Part shown: piece by piece, positions 1 through 64,000 of the stretch
Layout of the letters: each line of letters begins with the position of its first letter
Position numbering within the stretch: the first letter of the stretch is position 1
Source: a virus
IMG/VR virus record: IMGVR_UViG_3300032265_000877
Coordinates: 23,611 to 87,610 of that record
Strand: one strand, 5' to 3'
Length of the DNA stretch: 64,000 bases
The notes under the pieces: generated by a model
Database searches by the model: none
What the model saw: only the letters and a program-made list of their open reading frames with translations
Told to the model about the DNA's origin: nothing
Position numbers and translations under genes: made by a program

Positions 1-537
1 CATGATGGAGTACAGCTCTTCAGGCTTACCATTTTCAATAGGGGTACCCGTAAGAGCAAAGCGATAAGGGGTCTGAATTAGCTTCTTAACTTGCTTGGAG
101 CGCTTAGACTTAAATGATTTAATGGCCGTAGCCTCATCAAGGACTACAAATCCTCTAGGGAGTCCTTCAACAAACTTCCAGTCGTTGACCACTTGTTCGT
201 AGTTAAGAATAATGTAATCAACCCCAGAGTTACGCCAATCATAAGCCTCTTGGTATTGCTTTTCTCTTTTAGACGGGGTTCCATCAATGACCAAAGCGTG
301 TGAAGTGCCATCTGTAAACTTCTCAATCTGGTTAGCCCACTGGTATTTAAGTGAGGATAAGCAAATGATAAGGCCTGGCTCATCTATTTTCCGCTCATCC
401 ATCAAGCGTTCTATAGCGGCTATGGTAATAACAGTCTTACCCAAACCCAAGTCATAGGCAACCAGCATGCTAGAGCGGTCACACATGCGATCTACTGCCT
501 CAGGTTGATAAGGGAGAAGCGTCCCTGTAAAGGTCAT
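1..537 (-). CDS. SNF2/DEAD-type helicase, C-terminus cut by window edge
   Basis: The first 179 residues of a superfamily 2 ATPase are visible; the rest lies left of the window. Seen: an N-terminal 'LLPYQPEAV' Q-motif-like segment, Walker A 'DLGLGKT' near residues 28-34, 'ICLSSLKYQW' (motif Ia region), a DEAT Walker B box and 'LTGTPIEN' (motif III). This is the layout of SNF2-like phage helicases that remodel DNA during replication or recombination. The ATG overlaps the stop of the dNMP kinase gene by 4 nt (ATGA), so it is translationally coupled as the last visible gene of the replication operon. Confidence 0.85.
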   Translation of the reverse strand, partial: MTFTGTLLPYQPEAVDRMCDRSSMLVAYDLGLGKTVITIAAIERLMDERKIDEPGLIICLSSLKYQWANQIEKFTDGTSHALVIDGTPSKREKQYQEAYDWRNSGVDYIILNYEQVVNDWKFVEGLPRGFVVLDEATAIKSFKSKRSKQVKKLIQTPYRFALTGTPIENGKPEELYSIM

Positions 538-1067
538 ACAAACAAACCTACCATACGAGCTTTAATCATTGCCTCAAGATCTTCAAGAGCGCTATCGTTA
601 ATAAAGATGCAATCAACAGGGTAATCGTTTAACTCGTTCTCGGATACATGGTTATTTATTGGACCAACTCCTGGGCGTTCTACCCGCCAAATCGGCCCAC
701 CAAACACATCCTTTACCCACACGGCTTCATTTATAAATCGCACGTCAGTAATAACATAGTTGGCAGTTCTATCTAAATTCTTTGTGGCTTCTAAAACCCA
801 ATGATTGTCGCCAAAGATCTTACGAGCGCCTACGCCCAACGACTGTAATAACCTTCTAACCTCAGGCTTTGCTTTAGTAAGTTCCCAGCCATAGTCTTCA
901 AGCATAGAGCTTAAGTGATGGCCATTCTCAAGAATAGGGTCCATCTCAACCAGTAGGTCTTTTATCTTGTCCGCAAAAGCTACGCGCGTAAAACCATAAT
1001 GCTCAACAAGAACTTTAGCTACTGAGTCTTTACCGCTTCTAGCAAACCCTGTAAGACCGATGATCAT
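534..1067 (-). CDS. Deoxynucleoside monophosphate kinase
   Basis: A 177-residue P-loop kinase, the usual size for phage dNMP kinases of the T4 gp1 type. These phosphorylate dNMPs to dNDPs for phage DNA synthesis. The P-loop GFARSGKDS is at residues 7-15, and 'VITDVRFINEA' is the typical LID/base-recognition region with a DxR motif. It overlaps the primase upstream and the SNF2 helicase downstream by 4 nt each. The fold call is firm; the exact nucleotide range cannot be read from the sequence. Confidence 0.85.
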   Translation of the reverse strand: MIIGLTGFARSGKDSVAKVLVEHYGFTRVAFADKIKDLLVEMDPILENGHHLSSMLEDYGWELTKAKPEVRRLLQSLGVGARKIFGDNHWVLEATKNLDRTANYVITDVRFINEAVWVKDVFGGPIWRVERPGVGPINNHVSENELNDYPVDCIFINDSALEDLEAMIKARMVGLFV

Positions 1068-1990
1068 GCAATAGCCTTCTCTCCACGAATCATGTGCTGT
1101 GCGTTCTGTAACCCCATCAAGACCTCTGCGCGACTCATGGCGCCTACATCTTTTACATCAATGTCTTTGTAGTTAAAAAACCAAGCCTCAGCTTTTAGTT
1201 CTCGGCATCGTGTAATCATATCTCTAGAGGCTACTTTGCCAGCCTCATCGTTGTCAAAAGCAAAAATGATGCGGTCTGCCCCACGAATAGCGCTTAACTG
1301 CTCAATGCTAATAGCGCAGCCAAAAGTAGCAACGCCTCCTGTAATTCCTATTGAGGCTAAGCGAACAACATCTAAAGGAGACTCAACAACAATCATGTCG
1401 TCCGATTTGTACTGTTGATACCCAAAAAGAGCTTTGCCCTTTTTCATACCTTTTGGATGGTTATTAAAGTAACGAGTACTGAAGCCTTTTTCTTGCCACC
1501 CTAGTAACGTTCCGTAGACATGGCGTACAGGGATGATCCAGTTACCACGATGACGATCCCATCTAATCCCATATAAGTTAGCGGCTTCACGGGTTAATCC
1601 CCTAGCCTGTAAAGCCTCAGCAGGGACATCTACAAAGGCACCGAGCATTGACTCAGTAACTCTAACTGCCTCTTCTTCCTGCTTCTTCTCTGGCTCAGTC
1701 AAACGCATAAGACGCGCTACCAAGTTGAGGTTGGTGTTAGCCCAGTCAGTTGCTTGGTCTAACGGAACACCACGAACATATGCAACTAACGAGTAAAGGT
1801 TGCCCTTAAACCCACAAGAAAAACAGATGTGAGCGCCGGAATCGGCGTTGATATACCAAGAGGGGTTACGATCTGGATGCCCTGTTCGCTCCTCATGTGC
1901 TGGGCATTCCCCTTGCACTTCCCAACCACGAGTTCCAATGACCTTAATGCCAAGGTCGGCAAGAGTCTCCTGCATCTCTTCTACTGTCAT
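1064..1990 (-). CDS. DNA primase (zinc-binding plus TOPRIM)
   Basis: A 308-residue DnaG-like primase making RNA primers at the phage fork. The N-terminus has a CHC2-type zinc site (C29, H32, C56, C59). The TOPRIM core has 'IVVESPLD' (E203) and 'FAFDNDEAG' (D246, D248), the expected metal-binding glutamate and DxD. It is shorter than bacterial DnaG and has no obvious C-terminal helicase-binding domain. It lies directly downstream of the DnaB-like helicase with a 4-nt overlap, so the two are probably made together as a helicase-primase pair. Confidence 0.9.
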   Translation of the reverse strand: MTVEEMQETLADLGIKVIGTRGWEVQGECPAHEERTGHPDRNPSWYINADSGAHICFSCGFKGNLYSLVAYVRGVPLDQATDWANTNLNLVARLMRLTEPEKKQEEEAVRVTESMLGAFVDVPAEALQARGLTREAANLYGIRWDRHRGNWIIPVRHVYGTLLGWQEKGFSTRYFNNHPKGMKKGKALFGYQQYKSDDMIVVESPLDVVRLASIGITGGVATFGCAISIEQLSAIRGADRIIFAFDNDEAGKVASRDMITRCRELKAEAWFFNYKDIDVKDVGAMSRAEVLMGLQNAQHMIRGEKAIA

Positions 1991-3219
1991 AGGTCGTTGT
2001 TATCCATCTCTCTAAAAGCGCCAGTGTTCCAATCCCACATTAGTGACACCTCACTAAGGCCTGAGTTACGGCTGGCAATAACACGAAGCAATCGGGTGTC
2101 ATCTACGTTCTCATCCTCGCGCTGAAGACCAAAGATAACGTCAGCATCTTGGTGGAAAGATGAAGAGTAACCGATAGAGTCTGCGCTAACCTGACCCTTT
2201 TTCATCTTCCATGCAAGAGCCTGAGTAGAGATAACAACAGGCTTGTTAATCTTCATAGCCAATCGCTTAAGGCTACGAGTGATCTGAGTGATGGCTTGTG
2301 GGGTATTGGACTCGCCTGTAACCTCATCAAACATAAGGTAGGTACCATCGATAAACACAATGTCTGGGTTCTTACCTTGAATCTTGCTGGCTACAGCGCT
2401 AACAGTCAAACCGCTGGAGGAGTCTGTAAACCAAAAGTCATCGTTCATAGACTGAATGCTGGTAACAATACGTTCGTATCGTTGCTCTTCTTCGTCTGTA
2501 AGCGTTCCTGTCATAAGGCGCTTGTGTGAGATGCGAGCGCGCATAGCGTAGTAACGAGTCTTCTGCTCGTTGTTGCTCATCTCAAAAGACATAAACATAG
2601 GCTTGTGACCGTTAAGGTGACAGTTAATAGCTATCTGCAAAGCAAGCGTTGACTTACCTGTCTTAGGGGGTGCAACAATAACTACTAGCTGACCTGGTTG
2701 TAGGCCTGAGGTAGAAGCATCCATAGTTGGAAAGCCGGTAGGTAGACCTAGTAACCCTGGACTGTTCTTACGGTTTATGTACTCTTCCATAGCAGACTTA
2801 GCTGCTTTTCTAATCTCAAGGTCGGTAGTAGAGCCAAGGCCTGTTTGTTCTAAAAGGGCAAAGCCTTGCTGCAACTTAAGAAGTGCGTCTTCGTGAGAGT
2901 TAGGCTTCTTAGACTCAAGTGACTGACTAGCATCAATCATCGTATTAATAATTAAAGACTTACGCCGTCCTTCTACTAACCTGTCAATGAAGTAGTCAAT
3001 GTGGTCTTCAACAACTGGTGGCGTGTAGTTTCTAAAGTTGGACTGAATGACTTCTAGGCTTGGGCACTCTTGATACTCAGTGTAGTGATGTTGTAAAAAC
3101 CTATACAGATTCTTCTCTTCAGTGTCAGAGAACCACTCTTCAGTAATACCGCGCTCAAGGGCATAGCCAATGCTCTTATCAGTAACGATCTTGCTTAATA
3201 GATAAGCTTCATTATTCAT
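1987..3219 (-). CDS. DnaB-like replicative helicase
   Basis: A 410-residue hexameric helicase of the DnaB/RecA-core family. Residues 1-90 resemble the small N-terminal helical domain. Walker A is at 183-191 (APPKTGKST), and 'DIVFIDGTYLM' serves as Walker B. 'VVISTQ' and the C-terminal 'VIASRNSGLSE' match the RecA-core H3/H4 region. It is preceded by a loader and followed by primase, the classical order of a phage replisome operon. Length is within the family's range. Confidence 0.9.
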   Translation of the reverse strand: MNNEAYLLSKIVTDKSIGYALERGITEEWFSDTEEKNLYRFLQHHYTEYQECPSLEVIQSNFRNYTPPVVEDHIDYFIDRLVEGRRKSLIINTMIDASQSLESKKPNSHEDALLKLQQGFALLEQTGLGSTTDLEIRKAAKSAMEEYINRKNSPGLLGLPTGFPTMDASTSGLQPGQLVVIVAPPKTGKSTLALQIAINCHLNGHKPMFMSFEMSNNEQKTRYYAMRARISHKRLMTGTLTDEEEQRYERIVTSIQSMNDDFWFTDSSSGLTVSAVASKIQGKNPDIVFIDGTYLMFDEVTGESNTPQAITQITRSLKRLAMKINKPVVISTQALAWKMKKGQVSADSIGYSSSFHQDADVIFGLQREDENVDDTRLLRVIASRNSGLSEVSLMWDWNTGAFREMDNNDL

Positions 3220-3623
3220 AAGTAGTTGAAGTCCATTCCCCAGTGTCCGTACCGTAACAGATTTTTTGGCATGTCTATAACGCCAAGAACTTCAGGTCTG
3301 TAAGGCAAGTCTTGCATTACAGCCTCTATAGAATCGTAGGCTCTGGAGTAACGAAATGGGTTAGTCCCCATTGCATCTAAAGTAAGCATCAACTCTTCAA
3401 GGTCCTCTGAGTTAATCTCATATGAAATCATCTCAAGGGTGACCCCTTTGCGCGTGGTGTACAAGTAAAACTTACTAAGGATGTCTTTACGGAGCTTTAG
3501 CTCCCGATTAACCTTAGGGATGATTTTAAACCGTTTTGTAACACTGGATTCCACAATTGAAAACGCGTCTGTTGTAACGAGTATTCTCTTGGGGAGCTCA
3601 TTGCTGATGTCCCCGTTCTTCAT
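3216..3623 (-). CDS. Unknown replication-operon protein
   Basis: A 135-residue protein, not recognised. It has a basic N-terminal half (RFKIIPKVNRELKLRKD) and a C-terminal half with regular aromatics ending 'GHWGMDFNYL'. No membrane segment or metal site is visible. It sits between the SWIM protein and the DnaB-like helicase (overlapping the latter by 4 nt), so a helper role at the replication fork is possible, but this is inference from position only. Confidence 0.7.
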   Translation of the reverse strand: MKNGDISNELPKRILVTTDAFSIVESSVTKRFKIIPKVNRELKLRKDILSKFYLYTTRKGVTLEMISYEINSEDLEELMLTLDAMGTNPFRYSRAYDSIEAVMQDLPYRPEVLGVIDMPKNLLRYGHWGMDFNYL

Positions 3624-3929
3624 TTAGTAGACCTCAATCCTTCCGTACTTAATGACAAACTCTCTAAAGTTTTGAGCCGACTTCTTAGCCTTATCTGCGT
3701 CTTCTTCTGTAGCCCTACTAGATATCTCTAGCGGGTAAGTCCCATTGTTACTGTCAATGCGGGACTTAACAAAACGTGAATGCTTACAAGTACTACGCCC
3801 TCTAAACCCAGGGCAGGTGCAGAATAGAGTACCTTGCTCATCCCCTGATACCTCATAGATACCTGGTCCAGGGCTTTGAGTCTGACTCAAAAAGACCTGA
3901 ATAAGCTTGGTAGTCATTGCTCTACTCAC
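3624..3929 (-). CDS. SWIM zinc-finger protein
   Basis: A 101-residue protein with C37-x-C39-x8-C48-x-H50, which fits the SWIM zinc-finger pattern (CxCx(n)CxH). SWIM domains bind DNA or protein partners. It lies between the helicase loader (4-nt overlap) and an unknown protein that starts directly after its stop. The position suggests a DNA-binding accessory of replication or recombination. The C-terminal half is charged and helical with no motif I recognise. Confidence 0.7.
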   Translation of the reverse strand: MSRAMTTKLIQVFLSQTQSPGPGIYEVSGDEQGTLFCTCPGFRGRSTCKHSRFVKSRIDSNNGTYPLEISSRATEEDADKAKKSAQNFREFVIKYGRIEVY

Positions 3930-4609
3930 TTTCTTAGATCCGATGTCTTGATAACTACGCTCATGAAAGACTCGTGAGCAAAACTCTCAGTTGCATCCCC
4001 ATATACAGAGCCCCAATTTTTTAACAAGATATTTGTAGTAACAATAGTAGGCAGTCCATTGTTAAATCGTGTGCGCAACACATGATGCAACATACTTTTT
4101 TGCCATCCAGATAAAGATGCGTGTTCTTTACCTAGATCATCAATGATCAGTACACGTATGTTGTAAGAGTCGTTTGGACAGTCACCCAAGAGGCCTTGAT
4201 ATAAAATCTGACTGTCGTCATCAGCGTCTTCCATTAGATCGCCTTTAAGATTAAGTATGTCGTTAAAGGTAATGAAGTAGCAAGGACGTATAAGCACACG
4301 ACCCTCTTTAACGTCAAAAGCCTCAATAGGGAACCGCGTCATAATCTCTTGAATGATGGAAAGCGCTAACGTAGTTTTACCGTGACCAGGCTCTCCACAG
4401 AGAAGTAACCCTCTACCGCATCTAGAGTTGCCTACAGAACGAACAACCTCTCCGTTCTCTAACGCATCCATCCAAACGTCAATTGAGTCACGAGCAGCTG
4501 TTGTTATAACGGTGCAGTCATCTAGTAACCAGCCAAGGCGGTTTGGATTTATGTTTGCAGCCTTTACCCAAGCCTTGCGTCGTATCTTTAACTCATCAAG
4601 ATTAAACAC
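3926..4609 (-). CDS. DnaC-like AAA+ helicase loader
   Basis: A 227-residue AAA+ ATPase. Walker A is CGEPGHGKTT (71-80), Walker B is LIIDDLG (154-160), and 'TIVTTN' is a sensor-1-like strand. This matches the DnaC/IstB-type loaders that place the DnaB ring on DNA. The start codon is GTG, sharing its first base with the preceding stop (TAGTG). It is encoded two genes upstream of the DnaB-like helicase, as expected for a loader. Confidence 0.85.
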   Translation of the reverse strand: MFNLDELKIRRKAWVKAANINPNRLGWLLDDCTVITTAARDSIDVWMDALENGEVVRSVGNSRCGRGLLLCGEPGHGKTTLALSIIQEIMTRFPIEAFDVKEGRVLIRPCYFITFNDILNLKGDLMEDADDDSQILYQGLLGDCPNDSYNIRVLIIDDLGKEHASLSGWQKSMLHHVLRTRFNNGLPTIVTTNILLKNWGSVYGDATESFAHESFMSVVIKTSDLRK

Positions 4610-5430
4610 TAGAACCTTTCCAACTGCCGCTTAGATATCTCTTTAGCTTTTTCTACATCTTCAGAGGTGATAGTGCTTTGTTGAGCCGCTATCTGCAGGC
4701 TACCAAAGTCACGAAGGAACAATCGCCAGACCATATCAGAGTCCTTGATCTTCTTCTCATGATCTAGCCGACCGAAGAAGATATCCATCATCTTGACCTC
4801 AACGTCTCCTGTAGTGCCATAACTCTTTCGCGCCTTTGCGTACGCCGTTTTAAATACCGCTCGAGAACCCTCCCACGGAGTTATGTCCCACCTGACCATG
4901 CGGTTGGCGAACTCAAAGACTGCGTTGTCTATAGACCAATGGTTTGGATCGCGATTGATATTGGCGGCCATAGCCTTTTCAGCCTTAGCGTTGCGAGCCT
5001 CGCGGTACTCGCGGTCACGGAGTTCTTTATCTCGGCGCTTGAGCTCGGCCATCTCCTCGGGGTCTTGCTCTATTTGACCTAATGAGTTCCATTCATCATT
5101 CATCGCTTCTTCTCCCCGTTTGGCTTCGCCAAACCCTATTTTTTTACTTATAAATGTATTAGTATTTAGTACTAAATTGCTATACAGCTGTGACTGCTGT
5201 ATCAGAAGTGCCGATTTGGGACTCCCATCGGTTAGCCGCGAAACGGTAATGTACTTGCCGTTGATAACCTCCCGAGTGGTTTTAATGTAGCCAGCCTCTC
5301 GGAGCTCCTTTAAGACAGCCAGCATGGTTTTGCGACCCTCTGAAAAAATCCGAGCAAGGTTCTCAGCGCTGATATTAGCCTCTGATTCTTGTAGATACAT
5401 GTAGACCCCTAGGGCACGGGCTGAAATCAC
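4609..5430 (-). CDS. Winged-helix replication protein (DnaD/initiator-like)
   Basis: A 273-residue protein. Residues 1-70 read as a winged helix ('AENLARIFSEGRKTMLAVL', then 'ELREAGYIKTTREV'). The middle is charged and coiled-coil-like (about 100-150), and the C-terminal part is helical. It starts with GTG overlapping the upstream stop and is immediately followed by the helicase loader. A wH protein in front of DnaC and DnaB homologues resembles DnaD-type primosome or initiator proteins of phages, but the DnaD signature itself is not clear. Confidence 0.65.
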   Translation of the reverse strand: MISARALGVYMYLQESEANISAENLARIFSEGRKTMLAVLKELREAGYIKTTREVINGKYITVSRLTDGSPKSALLIQQSQLYSNLVLNTNTFISKKIGFGEAKRGEEAMNDEWNSLGQIEQDPEEMAELKRRDKELRDREYREARNAKAEKAMAANINRDPNHWSIDNAVFEFANRMVRWDITPWEGSRAVFKTAYAKARKSYGTTGDVEVKMMDIFFGRLDHEKKIKDSDMVWRLFLRDFGSLQIAAQQSTITSEDVEKAKEISKRQLERF

Positions 5431-6089
5431 TCCCTAGACCCCTTCTTGGGCGTTTCTGTGGCCTTCAGGAGTTCGGCTGCCACCTCTCTGGCGATCATTT
5501 TAGCTAAAGCTTGGACACCTAGATAAAAGTCCTCAGCCAGCTCCTCATCCTCTAGGTCTTCGTCGTCAAAGTCCTCAAGGTCCTCAAGGTCCTCTTCGAC
5601 TTCCTCCTCTGGCTTAAAGAACTCTTCCAGCTCAGGGATAGACGGGTTCAATATAACCTCAGACGCGCCTGGGTTGAACTTAATCGGCATCAAGCCCTCG
5701 GTCAGATCAAAAGAAGGCACCTTATGCTTGTCAAAGATGCTTAAGAGGTTATTGGTGCCTTGATCCTCATCATCTACCAATATAAAGGCTATGACGTTGG
5801 TGCCTTTTAATTTAGTGCACGCAGTATCAAACGGAGTGTCGGAGTGGCTTACCGATGAAGAGGGTATGCCCTCATAGTTAGCGTCTTCTCTGCAGAAGAG
5901 CAGTATGTCTTTGCTCTTGTCTTTAGCAAGTTGCGCAGCAAAGATCTGCCCTTGACTTGGGCGCTTCTCATACGGGAATACAAAGGTAACGTCTTGTCCG
6001 TGCCCGTATACGTAGTCTTCAATTAGTGCTTCTACATTTGCGCGGCTGGTCTGTCCATCACCGGCAACTATTACGTAGTATTTGTCCAT
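5427..6089 (-). CDS. Unknown acidic Rossmann-like protein
   Basis: A 220-residue protein, the first gene of the replication operon. The N-terminal part alternates strands and helices ('YYVIVAGDGQTSR', 'ILLFCRED', 'VIAFILVDDEDQG'), suggesting a Rossmann-like fold. Around 150-180 is a very acidic stretch rich in E/D/L, then a helical tail. Not recognised. The Shine-Dalgarno sequence (AGGGGGT) lies inside a GC-rich hairpin, so translation may be modulated. Confidence 0.7.
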   Translation of the reverse strand: MDKYYVIVAGDGQTSRANVEALIEDYVYGHGQDVTFVFPYEKRPSQGQIFAAQLAKDKSKDILLFCREDANYEGIPSSSVSHSDTPFDTACTKLKGTNVIAFILVDDEDQGTNNLLSIFDKHKVPSFDLTEGLMPIKFNPGASEVILNPSIPELEEFFKPEEEVEEDLEDLEDFDDEDLEDEELAEDFYLGVQALAKMIAREVAAELLKATETPKKGSRE

Positions 6090-6093
6090 AGGA

Positions 6094-6110
6094 CCCCCTG
6101 ACTTAGGGGG
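6094..6110 (-). promoter_or_regulatory. Hairpin covering the Shine-Dalgarno of the acidic protein gene
   Basis: CCCCCT (6094-6099) pairs with AGGGGG (6105-6110) across a 5-nt loop. On the minus strand the second arm holds the GGGGGTCC that serves as ribosome-binding site for the gene starting at 6089. No T-tract follows, so it is a poor intrinsic terminator. It separates the tail genes from the replication genes. Confidence 0.5.
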
Positions 6111-6124
6111 CCTACGCTAGCACA

Positions 6125-9100
6125 TCAGGTTTGCGGTTGTGCAAGATACACGGCGGCGGTACTTCCAAGAGGCAGTACTGCCGCTAATGTTGACCCAAAT
6201 AGACGGGTTTGAACTGCGTACTTGTTTTTATAGTAATGGCTACGCGCGGCATTTGCAGACCCCCCTTCCCATACAAAGTCTGAAGCGTCTCCTGGACCAC
6301 CTGAGCCGTCAAAGTATGCAAGGACTTGTCCGTAATTTTCAAAGAGAGCTTGGTCAATATAAAGCACGTCGCTATTGGCTACAGAACTCCAGTTAATTTC
6401 TGCACTTGCGTATGCCGCGTTAGTTGGGGCCGCTCCAGTTACATATGGACGCGAGTAAGGTGCAGTGGCTGAGACAGGTGTTCCTATTACGGTACTGATT
6501 AATGTGTATGACGAGTCGTACCAGTTGATCTTTGTGGTAACAGTTTCAGTAGTTCCGCCTGTCCACGCGTAGCAACTAAATGTGTAGGACGTGTTTGGGT
6601 AGTAGATATTAAGTAGTTGACTGGTGGTTGACCCGTCCCAAGACTTTACTACCACCGAAGTTGTTCCTGTACCAGTCAAGATAAGAGAGTGGCCAGTTTG
6701 ATAAGCAGAACCTGATGTAGCAAGTGATGCTTGGTCAGCAGCCGTTACTGCATATGAGAATGTATACAGTGTTACTGCTGTGATAGTGCGGTTACCGTTG
6801 TAGTTGGAAGAGGTAACTCCAGAGCCAGTTATGTTCGCAAGTGTTACTGAGCTGCCCACTTGTAGAGTGTGAGGGGTTGACACAGTTACAGTAGCTACGT
6901 TAGAGCTTATAGACGTAGCAGTTACTGTGTAAGCAATTGTATTTGGCTGCTTTACTGAAGAGTTTACAGCGGCAGTTGCTGACCCAGTAGTTGTCCAGGG
7001 AGCAGTGGTGCTAGCAAAGTTAGGGTTAGTTAGTTCGTTAATTCTGTTGGCACGTAGTGTCAAGTGGATCTGACGAGCGTCATCAAACGAGGTTGGAGTG
7101 CCTGCTATTTCAAATTGACCGGCATCAAAGAAATGGTGCTCATTAGTTGCTGAGCCACCAATGGATGCAATTGATACTCCAGGGCAAGCATAAACCGCAC
7201 CAGTCGGTGCGACATCCGATACATAAAATCTATAAGAACTGAAGAAAGTGGCAGTGTTATCTGTTGTTCCAGTGGTGCCCGTAGCAGTTCCTGAACTTGG
7301 AGTTGAGGTGCTAAGTAAAGCACCAAAACGGTCAAACCATTTAATCTTTGTGGTTATCGTTCTTGCAGTTGACCCAGATCCTTTAGCCGCATAAATACTA
7401 AAACAGTAAGTTGTTCCCGCTACTACAGGAATTCCGTTAGTTACTGGCGCATCGTCACCACAGTATGCGTTAATGGTTTGCTGGCTTGTAGAAGTGTTGT
7501 ATAGAGCAAAAATTCCATTAGCTTTGTTAGGAAATAGTGTAGGTGCCGTCGACTCTACCCAAGGACTTGGGTACGGAGTTATTAACCCGTACTGCCCCGT
7601 AACAGGGTTGTACCCTGAACTTGCGGGTAAGTTGGTTGCGCTTGTAAGAGCAAAGCTGATAGAGGTTGGTGTAACCGCTGTAATGGTGTAAGGGGTTACA
7701 GAGTTAAAGAGAGGATAAGGCAAACCACTTACGGTGATGTAGTTACCTACGTCGTACTGTTGGTTGTAACTTGCGCTAAATGTCAGGGTAGCTACGTTAG
7801 AGGTTACCGCAGCGGTAAGAATAGGCAATACAGGTAGCTGGTCATAGTCAGCGGTGCCGTCAATAGATATCCAGTGACCCGTGCTTTCTTCAAAAGATGA
7901 GTCGTTGTAGTCAAGCATTAAGTTATGGCCAATTTGCACGCCCGCAACACTTGGGTTTGGCGTTACTGGGATAACCGTGTAACTTCCAGAGGCTTTGGCA
8001 AACAAGTATGTGGACAGGGTTAATGTGCGAGTAGTAGTGCTGGTATTAGCCACATTTGTAATAAGGGTATTTGGCTGAACACCATTGCCAAGTATCTCTG
8101 ATCCAATGGCTATAGCGGTTCCAGCAAGCACAGAAACTACTATGGTGTTAGTTCCCACAGCTCCACCAGAAGAATAGGTGTATAGAGTTGAACCAACAGG
8201 TTGAACTGGGTAATACTGCCCAGACTTTGTGCTTAGATTAAACGTCTCAGCCCCAAGAGGGTCCGGCACTCCCCACCCAGTAAATGATTTAATAAAAGCA
8301 ACTAACCCGTTGAGCGAGCCCTTTTGTTTTGTTAGGGTTACTGCTTCTCTAAGAAGAATGCGGTTCTGTTGTAAGCCGATTGCGGGTTCGTATGTTTGAC
8401 CAAACTGATTTAACATAGTAGGGATCAGTGTGCCGCTTACAGTCTCTGTGTTGTACTTATTCTCTAAAAGATCGGAGAGAGTTCGAGTATAGTCAAGCTG
8501 GAAACCAAAATTACTTAAGAAGCTGTATAGATCTGGGTTGTCCCAGTCAGACGTGGCGACATAAGGCTGCGAGATCTTATAGATCTCAGGCAAATAGTTA
8601 TACAAGTTATCGGTGTTGCCATAGTTTTTTACGGACAAACCAATTGCGTTACCTGCGTTAGTCCACCTGTACTGTGTTAAGTTATACACAAAAATTGAGT
8701 AGTAATAGAACTGTCCTTGTGTTAATCCCGCAATTACAAATGTTCCTGTTCCGTTTACTACCGAGGAAGATTCAGCATTAATTACTGTAAAAGAGTAAGA
8801 GGATCCAGGTATCACCGTTGCCACAGACGCTACTATAAATAACCCGCTGTAGCCTGTGGGTAAAATACCAGAAATGTTTACGCTGGCTCCGGGAGAAACT
8901 TGTTGATAAGACGAAGAGTAAGTATAGGTTGAATATAGTGCCGTACTAGTTACTGAGGTAATTGAAAATGTAGGTGATGTTGAGTTGACCCCAGAGTCAA
9001 TAAAAGTAACAGGATCTTTGCCATTGGCTGCAGTTAATACTTGTACTCCGTCGTATACGTTTACTGGAAAGCCGTAGCTGTTTCTAGTAATAGTTAAGTT

Positions 9101-9247
9101 AGCCCAACTACCGCTTGGGTCTGTCCAGTTTAGTAAAATGCTTCCGTAGTTATATGGAATGGCCGTAAAGGGGGTGGCGTCAAACTTAATTGGGTTGTCG
9201 CTACCGTAGTAGTCGACTCCATAGTAACTTAATCCGTAGCGCGACAT
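6125..9247 (-). CDS. Baseplate wedge protein gpI-like fused to fibre domains
   Basis: A 1040-residue protein. Residues about 215-330 look like the P2 gpI family: 'YNYLPEIYK', then 'LLREAVTLTKQKGSLNGL' and 'FIKSFTGW'. It is preceded by an Fn3-like domain (25-205) interrupted by a beta module at about 97-172. The C-terminal 700 residues hold repeated beta modules ('SNVATLTF', 'SNVATVTV') and two carbohydrate-binding-like domains ('ANGIFALYNTSTSQQ', 'YCFSIYAAKGS', 'YTFSCYAWTGG'). It is the last gene of the tail operon, just after gpJ, and probably links the wedge to host-surface sugars. Confidence 0.8.
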   Translation of the reverse strand: MSRYGLSYYGVDYYGSDNPIKFDATPFTAIPYNYGSILLNWTDPSGSWANLTITRNSYGFPVNVYDGVQVLTAANGKDPVTFIDSGVNSTSPTFSITSVTSTALYSTYTYSSSYQQVSPGASVNISGILPTGYSGLFIVASVATVIPGSSYSFTVINAESSSVVNGTGTFVIAGLTQGQFYYYSIFVYNLTQYRWTNAGNAIGLSVKNYGNTDNLYNYLPEIYKISQPYVATSDWDNPDLYSFLSNFGFQLDYTRTLSDLLENKYNTETVSGTLIPTMLNQFGQTYEPAIGLQQNRILLREAVTLTKQKGSLNGLVAFIKSFTGWGVPDPLGAETFNLSTKSGQYYPVQPVGSTLYTYSSGGAVGTNTIVVSVLAGTAIAIGSEILGNGVQPNTLITNVANTSTTTRTLTLSTYLFAKASGSYTVIPVTPNPSVAGVQIGHNLMLDYNDSSFEESTGHWISIDGTADYDQLPVLPILTAAVTSNVATLTFSASYNQQYDVGNYITVSGLPYPLFNSVTPYTITAVTPTSISFALTSATNLPASSGYNPVTGQYGLITPYPSPWVESTAPTLFPNKANGIFALYNTSTSQQTINAYCGDDAPVTNGIPVVAGTTYCFSIYAAKGSGSTARTITTKIKWFDRFGALLSTSTPSSGTATGTTGTTDNTATFFSSYRFYVSDVAPTGAVYACPGVSIASIGGSATNEHHFFDAGQFEIAGTPTSFDDARQIHLTLRANRINELTNPNFASTTAPWTTTGSATAAVNSSVKQPNTIAYTVTATSISSNVATVTVSTPHTLQVGSSVTLANITGSGVTSSNYNGNRTITAVTLYTFSYAVTAADQASLATSGSAYQTGHSLILTGTGTTSVVVKSWDGSTTSQLLNIYYPNTSYTFSCYAWTGGTTETVTTKINWYDSSYTLISTVIGTPVSATAPYSRPYVTGAAPTNAAYASAEINWSSVANSDVLYIDQALFENYGQVLAYFDGSGGPGDASDFVWEGGSANAARSHYYKNKYAVQTRLFGSTLAAVLPLGSTAAVYLAQPQT

Positions 9248-9249
9248 GG

Positions 9250-11247
9250 TTAGCTTAGAATTCCGCCAGTAGCATTAAGAGTGACGCTTCCAATACCTGT
9301 AGCAGAAGGACTAGCTACAGTTCCTAGTTCGTATAGGGTAGGGATCTCATTAGAAGCGCAAACAATGTCCTTGACTGTAAGCGCTGTTACGGATCCCCCA
9401 GAAGAAACAGAAGATACGTTTGTTGCCACAAGTGCGTACGAGAAAGTGTTACTAGTTACTGCGGTAACAACATAAGTTCCATTAAAGGTAGTATCTACCC
9501 CAGTAACCGACATTGTTTCTCCTACTGTAAGGGTATGGGTAACGGAGGTTGTTAGGGTAGCTACGTTTGAAGTAAGAGCCTTATTAGTAATTGTATAGGT
9601 CTGGTCTTGATCGGCTCGCACCATCTTTAGCACTTGCTGGTATGCAACCCCGTTTACATTACCGATGGCGTAGTGCAGGTCAGAGATGCTGATAGTCTGA
9701 CCAAAGAATACGTTATCAATATAGAACACGTTATTAATAGCTGAGGTAACGTTAGCTATCACAGATGACTGACGGTATTGTGGGGCCACCGTTATGTTAA
9801 CAACAATATACACTCCAACATACTTAGGTGGTTGGAACGTAAGAGTTGTATTAGCGGGAGCTTTATTTGTAAGGTAATTTAAAACATTTGTTGCTGTTGT
9901 GTTAAAAACAGTAGTTGCTGTTGAGTTATCGGCCGCTACTCCCGGGTCACCCGCTGGAGCAATGTACAAAGTAACAGCACTATAAGTATTTGCTGTTGCT
10001 ATTGCTTTTGACACACCCGTAACTTGAACCGCTAAAGCCGCGTAATCGGATAAAGATACAGCCCTGTTAATCGCTCTAATGCTAAGAGGCGCGTTGATTC
10101 TAATAGAGTCAGTTGATTCAGGATCCGCACCGCCGGAAGCGGCACCGTCTCCTTGGGTTACTATGTCTTGGTTAGATACAGAAAGCCCTGAAGGGATAGC
10201 AGATAGTGAAGGTACCTTAATAACATATTTAATGGTATTTGAAGCAACGTTGCCGACTACTCCTCCACCAATACGGTAATTAACGTAGATTGTTGCTCCA
10301 TTTGGCGGAATAATTCCGCTGATGCCGTCGCCAAAAGTTAGATAGGTAATGTTGTTAGCGTTTGTAAACGCTGAAAACACAGGGTCATAGCTACCATAGT
10401 CAACTAAATAATCTACCTGTGTATAAGCAGTTCCATTAATAGTTACTTGAACGCTGTTGCTAATAACTGACTGATTTAGTAGTGCAAAGGTTTGGTTAGC
10501 TGAGCCATTAGAAGTTCCTACAGGCTCATTTGAAATGGTTTCGCCTTGAGTGGCTAGAACAGCCATTGTTCCAGAGAACGTACCAAAAGAAGACCCTGTA
10601 CCTGAAGGGGTAAAGCTTGCGCTTGGGTTGGCTACGGTAAATGTGTAGGCGCCAGAAGATCCGCCTATAGCTGTGACACTAAAGGTTCCGTTAAAGTAAG
10701 AAGGAGTAACTCCAGATACAGTAACCGAGCTCCCTACTTGAACTCCTTGAGTTGTAAGGCTGTATGTGTATGTGGCTACTGTTGTAGAAGACGCTGACGC
10801 TGCAGTTAGTGCGGCCCCAGTTGGAGGAACAATGATTGCTGAGTTAGTCTCAAACACAACCTGAGCTGTGGTTGCGTTAGCTACAAGCGAGGTTGCTGCC
10901 TGAGTAAGTGCTGGAAGAGAAATAGGCGTAGCACTTGAGTTCTGGAAGGTAAGATTTACCGTTGATGCAGTGCTGGTAGTAGGGGTATAACCTAATAGGT
11001 TAGCTAACTGAAGCACGCTTGAACGCTGAGTGGCCGTAGTAATAAACGACTCATTGGCTGCTCGGTCAATGTAGTAATTGAGGATGTCACCCATGTAAGA
11101 GAACAGTTCTACAAGGGTCATACCAAAGTCGGCGGGATCACGGTTAGTCCACTGTGGGGCAAAATTAGGGATAAGCGTGGTCATATCCAACAAAATAGAC
11201 GCGTAGTCTCTTGATGTATAGTTGATTGATGGCACGTAGTTAGCCAC
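9250..11247 (-). CDS. Baseplate wedge protein gpJ-like
   Basis: A 665-residue baseplate J family protein. The N-terminus 'TSRDYASILLDMTTLIPNFAPQW' region, followed by 'DPADFGMTLVELFSYMGDIL' and 'YYIDRAANESFI', is the hallmark of gpJ/T4 gp6. The core includes 'DSIRINAPLSIRAINRAVSLSDY'. Two beta modules of the kind also seen in gpI and gpV are inserted (about 150-220 and 560-630), making it longer than P2 gpJ. It overlaps the gp25 gene by 8 nt. Confidence 0.9.
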   Translation of the reverse strand: MANYVPSINYTSRDYASILLDMTTLIPNFAPQWTNRDPADFGMTLVELFSYMGDILNYYIDRAANESFITTATQRSSVLQLANLLGYTPTTSTASTVNLTFQNSSATPISLPALTQAATSLVANATTAQVVFETNSAIIVPPTGAALTAASASSTTVATYTYSLTTQGVQVGSSVTVSGVTPSYFNGTFSVTAIGGSSGAYTFTVANPSASFTPSGTGSSFGTFSGTMAVLATQGETISNEPVGTSNGSANQTFALLNQSVISNSVQVTINGTAYTQVDYLVDYGSYDPVFSAFTNANNITYLTFGDGISGIIPPNGATIYVNYRIGGGVVGNVASNTIKYVIKVPSLSAIPSGLSVSNQDIVTQGDGAASGGADPESTDSIRINAPLSIRAINRAVSLSDYAALAVQVTGVSKAIATANTYSAVTLYIAPAGDPGVAADNSTATTVFNTTATNVLNYLTNKAPANTTLTFQPPKYVGVYIVVNITVAPQYRQSSVIANVTSAINNVFYIDNVFFGQTISISDLHYAIGNVNGVAYQQVLKMVRADQDQTYTITNKALTSNVATLTTSVTHTLTVGETMSVTGVDTTFNGTYVVTAVTSNTFSYALVATNVSSVSSGGSVTALTVKDIVCASNEIPTLYELGTVASPSATGIGSVTLNATGGILS

Positions 11248-11653
11248 TTGTTACCTCCGTAATTACATCTCCAGACTGGTTAAGGATATCAGTTTTAACC
11301 ACTAGAGTCTCGGCTGTTGCCGATACACCGTACTTATAACTTATAATTACATTTAAATGGCCGTCTTGCTGGTCTACTGATCCGTTTACAGATAGCAGCG
11401 TTAAATAGCTCAACCATCTGGCAAATCCGCTTGCTACTTCTTGGCTGATTAAGGCCATAGCAGCATCCAAATTTTCAAAGCTGGCGGCCCTGGTCTTTGT
11501 TCCAAAACTTGGGCGCATAACCCGTTCGCTTAGTAGAGTCATGATCACTAGGACAATACGATCTTGGATAATCTTCTTCTGGTCATTTGAGTAGGCCACG
11601 GCCCCATTTGCATCAAAGCCAAACGGAAGAGAGATAGCGCTTGGTGTTGTCAT
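11240..11653 (-). CDS. Baseplate wedge protein gp25/gpW-like
   Basis: A 137-residue protein with the gp25-like core: 'IIQDRIVLVIMTLLSERVMRPSFG' (the ERVMRP-FG motif is diagnostic) followed by a helix and beta strands. Gp25 forms the wedge contact that triggers sheath contraction. It lies between gpV and gpJ, the normal P2/Mu order, with 4- and 8-nt overlaps. Confidence 0.88.
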   Translation of the reverse strand: MTTPSAISLPFGFDANGAVAYSNDQKKIIQDRIVLVIMTLLSERVMRPSFGTKTRAASFENLDAAMALISQEVASGFARWLSYLTLLSVNGSVDQQDGHLNVIISYKYGVSATAETLVVKTDILNQSGDVITEVTSG

Positions 11654-12327
11654 AGTTCAACTCCTAACCAGACGGGGTAATTTGGGTCTCCAGCAGTAAA
11701 CATAACCCAGACTTTTTGCCCAATACTAGGGACTAATCTGTGAGGTGTATGCTCTAAAGTGCTGGTTAAATCATTAAATGCAGAACCCGAAGAGGCATTC
11801 CAAAGGTTAGATTGGTTTACTGTTTTTACATGTGGGTGGGCCAATGTGTTACTTGATTGAGGAACTATGGGCTGGTATGACAAGTAGGCTGTGCTGGTTC
11901 CAGCGGCTAAAGACGTGGCGGCATACGGAGTGTTTGGGCAAGTAAATGAATAAGAACTTCCTGCTACCACTGTGGCAATAGCAAAGATGGTGTAAATGCC
12001 TCCGTTTACCGCAACCCCCGCACCAACAACGGCTTTTTGAGTTGTTGATGAGTATGTATAAATAGTTGATGTTCCAGAGGTAGTAACGTTAGTAACAGTC
12101 ACGCCAGCGGGCGTTGCAAGTAGTGCAGCCACTTGAACTGCTGTGTGTGGGATGTGGTCGGGATGGTTAGAGTTAGAGGTTACTGGAAGGCAAGGTTTAG
12201 CCCAGTCAGTTTCAGCCGTCCCTAGAACTTGTGGGACCTGAAGTTTGATCTTGTGCTTATTATCGGGGTCTACATTGTTAGTGCAGACTCCTTCGTATAC
12301 CCCATAAAAGCGCTTGTCTTCGTTCAT
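11650..12327 (-). CDS. Baseplate spike/assembly protein gpV-like (OB fold)
   Basis: A 225-residue protein. The N-terminal 'FYGVYEGVCTNNVDPDNKHK', then 'IKLQVPQVLG', and the C-terminal 'LVPSIGQKVWVMFTAGDPNY', then 'PVWLGV', are the OB-fold strands of gpV/gp5-like central spike proteins. Residues about 75-150 are a beta module ('TYSSTTQKAVVGAGV', 'SYSFTCPNT') inserted in the middle. No lysozyme domain and no HxH iron-tip are visible. Gene order hub-spike-gp25-gpJ-gpI supports the call. Confidence 0.8.
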   Translation of the reverse strand: MNEDKRFYGVYEGVCTNNVDPDNKHKIKLQVPQVLGTAETDWAKPCLPVTSNSNHPDHIPHTAVQVAALLATPAGVTVTNVTTSGTSTIYTYSSTTQKAVVGAGVAVNGGIYTIFAIATVVAGSSYSFTCPNTPYAATSLAAGTSTAYLSYQPIVPQSSNTLAHPHVKTVNQSNLWNASSGSAFNDLTSTLEHTPHRLVPSIGQKVWVMFTAGDPNYPVWLGVEL

Positions 12328-13655
12328 AGCACACTCGGTATCTTAGACAGTGCGGGGTTACTATAAGAAGCAGTGCTGCCAGCTGGTTGAGAGATAGGAT
12401 CTAATGTCAGCGTACCCGTCACCCAAACAGGGCCATTTGCCACGCCTTTAGCTCTATTAGTTTGTACTCCAAATACCCCGTTTGATTGAGGACCTAGGTT
12501 TGGGGTAGTCCTTCTAAGTACAGTTGTAGGGACAATCACTGTTTGAGCTACGCCAGGAATGATAGTTCTAGAAGGTGTGGTATTTGGTTTAACTATGTTT
12601 TTACCGTCAATCCAAGTAGTAGTTGTTCCTAAAGAATCTGTGCCCACATGAAGAATTGTTGTGTACGTCTGTGTGTTTCTTTCGGTTTCACGTACACGGT
12701 GCTCTGTACCCAATACAGTCCAGTATCCTGAATAGTAGTTCCCTAAACCATCTAAATACACTGGAGCATCCGGTCTAACATCTGGCGCCCCAAGCACTTC
12801 AACGGTAGCTCTATATGGGAATACGGTTCTATCTTCTGCGGCTTTAGCCTCATATGCAGCGACTGTGGCGTCGAGAACAACTACATCTGTAGCGTGTTTA
12901 TCAAAGAACTCTGGAGTTGTTTTATATTTAGTGTTTGCCGCACGCTTCTGTTGGGTAATAGACATAGAACTAACTGAGTTAGTATCTAGTCCATTAACTG
13001 CAATGGCGGCTTTAGTCTCATTGTCTTGCGGCATAGAATCACTAATAACGGGCTCAAATGAGTAAATGGTTGATCCGCTAGGGTTGTTTGCCTCATTCAT
13101 GTAGAAGTAACTGGCCTCTGAGCGCTTATTTGTAAACTCATAAAGCATAGGTTGAAAGTAGATCTCTGTGTTTTCTGTTCGTAGGCTATAGCCAGACTGC
13201 TTTGCTAGTCTGACCATTATTTCCCAATCAGTGTGTCCTGCTTGGGCTACTTGTGGATAAATGCGCGGGTGAGCTACGGTAAAACAAGCAAAGTTATTGC
13301 GCTTAGCTATTTGTTTAATAATGCCATCTGCCGATAGCCCTTTATAGACCTGCTGTGATTCATTCTTCATGACCATAGAGGCGCCAACAACCACAATCTC
13401 TGTTAAGAAGGTGCTTGGGGTTCTATTCACATTTACATGGTGGATATACCCATAGAAAGATCTAGACTTCTTAACCGTAGATACAGTGAACTTAACAGGT
13501 GACCCAGTAGAGACGACATCATAGTTAACGTTCCAGTCTCTAAACTGTATAGTTGCAATCTCATGTTGGTACCTATTTTGATAGAAGGTCATAGAGTACA
13601 CATGCGCTGGCGGCAAAGTTGTATTAGGGAACTCAACAGTTACGTAATTAAACAT
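12324..13655 (-). CDS. Baseplate hub protein (gpD/gp27-like)
   Basis: A 443-residue protein. 'SADGIIKQIAKRNNFACFTV' and 'TDWEIMVRLAKQSGYSLRTE' are characteristic of hub proteins of the gpD/gp27 class, where the phrase 'D..F...LA...G' recurs. They form the trimeric adaptor between tube and spike. The C-terminus (about 350-443) is low-complexity and probably an arm. It overlaps both the LysM-type gene and gpV, consistent with joint assembly. Confidence 0.75.
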   Translation of the reverse strand: MFNYVTVEFPNTTLPPAHVYSMTFYQNRYQHEIATIQFRDWNVNYDVVSTGSPVKFTVSTVKKSRSFYGYIHHVNVNRTPSTFLTEIVVVGASMVMKNESQQVYKGLSADGIIKQIAKRNNFACFTVAHPRIYPQVAQAGHTDWEIMVRLAKQSGYSLRTENTEIYFQPMLYEFTNKRSEASYFYMNEANNPSGSTIYSFEPVISDSMPQDNETKAAIAVNGLDTNSVSSMSITQQKRAANTKYKTTPEFFDKHATDVVVLDATVAAYEAKAAEDRTVFPYRATVEVLGAPDVRPDAPVYLDGLGNYYSGYWTVLGTEHRVRETERNTQTYTTILHVGTDSLGTTTTWIDGKNIVKPNTTPSRTIIPGVAQTVIVPTTVLRRTTPNLGPQSNGVFGVQTNRAKGVANGPVWVTGTLTLDPISQPAGSTASYSNPALSKIPSVL

Positions 13656-13929
13656 TAGGTATCCTGATTACAGTACCTGGGGTTATGTTATTAAAGTCAG
13701 CAATCTGAGGATTAAACTCAGGAATAATCCACCAGTACTGCGGGTTTTTGTAGTACGTCTGGGCTAATTGATCTAAGCGTTCACCCTCTAAGTAGACATG
13801 CTCATAGTAGTTAAGATTGCCTAGTGAAGAGAACTGATAAAACACAATAGGGTTTAAAGGCCCATTAATAGTGGTAGAGACAAAATCAATAGTAGAGTAC
13901 TCGTAGCGAGAGCCTTTATAGATAGCCAT
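13648..13929 (-). CDS. LysM-like baseplate protein (gpX/gp53-like)
   Basis: A 93-residue protein. 'EGERLDQLAQTYYKNPQYWW' followed by 'NPQIADFNNITPGTVIRIP' is a LysM-type fold as in P2 gpX and T4 gp53. Those bind hub or wedge rather than peptidoglycan. Position before the hub gene is typical. Confidence 0.8.
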   Translation of the reverse strand: MAIYKGSRYEYSTIDFVSTTINGPLNPIVFYQFSSLGNLNYYEHVYLEGERLDQLAQTYYKNPQYWWIIPEFNPQIADFNNITPGTVIRIPNV

Positions 13930-13941
13930 GATTACCCTTTC

Positions 13942-15108
13942 TTACTTAGTTGTGCTCTTAGACACATTGCTTGTTAGTGCGACTCGTGAGAATACATTAA
14001 ATGACACAACAACTTCTGTGTGAAGCGGGATCATATTTTTATTAAAGACTGAGTGGTTAATGGCAAGACTATCTACCCATCCAATGTACGAAAGATTATT
14101 GGTTGCATCTGGGCCCAGTTGAAGGGCGATTGCGTTTGGTGACAAGAATCCAATATCAGCCGTCTCTCTTCCAAGAGAGTTATGCCAAGTCTTATTAGAG
14201 TCTGAGCCATTTCCAGAGCCATTAATTGCTCTAAACAAGTACTCAAGGTCATGCAGAGTACCCTTCTTCAGTAGATCTTGTAACAAAAGCTGTGGGTTTT
14301 GAGTGGCCCCAATAAACCCGCCCGGTGTGTAATCGTTGTAATTAAGAGCCGCAACCATGTTAAGACCACTCGAAGCCGCAGCTGCTGCTGCAAAGTCATT
14401 TATTCGGTCAATAACAATAGTAAATTGAACCGTCTCCATAGCAGTAAACTGCCCGTAAAGAGCTGCCATGGAATCAATAGAGCTCGGAGTAAAGTTGGCG
14501 TTTCTACTAACACCCACTTGAATATTTTGTGGATTCCACAAGAACTGAAAGCCCCAATAGCTTTGATCAGCAGTTAGTACATAGTTTGTACCTATTGCTG
14601 TTGTGCCAGTTGAAGTAGAGGCTGAACTAGTATCTAAGACTAAGTTTGTACTAGTTGGGGTAGTAGCATCAAAAGCAAACCATAACTTTGCTCTACGTAA
14701 TCCGTGGTTAGTCCCTACATAAGTATGGCCTGAGTTAGTTGAGTCTAGAGCAGCCGTGTTTAATGGCAAGCTTCGAACATGTGGGGGCAAATTAAATTTA
14801 ATTTTGCTTGGATCTAAGGGTATAGCGTCAACCCCGTTCCCTCCCCCTCCCCCACCAGCGGACGGGGCAGGCTTAATGATCGTTCCAGTAATTTGCTGAT
14901 TAAACTGTCCTTGCGTAGGCGCTGTTGCTCTTGGGGTGTTGCCCGCGGTATTTAAGTAGTCACGCAATTCACTATAGAAGAAGTTTCTTTGCGCTAAGCT
15001 GAGCTTAGCAACGTTTAACGCTGTTTGATGAACCGTTTTTAAAAATGCTTGTCCCTTAGGGGTAGCAAGAAAGTTTGCTGTACCTTGAATGATTGTGTTA
15101 TCTGCCAT
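13942..15108 (-). CDS. Probable tail-tube initiator / baseplate protein
   Basis: A 388-residue protein. The N-terminus is helical (1-75), joined by a Gly-rich linker (about 83-92) to a beta-rich domain. 'YWGFQFLWNPQNIQVGVSRN' and 'SYIGWVDSLAINHSVFNKNM' resemble the tube-fold caps (gp48/gp54-like, XkdP-like) that nucleate the tube on the baseplate. I infer this from fold hints and position between tape measure and LysM protein; no signature is decisive. Confidence 0.5.
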   Translation of the reverse strand: MADNTIIQGTANFLATPKGQAFLKTVHQTALNVAKLSLAQRNFFYSELRDYLNTAGNTPRATAPTQGQFNQQITGTIIKPAPSAGGGGGGNGVDAIPLDPSKIKFNLPPHVRSLPLNTAALDSTNSGHTYVGTNHGLRRAKLWFAFDATTPTSTNLVLDTSSASTSTGTTAIGTNYVLTADQSYWGFQFLWNPQNIQVGVSRNANFTPSSIDSMAALYGQFTAMETVQFTIVIDRINDFAAAAAASSGLNMVAALNYNDYTPGGFIGATQNPQLLLQDLLKKGTLHDLEYLFRAINGSGNGSDSNKTWHNSLGRETADIGFLSPNAIALQLGPDATNNLSYIGWVDSLAINHSVFNKNMIPLHTEVVVSFNVFSRVALTSNVSKSTTK

Positions 15109-17210
15109 TACTTAACCCCTACAGTAGTTACAGTAGTTTTATTCTTAAGAGCTTTTTGCATAGCATCCACAGTAGCTTGAGGGTTTTTGTCTGCTTGGAT
15201 AGTAACGCTAACCCCTCCATAATTATACGTTGTTTGGCTTGTAGTATTGCCTGCAGGAGCAACACTTGAGCCTCCAAATGCAGAGGCAAGCAAGGCACTT
15301 AACGATTGACGTTGGCTATCTGCCGTAGTACTAAATGGTAAAGCTGTAACTATCTTTCCAGAACTACTAACCGCCGTAGATCCCCCACTGCTTCCACTGC
15401 CTCCACTACCCGGAGAGTACTGTGTTCTTTTAGGATCTACTTTACCTGTAACCCAGCCAGACTCTACAATTGAAGACCAAATCTGATCAGCGCTTTTACC
15501 GCTGCGGAAAGCTGCAAGAATTTTATCGTAGCCCTCGCCTTTAGTATTAAGCAAGGTGGCCGCATCTGCCTGAGATCCTTGAGCTATATTTAAATATTTT
15601 TGAACGCCCACTTTGTTTTCGCTTACAGACCCCTTCATACGAAGCGTACTGTTTAGTGGGTTATTAAAACGCATAGGGTTATTGCCGCTCTCATAACGCA
15701 TCCACTGCTCTAAAATGTTTCTGTTAGTGGGTGTATTAGGAGCGCTAATGTCTTTAAAGAAGTTTGACTCAAAAGCTTTTACGTCACCGCCCATGTCTCT
15801 GTGCATATTGTTGAGCACATTATTAGGAATAACATACCCGTCGGTCTTAGGCACAAACAGCTCTGGACCAACTTCACCCACGATGTAAGGTTGCTTAGCG
15901 TCTGCGGGGCCGCCATCAGCAAGGAATCCAGCTAATAAGAAAGGAAGGATCTCACCTAAAACGCTTCCAGCAGCAATCTTTCCTCCAGCTTTTAAAGCAG
16001 ATTTAGCAGCAAATCCTGCTCCAAGTTTTGCTATAGAACCCAGAGACCCGTTTCCAAGTCCACCAAGCCCACCAAGTAACCCTTTACCGCCAGAAAGTAC
16101 TGCAGTTAAATCGCTCATTTTAATTGCAAGATTGTTCATGCCAGCGCCAATATCAGCAGCTCCTGCATAACCTCCGGCTTGAGCAGAGGCGGTAGATGTA
16201 AGTAGCCCTGTTTGATAGGCAGTTTGGTTAGCCATTGCTTGAATGGTGCTTGACTGAATACCTGCGGCCTTTAGCTGAGTCTTACTAATGTCGCTTAGCG
16301 CTTCTCCGCCGTACTGTGCTTTAGCAATAAGTGCGTTGCTAATAATAGTAAACATAGTCGGGTCATTGCTAAATAGCCCCATTAACATCCCGTATAACCC
16401 GTTACCTGGAGCTAAAGATATCTGCACTTCTCTTTTAGAAGGCTTTTTGCCCTGAAAACGGGTTATGTAATTCCAAATTTGATCAGCCAATTTATCAACT
16501 GGCATGATATTTCCTTGAGCATCACGGATGTTAATTCCAATAGTTTTTGCTAAATTAATTGTATTTGGGGCGTTCATAGTGCCCGTTACAGCTTGAGCAA
16601 TAGCAGTCTGCCCTAAACCAGGAGTGTAATTAGATATTTCAGCTACACCTTTTGCAACAGAACCAAAGTTATTTGCGTAACCTAAGGGTTGAAGCGCCGC
16701 TAAAGCATTAGTTGTGTCCATACTGTTATTAGCAATGCCAACGCGAGCCATCATATTTTGAAGGGCTCTAACGTTTCCAGTCTGACTTTGTAAAGATCCT
16801 GTGTAACCGCCCTGACCAAAGAAAGCGGAACGCTGCGTGAGGAAGTCCTGCATAACAGCCGTGTTAGTTCCTGGTAGAGCATTAGATGCAGCTCTTATTG
16901 CTTGAAGCCCGTAAGCCGCAGCCATTCCGCCAGCCATTCCGCCAGCCATTTCGCCCCTACTGCCGCCGCCACCAGACTGTGTAACGCCGTTAGGAGCCAC
17001 CTTAAACTTGCTACTTCCACCTGCGGTGCTTGATCCAGTTCCGCCAAGTATGTTAGCGGCCTTTTCACTAGCATCATTTAAAGCGCTAACAAGGCTATTG
17101 ATTTTTGGCAACACTGTGTTCTCAATGATGTTGCCAAGATGTAAGAAGTCTTTTTGAAGATTGGTAACAGAAGTGGAGGCGTTACCGATTAGACCACCGT
17201 TGGGTTCCAT
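15108..17210 (-). CDS. Tape measure protein with C-terminal globular domain
   Basis: A 700-residue protein. Helical and Gly/Ala-rich regions (80-430) are followed by 'GEVGPELFVPKTDG' (445-458), the common closing motif of phage tape measures. Residues about 490-600 form a separate domain ('WMRYESGNNPMRFNNPLNS', 'WSSIVESGW') that may be a peptidoglycan-related domain seen in actinophage tail proteins. A catalytic residue cannot be assigned with confidence. It is short for a tape measure, implying a short tail. It directly follows the chaperone region. Confidence 0.8.
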   Translation of the reverse strand: MEPNGGLIGNASTSVTNLQKDFLHLGNIIENTVLPKINSLVSALNDASEKAANILGGTGSSTAGGSSKFKVAPNGVTQSGGGGSRGEMAGGMAGGMAAAYGLQAIRAASNALPGTNTAVMQDFLTQRSAFFGQGGYTGSLQSQTGNVRALQNMMARVGIANNSMDTTNALAALQPLGYANNFGSVAKGVAEISNYTPGLGQTAIAQAVTGTMNAPNTINLAKTIGINIRDAQGNIMPVDKLADQIWNYITRFQGKKPSKREVQISLAPGNGLYGMLMGLFSNDPTMFTIISNALIAKAQYGGEALSDISKTQLKAAGIQSSTIQAMANQTAYQTGLLTSTASAQAGGYAGAADIGAGMNNLAIKMSDLTAVLSGGKGLLGGLGGLGNGSLGSIAKLGAGFAAKSALKAGGKIAAGSVLGEILPFLLAGFLADGGPADAKQPYIVGEVGPELFVPKTDGYVIPNNVLNNMHRDMGGDVKAFESNFFKDISAPNTPTNRNILEQWMRYESGNNPMRFNNPLNSTLRMKGSVSENKVGVQKYLNIAQGSQADAATLLNTKGEGYDKILAAFRSGKSADQIWSSIVESGWVTGKVDPKRTQYSPGSGGSGSSGGSTAVSSSGKIVTALPFSTTADSQRQSLSALLASAFGGSSVAPAGNTTSQTTYNYGGVSVTIQADKNPQATVDAMQKALKNKTTVTTVGVK

Positions 17211-17212
17211 AA

Positions 17213-17362
17213 CTACCTCCTACCTCTTTGGGCTCTTTCAAGCCAGTTCATTCGTTCTCTAACAGATAAATTTTTTATATCTGCCAGTGTCCATCCGGTA
17301 AAAGACCTAGTAAGAACCTCGTACTGGTCTAGTAAATTTTCGTAATCCGTGTCCTTATATGC
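17213..17362 (-). CDS. Frameshift extension of tail assembly chaperone (+1 frame)
   Basis: A 49-codon open frame with no ATG and no good independent ribosome site, running from the end of the chaperone gene to 2 nt before the tape measure gene. It begins AYKDTDYENLL and ends with 'RERMNWLERAQ', like the second chaperone product of other phages. Access would need a +1 slip near the TTT-CGC codons at 17361-17366: Phe tRNA moving from UUU to UUC. Two TTG codons further upstream in the same frame are an alternative start. Confidence 0.6.
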   Translation of the reverse strand, partial: AYKDTDYENLLDQYEVLTRSFTGWTLADIKNLSVRERMNWLERAQRGRR

Positions 17363-18146
17363 GAAACAAGTCAACAAGACTTAGTGGTAAAGCAATTCCT
17401 TCACCACATGCCTTGCACATCTTGCTCACCTCCCCAAGGCGTGGGCCCGGGTTCTTCTCAATAATCTGTTCTACAATCTTTGAGCGATCAGACATACTTA
17501 AGTTAAGTGCTGTACTGGCGCCCATAGAAGGCATTCCATTTACTGAAGCTACGCAGCCAGATAGTAGAAGAGTGTTAATCTCTGCAACTGTTTTGTCTGA
17601 GTTTTCTAACAATTTTCTCTGGGTAATGCCCGTTGGAAGGTTTACTACTACATACCCCTGCTTTGTCTCTACTTGCCAAGTGCGATCAGCGATAGGGTCG
17701 TCAAGGGTCTTTACAGGAATATCATCAACTAGGTCAATAGATGTTTCCTGCTCCTGTCCGCAACTTCCACATTGAACTTTAAGATCAAGAGTTTCGCCAA
17801 AGGTAATGCGGCGGATTCCTACAAGAATAGCGTCACGGTCTCCCGAAAGAAGGTTATCAAAGTCTTCTTTGTTAACATCCCTTGATCCGATCTTTATAAG
17901 ACCGCGTTGTAAAAGGACATTAATAGCTTTACCTGTGTTAGATGCTTTAGCAATAGCTTCTTCATCCACACCATTAAGCTCTCGAACTTCTACTGTCGTT
18001 ACAAGATCAGTTCCATCAATAAATCCACCAGGAAGCTTTACTTCAGGTCCTGGAGGAGCCTTGGTCTCAATGACCTTCTCTGGCTCCTCCATCGCCTTCT
18101 TTGCATACTGGTTTACGAGTTCTGCGTCAGTAATAACTGTTGCCAC
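17355..18146 (-). CDS. Tail assembly chaperone / hub assembly protein
   Basis: A 263-residue protein between tube and tape measure, the invariant place of tail chaperones. It carries two CxxC pairs ('CGSCGQEQ' and 'CKACGEG'), suggesting one zinc site, like T4 gp26/gp51-type baseplate hub assembly proteins. 'SKIVEQIIEKNPGPRLGEVS' is conserved-looking. An additional 49-codon frame follows in +1, so a longer fusion product is likely. A T4-like hub-assembly role and a lambda G/GT-like role are both possible. Confidence 0.65.
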   Translation of the reverse strand: MATVITDAELVNQYAKKAMEEPEKVIETKAPPGPEVKLPGGFIDGTDLVTTVEVRELNGVDEEAIAKASNTGKAINVLLQRGLIKIGSRDVNKEDFDNLLSGDRDAILVGIRRITFGETLDLKVQCGSCGQEQETSIDLVDDIPVKTLDDPIADRTWQVETKQGYVVVNLPTGITQRKLLENSDKTVAEINTLLLSGCVASVNGMPSMGASTALNLSMSDRSKIVEQIIEKNPGPRLGEVSKMCKACGEGIALPLSLVDLFRI

Positions 18147-18170
18147 GTTTTATTCTCCTAGTTGTTAGTC

Positions 18171-18818
18171 TTAGTATGTCTTGCCGTCTACTGGGTTACC
18201 CTTAGAATCTGTGAAGAATACAGAGATTCCTTCGTGAACTAGCTGCATAGTCTCAAACAAGATTGCTCCATTTGTAGCGTCTAGATCGGTGTAGTTTAGC
18301 CCAGTAATCCACGCATTGTGGACTTTAAAGGCCATCTGTGGGTAATCGGTTGTTGCGTTTGTATTTGGATGTTCATTTACATTGATAGTAATATCAACGC
18401 GGAAGTTAGTTCCAAATGGTGATGCAACTGATGGGTCATTAAGACCTGACCCAGCGGCTGCTGTAAAAATCCCACGCATCCATGACATTGCTTGATCATT
18501 TCCATAAAGAACTCCACGAGTGAACGATATAGGCTGGAAAGTAGTCATTCCAGGGATTTGATGCACAGTGGTGTTGTAGCCGCCCTCACGGTAAGGGATA
18601 GCTTGAGTAGAAACAGATAGACCAGAGATGTTAGTAAAGCCGCCCACCCAACCGTTTGATTGACCGGTAGCAGGTGTTCCACTGCCATCAGTAATCTTTG
18701 GAATAGTAGTTGCTGCGGTAAACGCTCCTGCTGGTGCAAAGCTAGCAGTGAACCTAAATCCGCGAATTGGATCAGTTGCAATGCTAGAATTAAACTGGCT
18801 AATTGTTGAGCTTGCCAT
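18171..18818 (-). CDS. Tail tube protein (gp19-like)
   Basis: A 215-residue protein. 'DPIRGFRFTASF', 'GFTNISGLSVSTQAIPYREG' and 'ISFTRGVLYGNDQAMSWM' are the standard strands of contractile-tail tube proteins (T4 gp19 family), which stack as hexameric rings inside the sheath. Directly downstream of the sheath gene. Confidence 0.9.
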   Translation of the reverse strand: MASSTISQFNSSIATDPIRGFRFTASFAPAGAFTAATTIPKITDGSGTPATGQSNGWVGGFTNISGLSVSTQAIPYREGGYNTTVHQIPGMTTFQPISFTRGVLYGNDQAMSWMRGIFTAAAGSGLNDPSVASPFGTNFRVDITINVNEHPNTNATTDYPQMAFKVHNAWITGLNYTDLDATNGAILFETMQLVHEGISVFFTDSKGNPVDGKTY

Positions 18819-18832
18819 TGTTGTTTATCTCC

Positions 18833-20347
18833 TTAAGATACAGTTACAGTGGTACCACCGCTGTACTGGCCGATGTTGATGACTACAAATTCAGCTGGAC
18901 GTTGTAGAGCAACACCAACCTGGATATTTACAATTCCGTTATCAATCGATGACTGAGGATTGTTATCAGAATCGCACTTTACAAAGTATGCAGCTTGTGG
19001 GCTAGTGCCTGTCAAGCCCCCTTGAGCCCAGTAACTTGTCAAGAAGGTACTAACGCTTGCGTTAATACGGTTCCATAGACGCTGGTCATTTGGCTCAAAG
19101 ACTGCAAATTGAGTAAGGTCACGAAGAGCTTTCTCAAGGTAGATAAGGCTACGACGCACTGGTACATAGCGATCTACATATCCTGGCTTTAGGGTGCGAG
19201 ATCCAAAGACCACAATCCCTGAACCTGAGATATAGCGGATTGCGTTAACAGGGGCTGCAGATGAGTTAAGAGAGTCAAGGTCAGCCATTGACAGTGACGG
19301 TACAGAGACAACACCTGCAAGGCGGGCTTGTAGTCCTGCTGGGGCTTTGAATACTCCGCGGCTAGCGTCAGTTGCGGCGTATAAACCAACAACTGCTGCT
19401 CCCGCTCCTACAGTCTTTATCGCTCCTGTAGAGGCGCCTACACCAACTGTTGGGTCAGCAATTGTAAGGGATGGGTAGTAGACAGCTGCGTATGAAGTAG
19501 GTGTGTAAGTGGCCGATAGTGTTAGCTGATTAGGGGCTGTGTCATTTACGCCATCAATAACTACAAAAGCATCGTTTGGACGAGTTGTACCAGTTGCATA
19601 TGAGATAGCACCATTGATAGTAGTTGCATCTGTATATCCTGGAATATTGATTACCAAAGACTGACGGATATTATCGTACAGGCTAAGAGCAGATACAATG
19701 CCGGTTCCGGTAACTGCTGATCCGTCTGATCCAGTGCTTAAAGCTGCGTTAGCAACCGATGATGGGTTACGAGTAGCTCCAGTGCCAGCTGCGCCTAAGT
19801 CAGTTGCAACAATCCAGATTGAGTTGTTGTTAATGACGTTAATTGCGTAGCGAGCATCTGTAGCAATCATTGAGATGTCTGTCCACTGTTCAACGATGTT
19901 TCCAGCGCTAGAACCTCCGTAGTAGACCACAAGGTTGAAGTAGCCTGTAGTAGACCCAGCAGTGATGCTGATATTGATGCTGTTACCCCAAGTTCCAGAA
20001 CTAGCTGCGCTGATCTTAAGGGTAGCTGCAGGTGTTCCTTCAGTATCGTTGAAAGAACGGGTAGCTGCTACAGCAGAGGCGCCTGGTACACGAGTGACAT
20101 AGGCTTGCTGTCCACCGTTTGCAAAGTACATGTACAAAGCAAGTGGAAGGTTATTGTTCTGTACAGTGTTCCAAGAGCCAAATAAGTTTACATACTGGCT
20201 CCAAGAAGTAACCAATGTAGGGATCGTTGGGCCACGATCGTTAGCGCCTAGAAAGGCAGCAACGGTGTTAGATGCCGGACCGACTACTGGTTGAATAGGG
20301 TTCAACGTCTCTTGAACGTATACCCCAGGACGTAGGTAGGTTGCCAT
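18833..20347 (-). CDS. Contractile tail sheath protein
   Basis: A 504-residue protein. The N-terminus 'LRPGVYVQETLNPIQPV' and 'FLGANDRGP' are diagnostic of the sheath family. The C-terminal domain holds 'YVPVRRSLIYLEKALRDLTQ' and 'FVVINIGQ'. It builds the contractile outer tail and proves that this is a myovirus. The tube gene follows immediately. Confidence 0.95.
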   Translation of the reverse strand: MATYLRPGVYVQETLNPIQPVVGPASNTVAAFLGANDRGPTIPTLVTSWSQYVNLFGSWNTVQNNNLPLALYMYFANGGQQAYVTRVPGASAVAATRSFNDTEGTPAATLKISAASSGTWGNSINISITAGSTTGYFNLVVYYGGSSAGNIVEQWTDISMIATDARYAINVINNNSIWIVATDLGAAGTGATRNPSSVANAALSTGSDGSAVTGTGIVSALSLYDNIRQSLVINIPGYTDATTINGAISYATGTTRPNDAFVVIDGVNDTAPNQLTLSATYTPTSYAAVYYPSLTIADPTVGVGASTGAIKTVGAGAAVVGLYAATDASRGVFKAPAGLQARLAGVVSVPSLSMADLDSLNSSAAPVNAIRYISGSGIVVFGSRTLKPGYVDRYVPVRRSLIYLEKALRDLTQFAVFEPNDQRLWNRINASVSTFLTSYWAQGGLTGTSPQAAYFVKCDSDNNPQSSIDNGIVNIQVGVALQRPAEFVVINIGQYSGGTTVTVS

Positions 20348-20371
20348 TAAATTATCTCCTTATTAATTTAC

Positions 20372-21010
20372 TTAGTTAACAGATGATGGAAGAGGTGTTT
20401 TACCGGACGGGATAGACGAAGTAGTAGCGTTGATATCAACATATTGAACGGTTTTAATAGACGCAGCTGCCTGAGGAGACATCTGGCTAATTACTCTGAC
20501 CGTAAATACATTTCTTAAAAGACGACGATTTCCAGTTTCACCTTCAACCGTATCTCTTTTAACAAATCCATCAAGTATCATTGTGCGGCTGCTGCTCTCT
20601 GTACCTAACTGGTTAGGCACAATAAGAAAGCCATACTTTGATGGAAATTTATTTAGTAGTTGATACATAAGCGCTCGATCATGACGTGGATTACGTGCAT
20701 ACGAGGTGATCTGATAAACAAGATCATAAGCTATTGGAATTAAATAATCATAAACAAGCCCATTTACTGGGGCGATCGTTCCTTGATAGTCTGTATCAAC
20801 TAGGTACCCATAAGTTTGACGGTCATTGCCGGGTAAAATATCGATAAGGTCGATAGTGATGTATGGAAACGCTTGATCACGAATTTCAACGTCTGGAAAC
20901 CCAAACCAGGTCTTTACAGCGCGGTTAGCATTAACATCGTCTGAAACTTTTATACCATTTAGTAAAGTTTTAAGCGCTAAGTCTTCAGCAATAATAAACG
21001 GATTGCCCAT
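20372..21010 (-). CDS. Tail completion/terminator-like structural protein
   Basis: A 212-residue protein upstream of the sheath. 'RAVKTWFGFPDVEIRDQAFP' and 'ITIDLIDILPGNDRQTYG', with 'IAYDLVYQITSYARNPRHD', fit a virion neck or tail-terminator protein of myoviruses. No signature is decisive; the call rests on position (between a gp10-like small protein and sheath) and mixed alpha/beta composition. Confidence 0.55.
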   Translation of the reverse strand: MGNPFIIAEDLALKTLLNGIKVSDDVNANRAVKTWFGFPDVEIRDQAFPYITIDLIDILPGNDRQTYGYLVDTDYQGTIAPVNGLVYDYLIPIAYDLVYQITSYARNPRHDRALMYQLLNKFPSKYGFLIVPNQLGTESSSRTMILDGFVKRDTVEGETGNRRLLRNVFTVRVISQMSPQAAASIKTVQYVDINATTSSIPSGKTPLPSSVN

Positions 21011-21348
21011 TAAATGATCCCCAACCCTTTAAAAAGATTTGTAAGAGCTATTTTTTCTAAGACCGGCTCAATTAAATTATGAGCTCGTGCTTTAAATGGG
21101 CGTATAACTGCATTAGGAATGCCTCCAGAGGTTCCGTACTCTAAGTCTTCAATTTCAGTAGCGTACTCTGACGGATAACTTACATACACCTCATAATCAG
21201 CGCCAACCTCTATAGACATCTTTGAGGTAAGCCCCTTTGGCCAACCAGAAGAGTCAGCTAAAGAGTTAAGAAGGATAGTAAGTTTAGGGATAAGTTCTAC
21301 TGCGGCTTTATTTGCGGCCTGGGTAATATCAGCGCTTTTTAATGACAC
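21010..21348 (-). CDS. Head-tail/minor tail protein (HK97 gp10-like)
   Basis: A 112-residue protein starting with GTG. An N-terminal helix is followed by 'YEVYVSYPSEYATEIEDLEY' and 'GTSGGIPNAVIRPF', resembling the HK97-gp10-like neck proteins in which a 'P.Y....EYGT....P...'-type segment recurs. It abuts the tail completion gene. Its first 20 nt overlap the preceding small ORF. Confidence 0.55.
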   Translation of the reverse strand: MSLKSADITQAANKAAVELIPKLTILLNSLADSSGWPKGLTSKMSIEVGADYEVYVSYPSEYATEIEDLEYGTSGGIPNAVIRPFKARAHNLIEPVLEKIALTNLFKGLGII

Positions 21349-21481
21349 GCTTCACCACTTTGCCTACTAAGTATGTTGCTACTACTCCTGTGAGTATATG
21401 CGGTTTACCTGCCTCAGGGATGTTCTGAACAATAGCTTGAGCAAACTCGATATCCGAGGGCTTATCTATGTTGTTAGGCAC
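21329..21481 (-). CDS. Small protein with hydrophobic C-terminal segment
   Basis: 50 residues starting with GTG behind a good ribosome site (AAGGAG about 7 nt upstream). A hydrophobic stretch 'ILTGVVATYLVGKVV' is followed by a basic end (KRVIKKR), so a membrane-associated helix is possible. It is the first gene after the terminator at 21564-21584 and so begins the tail operon. Function unknown. Confidence 0.6.
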   Translation of the reverse strand: MPNNIDKPSDIEFAQAIVQNIPEAGKPHILTGVVATYLVGKVVKRVIKKR

Positions 21482-21525
21482 GGCAAATCTCCTTAAGGAG
21501 GCAAGATACTTCGCAAGGGTGGTGC

Positions 21526-21549
21526 TTAATTATCCGCACGGATAATTAA
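21526..21549. promoter_or_regulatory. 24-bp perfect palindrome at head of tail operon
   Basis: TTAATTATCCG (21526-21536) and CGGATAATTAA (21539-21549) form an almost continuous inverted repeat. It lies between the terminator ending the Lys/Cys-rich gene cluster and the first tail-operon gene, where an operator is expected. On the minus strand an AT-rich TATATT box lies just upstream of it. Confidence 0.55.
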
Positions 21550-21563
21550 TATAAGGATAAAGC

Positions 21564-21584
21564 AAAAAGCGCCCTTGCGGGCGC
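21564..21584 (-). terminator. Intrinsic terminator after the small Lys/Cys-rich genes
   Basis: Minus strand: GCGCCC, GCAA loop, GGGCGC, then TTTTTGC. A GC-rich 6-bp stem with tetraloop and T5 tract, just after the stop of the gene at 21592. Confidence 0.85.
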
Positions 21585-21591
21585 TAATCGC

Positions 21592-21846
21592 TTACTTACT
21601 CTTCTTTACTTTTTTGGCTAGAGCCTTGTCCATCTTCATATCGGCTTTAGCAGATGGGTTCTTCTTATCCATCTTTTTATCCGCCTTCTCAAAGGCCGCC
21701 TTCTGCTTAGGGCTCATACCCTTTTCAATCTTAGCGTCAGACTTCTTATCAGCCTTCATACGTGCTGACTTACAGGTAGCACAGGTGCACTTGCAACCTG
21801 CTGCTGGCTTGCCAGCCTTACATCCACAGCCACACTTAGCGCACAT
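21592..21846 (-). CDS. Small Cys-rich N-terminus, Lys-rich protein
   Basis: 84 residues. It opens with a dense cysteine cluster (C-x2-C-G-C-G-C, then CKCTCATC) that probably binds zinc, followed by a highly basic Lys/Ala/Met tail with 'MSPKQK'. The next gene upstream starts in the same way and has the same MSPKQK motif, so the two are paralogues. A basic protein with a metal knuckle could bind DNA, but this is inference. Confidence 0.7.
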   Translation of the reverse strand: MCAKCGCGCKAGKPAAGCKCTCATCKSARMKADKKSDAKIEKGMSPKQKAAFEKADKKMDKKNPSAKADMKMDKALAKKVKKSK

Positions 21847-22005
21847 TTACTTACCCTTCTTCTTAAGAGCCTTGAAGTCAGCTCCGGTGATCTTATCTTT
21901 TGGGGCAGCAGCTGAAGCAATCTTCTTCTGCTTAGGGGACATGCTCTTTCCTTTGCCGTATCCGGCTTCACCCTTTTTCTTCTTGCATCCACAAGTCATG
22001 CACAT
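21847..22005 (-). CDS. Small Cys/Lys-rich paralogue
   Basis: 52 residues using the ATG at 22003-22005, 1 nt after the preceding stop (TAATATG coupling). A longer in-frame start upstream would run through another gene and is rejected. It begins MCMTCGCKKKK and contains 'SMSPKQKK', matching the neighbour at 21592. Basic throughout; function unknown. Confidence 0.65.
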   Translation of the reverse strand: MCMTCGCKKKKGEAGYGKGKSMSPKQKKIASAAAPKDKITGADFKALKKKGK

Positions 22006-22006
22006 A

Positions 22007-22177
22007 TTACTTACCTTTTTTCTTACGGGCGGCTGCGAGGTTGTCAACCGCATTTGGGTATGGGCGACCAGCGGCTTTGGCTTTAGCACGGGCTGAGGCC
22101 TTCTGGCTCTTGCTTAGTTTACTATGCTTACCCCCGTCAGGGTCCTTCTTATCCCAAAGAGGTTTTTCTTTAGCCAT
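22007..22177 (-). CDS. Small basic phage protein (AAGRPYPN motif)
   Basis: 56 residues: 'MAKEKPLWDKKDPDGG', a Ser/Lys/Ala stretch, then 'AAGRPYPNAVDNLAAARKKK'. I recall this motif from many phage small proteins of unknown role. It has a tight start/stop arrangement with both neighbours in a run of five tiny genes. Confidence 0.7.
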   Translation of the reverse strand: MAKEKPLWDKKDPDGGKHSKLSKSQKASARAKAKAAGRPYPNAVDNLAAARKKKGK

Positions 22178-22278
22178 TATTTATCTTTCTTTGCTTGCTT
22201 TGCAGCGCGCTTCTCTTTAAGAGTCATCTTTGGCTCTTTCTTCTGATTTGTATTGCCTTTTTGCTCTTTATTCGCCAT
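22177..22278 (-). CDS. Tiny basic protein
   Basis: 33 residues, mostly Lys/Ala/Glu/Gln ('MTLKEKRAAKQAKK'). ATG and stop overlap neighbouring signals within a few bases, which supports real translation in this run. Unknown function. Confidence 0.55.
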   Translation of the reverse strand: MANKEQKGNTNQKKEPKMTLKEKRAAKQAKKDK

Positions 22279-22289
22279 ATTTTTATCCT

Positions 22290-22376
22290 TTACTTCTTAA
22301 TTACAATCTTGGTTGACTTCTTAGGTGTTGCCTTAATAGAGATGCTCTCACCTTTTTTAGTCACGCGGATGCTCAT
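22290..22376 (-). CDS. Tiny basic protein
   Basis: 28 residues, beginning MSIRVTKKGE and ending in KIVIKK. Its ATG overlaps the stop of the 102-residue structural gene (ATGA). The amphipathic beta-like pattern with alternating Lys/Ile might be a small strand-forming peptide. Function unknown. Confidence 0.5.
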   Translation of the reverse strand: MSIRVTKKGESISIKATPKKSTKIVIKK

Positions 22377-22681
22377 GCAGTAGTAACCATCAAAGTAGCT
22401 ACTTTAGGTGTGCCAGATGCGGCAATTGCATAGACTTTCTCTGATGGGCTAAGGCTATCAAGGGTGATAGATGCGCCAGCAGCAAGTGCTACGCCATAAG
22501 AGGTAGAAGTAACGTTAGATGCGCCTATGTAGACAACAATAGATGCGTCTGTGTTCTGAATAGATACGCTTCCATACTGCCAAACATTACGAACCTCTGG
22601 GCCAACAGTAACCTCAGGATCATTATTAAGTAGGGTTGCGGTTGAGGCGTTAAGAGTAAAAACCGAGTGTGTGAGTGCCAT
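22373..22681 (-). CDS. Small virion surface protein, probable decoration/fibre
   Basis: 102 residues, all-beta in appearance: 'VSIQNTDASIVVYIGASNVT' followed by 'GASITLDSL'. This is the pattern of small phage head-decoration or fibre-base domains ('V.I.N...  vyiG...VT....G..l..G..I.ld'). Exact virion position unknown. Confidence 0.6.
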   Translation of the reverse strand: MALTHSVFTLNASTATLLNNDPEVTVGPEVRNVWQYGSVSIQNTDASIVVYIGASNVTSTSYGVALAAGASITLDSLSPSEKVYAIAASGTPKVATLMVTTA

Positions 22682-22689
22682 GTGGCTCC

Positions 22690-23214
22690 TTAGTTAGCGT
22701 AGCTAGCAAATTGAACGTCGTTCTGCATCTCTTCTGGCATGACCTGAACTAGGTCAACAGTTAGAAGGATGAAGTCCTCACTAATAATACCTTCTTGTTG
22801 GGACTTATAGGGGCGGAATACTTCGCCTTTCCAGACAACACGGTCGCGATCGCGGGAGTCTGGGTTTGCCATAGTTCCTGGAGCCACTTTTTCAATATCT
22901 AACGCATTAAGGGTTAGGTGGAGGTAGTCAGCGTTATAGAAACCCTGCTGGCTAATCTTGGTATCGCCTTGCTTGATAATGGCCCGAATGACCTGAATCT
23001 GATAAGGTCCCGTCCACATTTTGCCGCCTGATCCATTGTAGTAAGAGTCGCCCACATCATAGATAGGGTCTACTGCGGTAGCGGTTGGGTTATAAAGCCA
23101 CCATTGAGCGTGGGTACCTACAGGGTTAGTAAGGTCATTAGTAATACCTGTAGATATAGATCCGCGCTCAAAATCCGAATTAAACCTGCCGCCAGGGGTA
23201 TACGCTCTACTCAT
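22690..23214 (-). CDS. Probable neck/virion structural protein
   Basis: 174 residues with no transmembrane or enzymatic motifs. 'MWTGPYQIQVIRAIIKQGDT' and 'DRDRVVWKGEVFRPYKSQQE' suggest a mixed beta structural protein. Located at the start of the fibre block, ahead of decoration-like genes. The assignment as a structural protein is inference. Confidence 0.5.
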   Translation of the reverse strand: MSRAYTPGGRFNSDFERGSISTGITNDLTNPVGTHAQWWLYNPTATAVDPIYDVGDSYYNGSGGKMWTGPYQIQVIRAIIKQGDTKISQQGFYNADYLHLTLNALDIEKVAPGTMANPDSRDRDRVVWKGEVFRPYKSQQEGIISEDFILLTVDLVQVMPEEMQNDVQFASYAN

Positions 23215-23224
23215 AGTATCTACC

Positions 23225-23299
23225 TTAGTTGGTTGTCACGGCGTTTGAGGCGCCAGAATAAGATGAAGTTCCCTCTTCACTAGCATGCCGAATACTCAT
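23225..23299 (-). CDS. Possible 24-residue peptide
   Basis: Short open frame beginning MSIRHASEEG with a Shine-Dalgarno-like AAGGTG upstream, filling the gap between two structural genes. Ser/Thr/Asn-rich end. Too short to be sure; kept because its start signal is good and the gap is otherwise empty. Confidence 0.35.
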   Translation of the reverse strand: MSIRHASEEGTSSYSGASNAVTTN

Positions 23300-23308
23300 T
23301 ACGACACC

Positions 23309-23698
23309 TTACTGTTGAGGTAGTTCTACTACCTGCCAATTTAGATCTGCTTCTACCCATCGGTATATTTTGCCATCTGTGGGCATTGGTGTAGGTGCTT
23401 CCCATGTAAAGTTAGTCGTGTTCAATTTCCAAGAAGGATACATGCATGGGTAGTAAAAAACATCGTACTGCTCATCGTAGTAAAACCCTATACCAGCGTA
23501 GGTATGTCTAAAAGGAGTTCCACCTTCACGAGTACTTATTCCATTTAGTGTGTTGTAAGAAGTACGCTTGCAAACTTGTCCACGAAAATTTTCATACCAA
23601 GTTTCAGGATCTAAACCTTCAATAAGTTCAGTTTCATCTTTCCCAACGATTACCTCTGTAACGAGGTTGTTTTCATCAAGGAATGCGTAATGAGCCAT
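23309..23698 (-). CDS. Fibre-associated protein (MAH-A-LDENN family), copy 1
   Basis: 129 residues. N-terminus 'MAHYAFLDENNLVTEVIVGK', then 'GGTPFRHTYAGIGFYYDEQ' and 'YPSWKLN'. The second copy at 32588-33025 has the same skeleton (MAHFAELDENN, GGTPFR, YPSW). I know this family from cyanophage-type tail-fibre clusters, where each member sits next to a fibre gene. Role unknown; chaperone or fibre tip are options. Start overlaps the stop of the Fn3 adhesin gene. Confidence 0.7.
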   Translation of the reverse strand: MAHYAFLDENNLVTEVIVGKDETELIEGLDPETWYENFRGQVCKRTSYNTLNGISTREGGTPFRHTYAGIGFYYDEQYDVFYYPCMYPSWKLNTTNFTWEAPTPMPTDGKIYRWVEADLNWQVVELPQQ

Positions 23699-25185
23699 TA
23701 GATAGTCACCGTACCTGTTCCAGCAGTGAATGTGTAGACCTTATTGCCTCCAGTATTGACTGGCCCCGAATAAGTTAGACCACCGCTAATAGATGTAATG
23801 TTAGAGTAAGTGTTTGGGTAAGAGAGAATGACTACTCCAGAACCTCCATTAGAACCTGCTATGTTTCTAAATGGTCCACTGTAGTAATATGAAAAGGCGC
23901 CCCCGCCACCTCCGCCCAAGTTTGTTCCTCCAGCAGTACCGCTGCCTGTAGCGTTTGATCCTCCTGTACCACCTCCACCAGATCCACCAGATCCACCAGT
24001 ACCAGTACCACTAGAACCAGTAGTATTGCCACCGCCACCTCCGCCACCTGCATACGTTACAGAAGAGCCTGAGATACTGGAACTTGAACCATTTCCACCG
24101 CTTCCTGCTGTGTACGTAGTAGTAGTAGTAGCATTGCCACCTACAGCACCTGCACCTCCTCCACCGCCGCCGCCTAAGTAACCTGCACCGCCATTGTTTC
24201 CTTGTCCCGAAGTTCCCGTACCAACAGAAGTGCCATTGTTAGAAGAACCACCTCCAGAACCTCCGCTAAGACCGTAGTTTGTATGAAAAGTATTAGAGTT
24301 TCCATCAGTACCGCCACCGCCGCCGCCACCCGTTGAGGTAATAGATGAGAAGACGCTGTTAGATCCTACAACACCTCGAACTTGCTCATATGGATCACCA
24401 TTTGCCGAGATTCCTCCAGCACCACCAGCACCGACAGTCAGAGTCAAAGGAGTACCGGCAGTCACTGAAAAACTTGAACCCGTTCTCATGCCACCAGCAC
24501 CGCCACCAGCACCAGCAGAAGTGTAGTCCGCTATGTTTCCGCCACCGCCGCCACCGCCAGCAACTACAAGATAAGTAACTGGTACAGTAAAGGAAGATGT
24601 GACGGAGTTGCTTGCACTTGAAGCAACAGAAGTTCCCTGTGCATTAGTAGCAGTGACTGTATACGTGTAAGTACCAGCAACAGTTTCGTTAATTGTGATT
24701 GGGCTTGATGTGCCTGTGGCAGTTACAGTAGATGAAGATGTGACTAGGTAACTAGTGATTGTTGATCCACCAGTACCGTTAGCAGTAAATGATACAGAAA
24801 CAACTCCGCTAGTACCTCCAGAGGCTGTACCAATAGTAGGAGCCTGTGGAATTGTTGTTGCTGTAATTGAGTTAGAAGCAGATGATGCAGGAGAAGTTCC
24901 GCGCGAGTTTGCTGCTGTAACTGTAAAGGTGTAAGCAGTGTTGCTTTGAAGACCTGCAACAGTTACTGGGCTAGATGAACCTGTTCCTGTGTAACCGCCA
25001 GGGCTAGAAGTTACTGTAAATGAAGTTGCAACCGCACCTTTTGAAGCAGGGGTAAATGTAACGGTGGCAGCACCATTATTGTAAGCGCGAGAAGTGCCTA
25101 CGTTAGTAGCGGTACCAATGGTTGGGGTATTAGGTGCTACGTTCCCCGAAACCTGTGATGTTAAGATTCCTAGGTTTGGCGCCAT
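23698..25185 (-). CDS. Fn3 plus glycine-rich tail-fibre adhesin
   Basis: 495 residues. Two fibronectin-III-like repeats (about 15-205: 'APTIGTATNVGTSRAYNNG', 'SSPVTVAGLQSNTAYTFTV', and a second set) are followed by a polyglycine region (about 210-470) with repeated GGGGGGG runs separated by variable loops. The C-terminus is 'GGNKVYTFTAGTG'. Polyglycine II bundles with variable loops form the receptor-binding tip of T4-like S16/gp38 adhesins. By analogy this is a host-range tip protein. Confidence 0.75.
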   Translation of the reverse strand: MAPNLGILTSQVSGNVAPNTPTIGTATNVGTSRAYNNGAATVTFTPASKGAVATSFTVTSSPGGYTGTGSSSPVTVAGLQSNTAYTFTVTAANSRGTSPASSASNSITATTIPQAPTIGTASGGTSGVVSVSFTANGTGGSTITSYLVTSSSTVTATGTSSPITINETVAGTYTYTVTATNAQGTSVASSASNSVTSSFTVPVTYLVVAGGGGGGGNIADYTSAGAGGGAGGMRTGSSFSVTAGTPLTLTVGAGGAGGISANGDPYEQVRGVVGSNSVFSSITSTGGGGGGGTDGNSNTFHTNYGLSGGSGGGSSNNGTSVGTGTSGQGNNGGAGYLGGGGGGGAGAVGGNATTTTTYTAGSGGNGSSSSISGSSVTYAGGGGGGGNTTGSSGTGTGGSGGSGGGGTGGSNATGSGTAGGTNLGGGGGGAFSYYYSGPFRNIAGSNGGSGVVILSYPNTYSNITSISGGLTYSGPVNTGGNKVYTFTAGTGTVTI

Positions 25186-25664
25186 TATGCAACGTCACCT
25201 AAAATCGTAAATGTGTTAGAGCCTGTGCAAATAACTGTTGCTGCAGAGTACTGGGCGCGAAGCTTAGGGGCTGCAGTTGTTGCACCTGTTGAGGTGATTG
25301 TGACACCAGATCCCGCAGCAAAGGTAACCTGACCGGCGCCGATCTGTTGGATATCAATAGTCTGTCCTGCGCTGAATACTGAAGGCGGAACTGTTACTGT
25401 AATCGCGCTTGCATTAGATGCTGTAACAAATGTACGAGCGGCATCAGAGAGGGCAAGTGTGTAAGAGGTGCCTGTTTGAGCGTTAAAAGAGTTATAGTTA
25501 TACTGCCAGGCAACGCCGTTAGAAGCGCCTGAGCTAGCTACTAATGTTTGACCATTAGTTCCCACAGATACAGTGGTGGGGGTCTGCGCAGCAGAGGCGG
25601 CAATGAGGTCGCCTTTAGCGGTAAGGGCATCAATTAAGGCTGCCTCGGAACGAGCTGATGTCAT
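25185..25664 (-). CDS. Short tail-fibre protein with shared C-terminal tip domain
   Basis: 159 residues. 'LTAKGDLIAASAAQTPTTVS' is the usual fibre linker motif. The C-terminal 100 residues ('TVTVPPSVFSAGQTIDIQQI', 'APKLRAQYSAATVIC') match the end of the collagen-like fibre at 35499-38585 and the remnant next door. Probably a free-standing copy of that tip domain. Confidence 0.7.
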   Translation of the reverse strand: MTSARSEAALIDALTAKGDLIAASAAQTPTTVSVGTNGQTLVASSGASNGVAWQYNYNSFNAQTGTSYTLALSDAARTFVTASNASAITVTVPPSVFSAGQTIDIQQIGAGQVTFAAGSGVTITSTGATTAAPKLRAQYSAATVICTGSNTFTILGDVA

Positions 25665-25677
25665 TTACTTACCTCCA

Positions 25678-25917
25678 CTAGAAGATGTCTCCAAAGACAT
25701 ACCAGGTGTCTGTTGCTATCTTTAAACAAGTAGCTGTTGAGTACTGGGCGCGTAGTTTAGGCGCGCTTGCAGTAGCTGCAGTTGAAGCTACAGTTGTGGT
25801 ACCAGATGTGACCGCCTGAATGGTTGTCTGTCCAGTTCCCGCTTGGATAATAGTAATGGAAGAACCCACAGGAAATCCCGCTGAACTGTTTGTGGGAATT
25901 GAGGGAGTTAGACTCTT
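25678..25917 (-). pseudogene. Truncated fibre tip remnant
   Basis: The frame encodes the fibre tip domain ('GSSITIIQAGTGQTTIQ', 'APKLRAQYSTATCLKI', ending FGDIF). Similarity to the tip of the 35499-38585 fibre continues upstream of the only plausible start (GTG at 25867-25869): 'PSIPTNSS' matches 'VSIPTNAS'. It is then cut off by a stop at the end of the FkbM gene. The 5' part of the fibre gene seems to have been replaced by the methyltransferase cassette. A 63-residue product from the GTG remains possible. Confidence 0.6.
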
Positions 25918-26635
25918 ACCGAACCCAAATCATTCCCACATCTGCCGATGAGCGCAGTCCCGCACCTTTCCAACCACCATTTTCCCACGCAGGCGCGGTC
26001 TCTTCAATCCACTTAGGCAGCTCTCTAGCAGTAGTAATTGGGCGATATTCTGTAGGTTCATCGAGATGGTGTTCAATATATTGGAGCGCAAACTCTGTAT
26101 AGCCATTGACCATACTCAAGCGCTCCAGCTGCTTAATGTGCTTTGGCACATCCTCTAGCGTCCACTCAAAGCAAAGCTTAGGGGCTTTACCTGTGTAGCC
26201 TGCAAAGACTAGATCTTCTCCACCCTCAACATCGATCTTGATTAGCTCAGGGGTTCCATACTCGTAGATAAGGTCGTCAAGCTTTACTGTGGTTGCCTTG
26301 ATGATTTCGTACTCTTTGCCTTTATATCTGTACAGATCTCCAGTAAGCCACTCCTCATTAAGAGTAGATAACCCATCTTCAACGCACTCATAGAAGTCCA
26401 CAACATCCCCAGTAGTGCTGGAAGCTGCCAAGCGATATGGGATTACTCTAGGGTCATCTTTATAGTTAAAGACTAGTTGATAAAATACTTTAGGCGCTGG
26501 CTCTAGCGCGATTACATTAGTAAAGCCCTTAAGGAAAAGAGCCGCCCAAGTTGCTTCGCCTTTGTTAGCACCGATGTCAAAGAAGACCCGACTGCTTATC
26601 TCTACTGGTTTATGATGAACTGCGTGCGGGATCAT
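25916..26635 (-). CDS. FkbM-family SAM methyltransferase
   Basis: 239 residues. 'RVFFDIGANKGEATWAALFL' (about 16-35) is the SAM-binding motif I, 'VIALEPAPKV' is motif II, and 'LIKIDVEGGEDLVFAG' is the FkbM signature. FkbM enzymes O-methylate sugars or small metabolites. The gene is embedded among fibre genes and next to a TPR and a glycan-active protein, so modification of a surface or virion glycan is likely. It lies directly against the fibre-tip remnant. Confidence 0.85.
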   Translation of the reverse strand: MIPHAVHHKPVEISSRVFFDIGANKGEATWAALFLKGFTNVIALEPAPKVFYQLVFNYKDDPRVIPYRLAASSTTGDVVDFYECVEDGLSTLNEEWLTGDLYRYKGKEYEIIKATTVKLDDLIYEYGTPELIKIDVEGGEDLVFAGYTGKAPKLCFEWTLEDVPKHIKQLERLSMVNGYTEFALQYIEHHLDEPTEYRPITTARELPKWIEETAPAWENGGWKGAGLRSSADVGMIWVR

Positions 26636-26644
26636 AGGTTCTCC

Positions 26645-27220
26645 TTATACGTGCTTGAGGTTGCTCTTGATGCCTTTTCTATAGGCCTCAGAGATAGGAT
26701 AGTTTTCTAATAGATCAGTAAAGAGTTCTTTGCTCTCATCTTTGCGTCCAAGCCACCAACCGCTTACGGCCTTCTCAAAGAGCAGGGCGTACTCTCCAGG
26801 ATACTCAACATCTACAGGTAGAGATTCTTGGCGACCAACGTGGGTAAGGCCAATTTCTGCAAAGGTATAGGCCTCTTGCCAATTACCCATGCGCTCGTTG
26901 TAGCGCGAAAGGTAGAAGTAACCCTCAGGTCGGTTAGGCATATAAGAGATGGCTTGAAGAATACAAGTTACACTGCTATGACCGCGCCCCTGTTGTTTAT
27001 CAAAGCAAAGGGCAATTCTTAACAAAGATGTGTAGACAATGTTTTGATGAGTCTCGTGCCCATACTCAGCCGCACGTAGGTAAAAAGAAACCGCCGAGGC
27101 CGTCTGATCTATCTTTAGATACTCTTCCCCAATCCAGAAGTTTGTGTTGGGATCAAATGGTTGAAAAGAAGCCTTCTCAATTAAGTCCTTAATAGAGTTC
27201 ACTGTTCTCTGCCTCCTCAA
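26645..27220 (-). CDS. TPR-repeat protein of the glycan cassette
   Basis: 191 residues of paired helices: 'AVSFYLRAAEYGHETHQNIV', 'PEGYFYLSRYNERMGNWQEA' and 'GRKDESKELFTDLLENYPIS' are tetratricopeptide-like. TPR proteins of this kind accompany glycosyltransferases in aquatic phages. Two starts are possible: ATG at 27220 or a GTG six codons later (27202). The shorter start reduces overlap with the upstream gene from 32 to 14 nt. Confidence 0.7.
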   Translation of the reverse strand: MRRQRTVNSIKDLIEKASFQPFDPNTNFWIGEEYLKIDQTASAVSFYLRAAEYGHETHQNIVYTSLLRIALCFDKQQGRGHSSVTCILQAISYMPNRPEGYFYLSRYNERMGNWQEAYTFAEIGLTHVGRQESLPVDVEYPGEYALLFEKAVSGWWLGRKDESKELFTDLLENYPISEAYRKGIKSNLKHV

Positions 27221-28226
27221 TCATCTCTTCTACAACGGTCTCTGGCACGCGCAAAACAAAGGCGCAGTTATCTTGGAAGCCAAAGGAGATTAGTAGATCT
27301 TTGCCTAATACAGCCAATCCAGCAGCAAACTCAATACGCGCATCTAAGAAGGAGAACTCCTCTGGAGATACGCCGATGATATTAAGGTCTTTATCCCAGA
27401 CAATAAGGCGGTGGCGGTAGAAACCGTCTTTCTGATTAAGATAGTTTTTGAATAGCCCTACCTCATGGGTTACTGATAGGTAGACATCCCCATAGGGAAC
27501 TAGGTGGGATCCGCCACGCTGATCAGATAGCGGTATTCTATTGTACTTTTGAATAACGGCCTCAGACTTAGGCTTAGTTGGATCTGCCTTTACAATCTCA
27601 GTTGGGCTAGTCCACTTAACAAAATGATAAGGCCTATCTAAGATTGGGTACCAGTTCTTCTCACAGTAGGTATCGTCTTTGCCTGGAGCAGGGATGCGAA
27701 CGCGCTTAACCTCTTTAGCGCTCCACTTCTTCTTATCAATCTTTAGCTTGGAGTACTCCATACGGCCTTCGCCGTTCTCCTTAGTATCGCGGCGAACACC
27801 GATAGCGTAGTAGTCACCGTCCCACTGGACTAGGCGCGCATCCTCTTGACCTACAAACTCCCAGACCGCGGGAACGTCTAAATCAGAGGTATCTATGCGG
27901 CAGTAGTCCGTGACATTGAGGTCTTTATCTAGGCGGCATAGGTAGTTAATTGTTACTAAGCGCTGGTCTTTCTCTGGGTGCAAATAGGAGAGCGGCCCCC
28001 AATTAGAAGGAAACTTCTGCATATGCTCAGAGTGGTAGAGGGTGTAGTTTACGTGGCGCAGGATGCAGAGGATATCGCCGTCATCATCTATAAAGATAGA
28101 TGGGTTCATCAACCCGGTGCCCTCAGTCAAACCTTTTTCAATAATAAGTGGGGCTAATTTGCCGCCTTTTTGTACCGAACGTTGCACCAAATTCATACCT
28201 GAAGTGTACAACACTGACGTGTACAT
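27189..28226 (-). CDS. Beta-propeller glycosidase/phosphorylase-like protein (GH130-like)
   Basis: 345 residues. Blade motifs are visible: 'LMNPSIFIDDDGD' (40-51), 'EDARLVQWDGDYYAIG', 'EKNWYPI', 'GGSHLVPYGDVYLSVTHE', 'YRHRLIVWD', 'IEFAAGLAV' and 'LISFGFQDNCAFVL'. This is the five-bladed propeller pattern of GH130-like mannoside phosphorylases and related proteins. The catalytic activity is not certain. With the PMI-type cupin transcribed divergently next door, it suggests mannose-type glycan handling. Confidence 0.65.
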   Translation of the reverse strand: MYTSVLYTSGMNLVQRSVQKGGKLAPLIIEKGLTEGTGLMNPSIFIDDDGDILCILRHVNYTLYHSEHMQKFPSNWGPLSYLHPEKDQRLVTINYLCRLDKDLNVTDYCRIDTSDLDVPAVWEFVGQEDARLVQWDGDYYAIGVRRDTKENGEGRMEYSKLKIDKKKWSAKEVKRVRIPAPGKDDTYCEKNWYPILDRPYHFVKWTSPTEIVKADPTKPKSEAVIQKYNRIPLSDQRGGSHLVPYGDVYLSVTHEVGLFKNYLNQKDGFYRHRLIVWDKDLNIIGVSPEEFSFLDARIEFAAGLAVLGKDLLISFGFQDNCAFVLRVPETVVEEMIEEAENSELY

Positions 28227-28253
28227 ACCGGGCGTAACTACGCATAGCTCTGC

Positions 28254-28259
28254 TATTAT
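28254..28259 (+). promoter_or_regulatory. Probable -10 box of a leaderless transcript for the cupin gene
   Basis: TATTAT ends 6 nt before the ATG at 28266, so transcription would begin at or next to the start codon. No Shine-Dalgarno is present and the next gene is divergent only 40 bp away. Leaderless mRNAs are common in actinobacteria. No clear -35 is visible. Confidence 0.4.
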
Positions 28260-28265
28260 TACACT

Positions 28266-28604
28266 ATGGAAAAGCGCCCTTGGGGTACCTACGAGGTACT
28301 AGCAGAAGATGGTTCATATAAGGTTAAGCGCATAATTGTTAAGCCTAACCACCGACTCTCATATCAGACTCATGAGCAGCGCGTTGAGTATTGGACTGTT
28401 GTTCAAGGTCATGGGGTTATCACACTAGAAGATAAAGAGCAACCAATCAAGGTTGGCGACGCTGTTTACATTGATAAGGGCGACCCACATCGTATCCAGA
28501 ACCTAGGAGAAGCAGACCTAGTATTCATTGAGGTACAACTAGGAGACTACCTAGGCGAAGATGACATCGTTCGTCTAGAGGATGACTACAACCGCGCAGA
28601 CTAA
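28266..28604 (+). CDS. Cupin mannose-6-phosphate isomerase-like protein
   Basis: 112 residues matching the C-terminal PMI domain of type II PMI/GMP enzymes: 'RPWGTYE' (4-10), 'YKVKRIIVKPNHRLSYQTH', then 'VEYWTVVQG' and 'HRIQNLGEADLVFIEVQLG', with 'YLGEDDIVR'. Metal-ligand candidates are Q34, H36, E41 and H75. It would interconvert fructose-6-P and mannose-6-P. It is one of only two plus-strand genes inside the fibre block and looks like an independently transcribed cargo gene. Confidence 0.85.
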   Translation: MEKRPWGTYEVLAEDGSYKVKRIIVKPNHRLSYQTHEQRVEYWTVVQGHGVITLEDKEQPIKVGDAVYIDKGDPHRIQNLGEADLVFIEVQLGDYLGEDDIVRLEDDYNRAD

Positions 28605-28624
28605 CTCTCTGTGGAGTGTTCCAG

Positions 28625-28777
28625 TCAGGCTTGTGGGGCTTCTAGGCTGGCTAGGTAGGCTTGGTAGTCCGAGTTGGCAGGGTCTGTTGGGATATAAGTA
28701 CCATCTGACCTGAGAACTACTTTTGTTGACAAAGCACTGGTCAAATTATCAATAGGTATTTCGTATGTGTATTCCAT
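28625..28777 (-). CDS. Small fibre-cluster protein (DPANSDYQAYLA motif), copy 1
   Basis: 50 residues, 'YIPTDPANSDYQAYLASLE' near the C-terminus. The 60-residue protein at 29743-29925 carries the same DPANSDYQAYLA motif. Each copy lies immediately downstream of or beside a fibre gene. The motif is common in short phage fibre-cluster proteins of unknown role. The start ATG abuts the fibre stop at 28778. Confidence 0.65.
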   Translation of the reverse strand: MEYTYEIPIDNLTSALSTKVVLRSDGTYIPTDPANSDYQAYLASLEAPQA

Positions 28778-29743
28778 TTACAACTCCGCACTTGCTGTCA
28801 ACCCAGAATTGGTTGAAGATTGAAAATAAGACCTTTGACCACTACCACTTGCTGTAAAATTCAAATATGTATAAGAAGGTTGTATTGCATTTACACCCAA
28901 AGCAGAACCAAATGAATATGTAAATGTACCAACAAGATTTACAGATGGTGTTGTTCGCATTGTCACTGGGAATGGAATTAGTATTGTTGGGTAGGTTCCC
29001 GAAGCGGCAAAGTAATCACCATAAATTGCAGCATTACTATTTACATTTTGCCAGTAGTACCTCTGACACAAGGCTAACTCTCCTTGGAGTGTGCCTGATG
29101 CGGTGGTGAATGGAGTGGCTACGCTACCAACTTCAACCTGAACATTTGCAAATTCAAATTGCGCTCCCGAAACAGTACTGTTTGTGGTACCGAATTGAAT
29201 GGCAAATGATGTTGCCGTGCTTGGAACTGAGAAGGTTATGGATTTTGAAGTCCACGATGAACTGTTTGTAAGAGAAACAGAAGTGATTGTGGTTGGTGAA
29301 TTTGCAGGCTTGAGGTTGCCATCCGTTGCCGTGCTATAAACTGCAGAAGCAGACCAAGTGTTTGTAAAATTGACAACATTTCTATACTGGAATGAAAGCG
29401 TTACTGTCTGTCCAGCAAAACGAATCACATCAGTAGTTTCCATATTGTAAAGCACAAAGATATTTGTAGAATTTGCTGAAGATTGAACAATTCTTTGGTA
29501 ATACCTTGCTCCAGTTGGCGCAGTTGATGTTTGCTGAGATGCGACAAATGACTGACCTGAGCCGTAGCCTGATAGATACCAACGGTCTAAGCCGTATGCA
29601 TCGGTTCCGCTATAAGTAACGGAACTACCACGCTGCGCGATGGACATATCTCCGTTGATTATGCGATTCTTTCCCGCTACTACTGGAGCCGCTGCTCCTG
29701 CCGAGTTCTGCTCTACCGTACTTGTAAGTTGTGCGCGACTCAT
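28778..29743 (-). CDS. Tail fibre/spike with carbohydrate-binding-like domain
   Basis: 321 residues. 'GKNRIINGDMSIAQRGSSVT' near residue 25 and 'FAGQTVTLSFQYRN', plus 'VQVEVGSVATPF', then 'GELALCQRYYWQ' are the typical CBM4/9-like module of phage spikes. The C-terminal trimerisation tail ends in SAEL. The fibre at 29925-31697 shares this layout and the same ending, so the two are paralogues with different sugar-binding loops. Confidence 0.75.
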   Translation of the reverse strand: MSRAQLTSTVEQNSAGAAAPVVAGKNRIINGDMSIAQRGSSVTYSGTDAYGLDRWYLSGYGSGQSFVASQQTSTAPTGARYYQRIVQSSANSTNIFVLYNMETTDVIRFAGQTVTLSFQYRNVVNFTNTWSASAVYSTATDGNLKPANSPTTITSVSLTNSSSWTSKSITFSVPSTATSFAIQFGTTNSTVSGAQFEFANVQVEVGSVATPFTTASGTLQGELALCQRYYWQNVNSNAAIYGDYFAASGTYPTILIPFPVTMRTTPSVNLVGTFTYSFGSALGVNAIQPSYTYLNFTASGSGQRSYFQSSTNSGLTASAEL

Positions 29744-29925
29744 TATTCACCTGCCTGTGGGATAGAAGAGTTGGATGGGAGTGTGTCGCCATTGGCTACA
29801 TATGCCAAGTACGCCTGATAGTCAGAATTGGCTGGGTCTGTAGGAATCCACCAAACTGTGCCGTCAAAATCTGTTTTTTTAATAACTTTTTCTTGTGATG
29901 CGTTTGTGACTATTTCATAATTCAT
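29743..29925 (-). CDS. Small fibre-cluster protein (DPANSDYQAYLA motif), copy 2
   Basis: 60 residues with 'WWIPTDPANSDYQAYLAYVA'. It is coupled by overlapping stop/start signals to the fibres on both sides. Paralogue of the 50-residue protein at 28625-28777. Confidence 0.65.
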   Translation of the reverse strand: MNYEIVTNASQEKVIKKTDFDGTVWWIPTDPANSDYQAYLAYVANGDTLPSNSSIPQAGE

Positions 29926-31697
29926 TATAATTCCGCCGATGCTAAGTAGTTTCCGCCTCTAATTCGTCCTGCTTGACCTGCAACTAACGAAGTTGTCGTC
30001 ATTTCAATTTGTACATAATTTGGGTCTATTGTGCTTGTTGCCATCGCCGAACTAGCCGTATCGACACCATTAATTGTATAAGTCCAAGTACCACCAAATG
30101 TAACACTAGGAGAAGTTCTCATTGTTACAGGATGTGCTGGGAAAGCAATTGCAGTTGTTGTGCTTTGCGCTTGAAATAAAATTCCAATAGCGTTACCGCT
30201 TTGTGGCATACGGTACGCATACCTCTGGCAGGCTTGTAACTCCCCCTGAAGTGTGCCAGTAGCAGTTTGGAATGAAGTGGCAACCGAACCTGCTTCAAGT
30301 TGCATACCCCAAATATCCAAGACCGAACCTGATGCACAGGCTTGACGAATAACCGCATAGAGCGATGAGTTAGCGCCAATGGTAAATCCTGAAACCGAGC
30401 CAAGAGTAAATGTAAATGAGTAACGCTGCCAAGAAGTAGTTACATTGAGGGTTGGCGTTGATGAGTATGCCGAGCCTGTACCAGCAGAATTTTGGAAAAG
30501 ATAAACAATGCTAGAACGAGCCGAATCAGCCTTAGCCCAGAAAGAAAGGGTTACGGTTTGACCAGCGAAAGTTCGGACATTCTCAATGCGTTGCTGGATT
30601 TCTGTAACTGTGGTTGAGCCTACGGTTGTAATGGTTGAGCGTAGGAAGTAGGTACTGTTGTAGCCTGAGATTGGCAATTTATCCGATGCTGGAGAAGATG
30701 CGTAGTCAAAGGCCACCTGAGTAACTGATGCTGATGATGGAGCATTATCGTAGGAAATAACAAATCGGTCAGCCGTATATGAGCCAGCGGCAGGGTTGGT
30801 GAAAGAAGTACCGCGTTGCCAAACATCAAAGGCTCCGTTGATAATCTTGTTTTTACCAGCGACATAGTTTCCTGCCCACGATACGCCTGTGCTGGCAGAA
30901 GAGTTTGCAACGAGTGTTGAGCCGTCAGCTCCTACTGCGAGGTTGGTGACGGTTGATGCGCCAGTAGCAGCAATAAGATCGCCCTTGGCGGTTACTGTGC
31001 TAACAGGTATGGCATTAGCAAATGAAAAAGAGCTATGAGAGACGATTGTAGCTACGTCTCCCGCTACCAAGGCTGTTAGACCTGTAATAGAGGTTCCTGT
31101 TGTTGCTGCGTAGTCCACGCCACGCTCTAAAAGGACACCATTAACAAATACCTGTTCTGCGCCAACTGTATAGGTAAGAGTTGTAGAGAAGCCATCTGTT
31201 CCGCTTAAAGTTGTTTCTCCACCAGATGCGGTATAGCGCCACATTAAGAAGACGCCAGCGCCGCTAACTCCTTGGATACCCTGGATACCCTGACCCATTG
31301 TGTACTGGACTACATCTACAGTGTCTCCAGCATTAAGCGCGGTTGCGATAACAACAGATGTGCCATTCGTGGCTGTGTAGTCTGCGCCACTTAAGCGAAC
31401 GCCGTTAAGGTAGACGTCAATGTAGCCAACTGTGTAAGAAGTGGTAAAGGTTGTCTGTCCTGCAGTTGCGGTAAAGGTAGCAACTGTCTTAGCAGCAGTT
31501 GGGTTAAATGGTCCTTGAATACCCTGTAGACCAGTAGGGCCTTGAATACCCTGTAGGCCTTGAACTCCTTGAAATCCTTGCGCACCATTAGCGCCATTTG
31601 AGCCAACAAAGCCAGCAGTACCTTGAGCGCCTTGAGCACCAACAATAGCTGCCACCCATTGACTGGAGCCAGTGTCGTAATACTTAACTTGAGACAT
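29925..31697 (-). CDS. Tail fibre, collagen-like N-terminus and CBM-like tip
   Basis: 590 residues. 'YYDTGSSQWVAAIVGAQG' is the shared fibre attachment head, followed by GxQ/GxY triplets (about 20-65). Two copies of a small domain ('VYLNGVRLSGADYTATNGTS', 'VFVNGVLLERGVDYAATTG') follow. The spike module begins at 'KNKIINGAFDVWQRGTSF'. It ends SAEL like the neighbouring fibre. An adsorption fibre with a sugar-binding tip. Confidence 0.8.
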   Translation of the reverse strand: MSQVKYYDTGSSQWVAAIVGAQGAQGTAGFVGSNGANGAQGFQGVQGLQGIQGPTGLQGIQGPFNPTAAKTVATFTATAGQTTFTTSYTVGYIDVYLNGVRLSGADYTATNGTSVVIATALNAGDTVDVVQYTMGQGIQGIQGVSGAGVFLMWRYTASGGETTLSGTDGFSTTLTYTVGAEQVFVNGVLLERGVDYAATTGTSITGLTALVAGDVATIVSHSSFSFANAIPVSTVTAKGDLIAATGASTVTNLAVGADGSTLVANSSASTGVSWAGNYVAGKNKIINGAFDVWQRGTSFTNPAAGSYTADRFVISYDNAPSSASVTQVAFDYASSPASDKLPISGYNSTYFLRSTITTVGSTTVTEIQQRIENVRTFAGQTVTLSFWAKADSARSSIVYLFQNSAGTGSAYSSTPTLNVTTSWQRYSFTFTLGSVSGFTIGANSSLYAVIRQACASGSVLDIWGMQLEAGSVATSFQTATGTLQGELQACQRYAYRMPQSGNAIGILFQAQSTTTAIAFPAHPVTMRTSPSVTFGGTWTYTINGVDTASSAMATSTIDPNYVQIEMTTTSLVAGQAGRIRGGNYLASAEL

Positions 31698-31782
31698 TGA
31701 ACCTCACTGGGCTTAGGGGAAGGGTGCTTTTATTATCCCTTATTTATATCTTTTTGGCGCCCGAAACTAAGAGGGGAACTCG

Positions 31783-31811
31783 TTGTGTAAAGGCGCGCTA
31801 ACCACTATGAT
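31783..31811 (+). promoter_or_regulatory. Sigma70-type promoter for the 239-residue plus-strand gene
   Basis: TTGTGT (31783-31788), 17-nt spacer, TATGAT (31806-31811). It lies 60 bp upstream of the gene at 31878, which has a strong GAGGAGG ribosome site. The 180-bp region is divergent with the fibre gene at 31697; a GATAAT box (minus strand) may serve that side. Confidence 0.6.
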
Positions 31812-31877
31812 TAGTCAGTAGGTCAGCAAAAAGGTAGCGATAGGTAGCCATAGAGATACTTTACACGAGGAGGCAAT

Positions 31878-32597
31878 ATGAAACAGATTATTAAGTTTGA
31901 GGCTCGAGATGAGTATGGCTGGGAAGTAGCTGAGCGCCCATATCCTGCAAGTCAGGCTATTCCTGATTGGTGGCGGGCTATGACACCATACGATAAAACG
32001 CCCGATAACCCTGATGGTAAAAAACTTATAGTTGAAAACTATGTGTCTAACGCTTCGCCTAAAAAATGCAATCCTATGCTTGACGCTTTGACTAGTGGCT
32101 ATGTAATACCGCTATGGTCAGACGTTCAAGTACAGAATGTCAATGATGATAAGCGCATTACTTGGAGAGTTAGTGGGAATGTATTCCAAGAGCACGGTCA
32201 TAGTGCGCGTGAAGTGGAAACCCCAGTTGGATACAATGAACAAGTTTTTAAGTTTATGAACAAATGGAGAATCATTACCCCTAAGGGTTATTCTTGTTTG
32301 ATTACTCAGCCTTTTGGGTATCGTCAAACACCAACTCAAGCCATTCCAGCAGTTATTGATACTGATAATAGTAGTTTAGAAATACTACCACCAGTTTGGT
32401 TCAGGTCAGATTTTGAGGGAATACTTGAAAAAGGTACGCCTATGGCGCAGGTCATACCCTTTAAACGTTCTGACTGGAGGGCTGAATACTCTTATCTTAA
32501 AGATGGAGAGTATCAAAGGCTAGAAGATAAAAACTTTAACTCAACTATTGTCAATCATTACATTAAAAAAGTTTGGTCTAAGAAAAATTACTCTTGA
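31878..32597 (+). CDS. Uncharacterised fibre-cluster protein (DUF6065-like)
   Basis: 239 residues: 'RPYPASQAIPDWWRAMTPYD', 'KKCNPMLDALTSGYVIPLWS', 'INKW'-type beta strands and 'SDFEGILEKGTPMAQVIPFK'. I recall a family with this 'PIPDWW...P.ml.am..Gy.ipl...' pattern near tail fibres of aquatic phages. The name DUF6065 is from memory. It is on the opposite strand to its fibre neighbours with its own promoter, as expected for an acquired module. Confidence 0.6.
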   Translation: MKQIIKFEARDEYGWEVAERPYPASQAIPDWWRAMTPYDKTPDNPDGKKLIVENYVSNASPKKCNPMLDALTSGYVIPLWSDVQVQNVNDDKRITWRVSGNVFQEHGHSAREVETPVGYNEQVFKFMNKWRIITPKGYSCLITQPFGYRQTPTQAIPAVIDTDNSSLEILPPVWFRSDFEGILEKGTPMAQVIPFKRSDWRAEYSYLKDGEYQRLEDKNFNSTIVNHYIKKVWSKKNYS

Positions 32598-33025
32598 TTA
32601 TCGAGGTATTCGTCCCAAGATAAAGTTTCCTCATTCCACTTAAATTGCCATTGCCAATGTTCTGGTGAATGTATGTCATAAGGATTTGTAGGTTCAGGTA
32701 CGGGTGGCTCCCATACATACCCTGCACTTAAAGTCCAAGATGGGTAAGGGCTAGGCGCGTCTTTCCAGTAAAAGGCATTTTTTTCTTTATCAAAATAAAT
32801 GCCTGGCACTGCTACATTGGCGCGGAAAGGAGTTCCTCCAAATACGTGTTTATTGTTTAGAGTGTTGATTGAAAATTGTTTCCAGTTTCCACCAAAAAGT
32901 TCTTTACAAAAATCACTACCAAGTTGTTCTTGCTCATTATTGTTTTCATCAAGCAAAACTTCATTGTTAACAACGATTGTACGGATAACAATATTGTTTT
33001 CGTCTAGTTCTGCAAAGTGTGCCAT
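32588..33025 (-). CDS. Fibre-associated protein (MAH-A-LDENN family), copy 2
   Basis: 145 residues: 'MAHFAELDENNIVIRTIVVN', 'GGTPFRANVAVPGIYFDKEK' and 'YPSWTL'. Paralogue of the protein at 23309-23698; both lie immediately downstream of an Fn3/glycine-rich adhesin gene. Its 3' end overlaps the convergent gene by 10 nt. Confidence 0.7.
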   Translation of the reverse strand: MAHFAELDENNIVIRTIVVNNEVLLDENNNEQEQLGSDFCKELFGGNWKQFSINTLNNKHVFGGTPFRANVAVPGIYFDKEKNAFYWKDAPSPYPSWTLSAGYVWEPPVPEPTNPYDIHSPEHWQWQFKWNEETLSWDEYLDNQE

Positions 33026-35526
33026 CAGTAAGTAATACTCCCGCTTCCAGTAAAACGATAAACGGTATTTCCGCCGTTGGTATAAACTTGTGGCGAACCT
33101 GTAGTGGACGCAGCCGCAGCATTTGTACTAAGAATCACTACGCCTGAACCAGAAGTACCGTAAGTGCCACCGCCACCGCCACCTGTGTTGGCTACTGCTG
33201 GTGATGCCGTAACACTTGGTGAACTGAAACCACCATAACCGCCACCGTAATCAGTATAAAGGGTGCCAGCATAAGTATAACCACCTGAAGTTCCACCACC
33301 AGCCAATTTCAAACTTGTTCCAGTTAGCGTTTCAATAATTCCAATACCGCCAGTGCCTGTTGGGTTGAAGGATGCTCCAGTGCCAGCGTTACCTACACCG
33401 CCTGCACCGCCGCCTCCCCCTGGACCACCAGTAGAAGCACCACCATCATAACCTTGCCCTGAAGTTCCAGCGCCACCAACGCCAGGTGATGCGCCAGCAC
33501 CACCACCACTTCCACCTGAGCCTCCACTATTTGTACTAAGAGCCCCGTACCCACCACCAACAGTAGTAATGCCATTAAAGGTTGATGGATTTCCTTGAAG
33601 GTTTGCATATGTAGGAGCAACTGTTGTTACTGCGGCTCCAATTGTAACTGTGTAAGTTGTTCCTACTGTGCAAGTTGTTGACCCCTGAAGAACACCACCT
33701 GCTCCACCTGGTGCGTGGGCAGTTGGCGCAGTGTTTGTACTGTATGTTCCACCTGATGCAACAATCACATAAGATACTGTTCTTGTAGGAGTGACTGGAG
33801 TTACTGAGTTAGAAGCAGAAGATGTTGCTGAACCATTGGAGTTAGCAGCAGTTACCGTAAAGGTATAAGCGGTTCCATTTGATAGTCCTGAAACGGTAAT
33901 GGGGCTTGCACCAGTACCAGTAAATGAACCTGGGCTAGATGTCGCTGTGTAAGTATTTGTTAAACCACCAGTATTATTGGCTGTGTAGGCAACAGTTGCA
34001 CTTGCATTTCCAGCAGTAGCAGTACCAATGGTAGGTGCTTGTGGAAGTGTAGTTGCTGTAACCAAATTAGAGAATCCGCTTTCAGCGCCACTTCCCACAT
34101 TGTTAGTTGCATAGACTGTGTACTTATAAGCAGTGTTAGAAGACAAACCAGTAATGGTGATAGGAGAACCAGCACCTGATGAGGCGTTAGATTGATATAC
34201 GCCAGCGCTGTTATACACCTTTACTGTGTATGAGGTAATTGTTGACCCACCATTAGATGCAGGAGCGCTAAATGTTACATCAGCACGACCGTTATTGTAA
34301 GTACGTCCTGAGCCCACATCTGTAGCAGTACCAATAGTAGGTGCACCAGGAACGGTAACTGGAGTTACCGAGTTAGAAGCAGAAGATGCGGAAGAGGTTC
34401 CATAACCATTGGTTGCGGTGACTGTAAATGTATACGCAGTTCCATTAGACAAGCCTGAAACTGTAATTGGACTTGATGTCCCTGTTCCTGTAAATCCTCC
34501 TGGTGAGGATGTCATCGTATAACCAGTAATACTTGAGTTGTTATTGGTGCTACTTCCAGTAAACGTAATAGATGCAGTAGCGTTTCCTGCAGTTGCTGTA
34601 CCAATGGTAGGGGCTGAAGGCACATTGTATACATAAGAACCAGAGGTATTAGAAGCTACCGAAGTTCCATAATTGTTTGTTGCGGTTACAGTGTAGGTGT
34701 ACGTGCCAGCAGTGGTCTCTGTAATAGAAAGAGGGCTTGAACTACCAGAGGCAGAACGTCCAGAAGATGATGTTGCTGTAAAACTTGAGATAGGTGAACC
34801 GCCTGTTGCGTTTGAACTGAACGCTACTGAGGCAATCTTTTCTCCTCCATTAGAGACGCTGCTTAAAGTTGGGGCTTGAGGAACTGTTGCTGGGGTTACC
34901 GCACTTGAAGAGGATGAAGCTGAAGAAGTATTGTTGGCATTAGTGGCAGTTACTGTATAGGTACGAGATGTTCCTGCAGCATCAGAAATTGTAATAGGTG
35001 AAGAAGAGCCAGTTGCAGTATTTCCTGAAGAAGAGGTTACGGTGTAGCTAGTAATTGGTGAACCACCAGTTGCATTTGCAGTGAATGGCACAGAAACGTT
35101 GGCATTTGACCCGTAGGACTGACCTGTAGCAACTGTTGGGGTGCCAATAGTTGGTGCCTGTGGAATTGTGGTAGCAGTAATTGAGTTAGAGGCAGAAGAG
35201 GCAGAAGATGTGCCCTGCGTATCTGTAGCGGTAACTGCAAATGTATAAGATGTAGCGCTCTGTAAACCTGAAACGGTAATGGGGCTAGAAGAAGCTGAGC
35301 CTGTTAACGATCCAGGTGTAGAGGTAGCTGTAAAGCTAGTAGCTTTACCACCAGATGTTGATGGAGTAAATGTAACCGTAGCCGCACCATTGTTGTAGGC
35401 ACGAGATGTGCCTACGTCAGTAGCGGTACCAATGGTAGGCGGCTGTGGAGTGAAGAAGTTATCTCCACTCGAAGCCGTTGTTCCAAAGATGATTGGCATT
35501 AAACGATATCTCCTACTACTTGCCAT
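33025..35526 (-). CDS. Large Fn3 plus glycine-rich tail-fibre adhesin
   Basis: 833 residues with about six fibronectin-III-like repeats ('SSPITVSGLSNGTAYTFTVT' and variants; the linker 'PQAPTIGT' recurs). A Gly/Ser-rich region (about 630-800) with GGGGG runs and variable loops follows. It is a longer sister of the 495-residue adhesin at 23698 and shares its N-terminal 'TIGTATDVGTSRAYNNG'. The 5' end overlaps the collagen-like fibre gene by 28 nt. Confidence 0.75.
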   Translation of the reverse strand: MASSRRYRLMPIIFGTTASSGDNFFTPQPPTIGTATDVGTSRAYNNGAATVTFTPSTSGGKATSFTATSTPGSLTGSASSSPITVSGLQSATSYTFAVTATDTQGTSSASSASNSITATTIPQAPTIGTPTVATGQSYGSNANVSVPFTANATGGSPITSYTVTSSSGNTATGSSSPITISDAAGTSRTYTVTATNANNTSSASSSSSAVTPATVPQAPTLSSVSNGGEKIASVAFSSNATGGSPISSFTATSSSGRSASGSSSPLSITETTAGTYTYTVTATNNYGTSVASNTSGSYVYNVPSAPTIGTATAGNATASITFTGSSTNNNSSITGYTMTSSPGGFTGTGTSSPITVSGLSNGTAYTFTVTATNGYGTSSASSASNSVTPVTVPGAPTIGTATDVGSGRTYNNGRADVTFSAPASNGGSTITSYTVKVYNSAGVYQSNASSGAGSPITITGLSSNTAYKYTVYATNNVGSGAESGFSNLVTATTLPQAPTIGTATAGNASATVAYTANNTGGLTNTYTATSSPGSFTGTGASPITVSGLSNGTAYTFTVTAANSNGSATSSASNSVTPVTPTRTVSYVIVASGGTYSTNTAPTAHAPGGAGGVLQGSTTCTVGTTYTVTIGAAVTTVAPTYANLQGNPSTFNGITTVGGGYGALSTNSGGSGGSGGGAGASPGVGGAGTSGQGYDGGASTGGPGGGGGAGGVGNAGTGASFNPTGTGGIGIIETLTGTSLKLAGGGTSGGYTYAGTLYTDYGGGYGGFSSPSVTASPAVANTGGGGGGTYGTSGSGVVILSTNAAAASTTGSPQVYTNGGNTVYRFTGSGSITY

Positions 35527-38500
35527 ATGTCCGTATCGATTTTGATACAGGTGGCTGATGAGTTCTGCGCTCTTAACTTAGGGGTAGCTGAGGTAGCACC
35601 AGTTGAGTTAATTGTAGTTGTACCTGATGTTACAGCTGCAATTGTAATCTGTCCTACGCCAGTTTGGATAATCGTAATTGAAGATCCAATTGGGTAAGCA
35701 ACTGATGCGTTAGTTGGGATTGAGACCGTAAACGCTGAGCCAGAGCTTGCAGTAATAATTGCCGCAGCATCCGCTAGAACAGTTGTGTAAGCACCAGTTT
35801 TAGGATTGATGTTGTAGGAAATTGAAGGCGCTACAATTACTGAGTTGTAGGTGTTTGGTGATTGTAGGCTTAAACCTGATAGGTTTGTTGTCCACTTAAC
35901 ACCTGTTGTTTGTGTTGAGTCGGCTGTGAGGATAGTGTTATTAGCACCAACTGGGAGAGTAGAAAAGGTTCCTGAGCCAGTTCCCGCAATTGTGTCACCC
36001 TTAGCAGTGAAGTTTGCAGAGGAGAGGCCGACCACGCCAGCTACTGAGGTATCAAGCCATAGTACGCCCTGGTTTGCTGGAGCAGTATTTCCTACAGCAA
36101 GTCCCTGTACACCGATCTGACCCTGTAGACCTTGGAGACCTTGTAGCCCCTGCAGTCCTTGAGTGCCCTGAACACCTTGTAGACCTTGTACACCTTGTGC
36201 ACCAAGACCGAGAGTGATGTTCTGTACGACAACGATATCTCCGGCTACTGCCCCAACCGCTAGAACAACAGATGTTCCGTTAGTTGCTGTGTAGTCTGCT
36301 GAACTTAGGCGGACACCATTGAGGAAGACGTTGATATAACCTGGGTTATATGTAACGCTGAAGGTTGTCTGACCAGAGGTGGCGGTGAACTCAGTAGTTG
36401 TGAATACTGGAGCGTTTGTTACGCCACCCTGTACACCCTGAGTACCCTGTACACCCTGGATAGATTGTCCCTGGAGACCCTGGATACCTTGAGTACCTTG
36501 TGTACCTGTTAGACCCTGGGTACCAGTGGTTCCCTGAACACCCTGAAGACCCTGTAGTCCTTGAGTTCCCTGTGTACCCTGCGTACCGGTTGTGCCTTGA
36601 GCACCTTGTGTTCCCTGCACGCCCTGTAGTCCTTGGGTGCCTTGGGTACCTTGTGTACCCTGAACTCCTTGAGTTCCCTGGGTTCCCTGAACTCCTTGAA
36701 TTCCTTGAGTGCCCTGGATGCCCTGTGTACCTTGTGTACCTTGTGCGCCAGTTGTTCCCTGTACGCCAGATGTAGAGAAGGTCCACTGTGAGAATGTTCC
36801 TGAGCCACCAGTGTTAGTTACATTTACAGTAATGCTTGTGTCTGTAGTGATCGCTGTGATCTGACCAAAGACATAGTTGGCAGGAGTTACTGTGTAGGCA
36901 ACTGTTACAAACTGACCGAGCGCAAATGCGCCAGAGTTTGCTACGGCAAAGGTTAGTGAACCAGTACCAATTGCATTAGAGGTGGTTGAGGTTACGCCAG
37001 TGTAAGAACGTCCCTGAATACCTTGGAGGCCTTGAATACCCTGGATTCCTTGTGTTCCCTGAACACCTTGTACTCCCTGGGTTCCCTGAGTACCTTGGAT
37101 ACCAGTGGTTCCCTGTACGCCCTGCGTACCCTGAGTTCCCTGTGGTCCCTGTACACCCTGTAGGCCTTGAACGCCCTGAGTTCCTTGAACTCCCTGGGTT
37201 CCTTGAGGACCTTGAACTCCTTGGAGTCCCTGTAATCCCTGAGTTCCCTGGGTTCCTTGTGTTCCTTGGAGACCCTGTGTTCCCTGAACACCCTGAGTAC
37301 CCTGGGCACCAGTTGTACCCTGGTTACCAACGGCAGAGGTCTGAGAGAAATTGATGTTATCGATACCAATTTTAATGGTGCCGTTTGTATTAGTGCCAAG
37401 CTGGTATTGAATCCATGAGGTACCGACGTTAGTTGAACCAGCAACTGTGTATACATAGTCGCCAGGCTCTACCTGATCTGCAAGATGGTTGTCATAGTCA
37501 GTTGCGCGAGTAAGTTTCCAGGTAGTAGATGCAGAGCCTGCACTTGTAACTGTATAGATACCGTTTTGTTTAGCATCGGCCTGGTTCTTAACAAGTACGC
37601 GAGTATCTGCTGGTAGTGGTCCAGAGTATGTGTAACCGTCAACTACCAAATAACCGTTAGTTGTTGCTTGAAGGTAAGCGCCTACACCAAGACCGTTAGA
37701 GGCATCTGCTGTTCCTGCAGTGTATGAAGGTGAACCAGCAAGCGCGGTTGTTGTTGTAGTGTAAACAGCTGCGTGTGCGTTCTGTGAACCGGAAGCACCC
37801 TGTAGACCCTGTAGGCCTTGTAGGCCTTGAATTCCTTGAATTCCCTGTGTGCCCTGAACACCTTGGACGCCCTGCGTACCTTGGGTACCATCATGTCCTT
37901 GGATACCTTGAATTCCTTGGGTACCTTGAACACCTTGTGTTCCCTGCGTTCCTTGTGTTCCCTGGATACCAGTTGTACCCTGCACACCTTGTGTTCCTTG
38001 AACACCCTGCGTGCCTTGAGTTCCTTGTAGACCAGTTGTTCCTTGTACACCTTGTGTACCTTGAACTCCCTGTAGTCCTTGAACTCCTTGTGTACCCTGT
38101 GAACCAGTTTGACCAGTGGTTCCTTGGATACCTTGCGTTCCTTGAACGCCTTGGATTCCTTGAGTACCCTGATTACCTTGTACGCCTTGAAGACCTTGTG
38201 TGCCTTGTACTCCTTGAGTACCTTGGACACCTTGTGTGCCCTGCACACCTTGAATGCCCTGAATGCCTTGCGTACCCTGAACACCCTGTGTTCCCTGTGT
38301 ACCTTGAGTTCCTTGTACACCCTGGATGCCTTGTATGCCTTGAATACCTTGAGTGCCTTGTACGCCTTGTAGTCCCTGTGTACCTTGTACACCCTGCGTA
38401 CCCTGCACACCTTGTGTTCCCTGTGTTCCTGTTGTTCCCTGAACGCCCTGCGTTCCTTGGATACCTTGCGTGCCTTGTACACCCTGGGTACCTTGAATAC

Positions 38501-38585
38501 CTGTTGTTCCTTGGGTGCCTTGCGCGCCAACAATGGCCGCGATCCACTGACCGGATCCGGTGTCATAATACTTTAATTGGGACAT
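35499..38585 (-). CDS. Long collagen-like tail fibre
   Basis: 1028 residues. The head 'YYDTGSGQWIAAIVGAQG' equals that of the 590-residue fibre. Three long collagen-like arrays of G-x-Q triplets (GTQ, GVQ, GIQ, GLQ; about 20-260, 410-530, 600-720) are separated by folded domains, and a further short run is near 820. One domain has 'VLVKNQADAKQNGIYTVTSA', another 'VFLNGVRLSSADYTATNGTS'. The C-terminal tip ('APKLR'-like 'TPKLRAQNSSATCIKID') is shared with two downstream fibre genes. The Gln-rich Y position is unusual for collagen and typical of phage triple helices. Confidence 0.85.
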   Translation of the reverse strand: MSQLKYYDTGSGQWIAAIVGAQGTQGTTGIQGTQGVQGTQGIQGTQGVQGTTGTQGTQGVQGTQGVQGTQGLQGVQGTQGIQGIQGIQGVQGTQGTQGTQGVQGTQGIQGIQGVQGTQGVQGTQGVQGTQGLQGVQGNQGTQGIQGVQGTQGIQGTTGQTGSQGTQGVQGLQGVQGTQGVQGTTGLQGTQGTQGVQGTQGVQGTTGIQGTQGTQGTQGVQGTQGIQGIQGHDGTQGTQGVQGVQGTQGIQGIQGLQGLQGLQGASGSQNAHAAVYTTTTTALAGSPSYTAGTADASNGLGVGAYLQATTNGYLVVDGYTYSGPLPADTRVLVKNQADAKQNGIYTVTSAGSASTTWKLTRATDYDNHLADQVEPGDYVYTVAGSTNVGTSWIQYQLGTNTNGTIKIGIDNINFSQTSAVGNQGTTGAQGTQGVQGTQGLQGTQGTQGTQGLQGLQGVQGPQGTQGVQGTQGVQGLQGVQGPQGTQGTQGVQGTTGIQGTQGTQGVQGVQGTQGIQGIQGLQGIQGRSYTGVTSTTSNAIGTGSLTFAVANSGAFALGQFVTVAYTVTPANYVFGQITAITTDTSITVNVTNTGGSGTFSQWTFSTSGVQGTTGAQGTQGTQGIQGTQGIQGVQGTQGTQGVQGTQGTQGTQGLQGVQGTQGAQGTTGTQGTQGTQGLQGLQGVQGTTGTQGLTGTQGTQGIQGLQGQSIQGVQGTQGVQGGVTNAPVFTTTEFTATSGQTTFSVTYNPGYINVFLNGVRLSSADYTATNGTSVVLAVGAVAGDIVVVQNITLGLGAQGVQGLQGVQGTQGLQGLQGLQGLQGQIGVQGLAVGNTAPANQGVLWLDTSVAGVVGLSSANFTAKGDTIAGTGSGTFSTLPVGANNTILTADSTQTTGVKWTTNLSGLSLQSPNTYNSVIVAPSISYNINPKTGAYTTVLADAAAIITASSGSAFTVSIPTNASVAYPIGSSITIIQTGVGQITIAAVTSGTTTINSTGATSATPKLRAQNSSATCIKIDTDIWQVVGDIV

Positions 38586-38658
38586 GGCTCTCCTAGGTTG
38601 GCTACAGCATTAATGTTAAGTGCTAAAGGCTTTTCTGTGTGGCTAAATTCCATCACCG

Positions 38659-39558
38659 TTATCCCAAGACCACTACTTTGTAGTTGTTTAAGGCTGGTGG
38701 GGAGGCAAAAGTTAGTGTTGCGGTATTCACAGTTGAGTAGACCAAAGATGACGGGATAATTACCGCGTAAGTAGTCTGATTGTAAACAGTGACTTCGATA
38801 TCTCTGGTGCCCAAATTGTGTGTGACTGTATAAGTAGTGTTGGCTCCATCACCAATTAAGAAGGTGAGCTTTTGAGTACCAACAATGCCGCCTACAGATG
38901 TGTCTAGCCATAGAACTCCAGTGTTGGCAGGGGCTGAAGAACCAGAGATAATTCCCTGACTACCTGTTGTTCCTTGAACACCCTGCAACTGTGCGTAACC
39001 AAAACCTTGGACACCCTGCAAACCTTGGGTACCAGTTGTACCTTGTGCACCAACTCCGGTTGCTCCTTGAAAACCAACAAGGCCTTGAATACCCCTAAAT
39101 CCTTGAAGACCTATAAGTCCTTGTAGTCCTTGCGAGCCCGTTGACCCTTGAAAACCAATAAATCCTTGAATACCATTTACACCTTGCAAACCAATAAGGC
39201 CTTGTAAACCTTGAACACCCTGCAACTGTGCGTAGCCAAAGCCTTGAATACCTTGCAAACCTTGGGTACCGAGTCTACCTTGTGCCCCTGTAAATCCTTG
39301 AACACCACTTTGTCCAACTTGACCTTGTAATCCATTAGCGCCCTGTATGCCTTTAGCGCCTTGTAAACCTTGTATGCCTTGAGCGCCAGTGCCCTGTGAC
39401 CCGCCGCTACCAGAGCCTGCTGGTCCTTGAGTACCTTGAACACCTTGTACTCCATAGCCAGGATTTTGTGGCACAACTGTAATAGCAATTGGTGCTTGAG
39501 GCACCACTACAATTGGGCAAGTGCACGGCCAGTTGCCGCAGGTATTACAAGTGTTCAC
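38659..39558 (-). CDS. Collagen-like fibre with Cys-rich N-terminus
   Basis: 299 residues. The N-terminus carries four cysteines (CNTCGNWPCTC), possibly a zinc or disulfide anchor, then a Pro/Val-rich linker and GxQ/GxY collagen-like repeats (about 35-220) in which 'FGYAQLQGVQG' occurs twice. The C-terminal domain reads 'YTVTHNLGTRDIEVTVYNQT', a common fibre-end fold. First fibre gene after the neck protein. Confidence 0.75.
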   Translation of the reverse strand: MNTCNTCGNWPCTCPIVVVPQAPIAITVVPQNPGYGVQGVQGTQGPAGSGSGGSQGTGAQGIQGLQGAKGIQGANGLQGQVGQSGVQGFTGAQGRLGTQGLQGIQGFGYAQLQGVQGLQGLIGLQGVNGIQGFIGFQGSTGSQGLQGLIGLQGFRGIQGLVGFQGATGVGAQGTTGTQGLQGVQGFGYAQLQGVQGTTGSQGIISGSSAPANTGVLWLDTSVGGIVGTQKLTFLIGDGANTTYTVTHNLGTRDIEVTVYNQTTYAVIIPSSLVYSTVNTATLTFASPPALNNYKVVVLG

Positions 39559-39561
39559 CTA

Positions 39562-40647
39562 CTACCAACTTCCGTAGGTGCCGACGTCAAGGCTTACAGC
39601 TTGAGTCGTAAATACTTGTCCTTTGATATACGTTGTGACTTGGTTAGCGTCTGTCTTTAATGTAGCCGTTAGGTCCCAAAAAGCACGTGTAGGTAAATAC
39701 TGAGTGTCTTTAGGCTGTAGGGTTAAAACTACCTTACTGAGCGTGGACGAAGCTGATGTCACATTTATACCAAAGTTTGCGTATAAGGATGGTGCGTTTG
39801 GATATGTTCTAATCTGAGCAGCCCAGTTGTACAGGGAAGCGTCAAATGGGAAATCAAACTCAATAGAGAAATTGTTACCCTGATAGAGAATAATGTCGTA
39901 GTTCTGTGCGTTAGTTGGAAGAGGGTTACGGCCCGTTAAGTTATTTGCAATATAAACGCGCTCTGGTTTGCGGGCGTCATCAATCTCTTGACCAACATAG
40001 ATAGGTACGTACTTGTTGGTTGTGCGAGATGTGCGGATAAGGGTTCCGACCTCAATCTTCCACAAGCCCACGTTAAGCTGAGCGCAGAGGGTCTTGTATT
40101 GTTCCCAGCGCTGCTGAATGATAGAAGATAGCTGCTGATAACGCTGTGCTCTTGGGATCATAACCCCGTCTGGGGCGGTGATATTGATATCAAATGCAGC
40201 GTCTGTAGCAAGAGCCCAAAGCGCCTCAATGGTTGCCAAAATAGCAATAGGATAAGTTTCAACTGGCGGGATGTTTGCCAGGGTAACCTGGGTGCCATAA
40301 GAGTCAACGCGGTTAAATGTGTGCTCTGTTACGGCGTCATTAATAAAGACGCAGAGCTCTGAGTCTAAAAAGTATCGGTCTTGAACGCCCTGAACCAAGA
40401 TAGTTGCGTTTGCGGCAGGGGCGTTGGCGAAGGTAATAATGCCCGTGTCCTGCTCAACTGTATAACCGTAGGGGTAGCCGATAGGGTTACCGTTCTCAGT
40501 AACCGTAAGATTGACAATCTCAATAGGCTTAATGCCTGTAGGAAAGATAGTAGTTACGCCATCTCCAGTTGCAGTAAAGGTAAAGTTCTTCTGAGGGTCT
40601 CCAAGGTCTAAACGAACCCTAGAGAGTATGTCAGATAGTAAAGCCAC
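39562..40647 (-). CDS. Neck or fibre-attachment structural protein
   Basis: 361 residues. 'LLSDILSRVRLDLGDPQKNF', with 'FINDAVTEHTFNRVDSY' and 'AQRYQQLSSIIQQRWEQYKT', resembles head-tail connector/neck proteins. The C-terminus 'NFSIEFDFPFDASLYNWAAQ' resembles the small beta domain of baseplate-upper/fibre-holder proteins. It probably joins head or neck to fibres. It is the first gene after the terminator at 40713. Confidence 0.6.
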   Translation of the reverse strand: MALLSDILSRVRLDLGDPQKNFTFTATGDGVTTIFPTGIKPIEIVNLTVTENGNPIGYPYGYTVEQDTGIITFANAPAANATILVQGVQDRYFLDSELCVFINDAVTEHTFNRVDSYGTQVTLANIPPVETYPIAILATIEALWALATDAAFDINITAPDGVMIPRAQRYQQLSSIIQQRWEQYKTLCAQLNVGLWKIEVGTLIRTSRTTNKYVPIYVGQEIDDARKPERVYIANNLTGRNPLPTNAQNYDIILYQGNNFSIEFDFPFDASLYNWAAQIRTYPNAPSLYANFGINVTSASSTLSKVVLTLQPKDTQYLPTRAFWDLTATLKTDANQVTTYIKGQVFTTQAVSLDVGTYGSW

Positions 40648-40712
40648 AGAAACTCCCTACACTACGTTAGATCCAATGATGTCGTACTACGGCTAAAAAA
40701 TCTCTGCATACG

Positions 40713-40737
40713 AAAAGAGCGCCCCTATAAGAGGCGC
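40713..40737 (-). terminator. Intrinsic terminator
   Basis: Minus strand: GCGCCTC, TTATA loop, GGGGCGC, then TCTTTTC. Located 20 bp past the stop of the 121-residue gene; separates capsid genes from neck/fibre genes. Confidence 0.8.
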
Positions 40738-40756
40738 CCACTTCGCTAAGTATGTC

Positions 40757-41122
40757 TTAGATAACGCCTGCTAGGTAACCTTTGTCCTTAAGGTGTTGTG
40801 CGACATCCTTTGTTACCTTGTACTTAACTCCAGCTCTAAAGCTGTAGTTATTTCCCTTACCAAAAGTCATGTTTTCAAGATCCTGAACAACGCGGATCTC
40901 AACTGTAGAGTCATCTGAACTTCCAAGAGTTACAGGGTCATCAACAATAACTGTTTGACGGGAAGGCTTTGTGGCATCAATAACTTCAGTCTCTAGTTTA
41001 ATTTGAGCCTGTGCTGTTGCCATAGACATTTCAGCTGCACGATCGTTCATCTCAGCCGCTGCTTGTTCAGCAAGCTGCTCGCGTACACGACCGGTTACAT
41101 CAGTGGGCTTTGTTTTAGCCAT
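40757..41122 (-). CDS. Small head-region protein
   Basis: 121 residues. Helical Ala/Glu/Met-rich N-terminal half (about 10-50), then 'STVEIRVVQDLENMTFGKGN' and 'FRAGVKYKVTKDVAQHLKDK', a pattern seen in small phage head proteins downstream of the capsid gene. It lies between two terminators, so its level can differ from that of the capsid protein. Function not established. Confidence 0.55.
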   Translation of the reverse strand: MAKTKPTDVTGRVREQLAEQAAAEMNDRAAEMSMATAQAQIKLETEVIDATKPSRQTVIVDDPVTLGSSDDSTVEIRVVQDLENMTFGKGNNYSFRAGVKYKVTKDVAQHLKDKGYLAGVI

Positions 41123-41149
41123 TATATTCTCCTAATTAGTATCTCAATG

Positions 41150-41177
41150 AAAATGGTGGGGGCCCGTAGGCCCCCAC
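41150..41177 (-). terminator. Intrinsic terminator after the capsid gene
   Basis: Minus strand: GTGGGGGCC, TACG loop, GGCCCCCAC, then CATTTTC. Strong 9-bp GC stem directly after the major capsid gene; the T-tract is short, so it may be leaky or act as an mRNA 3' stabiliser. Confidence 0.7.
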
Positions 41178-41197
41178 TTTAAGCTATTTAGTTGTAA

Positions 41198-42271
41198 TTA
41201 GTTGGTCTCGATGACAACAACAGACTGGTCAGTGATTAGGCCAAGTCCGAAGATTGAGTACCAAGCAAGTGCATGCTCACGACCGAAGTCAAGAATACCG
41301 CCATCGCGGAGTTCGACTGGGAGTGAGATAGCGTGACCGAATGCGTTATCACCGATCATGATAGCTGCATAACGATCTGATCCACCGTTACCTGTGAGGG
41401 TAGCAGGGGTTGTGTAGCCTCCGCCAGGTGTGACAACTGGGTTAGCAACAGCTGTATCAGTTGTGTATGAAGAACCTGCGCCACCAACGACCTTGAGGAC
41501 CTGGGTGGTTTCGATGAATACTACGTCGTAGAGACGACCGATTTCACCGAGCATGAAGTTACCTGGAGCTGCGTACTTTGTGACCTCGATGAATTCAGGG
41601 TTGTCACGAAGGGTACGGCTCTGGTGTGGGTGAACGAAGCAGACATAAGTCTCGCCCAACCGTGGGATGTTCTTTGTTGCCAAGGTCTCAACTGTGTCCT
41701 TGATAACGTGTGGTGTGAGGTAAGCAGCACCTGTCATTGCTGCGCGATTTGCAGCAAAGGTTCCGTAACCGTACCAGTTGTTAACAGCTGATGAGACTGA
41801 TGAGCGATCTTCGCCGTAAAGGACTGAAGATGCTGCATAGAGTGTGTCGCGTGAGAGCTGATCTAGGTAGATAGCCATGTTACGACCGAGAAGACGTGAG
41901 GCTGATGCCATTACGTCATCAAATGAGGCATTGAGCAAGAGCTCAGATACTGCAAGAGCATAACCATGCTCTGTTACAGTGATTGAGAACTGCTGTGCTG
42001 TGAGAGCGTTAGTCTGCATACGGACACCTTCAACAAGAGGTGAAGCGAATCCGAGGTTGTTGTAACGCATGAAATTGATCTGTAGACCAGGTGCAACACC
42101 GAGTTCAGTCTTTTTGACTGCAAACTGCTCGAAGCGAAGGATAGGCATAGCCTGGAACAAGATTTCCTTGGACCAGATAGTCTGAATCGCCTGAGTTAGC
42201 TGGGTGTTGGTACCTGAGTACGCTGTAGGTGCTGCGGCTAGATTGCCTGTACCTGTGATACCTGATGCCAT
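41198..42271 (-). CDS. Major capsid protein (N4-gp56 family)
   Basis: 357 residues, HK97-fold. 'TQAIQTIWSKEILFQAMPIL', 'LQINFMRYNNLGFASPLVEG', 'ITVTEHGYALAVSELLLNAS', 'YVCFVHPHQSRTLRDNPEFI' and 'LARE'-like 'GREHALAWYSIFG' are the landmarks of the N4-gp56-like capsid family. It forms the icosahedral shell. The scaffold gene precedes it and a strong hairpin terminator follows, as usual for the most abundant virion protein. Confidence 0.92.
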   Translation of the reverse strand: MASGITGTGNLAAAPTAYSGTNTQLTQAIQTIWSKEILFQAMPILRFEQFAVKKTELGVAPGLQINFMRYNNLGFASPLVEGVRMQTNALTAQQFSITVTEHGYALAVSELLLNASFDDVMASASRLLGRNMAIYLDQLSRDTLYAASSVLYGEDRSSVSSAVNNWYGYGTFAANRAAMTGAAYLTPHVIKDTVETLATKNIPRLGETYVCFVHPHQSRTLRDNPEFIEVTKYAAPGNFMLGEIGRLYDVVFIETTQVLKVVGGAGSSYTTDTAVANPVVTPGGGYTTPATLTGNGGSDRYAAIMIGDNAFGHAISLPVELRDGGILDFGREHALAWYSIFGLGLITDQSVVVIETN

Positions 42272-42313
42272 TTGGCTTTAACTCCTTGATAGTAGTTTTT
42301 AATATATTAAGTG

Positions 42314-43096
42314 TTAGCCCAATATTCCGCTGGTCTTACCAAGAGCACGATTGCTCAAGATCTGAGTGCGGACTTTTGCGTATTCATTCATCGGCATTGA
42401 CGCAATATCTGCGGCAGTGAACTGACGTGGTTCCGAATTAGTTTCCAAGGGTCCAACGCCTGGCAAGGTTGCCCTCACGCCCGGCATATCTCTGCGCTGC
42501 TGCTGGATAGCAGACTGTGCAGATTCTAGAATACTGTTAGATCGCTCAACCAAACCTGTAATGCTCTCGTTGATCTCATCTGGGGTATTACCCTGAACGT
42601 AATCAATGAGCTGTGGGATGATATTTTCGCGGTTTTGTTCAACAGCTTGTTGACGGTAAGCCTGCAGTTCTGCAAACTTTCTTTCCTGCTCCAGAAGAGC
42701 GAAGGCCGCTTCGCGTTCTTGACGCTCACGTGCCAACTGCTCTCGCAGTTCATCGGCTGTAGCTTTTGCAAAGTCCTTGGCGTCCAAGTCATTTTCAAGC
42801 TTTGCCTTCTCTTCAGCTGCTTTGGCTTCCGCTTCTGCTGCTTTGCGAGCTGCTTTTTCTTCGCGCTCTTTCTTAAGGAGTGAAACTTCTTCCTTCAATC
42901 GATCGATCTCTGGGTAAAGCTTCTCTTTCTCCTGTGAACGAACCTTTGCAAGATCCTCTTCGGTATAAAACTTCTGAGTTGGTTCATTCTTTCCAGAGGT
43001 AACAGTAGGCGCGTCAACGCCCGACACATTTACTACTGGAGCTGTATTAGCTTCTGCTTCAAAAGCATTAGCCATTAGATCTGCAGTTTCTGACAT
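42314..43096 (-). CDS. Capsid scaffolding protein
   Basis: 260 residues with a long charged coiled coil (about 45-160, rich in Glu/Lys/Ala) and a helical C-terminus ('AADIASMPMNEYAKVRTQIL'). It is immediately upstream of the capsid gene. This is the normal composition and place of a phage scaffold, which is lost from the mature head. No protease domain is visible. Confidence 0.85.
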   Translation of the reverse strand: MSETADLMANAFEAEANTAPVVNVSGVDAPTVTSGKNEPTQKFYTEEDLAKVRSQEKEKLYPEIDRLKEEVSLLKKEREEKAARKAAEAEAKAAEEKAKLENDLDAKDFAKATADELREQLARERQEREAAFALLEQERKFAELQAYRQQAVEQNRENIIPQLIDYVQGNTPDEINESITGLVERSNSILESAQSAIQQQRRDMPGVRATLPGVGPLETNSEPRQFTAADIASMPMNEYAKVRTQILSNRALGKTSGILG

Positions 43097-43211
43097 GCGT
43101 TTATCCTTTTATCCTAGGGGTCGTTTTACGATGTGGGGGCACAAATGACCTAACGTGGTATTACAGTATTTATTTTGACAATAGATGTCTCAATTGTCTG
43201 TATAAATCACT

Positions 43212-44924
43212 TTATTTTTGGTAACCGTCTGGAACTCTGCGCTGTGGCAATTGAGTACCGTAGGCTTCCGTTACTAAACGAGTACGTACCTTCTCGTCGC
43301 CCATTTGGGCGGCAATGGTTGCATCGTCTAGTAATACTGGCTCTGTTGGTGCTGCAGGTGCTGCTGCTCCTGGAGCGCCTGGTGCAGAGGAACCACCAGG
43401 TCCTGTTTGTGCTGGAATAGACCCTGTTAGGGCCATGATGTCCTGCTCAATTTGGGTCTGAATAAGCTTAAGTGCTCCATCAGCCATTGCTTCATCTTGA
43501 AGCTCTTGACGGATCTCTGAGAGCTTCTCAATAGGGAACTCTTCGCCCAGGATGCGCAGTGCGCCTTCCTTAGACTCAAGGCCAAGTGAGAGCATCGACT
43601 GGACTTCGTTGATAGCAATGAGCTTGTCAAGAGGAAGTGGCTGTGGGAAGTGAACATAAGAGCGAAAAGTAATAGGATCATTTACATCTAGCTTGGAGAC
43701 CTGACCCTGCTTTAGTGGAACAGTGCTTGCGTTAGGATCCCAGTTAAGTGCCTCTGGCTCTTTTAAAGCTAGGTTAAGAAGAATTAACTCATTAACGCGC
43801 TCAAGGCCGTGAGCATACTGAACGATCTTCTGGTGATAACGATTCATTAAAGGCTGGAACTGAATAGAAAGCGCAACGCCTGAGGTGTTAGAAATAGGCT
43901 GAGCCTGACCAAGTGCGGTCTCAGGAACACCAATCATTTCGTGCATAGACTTCTTGAGCATTGCAAGGAAGTCCATCGCGCCCTTTAGGCCCTGAGCTCC
44001 GCCTTCAAGGTTCTCTACTCGTGCGTCCTTTGGTAGACCGCCCCATACTTTATTAGCGCCCTTTTCAAGCTGAGAAGCCTTTGCACCAATGATGACGGTT
44101 ACTGGCGCAGCGTGGTAATTAACGATGTCTGCAATATCTGTAGCAGTTTCGTTATACGCGCGGTTAATGTTAATAATGTCATTGCAATCTGAAAGGCCCC
44201 AAGGAGAACCAGAGATGCGGACATTAGCAATGTGAATAACAGGAATTGTGCCAAGAGGATTAGGTCGTGAGTCAATGAGCTCATCGTTAATGTACTCTTC
44301 AATGATGTCATCGGTTAGGATCTCGGTGTAGGTAAAGACCTGACGAGTGCCCTCAAGTGAGGTGCCCCAGAAACGGTACTTAAGCTTAAAACGAACCAAC
44401 CGCTCGCGGTCATGTGGATGAAACTCAGGGAAAGCAAAAGAAGAGTTAAGAGGCAGAACGCGAACTCGGCCAGGGTGTGTGCGTCCAGCAGTGTCTGTAT
44501 AAGACTCTTCATATGCAACTTTGATAAAGCAGTCACCTGACACCGTACCTTGCTGACCAATTTCCCACAGGACTGTGGCCTTATTGTTATCCACTTCCCA
44601 GACGCGCTCTAATAGGTCTGGGACAATCGCCTCAGTCTCTTTAGGGCTACGGAAGTTAACGCCTTTACCAAAGGTAAAGTTAATAATAAAGTCGCTGAAT
44701 GCGCGATAATAGTTAAGAACTAACTGAGTCTCGCCTGTTTGACGGCGGTAAGACCAGTGATGCCCAAGATACATTGCCCAGTTAAGGGAGTAACGGTTTA
44801 GGCGTGGGCCGTGAACTTCAAACTCTTCATCCGCTAGCTCTACTAATCCCAGCGGGGAAATTGAGATGGTTAAATCAGAGGAGGCCGCACGATAACTCGG
44901 TGGAGAGAAATCCATACCGCTCAC
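43212..44924 (-). CDS. Portal protein
   Basis: 570 residues. 'LVLNYYRAFSDFIINFTFGK', 'TRQVFTYTEILTDDIIEEYI', 'IPVIHIANVRISGSPWGLSD' and 'MLKKSMHEMIGVPETALGQA' are typical portal segments. The C-terminal 80 residues are Pro/Ala-rich. It forms the dodecameric DNA gate at the head vertex. It is transcribed from its own conserved promoter at 44950-44979. Confidence 0.9.
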   Translation of the reverse strand: MSGMDFSPPSYRAASSDLTISISPLGLVELADEEFEVHGPRLNRYSLNWAMYLGHHWSYRRQTGETQLVLNYYRAFSDFIINFTFGKGVNFRSPKETEAIVPDLLERVWEVDNNKATVLWEIGQQGTVSGDCFIKVAYEESYTDTAGRTHPGRVRVLPLNSSFAFPEFHPHDRERLVRFKLKYRFWGTSLEGTRQVFTYTEILTDDIIEEYINDELIDSRPNPLGTIPVIHIANVRISGSPWGLSDCNDIININRAYNETATDIADIVNYHAAPVTVIIGAKASQLEKGANKVWGGLPKDARVENLEGGAQGLKGAMDFLAMLKKSMHEMIGVPETALGQAQPISNTSGVALSIQFQPLMNRYHQKIVQYAHGLERVNELILLNLALKEPEALNWDPNASTVPLKQGQVSKLDVNDPITFRSYVHFPQPLPLDKLIAINEVQSMLSLGLESKEGALRILGEEFPIEKLSEIRQELQDEAMADGALKLIQTQIEQDIMALTGSIPAQTGPGGSSAPGAPGAAAPAAPTEPVLLDDATIAAQMGDEKVRTRLVTEAYGTQLPQRRVPDGYQK

Positions 44925-44949
44925 TGCTCACCTCTTTCAACTCTAGACA

Positions 44950-44979
44950 ATATTAACACAAATGTCGACTTATGCACAA
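44950..44979 (-). promoter_or_regulatory. Promoter Pa upstream of the portal gene
   Basis: Minus strand: -35 TTGTGC (44974-44979), 18-nt spacer, -10 TAATAT (44950-44955). The spacer and downstream bases (ATAA..., GACATTT, TGT, ATTGTCTA) match promoter Pb ahead of terL. Predicted start near 44943, about 20 bp before the portal ATG. Confidence 0.7.
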
Positions 44980-44987
44980 AACGACAC

Positions 44988-45296
44988 TCAGCGGAAACGT
45001 TCGCCTCTAATAAGGTTCTTTCCTACGGGCTTAGTTACTACCTTCTTCTGTTCTTTTTCTTTTTTATCTTGCTCTTCTTTGGCGTAATCGCGGAAGCGTG
45101 GATCCACATCTTTCTCAGAAGTAACAAACTTGCCGCCTAGTTGCACATAACGAGAGTGAACCCAGTGAGCGGCCGCAGGAGAAGGATATGTGCGGAATTT
45201 TGAACGTGCTTGAGTAGTAAGCATGTTCCAAAGCTTTTGATTTGCGGGGATCTGCTTAGGACCCTTTTTTACTTCTTTACCTGTAATTAACGCCAT
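44988..45296 (-). CDS. Small head-region protein (DUF5872-like)
   Basis: 102 residues. 'ARSKFRTYPSPAAAHWVHSR' and 'YVQLGGKFV' resemble a small domain ('A..kF..YPS..A..w....Y...GGk') known from phage and environmental proteins; DUF5872 is a name from memory. The C-terminus is very basic. It lies between terL and portal; role unknown. Confidence 0.6.
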   Translation of the reverse strand: MALITGKEVKKGPKQIPANQKLWNMLTTQARSKFRTYPSPAAAHWVHSRYVQLGGKFVTSEKDVDPRFRDYAKEEQDKKEKEQKKVVTKPVGKNLIRGERFR

Positions 45297-45320
45297 TAAT
45301 CATCCTTAGATAGTAACCAG

Positions 45321-45344
45321 CCCTGCCCCGTTAGTGAGGCAGGG
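45321..45344. terminator. GC hairpin between small head genes
   Basis: CCCTGCC (45321-45327) pairs with GGCAGGG (45338-45344), with outer AGTAA/TTACT pairing. No T-tract follows on either strand, so it could be a weak terminator or an mRNA stabiliser. Confidence 0.45.
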
Positions 45345-45360
45345 ATGACTTACTTATTTA

Positions 45361-45759
45361 TTAGTCGCGAACGACTGCAGGATTGCCAGCCTTCTGTGAA
45401 CCACCACTGCGGAATACTTCCTCAATGCGGTTGTCACCGTGGTCTGCAAAACCACCGGCAGCGAACTCTGAGAGATGATCTGGGCCTTCTACCCATGCAG
45501 CAGAACCGACGTGAGCACGCTCACGCATTGTCTCTTCGGCTGGCTTTTCAAATACATTCTGATTGCGGTTTGGACGACCTGCTGCAGGCATGTATCCCTG
45601 CATAGCGCCCTTTGTGAATTCCTGTGGAACGTCTGTATCTGTTGCAATGCCTTCTTCAAAACGAAGTGGGCCGCGCTGACCAGGGGTTGCTGGTGAGATT
45701 TTGCGGTCATAGACAGTGCCTGGACGCTCTGGGAACTTTGGATCTGGTGCAATTGCCAT
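45361..45759 (-). CDS. Unknown protein between terL and portal
   Basis: 132 residues, Gly/Pro/Glu-rich with little predicted order: 'DPKFPERPGTVYDRKISPAT', 'MQGYMPAAGRPNRNQNVFEK', 'HVGSAAWVEGPDHLSEFAAG'. Not recognised. Disordered virion proteins in this position are often minor head proteins, but that is only positional inference. Confidence 0.55.
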   Translation of the reverse strand: MAIAPDPKFPERPGTVYDRKISPATPGQRGPLRFEEGIATDTDVPQEFTKGAMQGYMPAAGRPNRNQNVFEKPAEETMRERAHVGSAAWVEGPDHLSEFAAGGFADHGDNRIEEVFRSGGSQKAGNPAVVRD

Positions 45760-45834
45760 TGTTTTACTCCTATATTGGTTTGAGGACCTCAGTAAAAGTG
45801 TGCTATAGAAAGTAGCTACAGTCAGCCTAAAGTC

Positions 45835-47412
45835 TTATCTAAAAAACGGTGAAGACGACACTTCTATCTGCGGCATAGTCATCTCAATAGTTAAAGCGCA
45901 AGCAATAGCCAAAGAGTCTGCGTAGTCATCGTGGGCATGGGCCTCGTCTGGTGCTTTAGCTAGGAAGTTTGGGCCAGTAAACTTGGTCTCTAAATCCTCA
46001 AGCTGCTGCCTGAATCTACGGTAACTACGTAGCTTTCTAGTCTTAGCGTGAGCTGGCCAACTAATAAGATCTCTGTCCATAAGGGCCTTTAAGTGCTTCC
46101 AGCGCTTAGACTGTTCGGGCTGACTGCTACCTACAGAGAATACCTCTGCTCTAGGAAGCAAGAGCTTAAGCCTCTGAGCCACCGCATCACCGACGCCGTT
46201 AGCGTCTACCCCAACATACATAACGTTGTAGTTCTCTAAAAACTTTACAATCTGGAAGTACTGATCTTCCCAGTCGTCCCCTTGCAGCTCCAACCAATTG
46301 AGCACTCTATGATCAAAGTAGCCAAACTCATCTGGGCGATCCCAATCAACCCAGACAACGGTTACTACAGTAGAGTCAATCTTACGGGCGGGGTCAATCC
46401 CTACAACTACTGGGGTTCTATGCCAAGCGCGTTGAATCTCCATAGAGGTATCGCCAAGCCTGTCCATGGTTGTAGATGTAACAAACATGCCACGCTCAAG
46501 AAGCCACTTACAGTTATACGACATCTGGAACTCGTCTGAGTCTTCACCGATACGTAGCTTCTCACGCTTAATGTGCTTTTCGTAGTTGAAGTTAACTTTA
46601 ATAACATCTCGCCAAGTCCACTCAAAGTGATTCTGACGTTTGGTGCGCGCAGTCTGTCGGCGTTTATTAAGCATGATGCTGTTGTAAAAGTTATTTTTAT
46701 GCGTGGTTGGCGTACCTGTTTTAACCATAGTTCCAGCGTAATAAGCCAACATAGGCGCAATGGATTTGGATACTACAAAGTCATCTGCCTCTTGGCACTC
46801 ATCGATAACAATAAGATGGAACGATTTAGATTCAATCTTTGCTCGTGGGTTAGCGGTCATCATCATTAGGGATGAGCCAGAGTTCTTTAGCTTAATCTGG
46901 CGAGTAACTCCTGCTACACGGCCTACGCTGTCATCGATCTCTGGGTCACCCAGGATCTCTAACGCCCTATCTGATGTTAGGCGGTTTACAGTACGGCCAA
47001 ACAAAGTTTCTACCTGACCCTCAACAGGCGCAAACATACCCACCATGATGCCGTCTTTAAAACGCCCAAGTAGATCCGGGTACATCTTGGCCAAGCGTGG
47101 TAGCAGAACCATAAGGGTAGCTACAGTATTAGCAATAGTCTCTGATTTACCTGACTGACGGGCTGCCAAGGCTGTAATTTCTTCACTGTCATTTATAATT
47201 ACCGACTCAATAATACGGCGAGCAAGAGGCATCTGATATGGATGAAGTTCGTGTCCAACTAAGGCTGTTTGGAATTCAACGCAGCGATCGATGAGCTTGT
47301 TGACAAAAGCTTTAGATAGCTCATCAAGCTCTATCTCTTCTTCTTCTACAAACTCTTCGTCTTCTATCTCATCAGGATAGAACTCGTCTTCGTCTTCTAT
47401 TAGTTGGTCCAT
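45835..47412 (-). CDS. terL: Terminase large subunit
   Basis: 525 residues. Acidic N-terminus, Walker A AARQSGKSE (83-91) and Walker B LIVIDECQ (200-207) followed by E208. The RNase H-like nuclease has D340 ('VVGIDPARK'), D403 ('YVGVDANGVG') and the C-terminal 'HDDYADSLAIA'. It packages DNA into the prohead through the portal. No small terminase was identified. The leader contains promoter Pb and an intrinsic terminator. Confidence 0.95.
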   Translation of the reverse strand: MDQLIEDEDEFYPDEIEDEEFVEEEEIELDELSKAFVNKLIDRCVEFQTALVGHELHPYQMPLARRIIESVIINDSEEITALAARQSGKSETIANTVATLMVLLPRLAKMYPDLLGRFKDGIMVGMFAPVEGQVETLFGRTVNRLTSDRALEILGDPEIDDSVGRVAGVTRQIKLKNSGSSLMMMTANPRAKIESKSFHLIVIDECQEADDFVVSKSIAPMLAYYAGTMVKTGTPTTHKNNFYNSIMLNKRRQTARTKRQNHFEWTWRDVIKVNFNYEKHIKREKLRIGEDSDEFQMSYNCKWLLERGMFVTSTTMDRLGDTSMEIQRAWHRTPVVVGIDPARKIDSTVVTVVWVDWDRPDEFGYFDHRVLNWLELQGDDWEDQYFQIVKFLENYNVMYVGVDANGVGDAVAQRLKLLLPRAEVFSVGSSQPEQSKRWKHLKALMDRDLISWPAHAKTRKLRSYRRFRQQLEDLETKFTGPNFLAKAPDEAHAHDDYADSLAIACALTIEMTMPQIEVSSSPFFR

Positions 47413-47435
47413 ATAACCTTTAGTTTATTTTAAAA

Positions 47436-47469
47436 CAAAGAGCCTAAGTCGTTAAACCTAGGCTCTTTG
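47436..47469 (-). terminator. Intrinsic terminator inside the terL leader
   Basis: Minus strand: CAAAGAGCCTA (47459-47469), 12-nt loop, TAGGCTCTTTG (47436-47446), then TTTTAAAA. An 11-bp perfect stem with T4 tract. It sits between promoter Pb and the terL start, so it either ends readthrough from upstream or attenuates terL. Confidence 0.8.
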
Positions 47470-47504
47470 CGCCATCTACGGGGAGAGGAAGAGAGGCGTA
47501 GACA

Positions 47505-47534
47505 ATTGTAACAGAAATGTCTATTTATCGACAA
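47505..47534 (-). promoter_or_regulatory. Promoter Pb upstream of terL
   Basis: Minus strand: -35 TTGTCG (47529-47534), 18-nt spacer, -10 TACAAT (47505-47510). Closely matches Pa, including GACATTT and ATTGTCTA blocks. The predicted start near 47498 lies upstream of the 47436-47469 terminator. Confidence 0.7.
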
Positions 47535-47540
47535 ATCGGT

Positions 47541-47789
47541 TTAACGGCGCGGCGTGCGGTTTCTAAGGGTATCCACCATTGCATGCAGGGCTTCTGCGCC
47601 CTTAAGCGCTTCATCTAAATAGAGTTCATCTTTACTGCGTTGATACATAGACAAGCAACGGCCAATCTCGTAGATAGATTGATCTAACCAACCCTCAATC
47701 TCAGCGGTTTGTAGCCTAGATACTCTTTTGGAGACCTTTTCTGAGAAGGGCTTCTCCCACACCTTACTCCGAGAAAAAAGCTTCATCAA
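47541..47789 (-). CDS. Small helical protein
   Basis: 82 residues, basic N-terminus and helical body ('EGWLDQSIYEIGRCLSMYQR', 'YLDEALKGAEALHAMVDTLR'). The pattern is of a small helical bundle; not recognised. It overlaps the preceding gene by 26 nt. A role as small terminase is conceivable by position, but no HTH is evident. Confidence 0.55.
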   Translation of the reverse strand: MMKLFSRSKVWEKPFSEKVSKRVSRLQTAEIEGWLDQSIYEIGRCLSMYQRSKDELYLDEALKGAEALHAMVDTLRNRTPRR

Positions 47790-48063
47790 ATAGTCCGTCC
47801 TGAGGGCTCCAAGCTTTTCTTCCTCTCATAGTCCTGAATAACAGCGCATCAATAGAGTCTTCATCATCTAAGTCAATATTAGGCCTTTTAAGCCAGAGCC
47901 CAAAGTAAAACCCTGGGTGGGTAAATGGTACTCGAAGTACTAAGCACTTTCCAAGTCGATAAGGTCGCTCTGTTTCTTGTGTAGTTCCTACTTCAATAAC
48001 CGGTAGTACATTACGATGCCAGTACTTTAACTTACCACCGTATAGTGGTCCGTATGATTTCAT
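47764..48063 (-). CDS. Unknown 99-residue protein
   Basis: 'LKYWHRNVLPVIEVGTTQET' and 'VPFTHPGFYFGLWLKRPNID', followed by an acidic stretch, suggest a small beta-rich domain. Not recognised. Directly downstream of the KTSC-like gene. Confidence 0.55.
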   Translation of the reverse strand: MKSYGPLYGGKLKYWHRNVLPVIEVGTTQETERPYRLGKCLVLRVPFTHPGFYFGLWLKRPNIDLDDEDSIDALLFRTMRGRKAWSPQDGLFDEAFFSE

Positions 48064-48549
48064 TTAGTTCTCCTTGAAAAAATCAGTTGCTTCCCAGTTG
48101 CGCAGATCACCGCGCTGAATAGAGGATGCCCTTGCAGATGAGTCACTTAGTCTAGCCACAGTGCCTGCTGATAAGTCTCTTAACTGAGCAGGCTCGTGTG
48201 ATGAACAGGCAGATTCTAACGTAGGCAGGTAGTCATTAGTAGACTCTGCGTTCTTTAATCCCAGCCAGATTTCAGTAGAAACGTCGTTGTATTGGTGCCA
48301 GTGATTTGTCCTAAATACAATATACACAGTCTTAGTGTTTGGGCTATAGGCAATGGTTAACGCTCTAGGTCTAGACGGTTTCTTAGTTGGCGCGGTTTTA
48401 GTTTCAATCCCTACGTTAGTAATCTCGTTAGGTATAGTTACCTCAATCTCAGCCTCTTCAAGCTTTGATAGGTACGCTTTTACAGACTCATTAGACCTTG
48501 GGGCCTTAAAGAAGTCATCGGGATTTAACGGCGCGGCTTTTCTAGCCAT
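48064..48549 (-). CDS. KTSC-domain-like protein
   Basis: 161 residues. At about 63-108, 'ALTIAYSPNTKTVYIVFR', then 'WHQYNDVSTEIWLGLKNAES', matches the KTSC pattern (strand, strand, 'Y..v', 'l..A.S.g.y'). KTSC is a short domain found in lysyl-tRNA synthetase-related, phage and RNA-associated proteins. The rest is Ser/Ala-rich. Function unknown. Confidence 0.6.
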   Translation of the reverse strand: MARKAAPLNPDDFFKAPRSNESVKAYLSKLEEAEIEVTIPNEITNVGIETKTAPTKKPSRPRALTIAYSPNTKTVYIVFRTNHWHQYNDVSTEIWLGLKNAESTNDYLPTLESACSSHEPAQLRDLSAGTVARLSDSSARASSIQRGDLRNWEATDFFKEN

Positions 48550-48890
48550 TATTCCTCACAAACGTGATCGGCAGTCTCTGTCTCTAGTACACGTACCATA
48601 CAGTCACCGCACCTTAAATATCTAGGTGGTTTAAAGTTATTTTGACTTGTTGCTCCAAGAGGAAACTCTGAGCCATCTTCATTGAATGCTGGGATAGCCA
48701 CAATTATTTCAGGCTCTCTTAGTAGTTCTGGAGAGAATGGGCCGTAGGCGTGAGTGACCTTATCAGGCACTGGATGAGCCTGTGGAGCAATGATTCTTGT
48801 TATTAGATGCGGAGCTACCAAATCTAACTCGTGGTCTACCTCTCGGCTTCTAGGCGTGTAGTTGCCAAAGACTTCGTAGTCTATTCCCAC
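48549..48890 (-). CDS. Unknown protein with C-terminal metal-type cysteines
   Basis: 113 residues. The C-terminal 'YLRCGDCMVRVLETETADHV', then CEE, has CxxC plus H and C, enough for a small zinc site. 'AYGPFSPELLREPEIIVAIP' lies in the middle. Coupled by 1-nt overlap to the KTSC-like gene. Not recognised. Confidence 0.55.
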   Translation of the reverse strand: MGIDYEVFGNYTPRSREVDHELDLVAPHLITRIIAPQAHPVPDKVTHAYGPFSPELLREPEIIVAIPAFNEDGSEFPLGATSQNNFKPPRYLRCGDCMVRVLETETADHVCEE

Positions 48891-48892
48891 GA

Positions 48893-49123
48893 CTACTCCT
48901 GAACGTCAGAGCTCTTTGATGCAGCTTTCTTCTTAGGTTTTTCTTCTACAGGAGTTTCTACAATAGATTCTTCAATAGTTTCCATAAGAGGGAAGTGACC
49001 TGCATTAGCACGGTCATACAACCAAGCTGGTAGGCAAGATGTGCAGTAGTGAGCGGGATTTACCCCAGGGTCAGCCGTTGTGTATGAAGCTGGGTTACTG
49101 CAGTTGTCGCACTTAATCGCCAT
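48893..49123 (-). CDS. Zinc-ribbon protein with acidic/basic tail
   Basis: 76 residues. C5-x2-C8 and a second CTSC (about 27-30) form a treble-clef/zinc-ribbon core ('CDNCSNPASYTT', 'HYCTSCLPAWLYD'). A Glu-rich then Lys-rich tail follows. This zinc ribbon is common in actinophages, usually near head genes. Role unknown. Confidence 0.65.
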   Translation of the reverse strand: MAIKCDNCSNPASYTTADPGVNPAHYCTSCLPAWLYDRANAGHFPLMETIEESIVETPVEEKPKKKAASKSSDVQE

Positions 49124-49154
49124 GTAATCCTCCTAAGATCTACAGTAGTATAGC

Positions 49155-49181
49155 AAAAAGGGCGCCCAATAGAGCGCCCTT
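49155..49181 (-). terminator. Intrinsic terminator after the lysis cluster
   Basis: Minus strand: AAGGGCGC (49174-49181), 8-nt loop, GCGCCCTT (49158-49165), then TTT. An 8-bp stem with T5 overall, just past the 59-residue membrane protein gene. Confidence 0.85.
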
Positions 49182-49194
49182 AATGCTTAAAAGC

Positions 49195-49374
49195 TTACTT
49201 TGCTGGTGTCTGGAAGTGTTCGTAAGCACCCTTAAGTACAGGGCCAAAAACACCGACTACAGCGGCCCATGCAACCTGCTTAAGGTGATGGTTGCCGCCC
49301 TGCCAGATAGCAGCGCCTGCAACAACTGTTGAAATGATATAGTGCTCGAAGAGAGCTTTTGTCTTTGCGTTCAT
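49195..49374 (-). CDS. Small membrane protein, holin candidate
   Basis: 59 residues with two hydrophobic segments ('YIISTVVAGAAIWQG' and 'VAWAAVVGVFGPVLKGAY') linked by a polar His/Lys loop. Size and placement in the lysis cluster fit a class II-like holin. A clean ATG is preceded by a ribosome site. It is last in the cluster, before the terminator. Confidence 0.6.
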   Translation of the reverse strand: MNAKTKALFEHYIISTVVAGAAIWQGGNHHLKQVAWAAVVGVFGPVLKGAYEHFQTPAK

Positions 49375-49376
49375 TA

Positions 49377-49604
49377 TTACTCCTCTATGTTATTCGCGTA
49401 TGGCGTTATGATGTGAGAGTCCGCCTGAACGTTAGGTCTAGACGAGCTTTCACTATGCGATGCTACACCCCCGAAGCCGGCTAGCGCAACAGCTACAAGG
49501 TGTTTTGGGTCAGTAGAATATCCAGTAGCCGCCCAAGTACCTAAAGCAGCCGTTCCGCCAAATGCCACGTGAACCGGGCTGCTGAAGTTAAGCTTTATTG
49601 CCAC
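49377..49604 (-). CDS. Small membrane protein, second holin candidate
   Basis: 75 residues, hydrophobic segments 'VHVAFGGTAALGTWAATGY' and 'HLVAVALAGFGGVASH', then a soluble tail. Similar architecture to the next gene downstream. The pair may be holin and antiholin, but which is which cannot be told. Confidence 0.55.
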   Translation of the reverse strand: MAIKLNFSSPVHVAFGGTAALGTWAATGYSTDPKHLVAVALAGFGGVASHSESSSRPNVQADSHIITPYANNIEE

Positions 49605-49914
49605 GGATGTACTCCAATACTTCTTTCATATGCCTACGGAGTTCCTCGATGTGGTTATGAGTCTCCTGGTCCAATTTAAGGTCCTTAGTAATGATACGCC
49701 TATCCGCATCCCCCGAACGGTTAGTCGCGTTTAACAGTAGCCCTGAGAGCAGGATTGACTCCAGAGAAACGGTTAGCGTGAGCAGGTTAAACGGGTAGGG
49801 GTCAAATAGCGCAAAGCTCATCCACAAAGCCCAGAAGCCTATGTGCAGAAATATGAACCACGGTGAGCCAAACGCTACCGAAGCCCAGTCAGAGATCTTC
49901 TGAAAAAACCTCAT
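49588..49914 (-). CDS. DUF1003-family membrane protein
   Basis: 108 residues. 'GSPWFIFLHIGFWALWMSFA' followed by 'LFDPYPFNLLTLTVSLESI' is the DUF1003 signature with two transmembrane helices, then a charged C-terminal helix. It lies between the endolysin and two small membrane proteins, so it probably takes part in lysis or membrane changes. That role is inferred. Confidence 0.75.
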   Translation of the reverse strand: MRFFQKISDWASVAFGSPWFIFLHIGFWALWMSFALFDPYPFNLLTLTVSLESILLSGLLLNATNRSGDADRRIITKDLKLDQETHNHIEELRRHMKEVLEYIRGNKA

Positions 49915-50777
49915 TGATTAGACTTTGCAACCATAGAGGTATACGTTGCGGCGTCAATGCCTTTACCTTTAGAAGCTTTAAGGGCTTTGTATAGACCTTG
50001 GTATACAGGTATGAGCGCAATATCTTCTTCAGTTAATACGTTAGAAACTAAGTTGGCAGGCAGTAGTCCGGCATTGGCTAAAGCCTTGGCCACTATTAGC
50101 TCAGCGTCACCTTTAGCACCAACTTTAAATGCAGACGAGCCTGGGAACGGTGAGGCAACAATCACAGTTGATTTAGTTTGTGTTGGGGCTGCTCCATTTG
50201 TATTGTGGAGAACGGCTGCTCCTCCGCCTGTTAATGCGGTTGCGCCTGCAACACCAATAGCTAATGGTTTATTAGCACCAATAGATTTAGCTGGAGCAGA
50301 AGTTCCTGCGTAGTCTGGGCGCACAATAGCCAGTACATAGAGGTATGGCCTATGACGACGGTAGCAGCCGTCTCCGTTGGCTTGATTTCCTGAGTAAGAC
50401 TCCGGCCCAGTGTTAAATCCAATAGTGGTTAGCCCATCTTTAGATGCAGCTTCTACAATTTCTACGTGATCAGCAACCCCATTGCCACTCCAAGAAAAAA
50501 ACACAATATCTCCTGGAAGCGCTGAGTACTTATCAACTACCTGCTTATTCTTTTGAAACCATGTAAGTCCTGCTGGACAGTAGGCAAACCCTTTAGGTGT
50601 TTGAGCAGCAACAAGATGTGAGGCATTAACCTGAGCAAAGCACCAGCTAACTCCCATGGCACAGTAGGCCTCATTTGGAATGCCGTACCACGCACCATAG
50701 GGGTTATCGTTTTTTGGTCCCTCTGTAAAGCCTAACTGTGTACGAGCAACGTTTACAATATCAACGCCTGCGGTCAT
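49911..50777 (-). CDS. CHAP-domain endolysin
   Basis: 288 residues. N-terminal CHAP amidase/endopeptidase: 'ARTQLGFTEG', C39 in 'NEAYCAMGVSWCF', 'LPGDIVFFSWSGNGVADHVE' (H104) and 'IVRPDY'. An Ala/Thr/Lys linker (about 165-215) leads to a C-terminal helical domain ('DAELIVAKALANAGLLPANL') that may bind the wall. It cleaves host peptidoglycan at the end of infection. No signal peptide, so a holin is expected. Confidence 0.88.
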   Translation of the reverse strand: MTAGVDIVNVARTQLGFTEGPKNDNPYGAWYGIPNEAYCAMGVSWCFAQVNASHLVAAQTPKGFAYCPAGLTWFQKNKQVVDKYSALPGDIVFFSWSGNGVADHVEIVEAASKDGLTTIGFNTGPESYSGNQANGDGCYRRHRPYLYVLAIVRPDYAGTSAPAKSIGANKPLAIGVAGATALTGGGAAVLHNTNGAAPTQTKSTVIVASPFPGSSAFKVGAKGDAELIVAKALANAGLLPANLVSNVLTEEDIALIPVYQGLYKALKASKGKGIDAATYTSMVAKSNQ

Positions 50778-51211
50778 TTTGATTCCTTTACTACTTCTGC
50801 TGCTGGATCTGTGTTGGCTTTGCGGTATCTAAATGTCTCCCATAAGGGTGCTGGGATTTCATGTATGCCATAGCGAGTTCTATGATGCGCCATGCACAAG
50901 ACCTCTAAGTTGCCTGGGCTTTCAATCCACTCTTGGAACTCTTCATCTGTAACAAAGTGGATACCAAAAGCCTTCTCAACTTTATGTGGGTCCATGTTGT
51001 TTACCTGTGAGAACTCAATATGGCTGTGGTGCAGTTCTGGCCCACCTGAGCAAAGGTCATCGTCTATAGCGCACTTCCATAACCCAGCCTTCTTTATTCT
51101 ATCTTTGGCTTGGTTAAAGAGGTGATAATGGGGGTCGCTCTCACGCGGCTCATGCTCAGGAATAGAAACGGCTAAATGCAGATTCATCATCTGCTTGTGG
51201 GCGTCTGTCAC
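50774..51211 (-). CDS. HNH endonuclease-like protein
   Basis: 145 residues. C47/C54, 'LHHSHIEFS' (H61, H62, H64), N101 in 'PGNLEVLCMAHH' with C106, H109 and H110 are the zinc-supported HNH (beta-beta-alpha metal) pattern. Unusual place: between the two cell-wall hydrolases. It could assist packaging or be a free-standing homing type. Overlaps both neighbours by 4 nt. Confidence 0.7.
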   Translation of the reverse strand: MTDAHKQMMNLHLAVSIPEHEPRESDPHYHLFNQAKDRIKKAGLWKCAIDDDLCSGGPELHHSHIEFSQVNNMDPHKVEKAFGIHFVTDEEFQEWIESPGNLEVLCMAHHRTRYGIHEIPAPLWETFRYRKANTDPAAEVVKESK

Positions 51212-51681
51212 TGGTATATCAGCCTCTCTGCTAGATCCCCTGGGACCACTAGATAGTCTGGTTTGTCTAGTAAAGTGATTCCAGCTTTATCGTAAGCTTC
51301 AGCAACTAGCTCTGAACAGATAAAGCCGTCTTTCTTAGCTAGGTAGGTAAAGAGAGGTAGGTTTAACTTAAGACCTAGGATTCTTAGGGCAAGCACCAAA
51401 ATTGTAAAGAAGTCGTAAGGCTGACCAACAAAAGAAGTTGCAATCTTTGCAATGTTCTCTCTTTGTACATCAGTCAGATCCTCGTGCTTATTCCATGCAA
51501 TGTCTTTGTAGTCAACAACGTTTACAAGTTTTACTCCAGTGGGATCGGCGCTTACAGCTTTGCCATTTCCCACGTAGACTATGGCGTGATTCCAACGACT
51601 GGTAGTGCCTACACGGATTAGCAAACCAAAGAACCCGTTAGTCTTTACTACTCCGTAGTCGCCTAAACGAGGTTCGTACAT
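51208..51681 (-). CDS. Permuted papain-like (NlpC/P60-type) hydrolase
   Basis: 157 residues. H32 in 'SRWNHAIVYVG' comes before C122 in 'GFICSELVAEAYDKAG'. The order His then Cys is that of the permuted papain-like amidases (YiiX/LRAT-like). 'GDYGVVKTNGFFGLLIR' is the opening strand. It may cut peptidoglycan or lipid/peptide amides. A hydrophobic stretch (about 90-112) may associate with membranes. It forms a second wall-active candidate beside the CHAP endolysin. Confidence 0.75.
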   Translation of the reverse strand: MYEPRLGDYGVVKTNGFFGLLIRVGTTSRWNHAIVYVGNGKAVSADPTGVKLVNVVDYKDIAWNKHEDLTDVQRENIAKIATSFVGQPYDFFTILVLALRILGLKLNLPLFTYLAKKDGFICSELVAEAYDKAGITLLDKPDYLVVPGDLAERLIYQ

Positions 51682-51690
51682 GGTCTCTCC

Positions 51691-52020
51691 TTAACTACGG
51701 GTCTCTTCAATATGAGATTGAACCCGACCCTCTAATCTAGAAAGGTCTTTGACTACTTCTATCTGATGGGTGCGAAGCTCTTTAACATCACCCTTAATCT
51801 CTTTAATATCTTCTTTAACGCTTTTGATGATTGGCAGTATCTCTAGCTTTACAGCGTCATTTAGTGAGCCGCCGTGATTAGGCTTTAGCTCTTCCAAGTA
51901 CTCTTTAAGAGACTCTACTGAGTGCTGCTTTACATACCATCTAGCTATTCCGCCTACGGAACCAGCTATAGCTAGTCCGGAAGAGATAGTTACTACTGCG
52001 GTTGCTGCATCCATTAACAA
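51691..52020 (-). CDS. Membrane-anchored coiled-coil protein (DUF2746-like)
   Basis: 109 residues: one N-terminal membrane helix ('AATAVVTISSGLAIAGSVGG'), 'LKPNHGGSLNDAVKLEILPI', then a long coiled coil. The NHGGS...DAV motif and layout recall DUF2746 proteins of actinophage lysis regions. First gene of the leftward lysis operon, opposite the divergent promoter region. Confidence 0.65.
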   Translation of the reverse strand: MLMDAATAVVTISSGLAIAGSVGGIARWYVKQHSVESLKEYLEELKPNHGGSLNDAVKLEILPIIKSVKEDIKEIKGDVKELRTHQIEVVKDLSRLEGRVQSHIEETRS

Positions 52021-52091
52021 TCCAGTTCTTTACAGTTGATTAGCAAATAAAAACGTGGATTTGTCCAAAATTAGTGACACAAAAATGCGTG

Positions 52092-52115
52092 ATTTGTATA
52101 GTTTTCCATACAAAT
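52092..52115. promoter_or_regulatory. Inverted repeat in divergent promoter region
   Basis: ATTTGTAT (52092-52099) and ATACAAAT (52108-52115) form an 8-bp perfect inverted repeat separated by 8 bp. It lies between the leftward lysis genes and the rightward lysozyme-whiB operon, 34 bp upstream of the -35 at 52149. Plausible operator; too AT-rich for a terminator. Confidence 0.5.
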
Positions 52116-52148
52116 ACAAAAATATCTGCATTAAATATAATATCTGGC

Positions 52149-52177
52149 TTGACACAGGTTGTAAGGCTGCCTATATG
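52149..52177 (+). promoter_or_regulatory. Near-consensus sigma70 promoter of the lysozyme-whiB operon
   Basis: TTGACA (52149-52154), 17-nt spacer, TATATG (52172-52177). Predicted start near 52184, 22 bp before the ATG at 52206, with GAGAGGAG as ribosome site. The best housekeeping-type promoter seen in the window, so probably early or strongly expressed. Confidence 0.8.
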
Positions 52178-52205
52178 CTAATACGACCGACTGAGAGGAG
52201 CAGCG

Positions 52206-52721
52206 ATGCTTAATATCAGAATCAACTTTACAGTTGATGTAAAAAAGGTAATGAGAGTGGTTGGAGCACTTGTACTAGCGTCTACACAGATGTTTACGCC
52301 TGCACATGCTTTACCCGCTCAAACCTCTAAAGAGAAAGTTGTGACAGTTTCTCTTCAGTACATTACTGTGAATACGACACGGACAGGTGCCAAGAAAGCC
52401 TTGGCTAGTGCTTATGTTAAGTACTTTGACGCTCAGACGATTGCCTTCTTAACGGAGTACTCGGCTGGCAAGTCCATGACTGAATGGAAGTGTTTAAACT
52501 CACTTTGGTCTCATGAAAGCCACTTTAACCCTAAAGCTCTTAATATGAGCTCGCACGCCTTTGGTATTGCTCAGTTTCTCCCATCAACGTGGGGGAACTA
52601 CAAGGTACAAAAGACTGCTATGGCGCAACTACAAATTAAATACGGGCTACATTACATCCAAAAAAGATACGGAGACGCATGCAATGCTTGGAAGTTCTGG
52701 CAGGAGCACGGTTGGTATTAA
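52206..52721 (+). CDS. Exported lysozyme-like (SLT) protein
   Basis: 171 residues. Signal peptide: basic start, hydrophobic 'VVGALVLASTQMF', and an AHA cleavage site near residue 35. The catalytic domain has E104 in 'LWSHESHFNP', then 'SHAFGIAQFLPSTWGNY' and 'YIQKRYGDACNAWKFWQEHG', the lytic transglycosylase-type fold of actinobacterial Rpf/SLT proteins. Being exported and in an operon with WhiB, it may act on the host wall early rather than at lysis. The 3' end overlaps whiB by 38 nt. Confidence 0.85.
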   Translation: MLNIRINFTVDVKKVMRVVGALVLASTQMFTPAHALPAQTSKEKVVTVSLQYITVNTTRTGAKKALASAYVKYFDAQTIAFLTEYSAGKSMTEWKCLNSLWSHESHFNPKALNMSSHAFGIAQFLPSTWGNYKVQKTAMAQLQIKYGLHYIQKRYGDACNAWKFWQEHGWY

Positions 52722-52962
52722 AGCACCAGGGTTTGATGGGACACAGATCTGCGCTCAAACAGACCCAAACTTGTTCTTTCCAGACGAATTTAAAGACTCG
52801 CGTCTAGCCTTAAACACGGCCCGCAAACTATGCAGGTCGTGTGAATTCAAGCGTCCCTGCTTAGAGTATGCAATAAATAATCCAGAATTAGTCGGTGTCT
52901 GGGCAGGGACTACTGTAAGTCAAAGGCAAGATATAAGGACGGCTAGAAATAAAGCCGCATAA
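52684..52962 (+). CDS. whiB: WhiB-family iron-sulfur transcription factor
   Basis: 92 residues from the ATG at 52684, chosen because GGAG lies about 10 nt upstream and the WhiB domain starts soon after. Cysteines are C23, C50, C53 and C59 ('DGTQICAQTDPNLFFP', 'CRSCEFKRPCLEYA'), and 'GVWAGTT' is the G[VI]WGG-like turn. WhiB proteins bind a 4Fe-4S cluster and the sigma A subunit, and are actinobacterial and actinophage-specific. Likely reprograms host transcription. Overlaps the lysozyme gene in another frame. Confidence 0.92.
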   Translation: MLGSSGRSTVGIKAPGFDGTQICAQTDPNLFFPDEFKDSRLALNTARKLCRSCEFKRPCLEYAINNPELVGVWAGTTVSQRQDIRTARNKAA

Positions 52963-52966
52963 CAAG

Positions 52967-52995
52967 AAAGCCCCCGATCGCTCGGGGGCTTTTTG
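52967..52995 (+). terminator. Bidirectional intrinsic terminator after whiB
   Basis: AAAGCCCCCGA (52967-52977), TCGC loop, TCGGGGGCTTT (52982-52992), then TTGC. 11-bp stem with a T-tract on both sides, ending the rightward operon and also the leftward gene at 53007. Confidence 0.9.
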
Positions 52996-53006
52996 CTGTG
53001 TAACTA

Positions 53007-54068
53007 TTATGCAGCGTATGGTGTGAGTGTAACGGCTGTTCCTGCTGAAACTGAAGCAGTATTTGCAGCAACAGATTGTGTCTTAATTGTTCCTGCGCGA
53101 GCAGCAACCTTGACGGTACCGGTATCTGCGCCTGATCCAATGTTTCCATGTGTAAGGGCGTAGGTAAGGGTTGTTCCTGAAGATGTAAGCAACGTAAATG
53201 TTCCATTGACAGCTGTATTGGTGACAGCAGCAACTGTAGCTGAGTCTCCAGCGGCATAACCGTGGGCTGCAGCTGTTGTAATAGTAACAACATTGCTTGT
53301 AAGTGCTACGTTAGAAATAGCTGGAGTTACAGCAGATGCTGTTGTAGGTACAAGCTCAACATCATTCATAGCGTCTGTAGCAGAGGCTGTTGAAAGACCA
53401 ACAACGTTAGGAACTACTACATAAGCAACGCCTGAAACGTAAGCGCCATCATTTGCAGTAACTTCGTCTGTGTAACGAGCTGTACCTGAGATGTTGATAT
53501 AGCTGCCAGTTCCTGAAGCAGTAACTGTAAATGTGTACTGATTGGCTGATGCAACTGTAAGGTTAGTTCCATCAAGACCTGTGCCAGCAATGTTTACTGT
53601 GTCGCCAGCTTTAAGGAGGTTATTTGGGGCTGTGTAAGTCTGTGTAGTACCGTCACCAGAAGCCTGTGTAATGCGGTATACAGCCTGATGTGTGCTTGCA
53701 AATCGAGGGTAAGAAGCCCAACCAGCCTCTGCACGAACATGGTTATCCATGTTTACTGTGCGAGTAGGGTTGTTTCCTACAGTGACTGCTACATCGCCGT
53801 AAGCAAGATTGGTGCTAGCTACCTGAGTAGTGGCTGACCACTGAACATCGTAAGTTGAGCCACCTGTGTTTGAGATTGATGCACGACGCTCATCATTTGG
53901 CTGTAGAGGATTAACTCCACCCCATACGTAATCTACTGCTAGATTACCTGCTGAGTCTGTAGCGTGACCGGCGTTATTTGTTACGCCCGCCTGAGCTGCA
54001 ATAGCTACGGCATATGCTCCTGTAGCCTTTGGATCGCCTAGTGGGGCGGTTCCTGAATAACTTGACAT
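53007..54068 (-). CDS. Virion surface protein with split PASTA domain
   Basis: 353 residues. The N-terminal half (1-210) is beta-rich ('YDVQWSATTQVASTNLAYGD', 'VNMDNHVRAEAGW'). At about 219-247 is the first half of a PASTA domain ('VPNVVGLSTASATDAM') and at about 322-353 its second half ('VSAGTAVTLTPYA'). Between them lies the same beta module that occurs in baseplate proteins ('SNVVTITTAAAHGYAAGDS', 'VNGTFTLL'). PASTA domains bind peptidoglycan or muropeptides, so wall recognition is likely. The type of virion structure is unknown. Confidence 0.65.
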   Translation of the reverse strand: MSSYSGTAPLGDPKATGAYAVAIAAQAGVTNNAGHATDSAGNLAVDYVWGGVNPLQPNDERRASISNTGGSTYDVQWSATTQVASTNLAYGDVAVTVGNNPTRTVNMDNHVRAEAGWASYPRFASTHQAVYRITQASGDGTTQTYTAPNNLLKAGDTVNIAGTGLDGTNLTVASANQYTFTVTASGTGSYINISGTARYTDEVTANDGAYVSGVAYVVVPNVVGLSTASATDAMNDVELVPTTASAVTPAISNVALTSNVVTITTAAAHGYAAGDSATVAAVTNTAVNGTFTLLTSSGTTLTYALTHGNIGSGADTGTVKVAARAGTIKTQSVAANTASVSAGTAVTLTPYAA

Positions 54069-54171
54069 TAGATTTCCTATCTATAGATTGGTTTAACGTC
54101 CCATGCGCTTGGGACATTATAAGTTTATCTAGCAATACTATGCTCGTCCTGCTTTAATAAAAGTCAATAAA

Positions 54172-54384
54172 TTAAGCAGATGGTACGACAGTATCTTCAG
54201 GCGTTGTGCCTACAGGAGAAACAAACTTACCTGTAGCTTCGTCATACGTATCACCAATTTTTGCAGGATTCTCTTCTGTGTACTCTAAACAAGTGCCTTT
54301 AGTAGCGATCTCCGCGTTTTCTTTAGAGTCAGCTATTAGTACGTTTAATACAGTATTATTGATTATATGAGCAAAAGTTGCCAT
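54172..54384 (-). CDS. Small fibre-cluster protein
   Basis: 70 residues: 'MATFAHIINNTVLNVLIADS', 'GTCLEYTEENPAKIGDTYDE', 'GKFVSP'. It resembles the MAH-A-LDENN family in its opening and in the 'iGdtYd...g.Fv.P' ending known from phage fibre clusters. Downstream of the glycine-rich fibre tip gene. Confidence 0.65.
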   Translation of the reverse strand: MATFAHIINNTVLNVLIADSKENAEIATKGTCLEYTEENPAKIGDTYDEATGKFVSPVGTTPEDTVVPSA

Positions 54385-54396
54385 TTAATTTTCTCC

Positions 54397-55251
54397 TTAG
54401 TAATAAATGTAAAGAACTCCGTTACCGCCATTACCGCCGACGTAACCTCCGCCACCAGCACCGCCGCCACCGCCACCATTGCCGCCTGCGCCCCCGCCGT
54501 AAGCTCCAACATAGTTTCCACCCGCAGAGATATAACCAGCACCACCGCCTGCGCCAACGTTTGCAGAACCACCAGAGCCGCCTAAACCAGAACCTCCTGC
54601 GCCCGCTAAACCAGATCCGGAGCTAGCGCCACCTCCGCCGCCAATAATTCCGTTTCCGCCAGCCAGTCCACCGTTTCCGCCACTGCCAGTTCCGCCACCA
54701 CCGCCAGAAATACCATTTGCTCCAACATTTCCAGCAGCACCTCCCGCGCCACCTGTACCAGAGGCAGAAGAATAGTAATAAGAAGTGCTGTAGCTAGTTA
54801 ACATAGGCACAGCAAGTCCGCTTACACCACCGTGACCGGGCGCAGCATACGCGTTGTTGGTGCTATAACCTTGACCCCCGCCGCCAGCGTTGTAGCCCCC
54901 GTTTAGACCAGAGCTATTACCGCCTCCACCGCCACCGCCTCCCGCTAATAAAATTCCATAGCTAGTTGTTCCACCAGTTCCACCAGGAACTTGCGAACCT
55001 CCGCCACCGCCTGAACCAATTACACAAGAAGATGCTGCAGGAGTCCAACCTTGTGTTAAACCTCCGGCTCCTCCACCGCCGCCGCCTTGAGAGCTGCTGG
55101 AACCGCCACCTCCGCCACCACCAACAAGAATGCAGTAAACCCAAGGAGTACCTGAAGGAATAGATACGGAACCTGATGAAGTGATTGTTTGACGAAGGGT
55201 TAAGCCGTAAGGCGCCCCAGAAGTAGACAATGAACTGTAACTAATAGTCAT
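54397..55251 (-). CDS. Glycine-rich fibre tip protein
   Basis: 284 residues from the ATG at 55249-55251, which overlaps the preceding stop (TAATG). An in-frame ATG five codons upstream is less likely. An N-terminal 45 residues ('APYGLTLRQTITSSGSVSIP', 'WVYCILVGGGGGGG') are followed by a polyglycine region with many GGGGG runs and aromatic or Ser/Tyr loops. Similar to the glycine-rich tips at 23698 and 33025 but without Fn3 repeats. Third candidate receptor-binding tip. Confidence 0.7.
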   Translation of the reverse strand: MTISYSSLSTSGAPYGLTLRQTITSSGSVSIPSGTPWVYCILVGGGGGGGSSSSQGGGGGGAGGLTQGWTPAASSCVIGSGGGGGSQVPGGTGGTTSYGILLAGGGGGGGGNSSGLNGGYNAGGGGQGYSTNNAYAAPGHGGVSGLAVPMLTSYSTSYYYSSASGTGGAGGAAGNVGANGISGGGGGTGSGGNGGLAGGNGIIGGGGGASSGSGLAGAGGSGLGGSGGSANVGAGGGAGYISAGGNYVGAYGGGAGGNGGGGGGAGGGGYVGGNGGNGVLYIYY

Positions 55252-56066
55252 TATGAGACTCTCCATCCGTAGGCAGAACCTACATATACTAAGTTAACTG
55301 CAGCGTAGTTTTTATCGATAAGTAGTGATGTTGCTTGACCATTTATGTTTAATCCGTTATTTGCAATTGTAATGTTATTTGTTGCAGAGTTACCCGTTGA
55401 GTCAAATATGTGGATCTCACTTCCAATAGACGCTGAAGAGGGTAACGTTAGTGTAATAGCACTCGAGGTAGTGGTTACGCAGTAAGAGTTAAACGGAGCG
55501 ATAGAAGTGTTAGAAGAGATTGAGGTTGCGGGGAACTGACCAGACGCTCCAGAACCTCCTTGAATACCTGTAAGTCCTTGAGGACCCTGCACACCTTGTA
55601 TACCTAGGTTTCCTTGGATACCTTGAGGGCCTTGAATACCTTGTGTTCCAGATCCGCCAGAAGATCCTTGAAGACTTGTTATAGGTGACCAAGAAAGCGT
55701 TGAGCCATTGCTTGTTAAAAGAGTGTTGGAGCTACCGATACCTAAACGAGTTACTGTAGCTGCGCCTGTACCAACAATTAAGTCGCCTGCGGTAGTGACC
55801 ACTGAATTCTTAAGATATTGAGGGTGAGCATCAGCAACGATACCCTTTTCAATGTTAGCTAATCGAGCTGCAACAGTGCCGTAATCAGTTGCAGTATTGG
55901 CCCAGCCAGAGGCTGTGGCAGCTGTTGCAAGAGATGGGGTTGTTCCAATAGCACTTTCGATAGCTATAACTTCATTTTGGATGGCATTTGGGTGACCAGC
56001 ATCAATGATCTCAGTAACATTTACGTGGGTAGTAAACGTCGCTACCTGACTTGGATATGAAGCCAT
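55251..56066 (-). CDS. Short tail fibre with collagen-like stalk
   Basis: 271 residues. Head 'ATFTTHVNVTEIIDAGHPNA' with 'IQNEVIAIESAIG' and 'DAHPQYLK' is a common phage fibre N-terminal domain. 'AGDLIVGTGAATVTRLGIGS' is a linker. A short collagen-like run (about 140-175) follows, then a beta domain ending 'VYVGSAYGW'. Coupled to the glycine-rich tip gene downstream, suggesting shaft plus tip. Confidence 0.75.
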   Translation of the reverse strand: MASYPSQVATFTTHVNVTEIIDAGHPNAIQNEVIAIESAIGTTPSLATAATASGWANTATDYGTVAARLANIEKGIVADAHPQYLKNSVVTTAGDLIVGTGAATVTRLGIGSSNTLLTSNGSTLSWSPITSLQGSSGGSGTQGIQGPQGIQGNLGIQGVQGPQGLTGIQGGSGASGQFPATSISSNTSIAPFNSYCVTTTSSAITLTLPSSASIGSEIHIFDSTGNSATNNITIANNGLNINGQATSLLIDKNYAAVNLVYVGSAYGWRVS

Positions 56067-56111
56067 TGCGATCCTTTCAATTAACCAGATTAAAGTCTAC
56101 AGTTTAAAAGA

Positions 56112-56273
56112 CTAGTTTTGGTGCTCTCCGTTAGGTCCTTTTCCAGGGGTACCGTAAACGGAGATACTTGGCTTTTCGTTCTCATTTAAGAACATACGGC
56201 GCAAGCCAAAACGAGAGTCTCTAATAGTGACCTCTTTGGCTGCAGGGATTTTAAATTCTTTTTTACGGCTCAT
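56112..56273 (-). CDS. Small basic protein
   Basis: 53 residues: 'MSRKKEFKIPAAKEVTIRDS', 'FGLRRMF', 'GTPGKGPNGEHQN'. Its ATG overlaps the upstream stop (ATGA). Unknown; belongs to the minus-strand run of small genes. Confidence 0.6.
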   Translation of the reverse strand: MSRKKEFKIPAAKEVTIRDSRFGLRRMFLNENEKPSISVYGTPGKGPNGEHQN

Positions 56274-56443
56274 GGTGTGTACCTGTTTGCTTGCTTAGCT
56301 TGAGTTGCTCTACCGGGTACTACAGGGGACGTTACTCTTGTTAGTCTTTCTCTAAACTGCCTAGCCTGTGCTGCACGAATTCCTGAAGTAACAGGGGACG
56401 TTACACTAGATGTAATCTTGCTATTAGATCTTTTATTTGCCAC
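56270..56443 (-). CDS. Small basic protein with repeated TSPV motif
   Basis: 57 residues, GTG start behind AAGGA. The motif VTSPV occurs twice, each followed by a basic Ala/Gln/Arg stretch ('GIRAAQARQF', 'GRATQAKQAN'), so it looks like an internal duplication. Unknown function. Confidence 0.55.
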   Translation of the reverse strand: MANKRSNSKITSSVTSPVTSGIRAAQARQFRERLTRVTSPVVPGRATQAKQANRYTP

Positions 56444-56750
56444 TAGGTTCCTTAAACTGCCTTAGGCTACGCATTCCAGGAAGTGCTGGCTGGTAGGCCT
56501 TGCCATTGTTAGCCACCTTATTTGGCATTGGCTTAGGGGCTGGAGCGTTTTCAGTTGCCGCTGGTGTTTCAGACGCAGCTTTTGCAGCAGGCTTTGCGGT
56601 AGCTTTTGCAGCAGGCTTTGCGGCAGCCTTCTTAGTTGCAACAGTGCTCTTCTTATAAGAAGACTTCTTAAAAGCAGTTTTTTTAGTGCTTGCTTTAACT
56701 GCCTTACCAATATTTGCAGAGGCTTCAAGGTCTAAAAAGCGACTATTCAT
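56433..56750 (-). CDS. Histone-like Ala/Lys/Pro-rich protein
   Basis: 105 residues. The middle (about 15-65) is almost only Lys, Ala, Pro, Thr and Ser, resembling histone H1 or the Lys-rich tails of actinobacterial nucleoid proteins. The C-terminus has 'NNGKAYQPALPGMRSLRQF'. A DNA- or RNA-binding role is plausible from composition alone. Confidence 0.6.
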   Translation of the reverse strand: MNSRFLDLEASANIGKAVKASTKKTAFKKSSYKKSTVATKKAAAKPAAKATAKPAAKAASETPAATENAPAPKPMPNKVANNGKAYQPALPGMRSLRQFKEPSGK

Positions 56751-56856
56751 TCTCTGATTCTAAATGGTTTTCCTCACAGAAGCGTGCTAAAGAAGGAACT
56801 ACCCAAGTTTTGTCACATATTTCGCACCGATAGCTATTACTTTGTGGATTTGCCAC
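56743..56856 (-). CDS. Mini zinc-finger protein
   Basis: 37 residues, GTG start with AAGGAG 5-6 nt upstream. C11-x2-C14 and, after 12 residues, C27-x3-H31 ('YRCEICDKTWVVPSLARFCE') give one plausible zinc site. Overlaps the histone-like gene by 8 nt. Confidence 0.55.
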   Translation of the reverse strand: MANPQSNSYRCEICDKTWVVPSLARFCEENHLESENE

Positions 56857-56865
56857 GCTATCTCC

Positions 56866-57066
56866 TTAGTGCAGTAGGTTGAACTCACCTTCGGGATCAT
56901 AAACATGCAGGGCTGTAGTCACCAGTTTGGTGCCAGCTTGACGGGCGTGGTGCCCGCAGAATAGGAGCTCTCCGTTAAGGAATGAAGCTAGTACTTTTGC
57001 AGCGGCTCCACAGGTATCACAACGGTCTTGAAGGGTTAACTCTCTATGGTTGACCATAGTCTTCAT
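56866..57066 (-). CDS. DUF7455-like zinc protein
   Basis: 66 residues. 'LQDRCDTCGAAAKVLASFLN' followed by 'GELLFCGHHAR' is the DRCDxCGA...LLFCxHH pattern of a small family found across actinobacteria and their phages (DUF7455 by memory). The CxxC and CxHH residues should bind zinc. This is good evidence for an actinobacterial host. Confidence 0.8.
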   Translation of the reverse strand: MKTMVNHRELTLQDRCDTCGAAAKVLASFLNGELLFCGHHARQAGTKLVTTALHVYDPEGEFNLLH

Positions 57067-57248
57067 TACAAGCGTTCTCCGCGAGAGCGTTTAGCGTCTT
57101 CAATGTCTTGACCGTTATCTGAGAGTGGCATCATTTTTGGGCGGCGAGATGCTGCAATCTCATCCATAGTTTCTGGAGTTAAAGTTCCAAAACCTTCAGG
57201 AACATCACTGTAATCTGGTTCAGGCCATTGGCCTTCTGAACGCTTCAC
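57066..57248 (-). CDS. Small protein with RSEGQW leader, copy 1
   Basis: 60 residues starting MKRSEGQWPEPD, then 'EGFGTLTPETMDEIAASRRP'. The first eight residues almost equal those of the ART-like protein at 58454 (MNRSEGQW). The rest is acidic/basic and probably disordered. Unknown. Confidence 0.55.
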   Translation of the reverse strand: MKRSEGQWPEPDYSDVPEGFGTLTPETMDEIAASRRPKMMPLSDNGQDIEDAKRSRGERL

Positions 57249-57502
57249 GCAACACCGCTTCCACCAGCCGTGGGAGCTGCTCCTGCCGCAGCACCGCTTC
57301 CAGAATTCATACTAGCACCTTCAGCAGCTTCTTGTGAGGCAGTCTCATTAGCTTCTGACATAGGTGACTCTGCGCCAAAGTTACCTACAACACCACTACC
57401 GCCAATAGTTAAGTAAGACGGATTAACATTCTCTGTGCCTGGTCCCCAAAAACCAAGTGCAGGGTATTGCTCATGGTACTTAGTCTTTTTAGAGTATTTC
57501 AC
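57245..57502 (-). CDS. Unknown Gly/Ala/Ser-rich protein
   Basis: 85 residues: 'YHEQYPALGFWGPGTENVNP', then Ala/Glu and a Gly/Ala/Ser-rich end. Overlaps neighbours by 4 nt on both sides. Disordered and not recognised. Confidence 0.5.
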   Translation of the reverse strand: MKYSKKTKYHEQYPALGFWGPGTENVNPSYLTIGGSGVVGNFGAESPMSEANETASQEAAEGASMNSGSGAAAGAAPTAGGSGVA

Positions 57503-57792
57503 TTCTCATTTTCTTTCTTACCTGCGCGGCGCTTGTTCTCTTTAGCAGTGTTCTTACCTTTATCAAGTAAGCGCAAGTTACCCTTAGAGTCATTGTTGTG
57601 ATTATTATCTTTGTGATCAACAGTCTTGTTCTTAGACTTGATCTTGCCATTAGTAGATTCGTAATCAGCGCGGGCTTTATTCTTAGAAGTAGTTACCCAC
57701 TTACCATCTACCTTCTTCTTGTAGACGTAAATAGGGCGTCCGCCATTAGCTTCAGATCCCTTGTATGGACCAAATTTTTTGGTTTCAGCCAT
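57499..57792 (-). CDS. HNH-like endonuclease fragment or small HNH protein
   Basis: 97 residues, very basic. 'KTVDHKDNNHNNDSKGNLRL' followed by 'NTAKENKRR' matches the 'DHidgn..NN...NLr....eN..N' core of HNH homing-type nucleases, with H near residue 60. 'RPIYVYKKKVDGKWVTTSKN' precedes it, like the usual N-terminal strands. Small but with the whole motif present. Confidence 0.65.
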   Translation of the reverse strand: MAETKKFGPYKGSEANGGRPIYVYKKKVDGKWVTTSKNKARADYESTNGKIKSKNKTVDHKDNNHNNDSKGNLRLLDKGKNTAKENKRRAGKKENEK

Positions 57793-58061
57793 TAACAGTC
57801 CCAGGCTCTCAATGACTTATTGATGCGTGAGTTAGGGTCTTTAGCAGTTTTAGCGGAGGTGTTGGCCTTCTTCATACCCTCCATGCGTGCGCAGAATGAT
57901 TTACGGCGCGCAGCGGACTTAGGGGACTTCTTAGCCTCCGCTTTCTTAACAGGTGGCTTTAGGTTATGGCCTTCTGCCTTAGCAGATGCGCGACCCTTAG
58001 CGTTAAGTCCGCCATTCTTATTTTGACCTTCTTTACGGGTCCATGCTGGTGATTTAGCCAT
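57792..58061 (-). CDS. DUF6321-like protein
   Basis: 89 residues. 'SPAWTRKEGQNKNGGLNAKG' and 'SFCARMEGMKKAN' with 'DPNSRINKSLRAWDC' match a strongly conserved phage family (DUF6321 by memory) common in cyanophages and other environmental phages. Function unknown; basic, with two cysteines. Confidence 0.8.
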   Translation of the reverse strand: MAKSPAWTRKEGQNKNGGLNAKGRASAKAEGHNLKPPVKKAEAKKSPKSAARRKSFCARMEGMKKANTSAKTAKDPNSRINKSLRAWDC

Positions 58062-58227
58062 TGTTCTTATGCCAATCTCTAACCGCTTGTTCAGCTTCGG
58101 ATAAATTCTTAGCGTCTAGTGTATATGTGCCACCGCCCTTTGGGTGATGAACCTTAAACTTTTTACCATGTTTATCTACGACGTGGGTCTCACCGTCAAC
58201 TTTAAACTGCTCACTGTTTTTATTCAT
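58054..58227 (-). CDS. Small protein with beta hairpin and helix
   Basis: 57 residues: 'VDGETHVVDKHGKKFKVHHP', 'GGTYTLDAKNLSEAEQAVRD'. The strands followed by an amphipathic helix suggest a small folded domain. Stop and start are within 8 nt of both neighbours. Unknown. Confidence 0.6.
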   Translation of the reverse strand: MNKNSEQFKVDGETHVVDKHGKKFKVHHPKGGGTYTLDAKNLSEAEQAVRDWHKNNG

Positions 58228-58457
58228 CGCATATCCATATTTCTCTTTTGACGGTTTAAAATATCAGCTGACTGTTCAGATACGTTATAGCGGCCATAAG
58301 AGGCGCGTGGGCCATCATATTGACCAGTATGTACTACGCGGAACTCATTAAGGCGTGAACGCTTCGGCATAAGAGTCTTCTCAGACTTCTTCTTTCCTGG
58401 CATGTTCTCACCTAAAGCGCGTTCAGCGCGGGTGCGTCCTAGTGCTGGGTCTTTCAT
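58224..58457 (-). CDS. Unknown basic protein
   Basis: 77 residues, rich in Arg/Lys ('PALGRTRAERALGENMPGKK', 'FRVVHTGQYDGPRASYGRYN'). Starts 4 nt inside the ART-like gene's stop. Not recognised. Confidence 0.5.
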   Translation of the reverse strand: MKDPALGRTRAERALGENMPGKKKSEKTLMPKRSRLNEFRVVHTGQYDGPRASYGRYNVSEQSADILNRQKRNMDMR

Positions 58458-58819
58458 GCGCGCATCTCCTTGCCCTTTTTATAGGTGCGAAGTCTAGTCT
58501 TGCCTTTGTCATTAGTTTTATGAATACCTGTAACTAGTACTTTAGCGCCCGGACGAATAGTTGCTTCTTGTTCTAAGCTATTTTCACTCTCTACAGCATG
58601 TTCTTTTTGAACATACTTATGTTCATCTGAGCCAGGTTTAATGATGTCAGATGGTTGAGCTTTAGCGTAGATAACTGCAGACTGTGGTTCACCTAACCCT
58701 GCAAAGTGGTGAGCAACCATCTCATCTTTAGACCAGTGCATTCCTAAAGGCTGTTGAATCTCGTTAGTTCTAAATCCCCTAGACACATCTTCTGTCCACT
58801 GACCTTCAGAGCGGTTCAC
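58454..58819 (-). CDS. ADP-ribosyltransferase-like protein
   Basis: 121 residues. 'LGMHWSKDEMVAHHFAG' (25-41) resembles the 'GiHwT...  A..FA' motif of NAD-dependent ARTs. 'SLEQEATIRPGAKVLVTGIH' carries an ExE (E83, E85) followed by 'i.pG.k..V', as in the catalytic ARTT loop. It would modify a host protein using NAD. It is at the lower size limit, the N-terminal NAD-binding strand is not clear, and it also bears the RSEGQW leader. A degenerate or non-catalytic relative is possible. Confidence 0.45.
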   Translation of the reverse strand: MNRSEGQWTEDVSRGFRTNEIQQPLGMHWSKDEMVAHHFAGLGEPQSAVIYAKAQPSDIIKPGSDEHKYVQKEHAVESENSLEQEATIRPGAKVLVTGIHKTNDKGKTRLRTYKKGKEMRA

Positions 58820-59040
58820 TTGCGCGCCTCCTCTAGATAATCTAGGTATACAGGTATAAGCATATCGACTAGTCGTTCCTTTTTATCCTTATGCTTATCT
58901 TCAAAATGGCGTATCCACTCGTGACCGTTGTAGCGCAAGTTTCCACAGCCGTTATTGACGTCTGCCCAGCAAATTTTAGCTAGAGCGCCTGCACGACCTG
59001 GAAGATCTAACTGCTCCCAGAGCCAAGTGGAGAAGTGCAT
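58816..59040 (-). CDS. Conserved phage small helical protein
   Basis: 74 residues: 'MHFSTWLWEQLDLPGRAGAL', 'CWADVNNGCGN', 'WIRHFEDKHKDKKERLVDML'. I recall similar YozE/SAM-like helical proteins from actinophages. Overlaps the ART-like gene by 4 nt. Function unknown. Confidence 0.65.
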   Translation of the reverse strand: MHFSTWLWEQLDLPGRAGALAKICWADVNNGCGNLRYNGHEWIRHFEDKHKDKKERLVDMLIPVYLDYLEEARK

Positions 59041-59681
59041 TAGAGTTTTACCAAAGCTCCGGTGGCACTCTTGTAGTATCCATAACCCTTCGGAGTGAAG
59101 GTAAATGGCGCCTTAACCGAATCAAAGATGGTGAATGGGCCTTTACCATTAACATCATAGAATGCTGGGGTTGTAACGTCAGGTAGGACGCACACCTTCC
59201 CATCTACAGTAATGGTTGCATATGAGCCGTAGCAGTGATCGCATATTTCAACAAGCCACTGTCTTCCTTGTGAATCCTTGCCAGATACAGTGTTAATTGC
59301 TGGATCGCATAGCATCTCTGCAACTTCATGGCACAAGACTGTAATTAGTCCCTGTGTATAGATTGCAGGTGAGATCTGTATCTTCTTAAAGAAGCGCGCT
59401 GGGTAGTAGACGCCCCATAGCTTGCTTACAACAGCTTTTAAAGACACATAGGCAACTGGTACGCCCGTTTCTACAGTGTGGTACCCAAGGGCGCCTGTGA
59501 CCCTCTTAGCCTCTGTTAGATGGATAGTCCATGCTCCAGGAGTGGGGGTTGTCACCACTGTTACAGGTTGGAGGTTCCACGCGGTTGTAACGCGGTCACA
59601 GAAGTTTTTTAGGGCCTTGGAGAGGGTCTGCATATCTGCAGCAGAGATTGCTTCATCATTGATAAGGGCTAGTGTCGTCAT
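59040..59681 (-). CDS. Zincin-like metallopeptidase-type protein
   Basis: 213 residues. 'VLCHEVAEMLCDP' (H118, E119, E122, D126) followed by 'WLVEICDHCYGS' (E145, D148) matches a phage family with 'HEvlEmlaDP...EvCDp'. The histidine, glutamates and aspartates could form a metal site, though the second histidine of HExxH is absent. 'PAFYDVNGKGPF' also recurs in the family. A role in virion maturation or host proteins is conjecture. First gene of its run. Confidence 0.6.
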   Translation of the reverse strand: MTTLALINDEAISAADMQTLSKALKNFCDRVTTAWNLQPVTVVTTPTPGAWTIHLTEAKRVTGALGYHTVETGVPVAYVSLKAVVSKLWGVYYPARFFKKIQISPAIYTQGLITVLCHEVAEMLCDPAINTVSGKDSQGRQWLVEICDHCYGSYATITVDGKVCVLPDVTTPAFYDVNGKGPFTIFDSVKAPFTFTPKGYGYYKSATGALVKL

Positions 59682-59723
59682 GCTAGTATTCTCTCGTAAA
59701 TAGAGAGTAGAAAAGGGTTAAAG

Positions 59724-59900
59724 GTGAGCGTGGAAGTCATCACACTTGGTAGTGCTTATAGAGCTTATTGCAAAGAGTGTGATAAGTACGTCAGCGACTC
59801 GACCGAGGAAATTCAGTACGCCCAGAGTCGCGCGTTAATACACCAGGCTACTAGGCACACTGAGCACAGTAATATGGGGCCCGCAGATTCTCAGGGGTAA
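59724..59900 (+). CDS. Small C2H2-type zinc protein
   Basis: 58 residues on the plus strand from a GTG with AAAGG upstream. C16-x2-C19 and two histidines ('LIHQATRHTEH') suggest a small zinc finger of a type frequent in actinophages. Its 3' end overlaps the convergent gene at 59851 by 50 bp. Confidence 0.55.
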   Translation: MSVEVITLGSAYRAYCKECDKYVSDSTEEIQYAQSRALIHQATRHTEHSNMGPADSQG

Positions 59901-60030
59901 CAAAGAGCTTTTTCGAGCAGTGGTTGCATTGCACCTCAGATAGGCCGCTCTCAGCTAATTTGATGGTAAAGCTGTGGGTGTAGAAGACCTTGGTTACATA
60001 CCAGACCAAGGCCGCGGTTATGACTAACAT
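59851..60030 (-). CDS. Small membrane-anchored zinc ribbon
   Basis: 59 residues: N-terminal hydrophobic helix ('MLVITAALVWYVTKVF'), then CNHC and CAQC pairs forming a zinc ribbon. Overlaps the 35-residue gene by 7 nt and the convergent plus-strand gene by 50 bp. Unknown role. Confidence 0.6.
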   Translation of the reverse strand: MLVITAALVWYVTKVFYTHSFTIKLAESGLSEVQCNHCSKKLFVTPENLRAPYYCAQCA

Positions 60031-60131
60031 TCTTTACAATACCTGCACTTACAGCTATTAGTGGTACAAGGACACTCTTCATCAGATTGCATTAGGCCAG
60101 TTCCCTGACACCAGTAACAAGGCTTCTTCAT
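60024..60131 (-). CDS. Tiny Cys-rich protein (DnaJ-type knuckles)
   Basis: 35 residues with eight cysteines: 'CYWCQGTG', 'CPCTTNSCKCRYCKEC'. The CxxCxGxG start recalls DnaJ zinc knuckles. ATGA overlap with the following gene supports translation. Confidence 0.6.
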   Translation of the reverse strand: MKKPCYWCQGTGLMQSDEECPCTTNSCKCRYCKEC

Positions 60132-60214
60132 CGATTGACCATATAGACCGCGAGAATACTAACGGCGATTGTCGCCACTAGCAGATATGGCAGGTATCTC
60201 TCAAACTTCTCCAT
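60128..60214 (-). CDS. Tiny single-pass membrane peptide
   Basis: 28 residues: 'YLPYLLVATIAVSILAVYMV' spans a membrane. ATG behind GGAGG-like signal (AGGAAAAATGG). Start/stop overlaps on both sides. Function unknown. Confidence 0.5.
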   Translation of the reverse strand: MEKFERYLPYLLVATIAVSILAVYMVNR

Positions 60215-60347
60215 TTTTCCTCCAGATGATCTCTAAGAGCTCTTCATCGTTATAGACCTCGTGAACCCGTAGGAATGAGGCCACATCCTTCGCAATGGAG
60301 GCTCTAAGCATAGTCTCAAAGGCGTCCATATCTGCATCTCTAGTCAT
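60201..60347 (-). CDS. Small helical protein
   Basis: 48 residues, acidic: 'DADMDAFETMLRASIAKDVA', 'EVYNDEELLEIIW'. Starts 4 nt inside the previous stop. Similar tiny helical proteins accompany zinc genes in actinophages. Unknown. Confidence 0.55.
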   Translation of the reverse strand: MTRDADMDAFETMLRASIAKDVASFLRVHEVYNDEELLEIIWRKNGEV

Positions 60348-60532
60348 GGCGCAATAGTATCAAACGTATGCCAGATGTAAACATAGCCTCTCTCAGGGTT
60401 CTGCTTCCTCTGTGGGACGTGTTCATCACAGTACCGCCACCAGGAGTAGGCAAACCACCTGGGCTCCTCCTCGCACTCTGGAGTAAAGCATTTACCCATT
60501 CTCGCGATGACTCTATTCGGGTCTAATTCCAT
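60344..60532 (-). CDS. Small zinc-finger protein
   Basis: 62 residues. C15-x4-C20 and C35-x2-H38 ('CFTPECEEEPRWFAYSWWRY', 'CDEHVPQ') form one zinc site. First gene of the leftward run. No Shine-Dalgarno is visible, while TAGAGT lies about 7 nt upstream of the ATG, so it may be leaderless. Confidence 0.6.
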   Translation of the reverse strand: MELDPNRVIARMGKCFTPECEEEPRWFAYSWWRYCDEHVPQRKQNPERGYVYIWHTFDTIAP

Positions 60533-60833
60533 AACCGCACTCTAGCAGCTCTAACACAACGCGCCACTGTCTGCAACTTTGCTAACTCTGCAACCGCGAC
60601 TAATCTATTCGAAAAAAGGCTACTGCCTCCCCCATATATGTCATACCTGTGGATTTCATCTGGCCCCATATGACTGGTCATGACCGGTTAACCCTGGGGG
60701 GTGTCTGATAGTTTCCTGAGAGTCGGCTGATAGTCCATTCTCAGGGAACTCTCAGGGAATAAATTGGGTGTAGTGTCCGTTATACAGGTACAGGGCAAGC
60801 ACAAGGCAAGCCCGAATAACAAGGGAAACGATT
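60533..60833. other. Divergent control region left of the sigma gene
   Basis: 301 bp without a gene. On the left is a pair of GTTGCAGA direct repeats (minus strand). In the middle is the imperfect palindrome ACTGGTCATGACCGGT (60673-60688). On the right are the repeats and promoter P1. A short AGGC-AGTA-GCCT hairpin followed by T6 on the minus strand (near 60613-60632) may be a weak terminator. Confidence 0.6.
60705..60785 (+). promoter_or_regulatory. Promoter P1 of the sigma gene with phased repeats
   Basis: GGAAT (60756-60760), 18 nt, GTT (60779-60781). Upstream are direct CTGA[G/T]AGT copies at 60705, 60716 and 60727, and inverted copies at 60737 and 60748, all 11 bp apart within their sets. 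Predicted start near 60791; AAGGG ribosome site before the ATG at 60834. GGAAT-N18-GTT is the known SigR/SigH promoter form. Confidence 0.75.
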
Positions 60834-61382
60834 ATGAATCAGCAGGAAATGGGCAAGGCTGTATCAGATTATTACGACACTCTCTACTCTGTCGCGTTTA
60901 ATCTCACACGCGATCATCACAAGGCGAATGATCTCGTGCAGACTACGGCAGAGAAAGCGATCAAGGCGAGCGATTCCTTCTCAGAGGGTAATCTCGTTGG
61001 GTGGCTCGTTACGATTCTCCGTAACACTTTCCGTAACGATTACCGCGCGGAAGATCGCATCTCTTTCTCCTCTATTGAGGAACTGATCGAGCAGGGCACT
61101 ACGGCTGAGGATTCACTTCTCGCCAGCGATGAGGATAGCGAGCAGGGTTCAGATTCTCGCTTCTCTAGCGCGAGCGCGGAAAGCGTGTTCCTCTCTGGTG
61201 GCTACTCTCCAGAATTGGCAAGTGCCTTGCAGAATATCTCAAAGGCTCACCGCGACATTCTTCTTCTCAAGGCTGAGGGCTACTCATATGAGGAAATAGC
61301 AGAAATCCTCAAGATCGAAGTTGGCACAGTAATGAGCCGACTAGCCCGCGCTCGTAAGTCAATAAAGGAAGTGCTCGTATGA
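60834..61382 (+). CDS. SigR/SigH-like ECF RNA polymerase sigma factor
   Basis: 182 residues. Region 2 (about 10-80): 'YDTLYSVAFNLTRDHHKAND', then 'LVQTTAEKAI', 'FSEGNLVGWLVTILRNTFRN' and 'DYRA'. This closely follows the SigR/SigH (ECF12) pattern 'F.eGtNlkaWLyrIltNTFiN.YR'. A Ser/Glu-rich linker (about 82-120) is followed by region 4 (about 128-180) with HTH 'YSYEEIAEILKIEVGTVMSR'. It redirects host RNA polymerase. It is preceded by a promoter of its own predicted class, implying autoregulation, and coupled to a tiny membrane protein. Confidence 0.9.
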   Translation: MNQQEMGKAVSDYYDTLYSVAFNLTRDHHKANDLVQTTAEKAIKASDSFSEGNLVGWLVTILRNTFRNDYRAEDRISFSSIEELIEQGTTAEDSLLASDEDSEQGSDSRFSSASAESVFLSGGYSPELASALQNISKAHRDILLLKAEGYSYEEIAEILKIEVGTVMSRLARARKSIKEVLV

Positions 61383-61480
61383 GCCTCCTAAATCCCCTAG
61401 TCTCCGGTCTCCCAATCACAGTAATGTGGTTGGGAGCTGGGATCTGTTTCGCAGTAGCCTACTTTAAGGGAGGAAAATAG
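61379..61480 (+). CDS. Tiny membrane protein coupled to the sigma gene
   Basis: 33 residues with one hydrophobic helix ('LPITVMWLGAGICFAVAYF'). ATGA overlap with the sigma stop gives strict coupling. ECF operons usually continue with an anti-sigma gene; this protein is too short for a classical one but could tether or modulate. That is inference. Confidence 0.6.
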   Translation: MSLLNPLVSGLPITVMWLGAGICFAVAYFKGGK

Positions 61481-61612
61481 ATGGGCAAGATGAAGGAATT
61501 GGCACTTAGGATCGCAGAGTGTGAAAAGTGTGAGGGCGCGGGAATCCTGAGCCACACGCGGGACGATGTGGACTATGAGTGGGCGTGTGAGTGTAATCCA
61601 TACGGACTCTAA
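61481..61612 (+). CDS. Small CxxC/CxC zinc protein of the sigma operon
   Basis: 43 residues. C14-x2-C17 ('AECEKCEGAG') and C36-x-C38 ('WACECNPYG') plus a histidine (H25) may bind zinc. Starts directly after the preceding stop. The SigR partner RsrA is a zinc anti-sigma with HxxxCxxC; here the first histidine of that motif is missing, so the link is only a hypothesis. Confidence 0.55.
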   Translation: MGKMKELALRIAECEKCEGAGILSHTRDDVDYEWACECNPYGL

Positions 61613-61618
61613 GAAGTG

Positions 61619-61645
61619 GGGCGCGGGAAACCGCGCCCTATCTAT
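61619..61645 (+). terminator. Intrinsic terminator of the sigma operon
   Basis: GGGCGCGG (61619-61626), GAAA tetraloop, CCGCGCCC (61631-61638), then TATCTATT. Very stable stem, weak T-tract. A second hairpin (TAGCCCT/AGGGCTA, 61646-61663) follows at once. Confidence 0.75.
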
Positions 61646-61663
61646 TAGCCCTGTCAAGGGCTA

Positions 61664-61721
61664 GGCAATTGGGTTTGGCATAGTCCAACACAAACATATG
61701 AACGGCATTCGGGTAAGGCGT
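61664..61721 (+). repeat. Intergenic repeat module, copy 1
   Basis: Two variants of GGCATTNGGGTNNGGCAT (61664-61681 and 61704-61721) flank AACACAAACAT (61687-61697). The same arrangement recurs at 62750-62801. It lies between a terminator and promoter P2. Confidence 0.7.
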
Positions 61722-61794
61722 AATAAATTGAACCCTATAAAAGACATTAGACAAAAGAGAGCAAAACGTCTAACCCTCAACTAGCACTTCATTC

Positions 61795-61851
61795 CTGAGA
61801 GTTACCTGATAGTTAGCCGAGGGAATAATATGGGGGGTCTATTTGTTCTAT
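61795..61851 (+). promoter_or_regulatory. Promoter P2 with phased repeats
   Basis: GGAAT (61822-61826), 18 nt, GTT (61845-61847). Upstream CTGAGAGT at 61795, CTGATAGT at 61806 and a degenerate copy at 61817, spaced 11 bp. Drives the three-gene operon beginning at 61889 (AAGGGAG ribosome site). Confidence 0.75.
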
Positions 61852-61888
61852 AAGTGTAAGACCACTACTACTACAAGGGAGCAAGACA

Positions 61889-62179
61889 ATGGATAGATTT
61901 TATACAAATAACACCTATGATGTGTCTGACGCGCAGGATTTTAAAGTGCGTGTAGCAGATCCACTAGACGCCGACATATATTTAGGTATGGAGGCTAGTG
62001 GCTGGGCTGGGAGCAATTCAGTATCTTTCTACGCTATCCAGAACCTACGCTTAACGCGGGCTCAGGCTAATCAGATCATTGACGCGCTATCTAACGCTAT
62101 CGGTGAGTATGAGGAGGCTAAGGCTCTCGCAGAGTATGACTCTCAGCGCGACTCTATCTTCGAGGAGGAGTCAGTATGA
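61889..62179 (+). CDS. Unknown protein, first gene of P2 operon
   Basis: 96 residues: 'DFKVRVADPLDADIYLGMEA', 'SFYAIQNLRLTRAQANQIID', then a helical acidic tail. It may be a small alpha/beta domain; I do not recognise it. Coupled by 4-nt overlap to the next gene. Confidence 0.65.
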   Translation: MDRFYTNNTYDVSDAQDFKVRVADPLDADIYLGMEASGWAGSNSVSFYAIQNLRLTRAQANQIIDALSNAIGEYEEAKALAEYDSQRDSIFEEESV

Positions 62180-62415
62180 GCGTCCTAGAGGAAATTCGCT
62201 ACACGCACTCTCTCCAACAGCATAGCGTGACGCGTGAGATGGTGGCGGAGGAATTCGCCACCCTCGAAAGTGACTTCGACAAGGGCTACGCCCTCGATCA
62301 GATTATCGGACACCTAGAGTTAGATAAGAAGCACGGACAAGAGTCGTTCCCACTATGGACGGCGTGGCGTGTAATCCGCGCAATAAATGCAGACTCCTAC
62401 GGACTGAGGGACTAA
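62176..62415 (+). CDS. Unknown helical acidic protein
   Basis: 79 residues, mostly helical: 'SVTREMVAEEFATLESDFDK', 'YALDQIIGHLELDKKHG', 'LWTAWRVIRAINAD'. No motif recognised. Its stop overlaps the next ATG (TAATG). Confidence 0.6.
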   Translation: MSVLEEIRYTHSLQQHSVTREMVAEEFATLESDFDKGYALDQIIGHLELDKKHGQESFPLWTAWRVIRAINADSYGLRD

Positions 62416-62690
62416 TGGGACACAATTTTGCTGAAGACTTGGCTAGTGGGGATCTACGACTCTCACTAGAAGATCAGATCGGTATCCACCTATCGAGTAA
62501 TCATTACCCGCCAGTACCGCAGAGTATGGTCGCGCCTTGCATAGAGGCTATCGAACTCTGTAATGCAGGAGATCAGGGAGAATTGGTAGACCTGCCGGAC
62601 GGAATTCTATGGAAAGGCGAATCACAAGCGCCAGCCTACGCCATAGTAGAGGCTCACCACCTAGACCCTTGGATAGAGTACTTCGAGTAA
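62415..62690 (+). CDS. Conserved actinophage protein (NHYPPVP motif)
   Basis: 91 residues from the ATG at 62415, which overlaps the preceding stop; a longer frame upstream would lie inside the previous gene. 'LSSNHYPPVPQSMVAPCIEA', 'LPDGILWKGES' and 'APAYAIVEAHHLDPWIEY' match a family I recall from actinobacterial phages and plasmids. Function unknown. Confidence 0.7.
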   Translation: MGHNFAEDLASGDLRLSLEDQIGIHLSSNHYPPVPQSMVAPCIEAIELCNAGDQGELVDLPDGILWKGESQAPAYAIVEAHHLDPWIEYFE

Positions 62691-62702
62691 CTATCCAAAA
62701 CG

Positions 62703-62738
62703 ATAAGCGCCCTATTCCCTTGGGGCGCTTATTTATTT
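62703..62738 (+). terminator. Intrinsic terminator of the P2 operon
   Basis: ATAAGCGCCC (62703-62712), 10-nt loop, GGGCGCTTAT (62723-62732), then TTATTT. A 10-bp perfect stem 12 bp past the last stop. Confidence 0.85.
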
Positions 62739-62749
62739 ACTCCCTAAAC

Positions 62750-62801
62750 GGCATTGGGTTAGGCATTCAACACAAACATTGTGGCATTGGGAATAGGGCA
62801 T
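62750..62801 (+). repeat. Intergenic repeat module, copy 2
   Basis: GGCATTGGGTTAGGCAT (62750-62766), AACACAAACAT (62769-62779) and GGCATTGGGAATAGGGCAT (62783-62801). Same order as copy 1 at 61664-61721; between terminator and promoter P3. Confidence 0.7.
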
Positions 62802-62832
62802 AAATCAACAAACGTTCCCTATTTTTTATTCC

Positions 62833-62899
62833 CTGAGAGATTCCTGAGAGTTATCTGAGAGTCGGTGATGGAATAAATAGGGGGGTGTAAGTGTTCAAC
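62833..62899 (+). promoter_or_regulatory. Promoter P3 with phased repeats
   Basis: GGAAT (62870-62874), 18 nt, GTT (62893-62895). CTGAGAG[A/T] copies at 62833, 62844 and 62855, spaced 11 bp. Start predicted near 62905, which rules out an ATG at 62902 and supports the start at 62947. Confidence 0.75.
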
Positions 62900-62946
62900 T
62901 ATTGAGAAGATCGACAGGCGATCACTCTAAAGCAGAAAGGGACAAA

Positions 62947-63141
62947 ATGCTTACAGCACAACAGAATCGAGAGGTAGTTGATCTCGTAAACGCGCTATCG
63001 GGTTCACTTCTAGTGGATCAAGGCTTGATCGTAGAAGCGATCAAGGATAACGACGATATTCACGGGCTAATTTATAAGTGGCTCACACGCGGTGGGGTCG
63101 ATTACTCCACAATAGTTCAAGCATTCGGGGAGGTGTTCTAA
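62947..63141 (+). CDS. Small protein of the P3 operon
   Basis: 64 residues from the ATG at 62947 (AAAGGG ribosome site). 'REVVDLVNALSGSLLVDQGL', 'DDIHGLIYKWLTRGGVDYST'. Alpha-helical; unknown. The upstream in-frame ATG at 62902 would fall at or before the predicted transcription start. Confidence 0.65.
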   Translation: MLTAQQNREVVDLVNALSGSLLVDQGLIVEAIKDNDDIHGLIYKWLTRGGVDYSTIVQAFGEVF

Positions 63142-63335
63142 TGACCACTATTCACGCTGGCGATCACACTACTGATTGCCCTACCTGTAAGGCTAATTGT
63201 TCTTGCGGTACTTGCGAGCAGAATGCGCGCATAAAGGACAATATGGATAGCGATCTAGACTATGCGCTAGAAGCGGGCGACTTCGATATGTTTATGGATA
63301 TATTCGAAGACCGCGACCCATTCGAGTTCCTATGA
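63141..63335 (+). CDS. Small Cys-rich protein
   Basis: 64 residues. 'CPTCKANCSCGTCEQ' holds five cysteines that could bind zinc or an iron-sulfur cluster. The rest is acidic and helical. TAATG overlap with the previous gene, ATGA with the next. Confidence 0.65.
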   Translation: MTTIHAGDHTTDCPTCKANCSCGTCEQNARIKDNMDSDLDYALEAGDFDMFMDIFEDRDPFEFL

Positions 63336-63484
63336 GCCGTAAAGATTATCGAGCACTAGCGGAGGCGCTGAAAGGCGCCTCTGCCACCCCACAGGTAATT
63401 GCAGCAGTCTCACGAGTGCTTGCAGATGATAATCCCCGCTTCGACTGGCAAAAGTTTGCCCTAGCGTGTGGAATAAATGACTAG
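63332..63484 (+). CDS. Conserved small actinophage protein
   Basis: 50 residues: 'MSRKDYRALAEALKG', 'VIAAVSRVLADDNPRFDWQK', 'FALACGIND'. The DNPRFD...F..AC pattern is familiar from many actinophage small proteins. Its 3' end contains promoter P4. Confidence 0.7.
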   Translation: MSRKDYRALAEALKGASATPQVIAAVSRVLADDNPRFDWQKFALACGIND

Positions 63485-63499
63485 TGTTAATTGTTCTAC
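63470..63499 (+). promoter_or_regulatory. Promoter P4 (GGAAT-N18-GTT)
   Basis: GGAAT (63470-63474), 18 nt, GTT (63493-63495), with the same AAAT and TTCTAC context as P2/P3. It lacks the CTGAGAGT repeats and sits partly inside the preceding gene. Predicted start near 63505. Confidence 0.65.
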
Positions 63500-63521
63500 T
63501 AATGAAGGGAGGTGATATAAA

Positions 63522-63887
63522 ATGGAAAATGACAATGTTGAGGCGTTACGCGCCTTAATTATGCAGGTAATACAAGATCTACCAGCACCTGCGCCTGTTC
63601 AGGTTCAGCCCCGCACTTATGTTAAGACTAACGTTCGTGTCCAGAACCTAATGCAGGAAATCGTTGAGAATGATGTAATCTACAAAGAAGCGATAAATAC
63701 ACGCAAGCAGGCAGAAGTTGCTGCCGCAAGTGCTCGCGCTCGTATCGAAGAACTTCTAATAGAGTCACGCAAACTCAAAGTCCCACAAGCCTTAATTGGA
63801 GAAGCCTTAGGTATCTCTAGTGGCTCTGTGTCTAGCCGTATGGCAACCGCGCGCAAGTCTGTGCGTAACCGCAAGAAAACTAAATAA
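63522..63887 (+). CDS. HTH protein, sigma-region-4-like C-terminus
   Basis: 121 residues. A strong ribosome site (GGGAGGTGAT) precedes the ATG. The middle is an Ala/Glu/Arg-rich helix. The C-terminus 'LIGEALGISSGSVSSRMATA', then RKSVRNR, resembles the region 4 helix-turn-helix of sigma factors, including that at 60834. Without region 2 it would not initiate transcription itself; it may be a DNA-binding regulator of the same system. Confidence 0.65.
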   Translation: MENDNVEALRALIMQVIQDLPAPAPVQVQPRTYVKTNVRVQNLMQEIVENDVIYKEAINTRKQAEVAAASARARIEELLIESRKLKVPQALIGEALGISSGSVSSRMATARKSVRNRKKTK

Positions 63888-64000
63888 CGACCAGCCAAGT
63901 TTCTGGGGCTATCCGTAGCAAGCGTGCCTGTCCACGCCAAGAGCCGTAATTGCCCCAGTAAAGCGGAAAGGTATGGTCACCACCCGCTAAGTAGCCCCGC
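63880..64000 (-). CDS. C-terminal end of a minus-strand gene cut by window edge
   Basis: A 39-codon open frame runs in from the right edge and ends at 63880, overlapping the convergent gene by 8 bp. The text looks like protein ('GGDHTFPLYWGNYGSWRGQA', then 'RLLRIAPETWLVVI'), with many aromatic and Gly residues. Family not recognised. An alternative is RNA structure: CTGGGGC/GCCCCAG and GCGTG/CACGC can pair. Confidence 0.45.
   Translation of the reverse strand, partial: RGYLAGGDHTFPLYWGNYGSWRGQARLLRIAPETWLVVI

What the first reader, a model, noticed from the sequence alone, without database searches (positions are those of the whole stretch)
53007..54068. Beta module inserted inside a PASTA domain
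The 353-residue protein has the first PASTA half ('VPNVVGLSTASATDAM') and the last half ('VSAGTAVTLTPYA') separated by about 70 residues that match a module found in baseplate proteins. PASTA domains are peptidoglycan-binding. A clean split by a foreign beta module suggests recent domain insertion at a permissive loop.
Basis: partly seen in the sequence, partly recalled or inferred. Interest (0 to 1): 0.65.

Follow-up and report, generated by a model that had tools for sequence, protein, structure and literature searches.

The report
Swappable module inside phage PASTA domain
In a group of uncultured phages that probably infect actinobacteria, a small cell-wall-type domain (PASTA) has a second small domain plugged into one of its loops; the plug is old, but related phages keep exchanging it for very different versions, which suggests an exposed surface part under pressure to vary.

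Summary
The minus-strand ORF 53007-54068 encodes a 353-residue protein whose PASTA domain is split by about 72 foreign residues (250-323). Deleting them restores a full PASTA match (Pfam 24.7 to 36.9 bits; all 109 split relatives improve). A confident model (pLDDT 96) shows a PASTA helix-and-strand frame with a beta module in the beta2-beta3 loop. The module resembles the E1-ubiquitin FCCH / endosialidase beta-barrel fold and also occurs in this phage's baseplate proteins. Relatives without the insert exist: among 132 proteins sharing the N-terminal domain, 23 have a normal 7-9 residue loop, 109 have 78-95 residues, and none lies between. "Recent insertion" is wrong for the site: the tree fits one old insertion that founded a large clade. 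What is recent is the content: about 15 insert types are exchanged slot-to-slot between backbones (94% identical backbones with 23% identical inserts, and 55% with 99%). Most likely this is a virion-associated adhesin or decoration protein of an actinophage, with PASTA as scaffold and the insert as exchangeable tip. The architecture and exchange are shown; the function is inferred.

The parts
53007..54068 (-). Whole gene, 353 aa (P0001): N-terminal domain, module 1, split PASTA with nested module 2
53679..54068 (-). N-terminal domain (residues 1-130) with the family signature VDxVWGNxPLQPNDxR; no match in Pfam, PHROGs or NCBIfam
53460..53678 (-). Module 1 (about residues 131-203), extra beta module before PASTA; absent from the short (about 215 aa) relatives; weak hit to End_beta_barrel PF12195 (24.6 bits, cut-off 35)
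53322..53420 (-). PASTA N-terminal half (residues 217-249: beta1, helix, beta2)
53100..53321 (-). Nested module 2 (residues 250-323), FCCH-like beta module in the beta2-beta3 loop; exchangeable slot
53013..53099 (-). PASTA C-terminal half (residues 324-352: beta3, beta4)
52967..52992 (-). Terminator-like hairpin just after the gene (11 pairs); 2 terminator-like sites found in the region where shuffles give 0.8

Best explanation
Shown: the protein is an N-terminal family domain followed by a PASTA domain whose beta2-beta3 loop carries a nested FCCH/endosialidase-barrel-like beta module. The slot was filled, most simply once and long ago, at the base of a large clade; its content has since been replaced repeatedly by recombination between relatives, confined to the slot and leaving both PASTA halves in place. 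Inferred: the protein is a virion-associated accessory adhesin or decoration protein of contractile-tailed phages of Actinobacteria. PASTA serves as a cell-wall-type scaffold that holds the exchangeable module out as a variable tip contacting the cell envelope; selection for variety at that tip keeps swapped modules.
For: Split and restored PASTA. Model of residues 214-353 with pLDDT 96.2 and pTM 0.84: helix 14-23, strands 27-30, 114-118 and 132-138 frame a module with strands at 37-108. 90 of 96 members hit Pfam PASTA, 7 hit E1_FCCH, 3 End_beta_barrel. Foldseek: E1 enzymes UBA1/UBA6 first (prob 1.00, E from 0.026, TMq 0.39-0.45), phage endosialidases next; best viral hits include PASTA-domain and Baseplate J proteins of uncultured phages (E 2.5e-8, 1.2e-6). 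23 intact against 109 split with none between; 2 changes on the backbone tree; one clade not rejected, p-AU 0.69. Exchange: 15 types, 42 changes where 14 is the minimum and 78 the shuffled mean; L234/L253 backbone 94%, insert 23%; L048/L090 backbone 55%, insert 99%; DNA boundaries fall at the PASTA halves. Control: the two PASTA halves agree with each other (rho 0.42) better than either does with the insert between them (0.19, 0.17). All 32 loci inspected with the T5 insert have it in the same slot. Context: collagen-like and glycine-rich tail-type genes upstream, endolysin, terminase and portal downstream; WhiB, and TerL nearest to Streptomyces phage BRock.
Against: No proteomic, binding or imaging evidence of a place in the virion or of any ligand. 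The N-terminal domain has no known relative, so virion attachment is unproven. One PASTA domain alone need not bind peptidoglycan. The backbone tree rests on 111 columns with many weak forks, so the 42 changes may be an overestimate. A few paralogues (such as L196_4739, L220_4449) carry a different, unalignable insert at the same place, so a second insertion is possible.
Confidence: 0.68

Rival explanations
1. The split PASTA is a neutral relic: a structural beta module common in these phages landed in a tolerant loop and drifts, with replacements by ordinary phage mosaicism and no selection for variety. The insert has no ligand.
For: The same kind of module occurs in baseplate and tail proteins, where it may be a spacer. 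Third-position identity is ordinary throughout (0.42-0.47), so no special exchange device is visible.
Against: Exchange is confined to the slot: backbones 85% or more alike in both regions have inserts under 40% in 16 of 73 pairs, whereas the flanking PASTA halves track each other. The filled slot is kept in 108 related proteins, and no deletion back to a bare loop is seen well inside the main clade.
Confidence: 0.2
2. The protein is a lysis or host-takeover factor (cell-wall-targeted), not a virion part: PASTA directs it to the septum or wall from within the infected cell.
For: The gene lies near CHAP endolysin, SLT transglycosylase and NlpC/P60-like genes. PASTA is known from cell-wall kinases and penicillin-binding proteins (established knowledge; weak profile hits to PonA2 and PknB PASTA chains).
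Against: No catalytic domain; the N-terminus MSSYSGTAPLGDPKATG shows no hydrophobic stretch resembling a signal peptide by eye. The module also occurs in this phage's baseplate and tail proteins.
Confidence: 0.17
3. The insert exchange is an artefact of metagenome assembly, which joins strains at shared sequence.
For: All relatives come from assembled metagenome contigs; none is in cultured phage records.
Against: The same insert types recur across many independent metagenomes. Flanks at the junctions share no long identical DNA that an assembler could bridge in the checked pairs. Both sides of the slot belong to the same backbone.
Confidence: 0.05
4. The arrangement is one continuous non-PASTA fold, and the PASTA similarity is chance.
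For: The C-terminal half alone is a weak match, and the split hit passes the Pfam cut-off by only 1.5 bits.
Against: Contiguous PASTA in 23 relatives, restoration by deletion in 109 of 109, confident model.
Confidence: 0.01

Closest known systems
PASTA domain (Pfam PF03793) of penicillin-binding proteins and PknB-type kinases
   Same: Sequence profile in both halves, VPNVVG start, helix-and-strand topology in the model, contiguous in 23 relatives
   Different: Here a single PASTA, in a phage protein, interrupted in the beta2-beta3 loop by a whole folded module; no kinase or transpeptidase partner
E1 FCCH domain (PF16190) and endosialidase beta-barrel (PF12195)
   Same: Best fold matches of the nested region; 7 and 3 of 96 members reach E 0.01 with these models
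   Different: The window's own insert does not reach either Pfam model; no link to ubiquitin activation or sialidase activity; used here as a nested insert
Phage domain mosaicism (PMC10684548)
   Same: Shuffling of domains in phage proteins that contact the host, recent swaps
   Different: That paper does not mention PASTA; here the exchanged unit is nested inside another domain, in a fixed slot with both flanks retained
Ig-like domains scattered over phage structural proteins (from memory: Fraser and colleagues 2006)
   Same: A small beta module spread over several virion proteins as a surface ornament
   Different: Different fold; inserted within a domain rather than appended; slot-to-slot replacement
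PASTA domain-containing proteins A0A6J5KPZ4 and A0A6J5KPY1, uncultured Caudovirales phage
   Same: Fold hits of the model (E 2.5e-8, 3.5e-5), so relatives already sit in UniProt under this label
   Different: Annotated by PASTA alone; nested module and exchange not described in anything found here

Membership tests
PASTA domain (PF03793) | Profile score over the curated cut-off | tested here: met
   24.7 bits split, 36.9 bits joined, cut-off 23.2; 90 of 96 relatives match at E 0.01
PASTA domain (PF03793) | One helix packed on three strands, in the order strand-helix-strand-strand-strand seen in PASTA | tested here: met
   Model: short strand 3-4, H14-23, E27-30, E114-118, E132-138 outside the insert, pLDDT 96; coordinates could not be superposed on a solved PASTA
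PASTA domain (PF03793) | Contiguous domain of about 60-65 residues | tested here: not met
   Interrupted by about 72 residues in P0001; contiguous in 23 relatives
PASTA domain (PF03793) | Binds muropeptide, peptidoglycan or beta-lactam | not testable with these tools
   Needs a binding assay; not universal among PASTA domains (established knowledge)
E1 FCCH domain (PF16190) | Profile match over the curated cut-off (29.5 bits) | tested here: not met
   No hit for P0001's insert alone; 7 of 96 relatives at E 0.01, best 7e-6
E1 FCCH domain (PF16190) | FCCH-type beta-barrel fold | tested here: inconclusive
   Top PDB hits are UBA1/UBA6, prob 1.00 but E 0.026 and TMq about 0.4
Phage receptor-binding or decoration protein | Present in the virion | not testable with these tools
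   Only gene context: tail-fibre-type genes upstream, endolysin, terminase and portal downstream
Phage receptor-binding or decoration protein | Conserved attachment part and rapidly exchanged tip | tested here: met
   Median pairwise identity N-domain 64%, PASTA 58%, insert 29%; discordant pairs

The most novel reading that the evidence does not exclude
The PASTA domain works as a natural display socket: phages hold a fixed scaffold gene and exchange only the plug nested in one loop, drawing on a shared pool of about 15 module types across many related phages, to change envelope contacts without touching the attachment part. This is a display-and-swap layout loosely analogous to antibody loops but made by recombination between phages.
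Probability: 0.4. Interest if true: 0.72.

Novelty: new variant of a known kind. Interest (0 to 1): 0.57.

Why it matters
Domain mosaicism in phages is usually seen as domains joined end to end. Here a module nested inside a known domain is replaced over and over at one site while both halves of the host domain stay put. That gives a natural data set of insertion tolerance, with intact and filled forms of one scaffold and about 15 plug types. It marks a concrete loop in PASTA as a permissive site, and it makes a testable prediction that plug type governs what the phage touches on actinobacterial cells.

Tried and rejected
Full-length structure prediction from 16 rows was poor (pLDDT 45) and was not used beyond the module. 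Search for relatives in cultured phages found none for P0001, the insert-less L084 or L177; none in GTDB genomes. Looked for DNA anchors or a device at the slot junctions: synonymous sites are no more conserved there than elsewhere (0.42-0.47), so no diversity-generating element is claimed. Single-linkage clustering at 55% merged 83 of 109 inserts and was replaced by average linkage. Tested whether the insert type moves between different proteins: all 32 loci inspected with type T5 have it in the same slot of the same family, so transposition between genes is not supported for recent events. Literature searches for PASTA in phage structural proteins or E1_FCCH in phages gave nothing relevant. 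A sigma-70-like promoter scan gave no more than shuffles.

Full report
WHAT IS THERE. The ORF of the finding runs on the minus strand, 54068 to 53007; the window is part of an 87.6-kb virus record. Its 353 residues divide into an N-terminal domain (1-130), a first beta module (about 131-203), and a PASTA domain whose two halves (217-249 and 324-352) are parted by a second beta module (250-323). Pfam finds PASTA in two stretches (24.7 bits); joining the halves gives one hit over almost the whole model (36.9 bits). In a scan of 711 trial deletions with a profile built from intact PASTA domains, the optimum removes residues 252-323 (13.5 to 42.5 bits). All 109 split relatives gain on removal of their insert (median 13.5 to 30.2), while removing the same length elsewhere does nothing (12.7). 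So the split is not a chance resemblance.

STRUCTURE. The full-length model was poor, but residues 214-353 with 96 aligned sequences gave pLDDT 96.2 and pTM 0.84. Helix 14-23 and strands 27-30, 114-118 and 132-138 form the PASTA frame, and strands between 37 and 108 form the nested module, in the loop between PASTA strands 2 and 3. Foldseek against PDB puts E1 enzymes (UBA1, UBA6; the FCCH region, judged by the Pfam hits) first and phage endosialidases next, with probability near 1 but E-values of 0.03-0.3, so the relationship is suggestive. Pfam E1_FCCH matches 7 of 96 relatives and End_beta_barrel 3, and E1_FCCH matches a module in this phage's own tail protein below its cut-off (23.7 against 29.5 bits).

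INTACT RELATIVES AND THE AGE OF THE INSERT. Scans of IMG/VR with several queries gave a family defined by the motif VDFVWGNxPxQPND. In 132 aligned members the loop length is bimodal: 23 have 7-9 residues (plain PASTA, for example L213:3965-4405, L177:4001-4543, L210), 109 have 78-95, none lies between. On a tree of 111 backbone columns with the insert left out, the two states need only two changes (shuffled mean 22). In a second tree 108 split rows form one side of a branch (support 93), and a single clade of all split rows is not rejected (p-AU 0.69). Intact L210 and L213 attach near the base of the split clade. The simplest history is one old insertion. A handful of divergent neighbouring paralogues hold an unrelated-looking insert at the same place and may represent a second insertion.

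THE CONTENT OF THE SLOT IS EXCHANGED. Inserts fall into about 15 types at a 45-unit average-linkage cut, and type changes 42 times on the backbone tree (minimum 14, shuffled 78). Pairs make the point without a tree: L234/L253 have backbones 94% identical and inserts 23%; L053/L102 93% and 26%; L048/L090 the reverse, 55% and 99%; L033/L082 57% and 94%. At DNA level L039/L042 are about 100% identical across the insert and about 56% on its near flanks. For the window's own protein, the relatives closest in the N-domain (L032, L031, L033; 84-86%) have inserts of only 20-24% identity, whereas L029 and L039 share 99% and 92% of the insert. As a control, the two PASTA halves on either side of the slot track each other (rho 0.42) better than either tracks the insert (0.19, 0.17), so the replaced piece is the slot, not the whole 3' end. 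All 32 loci inspected with the T5 insert hold it in this slot, so recent exchange is slot to slot. No DNA anchor was seen at the junctions.

CONTEXT AND HOST. Upstream on the same strand lie collagen-like and glycine-rich tail-type genes; beyond two convergent genes (an SLT transglycosylase and a WhiB protein) come NlpC/P60-like and CHAP lysis genes, terminase and portal. WhiB is typical of Actinobacteria (established knowledge), and the terminase is 52-53% identical to Streptomyces phages such as BRock. A position near lysis and terminase genes is seen in L213, L087, L031 and L036 too.

HOW IT MOST LIKELY WORKS. Shown: nested architecture, old site, exchanged content. Inferred: the protein is on the virion, and the PASTA frame presents the plug to the actinobacterial envelope, with diversity kept by selection. 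The nearest alternative readings are a drifting structural spacer and an intracellular wall-targeted factor; neither is excluded.

COMPARISON. It is a PASTA domain by profile and by predicted topology, failing only the feature of being contiguous. The insert resembles the E1 FCCH and endosialidase modules but does not meet either profile in the window's own copy. Domain shuffling in phage proteins is known (PMC10684548, which does not mention PASTA); a fixed, nested exchange slot inside PASTA was not found in the literature searched.

LIMITS. Everything rests on assembled metagenome contigs; recurrence of types across many independent metagenomes and the lack of identical DNA at the junctions argue against chimeras, but long reads were not available. 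The backbone tree is short. Function is untested.

Noticed in passing
11650-12327 (-): The baseplate spike protein's Phage_base_V (OB) domain is also hit in two stretches (50.4 bits), with a Ser/Thr-rich beta stretch between them: a possible second nested insertion in the same phage.
   Followed up: no
9250-11247 (-): Baseplate J-like protein carries two copies of the module (about residues 146-212 and 552-623).
   Followed up: partly
53460-53678 (-): Module 1, before PASTA, is absent from short relatives, doubled in some (L072, L094, 432 aa), and near-identical at DNA level between some diverged relatives (L039/L042), so it may be exchanged too.
   Followed up: partly
L208, L195, L196, L220, L235, L238, L247: Tandem paralogues of the family side by side; one copy has intact PASTA, another a degenerate PASTA with an unalignable insert at the same place, others (L208:3229, L238:3189, L247:2129) have the N-terminal domain with an unrelated C-terminus.
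   Followed up: partly
52561-52962 (+): WhiB-family transcription factor carried by the phage, convergent with the PASTA gene and beside a transglycosylase; a similar pair is seen in L031 and L036.
   Followed up: partly
51208-51681 (-): PHROG label 'enoyl-CoA hydratase-like' (phrog_1128) against Pfam Peptidase_C92 / NlpC-P60: the PHROG name looks wrong.
   Followed up: no
35499-38585 (-): 1028-residue protein made largely of collagen-like GTQGVQ-type repeats, with further collagen-like proteins at 29925-31697, 38659-39558 and 55251-56066.
   Followed up: no
54397-55266 (-): Glycine-rich protein with long poly-Gly runs, upstream of the PASTA gene; resembles the glycine-rich sandwich of tail adhesins (from memory).
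   Followed up: no

What the first reader, a model, noticed from the sequence alone, without database searches (positions are those of the whole stretch)
60705..63499. Phage-encoded SigR-like sigma factor with its own four-promoter regulon
Four places on the plus strand share GGAAT, exactly 18 nt, GTT: 60756, 61822, 62870 and 63470. Three stand before operons of unknown small genes, and one before the sigma gene itself. GGAAT-N18-GTT is the known promoter form of actinobacterial SigR/SigH. The encoded sigma (60834-61382) carries region-2 text close to that group ('EGNLVGWLVTILRNTFRN'). Sequence of the factor and of the sites thus agree independently. This suggests a positive feedback sigma cascade in the phage, perhaps also tapping or mimicking the host thiol-stress regulon.
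Basis: partly seen in the sequence, partly recalled or inferred. Interest (0 to 1): 0.88.

Follow-up and report, generated by a model that had tools for sequence, protein, structure and literature searches.

The report
Phage sigma factor with own regulon
A virus that appears to infect actinobacteria seems to carry its own version of a bacterial stress switch, with matching promoters in front of the switch gene and three other small-gene operons, and a related virus with a very different copy of the switch keeps such promoters in the same places.

Summary
Four plus-strand GGAAT-N18-GTT sites (60756, 61822, 62870, 63470) stand 26-52 nt before start codons; 5000 shuffles of 60.6-64 kb give mean 0.045, maximum 2. 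ORF 60834-61382 is a two-domain ECF sigma closest to actinobacterial SigR/SigH, but below the curated cut-off (100 vs 251 bits) and beside, not inside, that clade. Strongest new evidence: a 95.8-kb phage (G316; TerL 93% identical, sigma only 33%) keeps exact N18 sites before the first gene of all four window operons and has 8 plus-strand sites in 35.5-45.4 kb. Among 80 loci sharing gene 62415, the 2 with this sigma hold 10 of 17 plus-strand sites in 2.4% of the DNA. Best reading: a SigR-like phage sigma with a conserved, autoregulated regulon, probably co-controlled by an unknown box-binding protein. Sigma action, feedback and box function are inferred.

The parts
60834..61382 (+). ECF sigma factor gene, 182 aa, SigR/SigH-like (regions 2 and 4)
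   Evidence: PF04542 9.1e-14 and PF08281 1.3e-12; best NCBIfam TIGR02947 100.4 bits, cut-off 251.55; best PDB sequence matches are a chimeric SigH chain and M. tuberculosis SigH; Foldseek; trees
60756..60781 (+). P1, GGAAT-N18-GTT, 52 nt before the sigma ATG (autoregulatory)
   Evidence: counterpart before the G316 sigma; identical in L010
61822..61847 (+). P2, GGAAT-N18-GTT, 41 nt before the 61889 operon
   Evidence: kept in L010 with one spacer change
62870..62895 (+). P3, GGAAT-N18-GTT, 51 nt before the 62947 operon
   Evidence: L010 ends before this point
63470..63495 (+). P4, GGAAT-N18-GTT, 26 nt before the 63522 gene, inside the 3' end of 63332-63484
   Evidence: counterpart 22 nt before an ATG at the orthologue in G316; L010 ends before this point
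62807..62832 (-). Possible fifth (divergent) site GGAATAAAAAATAGGGAACGTTTGTT; no minus-strand ORF of 40 aa or more just downstream; identical in L010
60705..60755 (.). CTGAKAG boxes before P1: three direct (51, 40, 29 nt before GGAAT) and two on the other strand in the same 11-nt register (18 and 7 nt; one of the two with a mismatch)
   Evidence: sequence
61795..61812 (+). Two CTGAKAG boxes before P2 (27 and 16 nt before GGAAT)
62833..62861 (+). Three CTGAKAG boxes before P3 (37, 26, 15 nt before GGAAT); on the minus strand they abut the fifth site
61379..61480 (+). 33-aa peptide, single-TM-like by eye, ATGA overlap with the sigma stop; counterpart read in L010 and found in G316 (70% over 23 aa)
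61481..61612 (+). 43-aa cysteine-rich ORF (CxxC...CxC), not found in L010's list of ORFs of 40 aa or more nor in G316 30-45 kb
61889..62179 (+). 96-aa gene of unknown function, first of the P2 operon; 32% to G316 homologue
62176..62415 (+). 79-aa gene of unknown function; 57% to G316 homologue
62415..62690 (+).
62702..62733 (+). Terminator-like hairpin after the P2 operon
   Evidence: 1 found; shuffles of the 4.2-kb region mean 3.6
62947..63141 (+). 64-aa gene of unknown function, first of the P3 operon; 45% to G316 homologue
63141..63335 (+). 64-aa gene; N-terminal HxxxCxxC motif is absent from the G316 homologue
63332..63484 (+). 50-aa gene of unknown function; 58% to a G316 homologue that lies elsewhere in that block
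63522..63887 (+). 121-aa helical protein with C-terminal HTH resembling sigma region 4; possible box-binding regulator (speculation)
   Evidence: PF04545 3.6e-4, below gathering score; single-sequence model mean pLDDT 78, pTM 0.42; 53% to G316 homologue over 77 aa

Best explanation
The phage encodes an ECF sigma factor related (sister) to the actinobacterial SigR/SigH (ECF12) group. Bound to host core RNA polymerase it would read GGAAT-N18-GTT promoters on the plus strand of one gene block at the right end of this contig: one before its own gene (positive autoregulation) and at least three before operons of small proteins of unknown function (probably eight or more promoters in the related phage G316, including one before a MoxR-type AAA gene). 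Three of the four window promoters carry 11-nt-phased CTGAKAG heptamers next to the -35. Most likely a second, unidentified DNA-binding protein sits there and gates or boosts these promoters. Shown: the sequences, their positions, their recurrence before orthologous genes and their co-occurrence with the sigma. Inferred: that this sigma reads these sites, the feedback, the timing, and the role of the boxes.
For: Sites far above chance with an exact spacer. Sigma has both domains and is closest to SigR/SigH by profile, PDB sequence and tree, a group whose published consensus is GGAAT-N18(-19)-GTT (PMC9205884, PMC10012870, PMC2375139 passages). 58 of 79 cellular SigR loci with at least 200 nt upstream have GGAAT-N17-19-GTT there (51 with N18), against 0 for the backward pattern. 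G316, sigma 33% identical, has exact sites before the first gene of the counterparts of all four window operons, with spacers diverged; its 30-45 kb plus strand has 8 sites against a shuffle mean of 0.23, maximum 3. In 80 loci sharing gene 62415, the 2 with the sigma hold 10 of 17 plus-strand sites in 24.7 of 1035 kb (binomial p about 1e-12). Sigma M167 lies in GTVMSRL; PMC10012870 links SigH Met170 to positions -31/-30 and calls GGAATAA (PtrxB1) a typical strong SigH-only promoter (that M167 is the same residue is my inference). The consensus scan finds no sigma-70-like plus-strand promoter in 59.8-64 kb (2 found, both minus).
Against: No transcription data. The sigma is far below the TIGR02947 cut-off. 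The G316 sigma has TATVGTRL in place of GTVMSRL yet its phage keeps GGAATAA, so M167 alone does not explain specificity. Only two diverged sigma-bearing lineages support the co-occurrence (window/L009/L010, and G316). Of G316's 11 sites, one plus site (30381) has no ORF start within 160 nt in my scan and two are on the minus strand; its backward control gives 2. L013 has one box-plus-promoter but no sigma was found in its 33.5-kb fragment. One equally good core site at 13721 has no evident target. None of nine other viral ECF loci (L067-L075) has such a site just upstream of its sigma; L069 has one N19 match 2.9 kb away on the other strand.
Confidence: 0.87

Rival explanations
1. The host's own SigR reads these promoters: the phage taps the host thiol-stress regulon and its sigma has other targets.
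For: In the candidate host order 41 of 41 genomes examined encode SigR over the cut-off, and some have closely similar sites before sigR (L209 GGAATAAATTCGGTTTTTTCAGTGTT, L220 GGAATAAAGTGAGACGGCTCTTTGTT; 11 of 30 loci have the pattern). Cross-reading by host SigR is likely as a side activity.
Against: The sites follow the phage sigma: 78 related loci without it hold 7 plus-strand sites in 1010 kb; a site lies before the sigma gene itself in window, L010 and G316.
Confidence: 0.08
2. The sites are copies of a mobile or recombinational repeat (CTGAKAG array plus GGAATAA), not promoters.
For: Upstream regions share a 46-nt repeat family; box arrays occur in other phages without the promoter motif.
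Against: P4 and its G316 counterpart have no boxes, and their spacers and flanks differ from the rest, yet the core is there; each of the four window plus sites lies 26-52 nt before an ATG.
Confidence: 0.03
3. The CTGAKAG boxes are the main control (host or phage activator or repressor sites) and the sigma is a minor accessory. Not exclusive of the best explanation.
For: Boxes are widespread: 46 stretches with three boxes in IMG/VR against 6 for the backward pattern; 11 of 12 box-bearing records searched have no sigma region-2 match, though 10 of 12 have a region-4 match, over the cut-off in one; records may be fragments.
Against: P4 has no boxes in either phage; in the 80-locus set boxes occur only in the two loci with the sigma.
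Confidence: 0.1

Closest known systems
SigR (Streptomyces) / SigH (Mycobacterium, Corynebacterium), group ECF12, TIGR02947
   Same: Two-domain ECF sigma; GTVMSRL in region 4; GGAAT-N18-GTT promoters; in many species a site of that form before its own gene (58 of 79 loci)
   Different: 36-44% identity to the ten cellular relatives aligned, about 100 of 251 bits, no RsrA-type zinc anti-sigma beside it, on a phage, longer linker between domains, CTGAKAG boxes at promoters
Phage sigma factors that switch viral gene classes (T4 gp55, SPO1 gp28/gp33-34; recalled, not tested)
   Same: Phage factor redirecting host polymerase to phage promoters
   Different: As recalled, those are not ECF12-like; here the promoter form equals that of a host stress sigma
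ECF sigma genes in Sinorhizobium phage phiM9, Rhizobium phage RL38J1, Microcystis phage MaAM05
   Same: ECF sigma genes in phage genomes
   Different: 27-33% identical; the record of phiM9's length (L069) has no GGAAT-N18-GTT site within 4 kb of its sigma; the other two were not examined for sites
'Ca. Planktophila' phages E7 and F5 (PMC10202952, passages)
   Same: Actinophages of freshwater bacteria with whiB and a sigma-70 factor; a relative, L017 (TerL 78% identical), carries the same kind of boxes
   Different: Their sigma is reported as TIGR02943; E7 and F5 themselves have no 11-nt-spaced boxes; 39-kb genomes whose terminase matches other phages than the window's does

Membership tests
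ECF12 (SigR/SigH, TIGR02947) | Score above the curated family cut-off | tested here: not met
   100.4 bits, cut-off 251.55; G316 and L010 107.7 and 97.1
ECF12 (SigR/SigH, TIGR02947) | Closest to, or nested in, the SigR clade in a tree with other ECFs | tested here: inconclusive
   Second tree: group of window, L010, G316 and L067 (94/74) sister to a 27-row clade (26 SigR-set rows and one Streptomyces ECF), joined 98/86; first tree: SigR side of a 99/99 branch, 17 of 18 other Streptomyces ECFs on the other side. Long branches; the cellular set was gathered with a query that included M. tuberculosis SigH
ECF12 (SigR/SigH, TIGR02947) | Promoters GGAAT-N18(-19)-GTT | tested here: met
   By sequence only: four window sites, 8 plus sites in 35.5-45.4 kb of G316; transcription not testable here
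ECF12 (SigR/SigH, TIGR02947) | Zinc anti-sigma (RsrA/RshA, HxxxCxxC) encoded next to it | tested here: not met
   None adjacent. Of 5 open frames with HxxxCxxC in the window only 63141-63335 is a likely gene; it has no anti-sigma Pfam match at E<=1 and the motif is absent from the G316 homologue. 75 of 80 cellular relatives show the motif downstream
ECF12 (SigR/SigH, TIGR02947) | Met in GTVMSRL of region 4 (my choice of marker) | tested here: met
   Window, L010 and 79 of 80 cellular relatives; not in G316
ECF sigma factors (general) | Regions 2 and 4 only, joined by a flexible linker | tested here: met
   residues 75-120 have pLDDT under 50 in the model
OmpR/PhoB- or SARP-type box arrays (layout recalled) | Heptamers with 11-nt period just upstream of the -35 | tested here: met
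   the binding protein is unknown, so membership is not claimed

The most novel reading that the evidence does not exclude
A two-key viral regulon: a phage ECF sigma whose promoters are additionally gated by a phage-encoded regulator bound to 11-nt-phased CTGAKAG boxes fixed at 15-16 (or 18/7) nt before the -35. The same box code is used at other promoters by unrelated actinophages, so it would be a viral regulatory language rather than a host one.
Probability: 0.35. Interest if true: 0.78.

Novelty: new variant of a known kind. Interest (0 to 1): 0.62.

Why it matters
If true, a phage of actinobacteria (probably the abundant, hard-to-grow freshwater ones) shares the promoter specificity of a host stress sigma and uses it as a private, self-amplifying gene switch without an adjacent RsrA-type redox anti-sigma. 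It gives a concrete regulon of unknown small genes to test, predicts cross-talk with host SigR, and reveals a box code shared among different phages whose three-box form was not found in 296 genomes of a candidate host order.

Tried and rejected
Host-only SigR model: rejected as the main cause because sites follow the phage sigma in 80 loci.

CTGAKAG boxes as a host chromosomal element: three-box arrays in 0 of 296 genomes of the order of G007; double boxes in 0 of 8 genomes and in 7 of 296. For the 7 of 296 the controls disagree: the backward pattern has 0 in every row listed, while a uniform-base estimate of my own (no call) is about ten; two of the seven share one sequence. So a host role is disfavoured, not excluded, and the true host is not known.

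RsrA-like anti-sigma in 63141-63335: motif present, but no family match and not conserved in G316.

CRP/GlxR-type sites (TGTGA-N6-TCACA): found in 24 of 242 loci, many with boxes; none in the window even with one mismatch.

Relatives of 63522 by direct scan: none; its orthologue was seen only in G316. PADLOC: nothing for seven small proteins. Gene 62415 has no match in the named phage collection.

Literature: nine searches of open-licence PMC papers; among the papers listed I noticed none describing a phage ECF/SigR-like sigma with its own regulon or the heptamer array. Seen as passages: PMC10012870, PMC9205884, PMC2375139, PMC9429907, PMC10202952, PMC6802176; all others only as listings.

A first count of 54 of 80 cellular SigR loci with an upstream site used one fixed start for all loci; the corrected count is 58 of 79 (one locus dropped for having under 200 nt upstream).
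Full report
What is there. The window is bases 23611-87610 of an 87,610-base IMG/VR virus record, so its right end is the contig end. Most large genes of the window, terminase and structural genes among them, run on the minus strand; the block from 60.7 kb on runs plus. TerL is 52-53% identical to Streptomyces phages BRock, GiJojo and relatives, and the window has a WhiB gene at 52561-52962 (PF02467, 2.1e-15), so I take it for an actinophage. Its close relatives L009 and L010 carry the sigma at 87%.

The sites. GGAAT-N18-GTT occurs at + 60756, 61822, 62870 and 63470 and at - 62832. On the plus strand of 60601-64000, 4 were seen against a shuffle mean of 0.045. Only an 18-nt spacer is enriched in this block. 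Each of the four plus sites stands 26-52 nt before an ATG. A consensus scan finds no sigma-70-like plus-strand promoter in 59.8-64 kb (2 found, both minus; shuffle mean 5.1). Three further matches lie elsewhere; 13721 has the full GGAATAA core and no evident target.

The factor. ORF 60834-61382 has sigma regions 2 and 4. Its best profile is TIGR02947 SigH_actino at 100.4 bits, well under the 251.55 cut-off. Its best PDB sequence matches are a chimeric SigH chain and M. tuberculosis SigH. Foldseek on the predicted model (mean pLDDT 69, pTM 0.42, linker 75-120 under 50) lists mycobacterial SigE and SigH complexes first, with whole-chain TM-scores only 0.32-0.41, and single domains fit better: SigR N-terminal fragment 1h3l target TM 0.85, SigR region 4 5fgm 0.76. 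Of the ECFs of one Streptomyces genome (30 loci fetched of 43 matches), SigR is nearest, 95.5 against 74.3 bits. In a 48-row tree, window, L010, G316 and the virus L067 form a group (94/74) sister to the SigR set, joined at 98/86; an earlier 53-row tree put window and L010 on the SigR side of a 99/99 branch, with 17 of 18 other Streptomyces ECFs on the other side. For the second tree six rows of the first, mostly long branches, were removed and G316 added. Branches are long, and the cellular set was gathered with a query holding M. tuberculosis SigH.

The decisive comparison. G316 (IMGVR_UViG_3300025418_000694, 95.8 kb) was found through its CTGAKAG boxes (L027); the sigma scan had missed it. 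Its TerL is 93% identical to the window's, but its sigma only 33%. It has 11 GGAAT-N18-GTT sites, 9 plus and 2 minus, against 2 for the backward control; 8 of the plus sites lie between 35549 and 45384 and none beyond. In order: 35549 before the sigma and the small peptide; 36371 before homologues of 61889 (32%), 62176 (57%), 62415 (70%); 37494 before those of 62947 (45%) and 63141 (56% over its C-terminal part); 38096 before that of 63522 (53%); then 38746 (next listed ORF 121 nt on; the 63332 homologue lies 600 nt on); 40127 before a 459-aa MoxR-type AAA gene with a 652-aa gene behind it (VWA-like by my reading); 44078 before a 101-aa ORF; and 45384, whose downstream was not examined. Plus site 30381 has no ORF start within 160 nt in the scan. 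So all four window promoters have counterparts before orthologous genes. In the 12 sites tabulated (4 window, 8 G316; 30381 and all minus sites left out) GGAAT and GTT are exact by selection; the base after GGAAT is A in 12 of 12 and the next A in 11 of 12, while most of the spacer varies.

Co-occurrence. Gene 62415 has at least 584 relatives in IMG/VR; the best 80 loci were kept. Two of the 80 (L258 = L010's phage, L259 = G316) encode this sigma (E about 1e-50); two more have weak partial hits (E 4e-4 and 7e-4) that I did not count. The two hold 10 plus-strand sites in 24.7 kb; the other 78 hold 7 in 1010 kb. On the minus strand the two hold 3 and the rest 11; the backward control gives 14 plus and 9 minus in the 76 loci without any sigma hit and 0 plus and 2 minus in the other four. 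Independent sigma lineages are only two.

Host link. In the order of G007 (genomes of 0.6-2.2 Mb), 41 of 41 genomes examined have SigR over the cut-off. Of 30 such loci read, 30 have an HxxxCxxC reading downstream and 11 have GGAAT-N18-GTT within about 450 nt upstream. That this order hosts the phage is a guess from G+C content and WhiB. L017, whose TerL is 78% identical to that of the cultured Planktophila phages E7/F5 (records OX376640/OX376641, named LanE43-AprE7 and -AprF5), carries boxes; E7 and F5 themselves do not.

The boxes. CTGAKAG-N4-CTGAKAG (up to one mismatch) has 6 matches in the window, all before P1, P2 and P3 (expected 0.05), and none in the rest of the record. In six forward arrays (window P2, P3; G316 35549, 36371, 37494, 38746) the last box starts 15-16 nt before GGAAT; counting variants such as CTGGAAA and CTGTGAA there is my choice. 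P1 and L013 use a register of 18 nt. P4 and its counterpart have none, nor do 40127 and 44078 within 60 nt. In the 80-locus set 7 arrays occur, all in the two sigma loci; five stand directly before a GGAAT site, one is the inverted set at P1 and one has no such site behind it. Three-box arrays occur in 46 IMG/VR stretches against 6 for the backward pattern; some of the 46 are re-finds of L009/L010, and a few look like simple tandem repeats. In 11 of the 48 rows a 622-aa ORF neighbours the array (a terminase in L017; in the others by length alone); four of the array-side genes scanned are amidoligase-like. What binds the boxes is unknown. Host genomes: three-box arrays 0 of 296, double boxes 7 of 296 with 0 for the backward control, so a host role is not excluded.

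Mechanism and limits. The best reading is phage sigma plus host core, self-amplifying, feeding a block of small proteins, with a box-binding co-regulator at some promoters. The 33-aa peptide overlapping the sigma stop has counterparts behind the sigma in L010 and G316 and might be a membrane anti-sigma or anchor; this is speculation. No transcript, binding or activity was measured. Met167 is a plausible -35 contact by analogy with SigH Met170, but G316 lacks it.

Noticed in passing
L021, L037, L041, L053, L063 and others; L241 22684-22776: Perfect CRP/GlxR-type palindromes TGTGA-N6-TCACA occur in 24 of 242 loci, in several beside or between CTGAKAG arrays, and before the terminase of cultured phage F5; possibly use of a host CRP-type regulator. 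None in the window.
   Followed up: partly
window 62807-62832 (-): A minus-strand copy of the promoter abuts the box array before P3 and is identical in L010; no ORF of 40 aa or more follows it, so a short RNA or divergent transcript is possible.
   Followed up: partly
window 61379-61480: 33-aa single-TM-like peptide overlapping the sigma stop (ATGA), with counterparts in L010 and G316.
   Followed up: partly
window 52561-52962: WhiB-family ORF on the plus strand, where most large ORFs are on the minus strand.
   Followed up: no
window 35499-38585 and 29925-31697: Long collagen-like GVQGTQG repeat proteins.
   Followed up: no
L257 10213-13552 (G316 40212-43551): A 459-aa MoxR-type AAA gene and a 652-aa VWA-like gene (second by eye) follow a sigma-type promoter in G316; their counterparts, if any, may lie beyond the window's contig end.
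   Followed up: partly
G316 versus window: TerL 93% identical but sigma only 33% and its neighbours 32-70%: the sigma block evolves much faster or was exchanged as a module.
   Followed up: no
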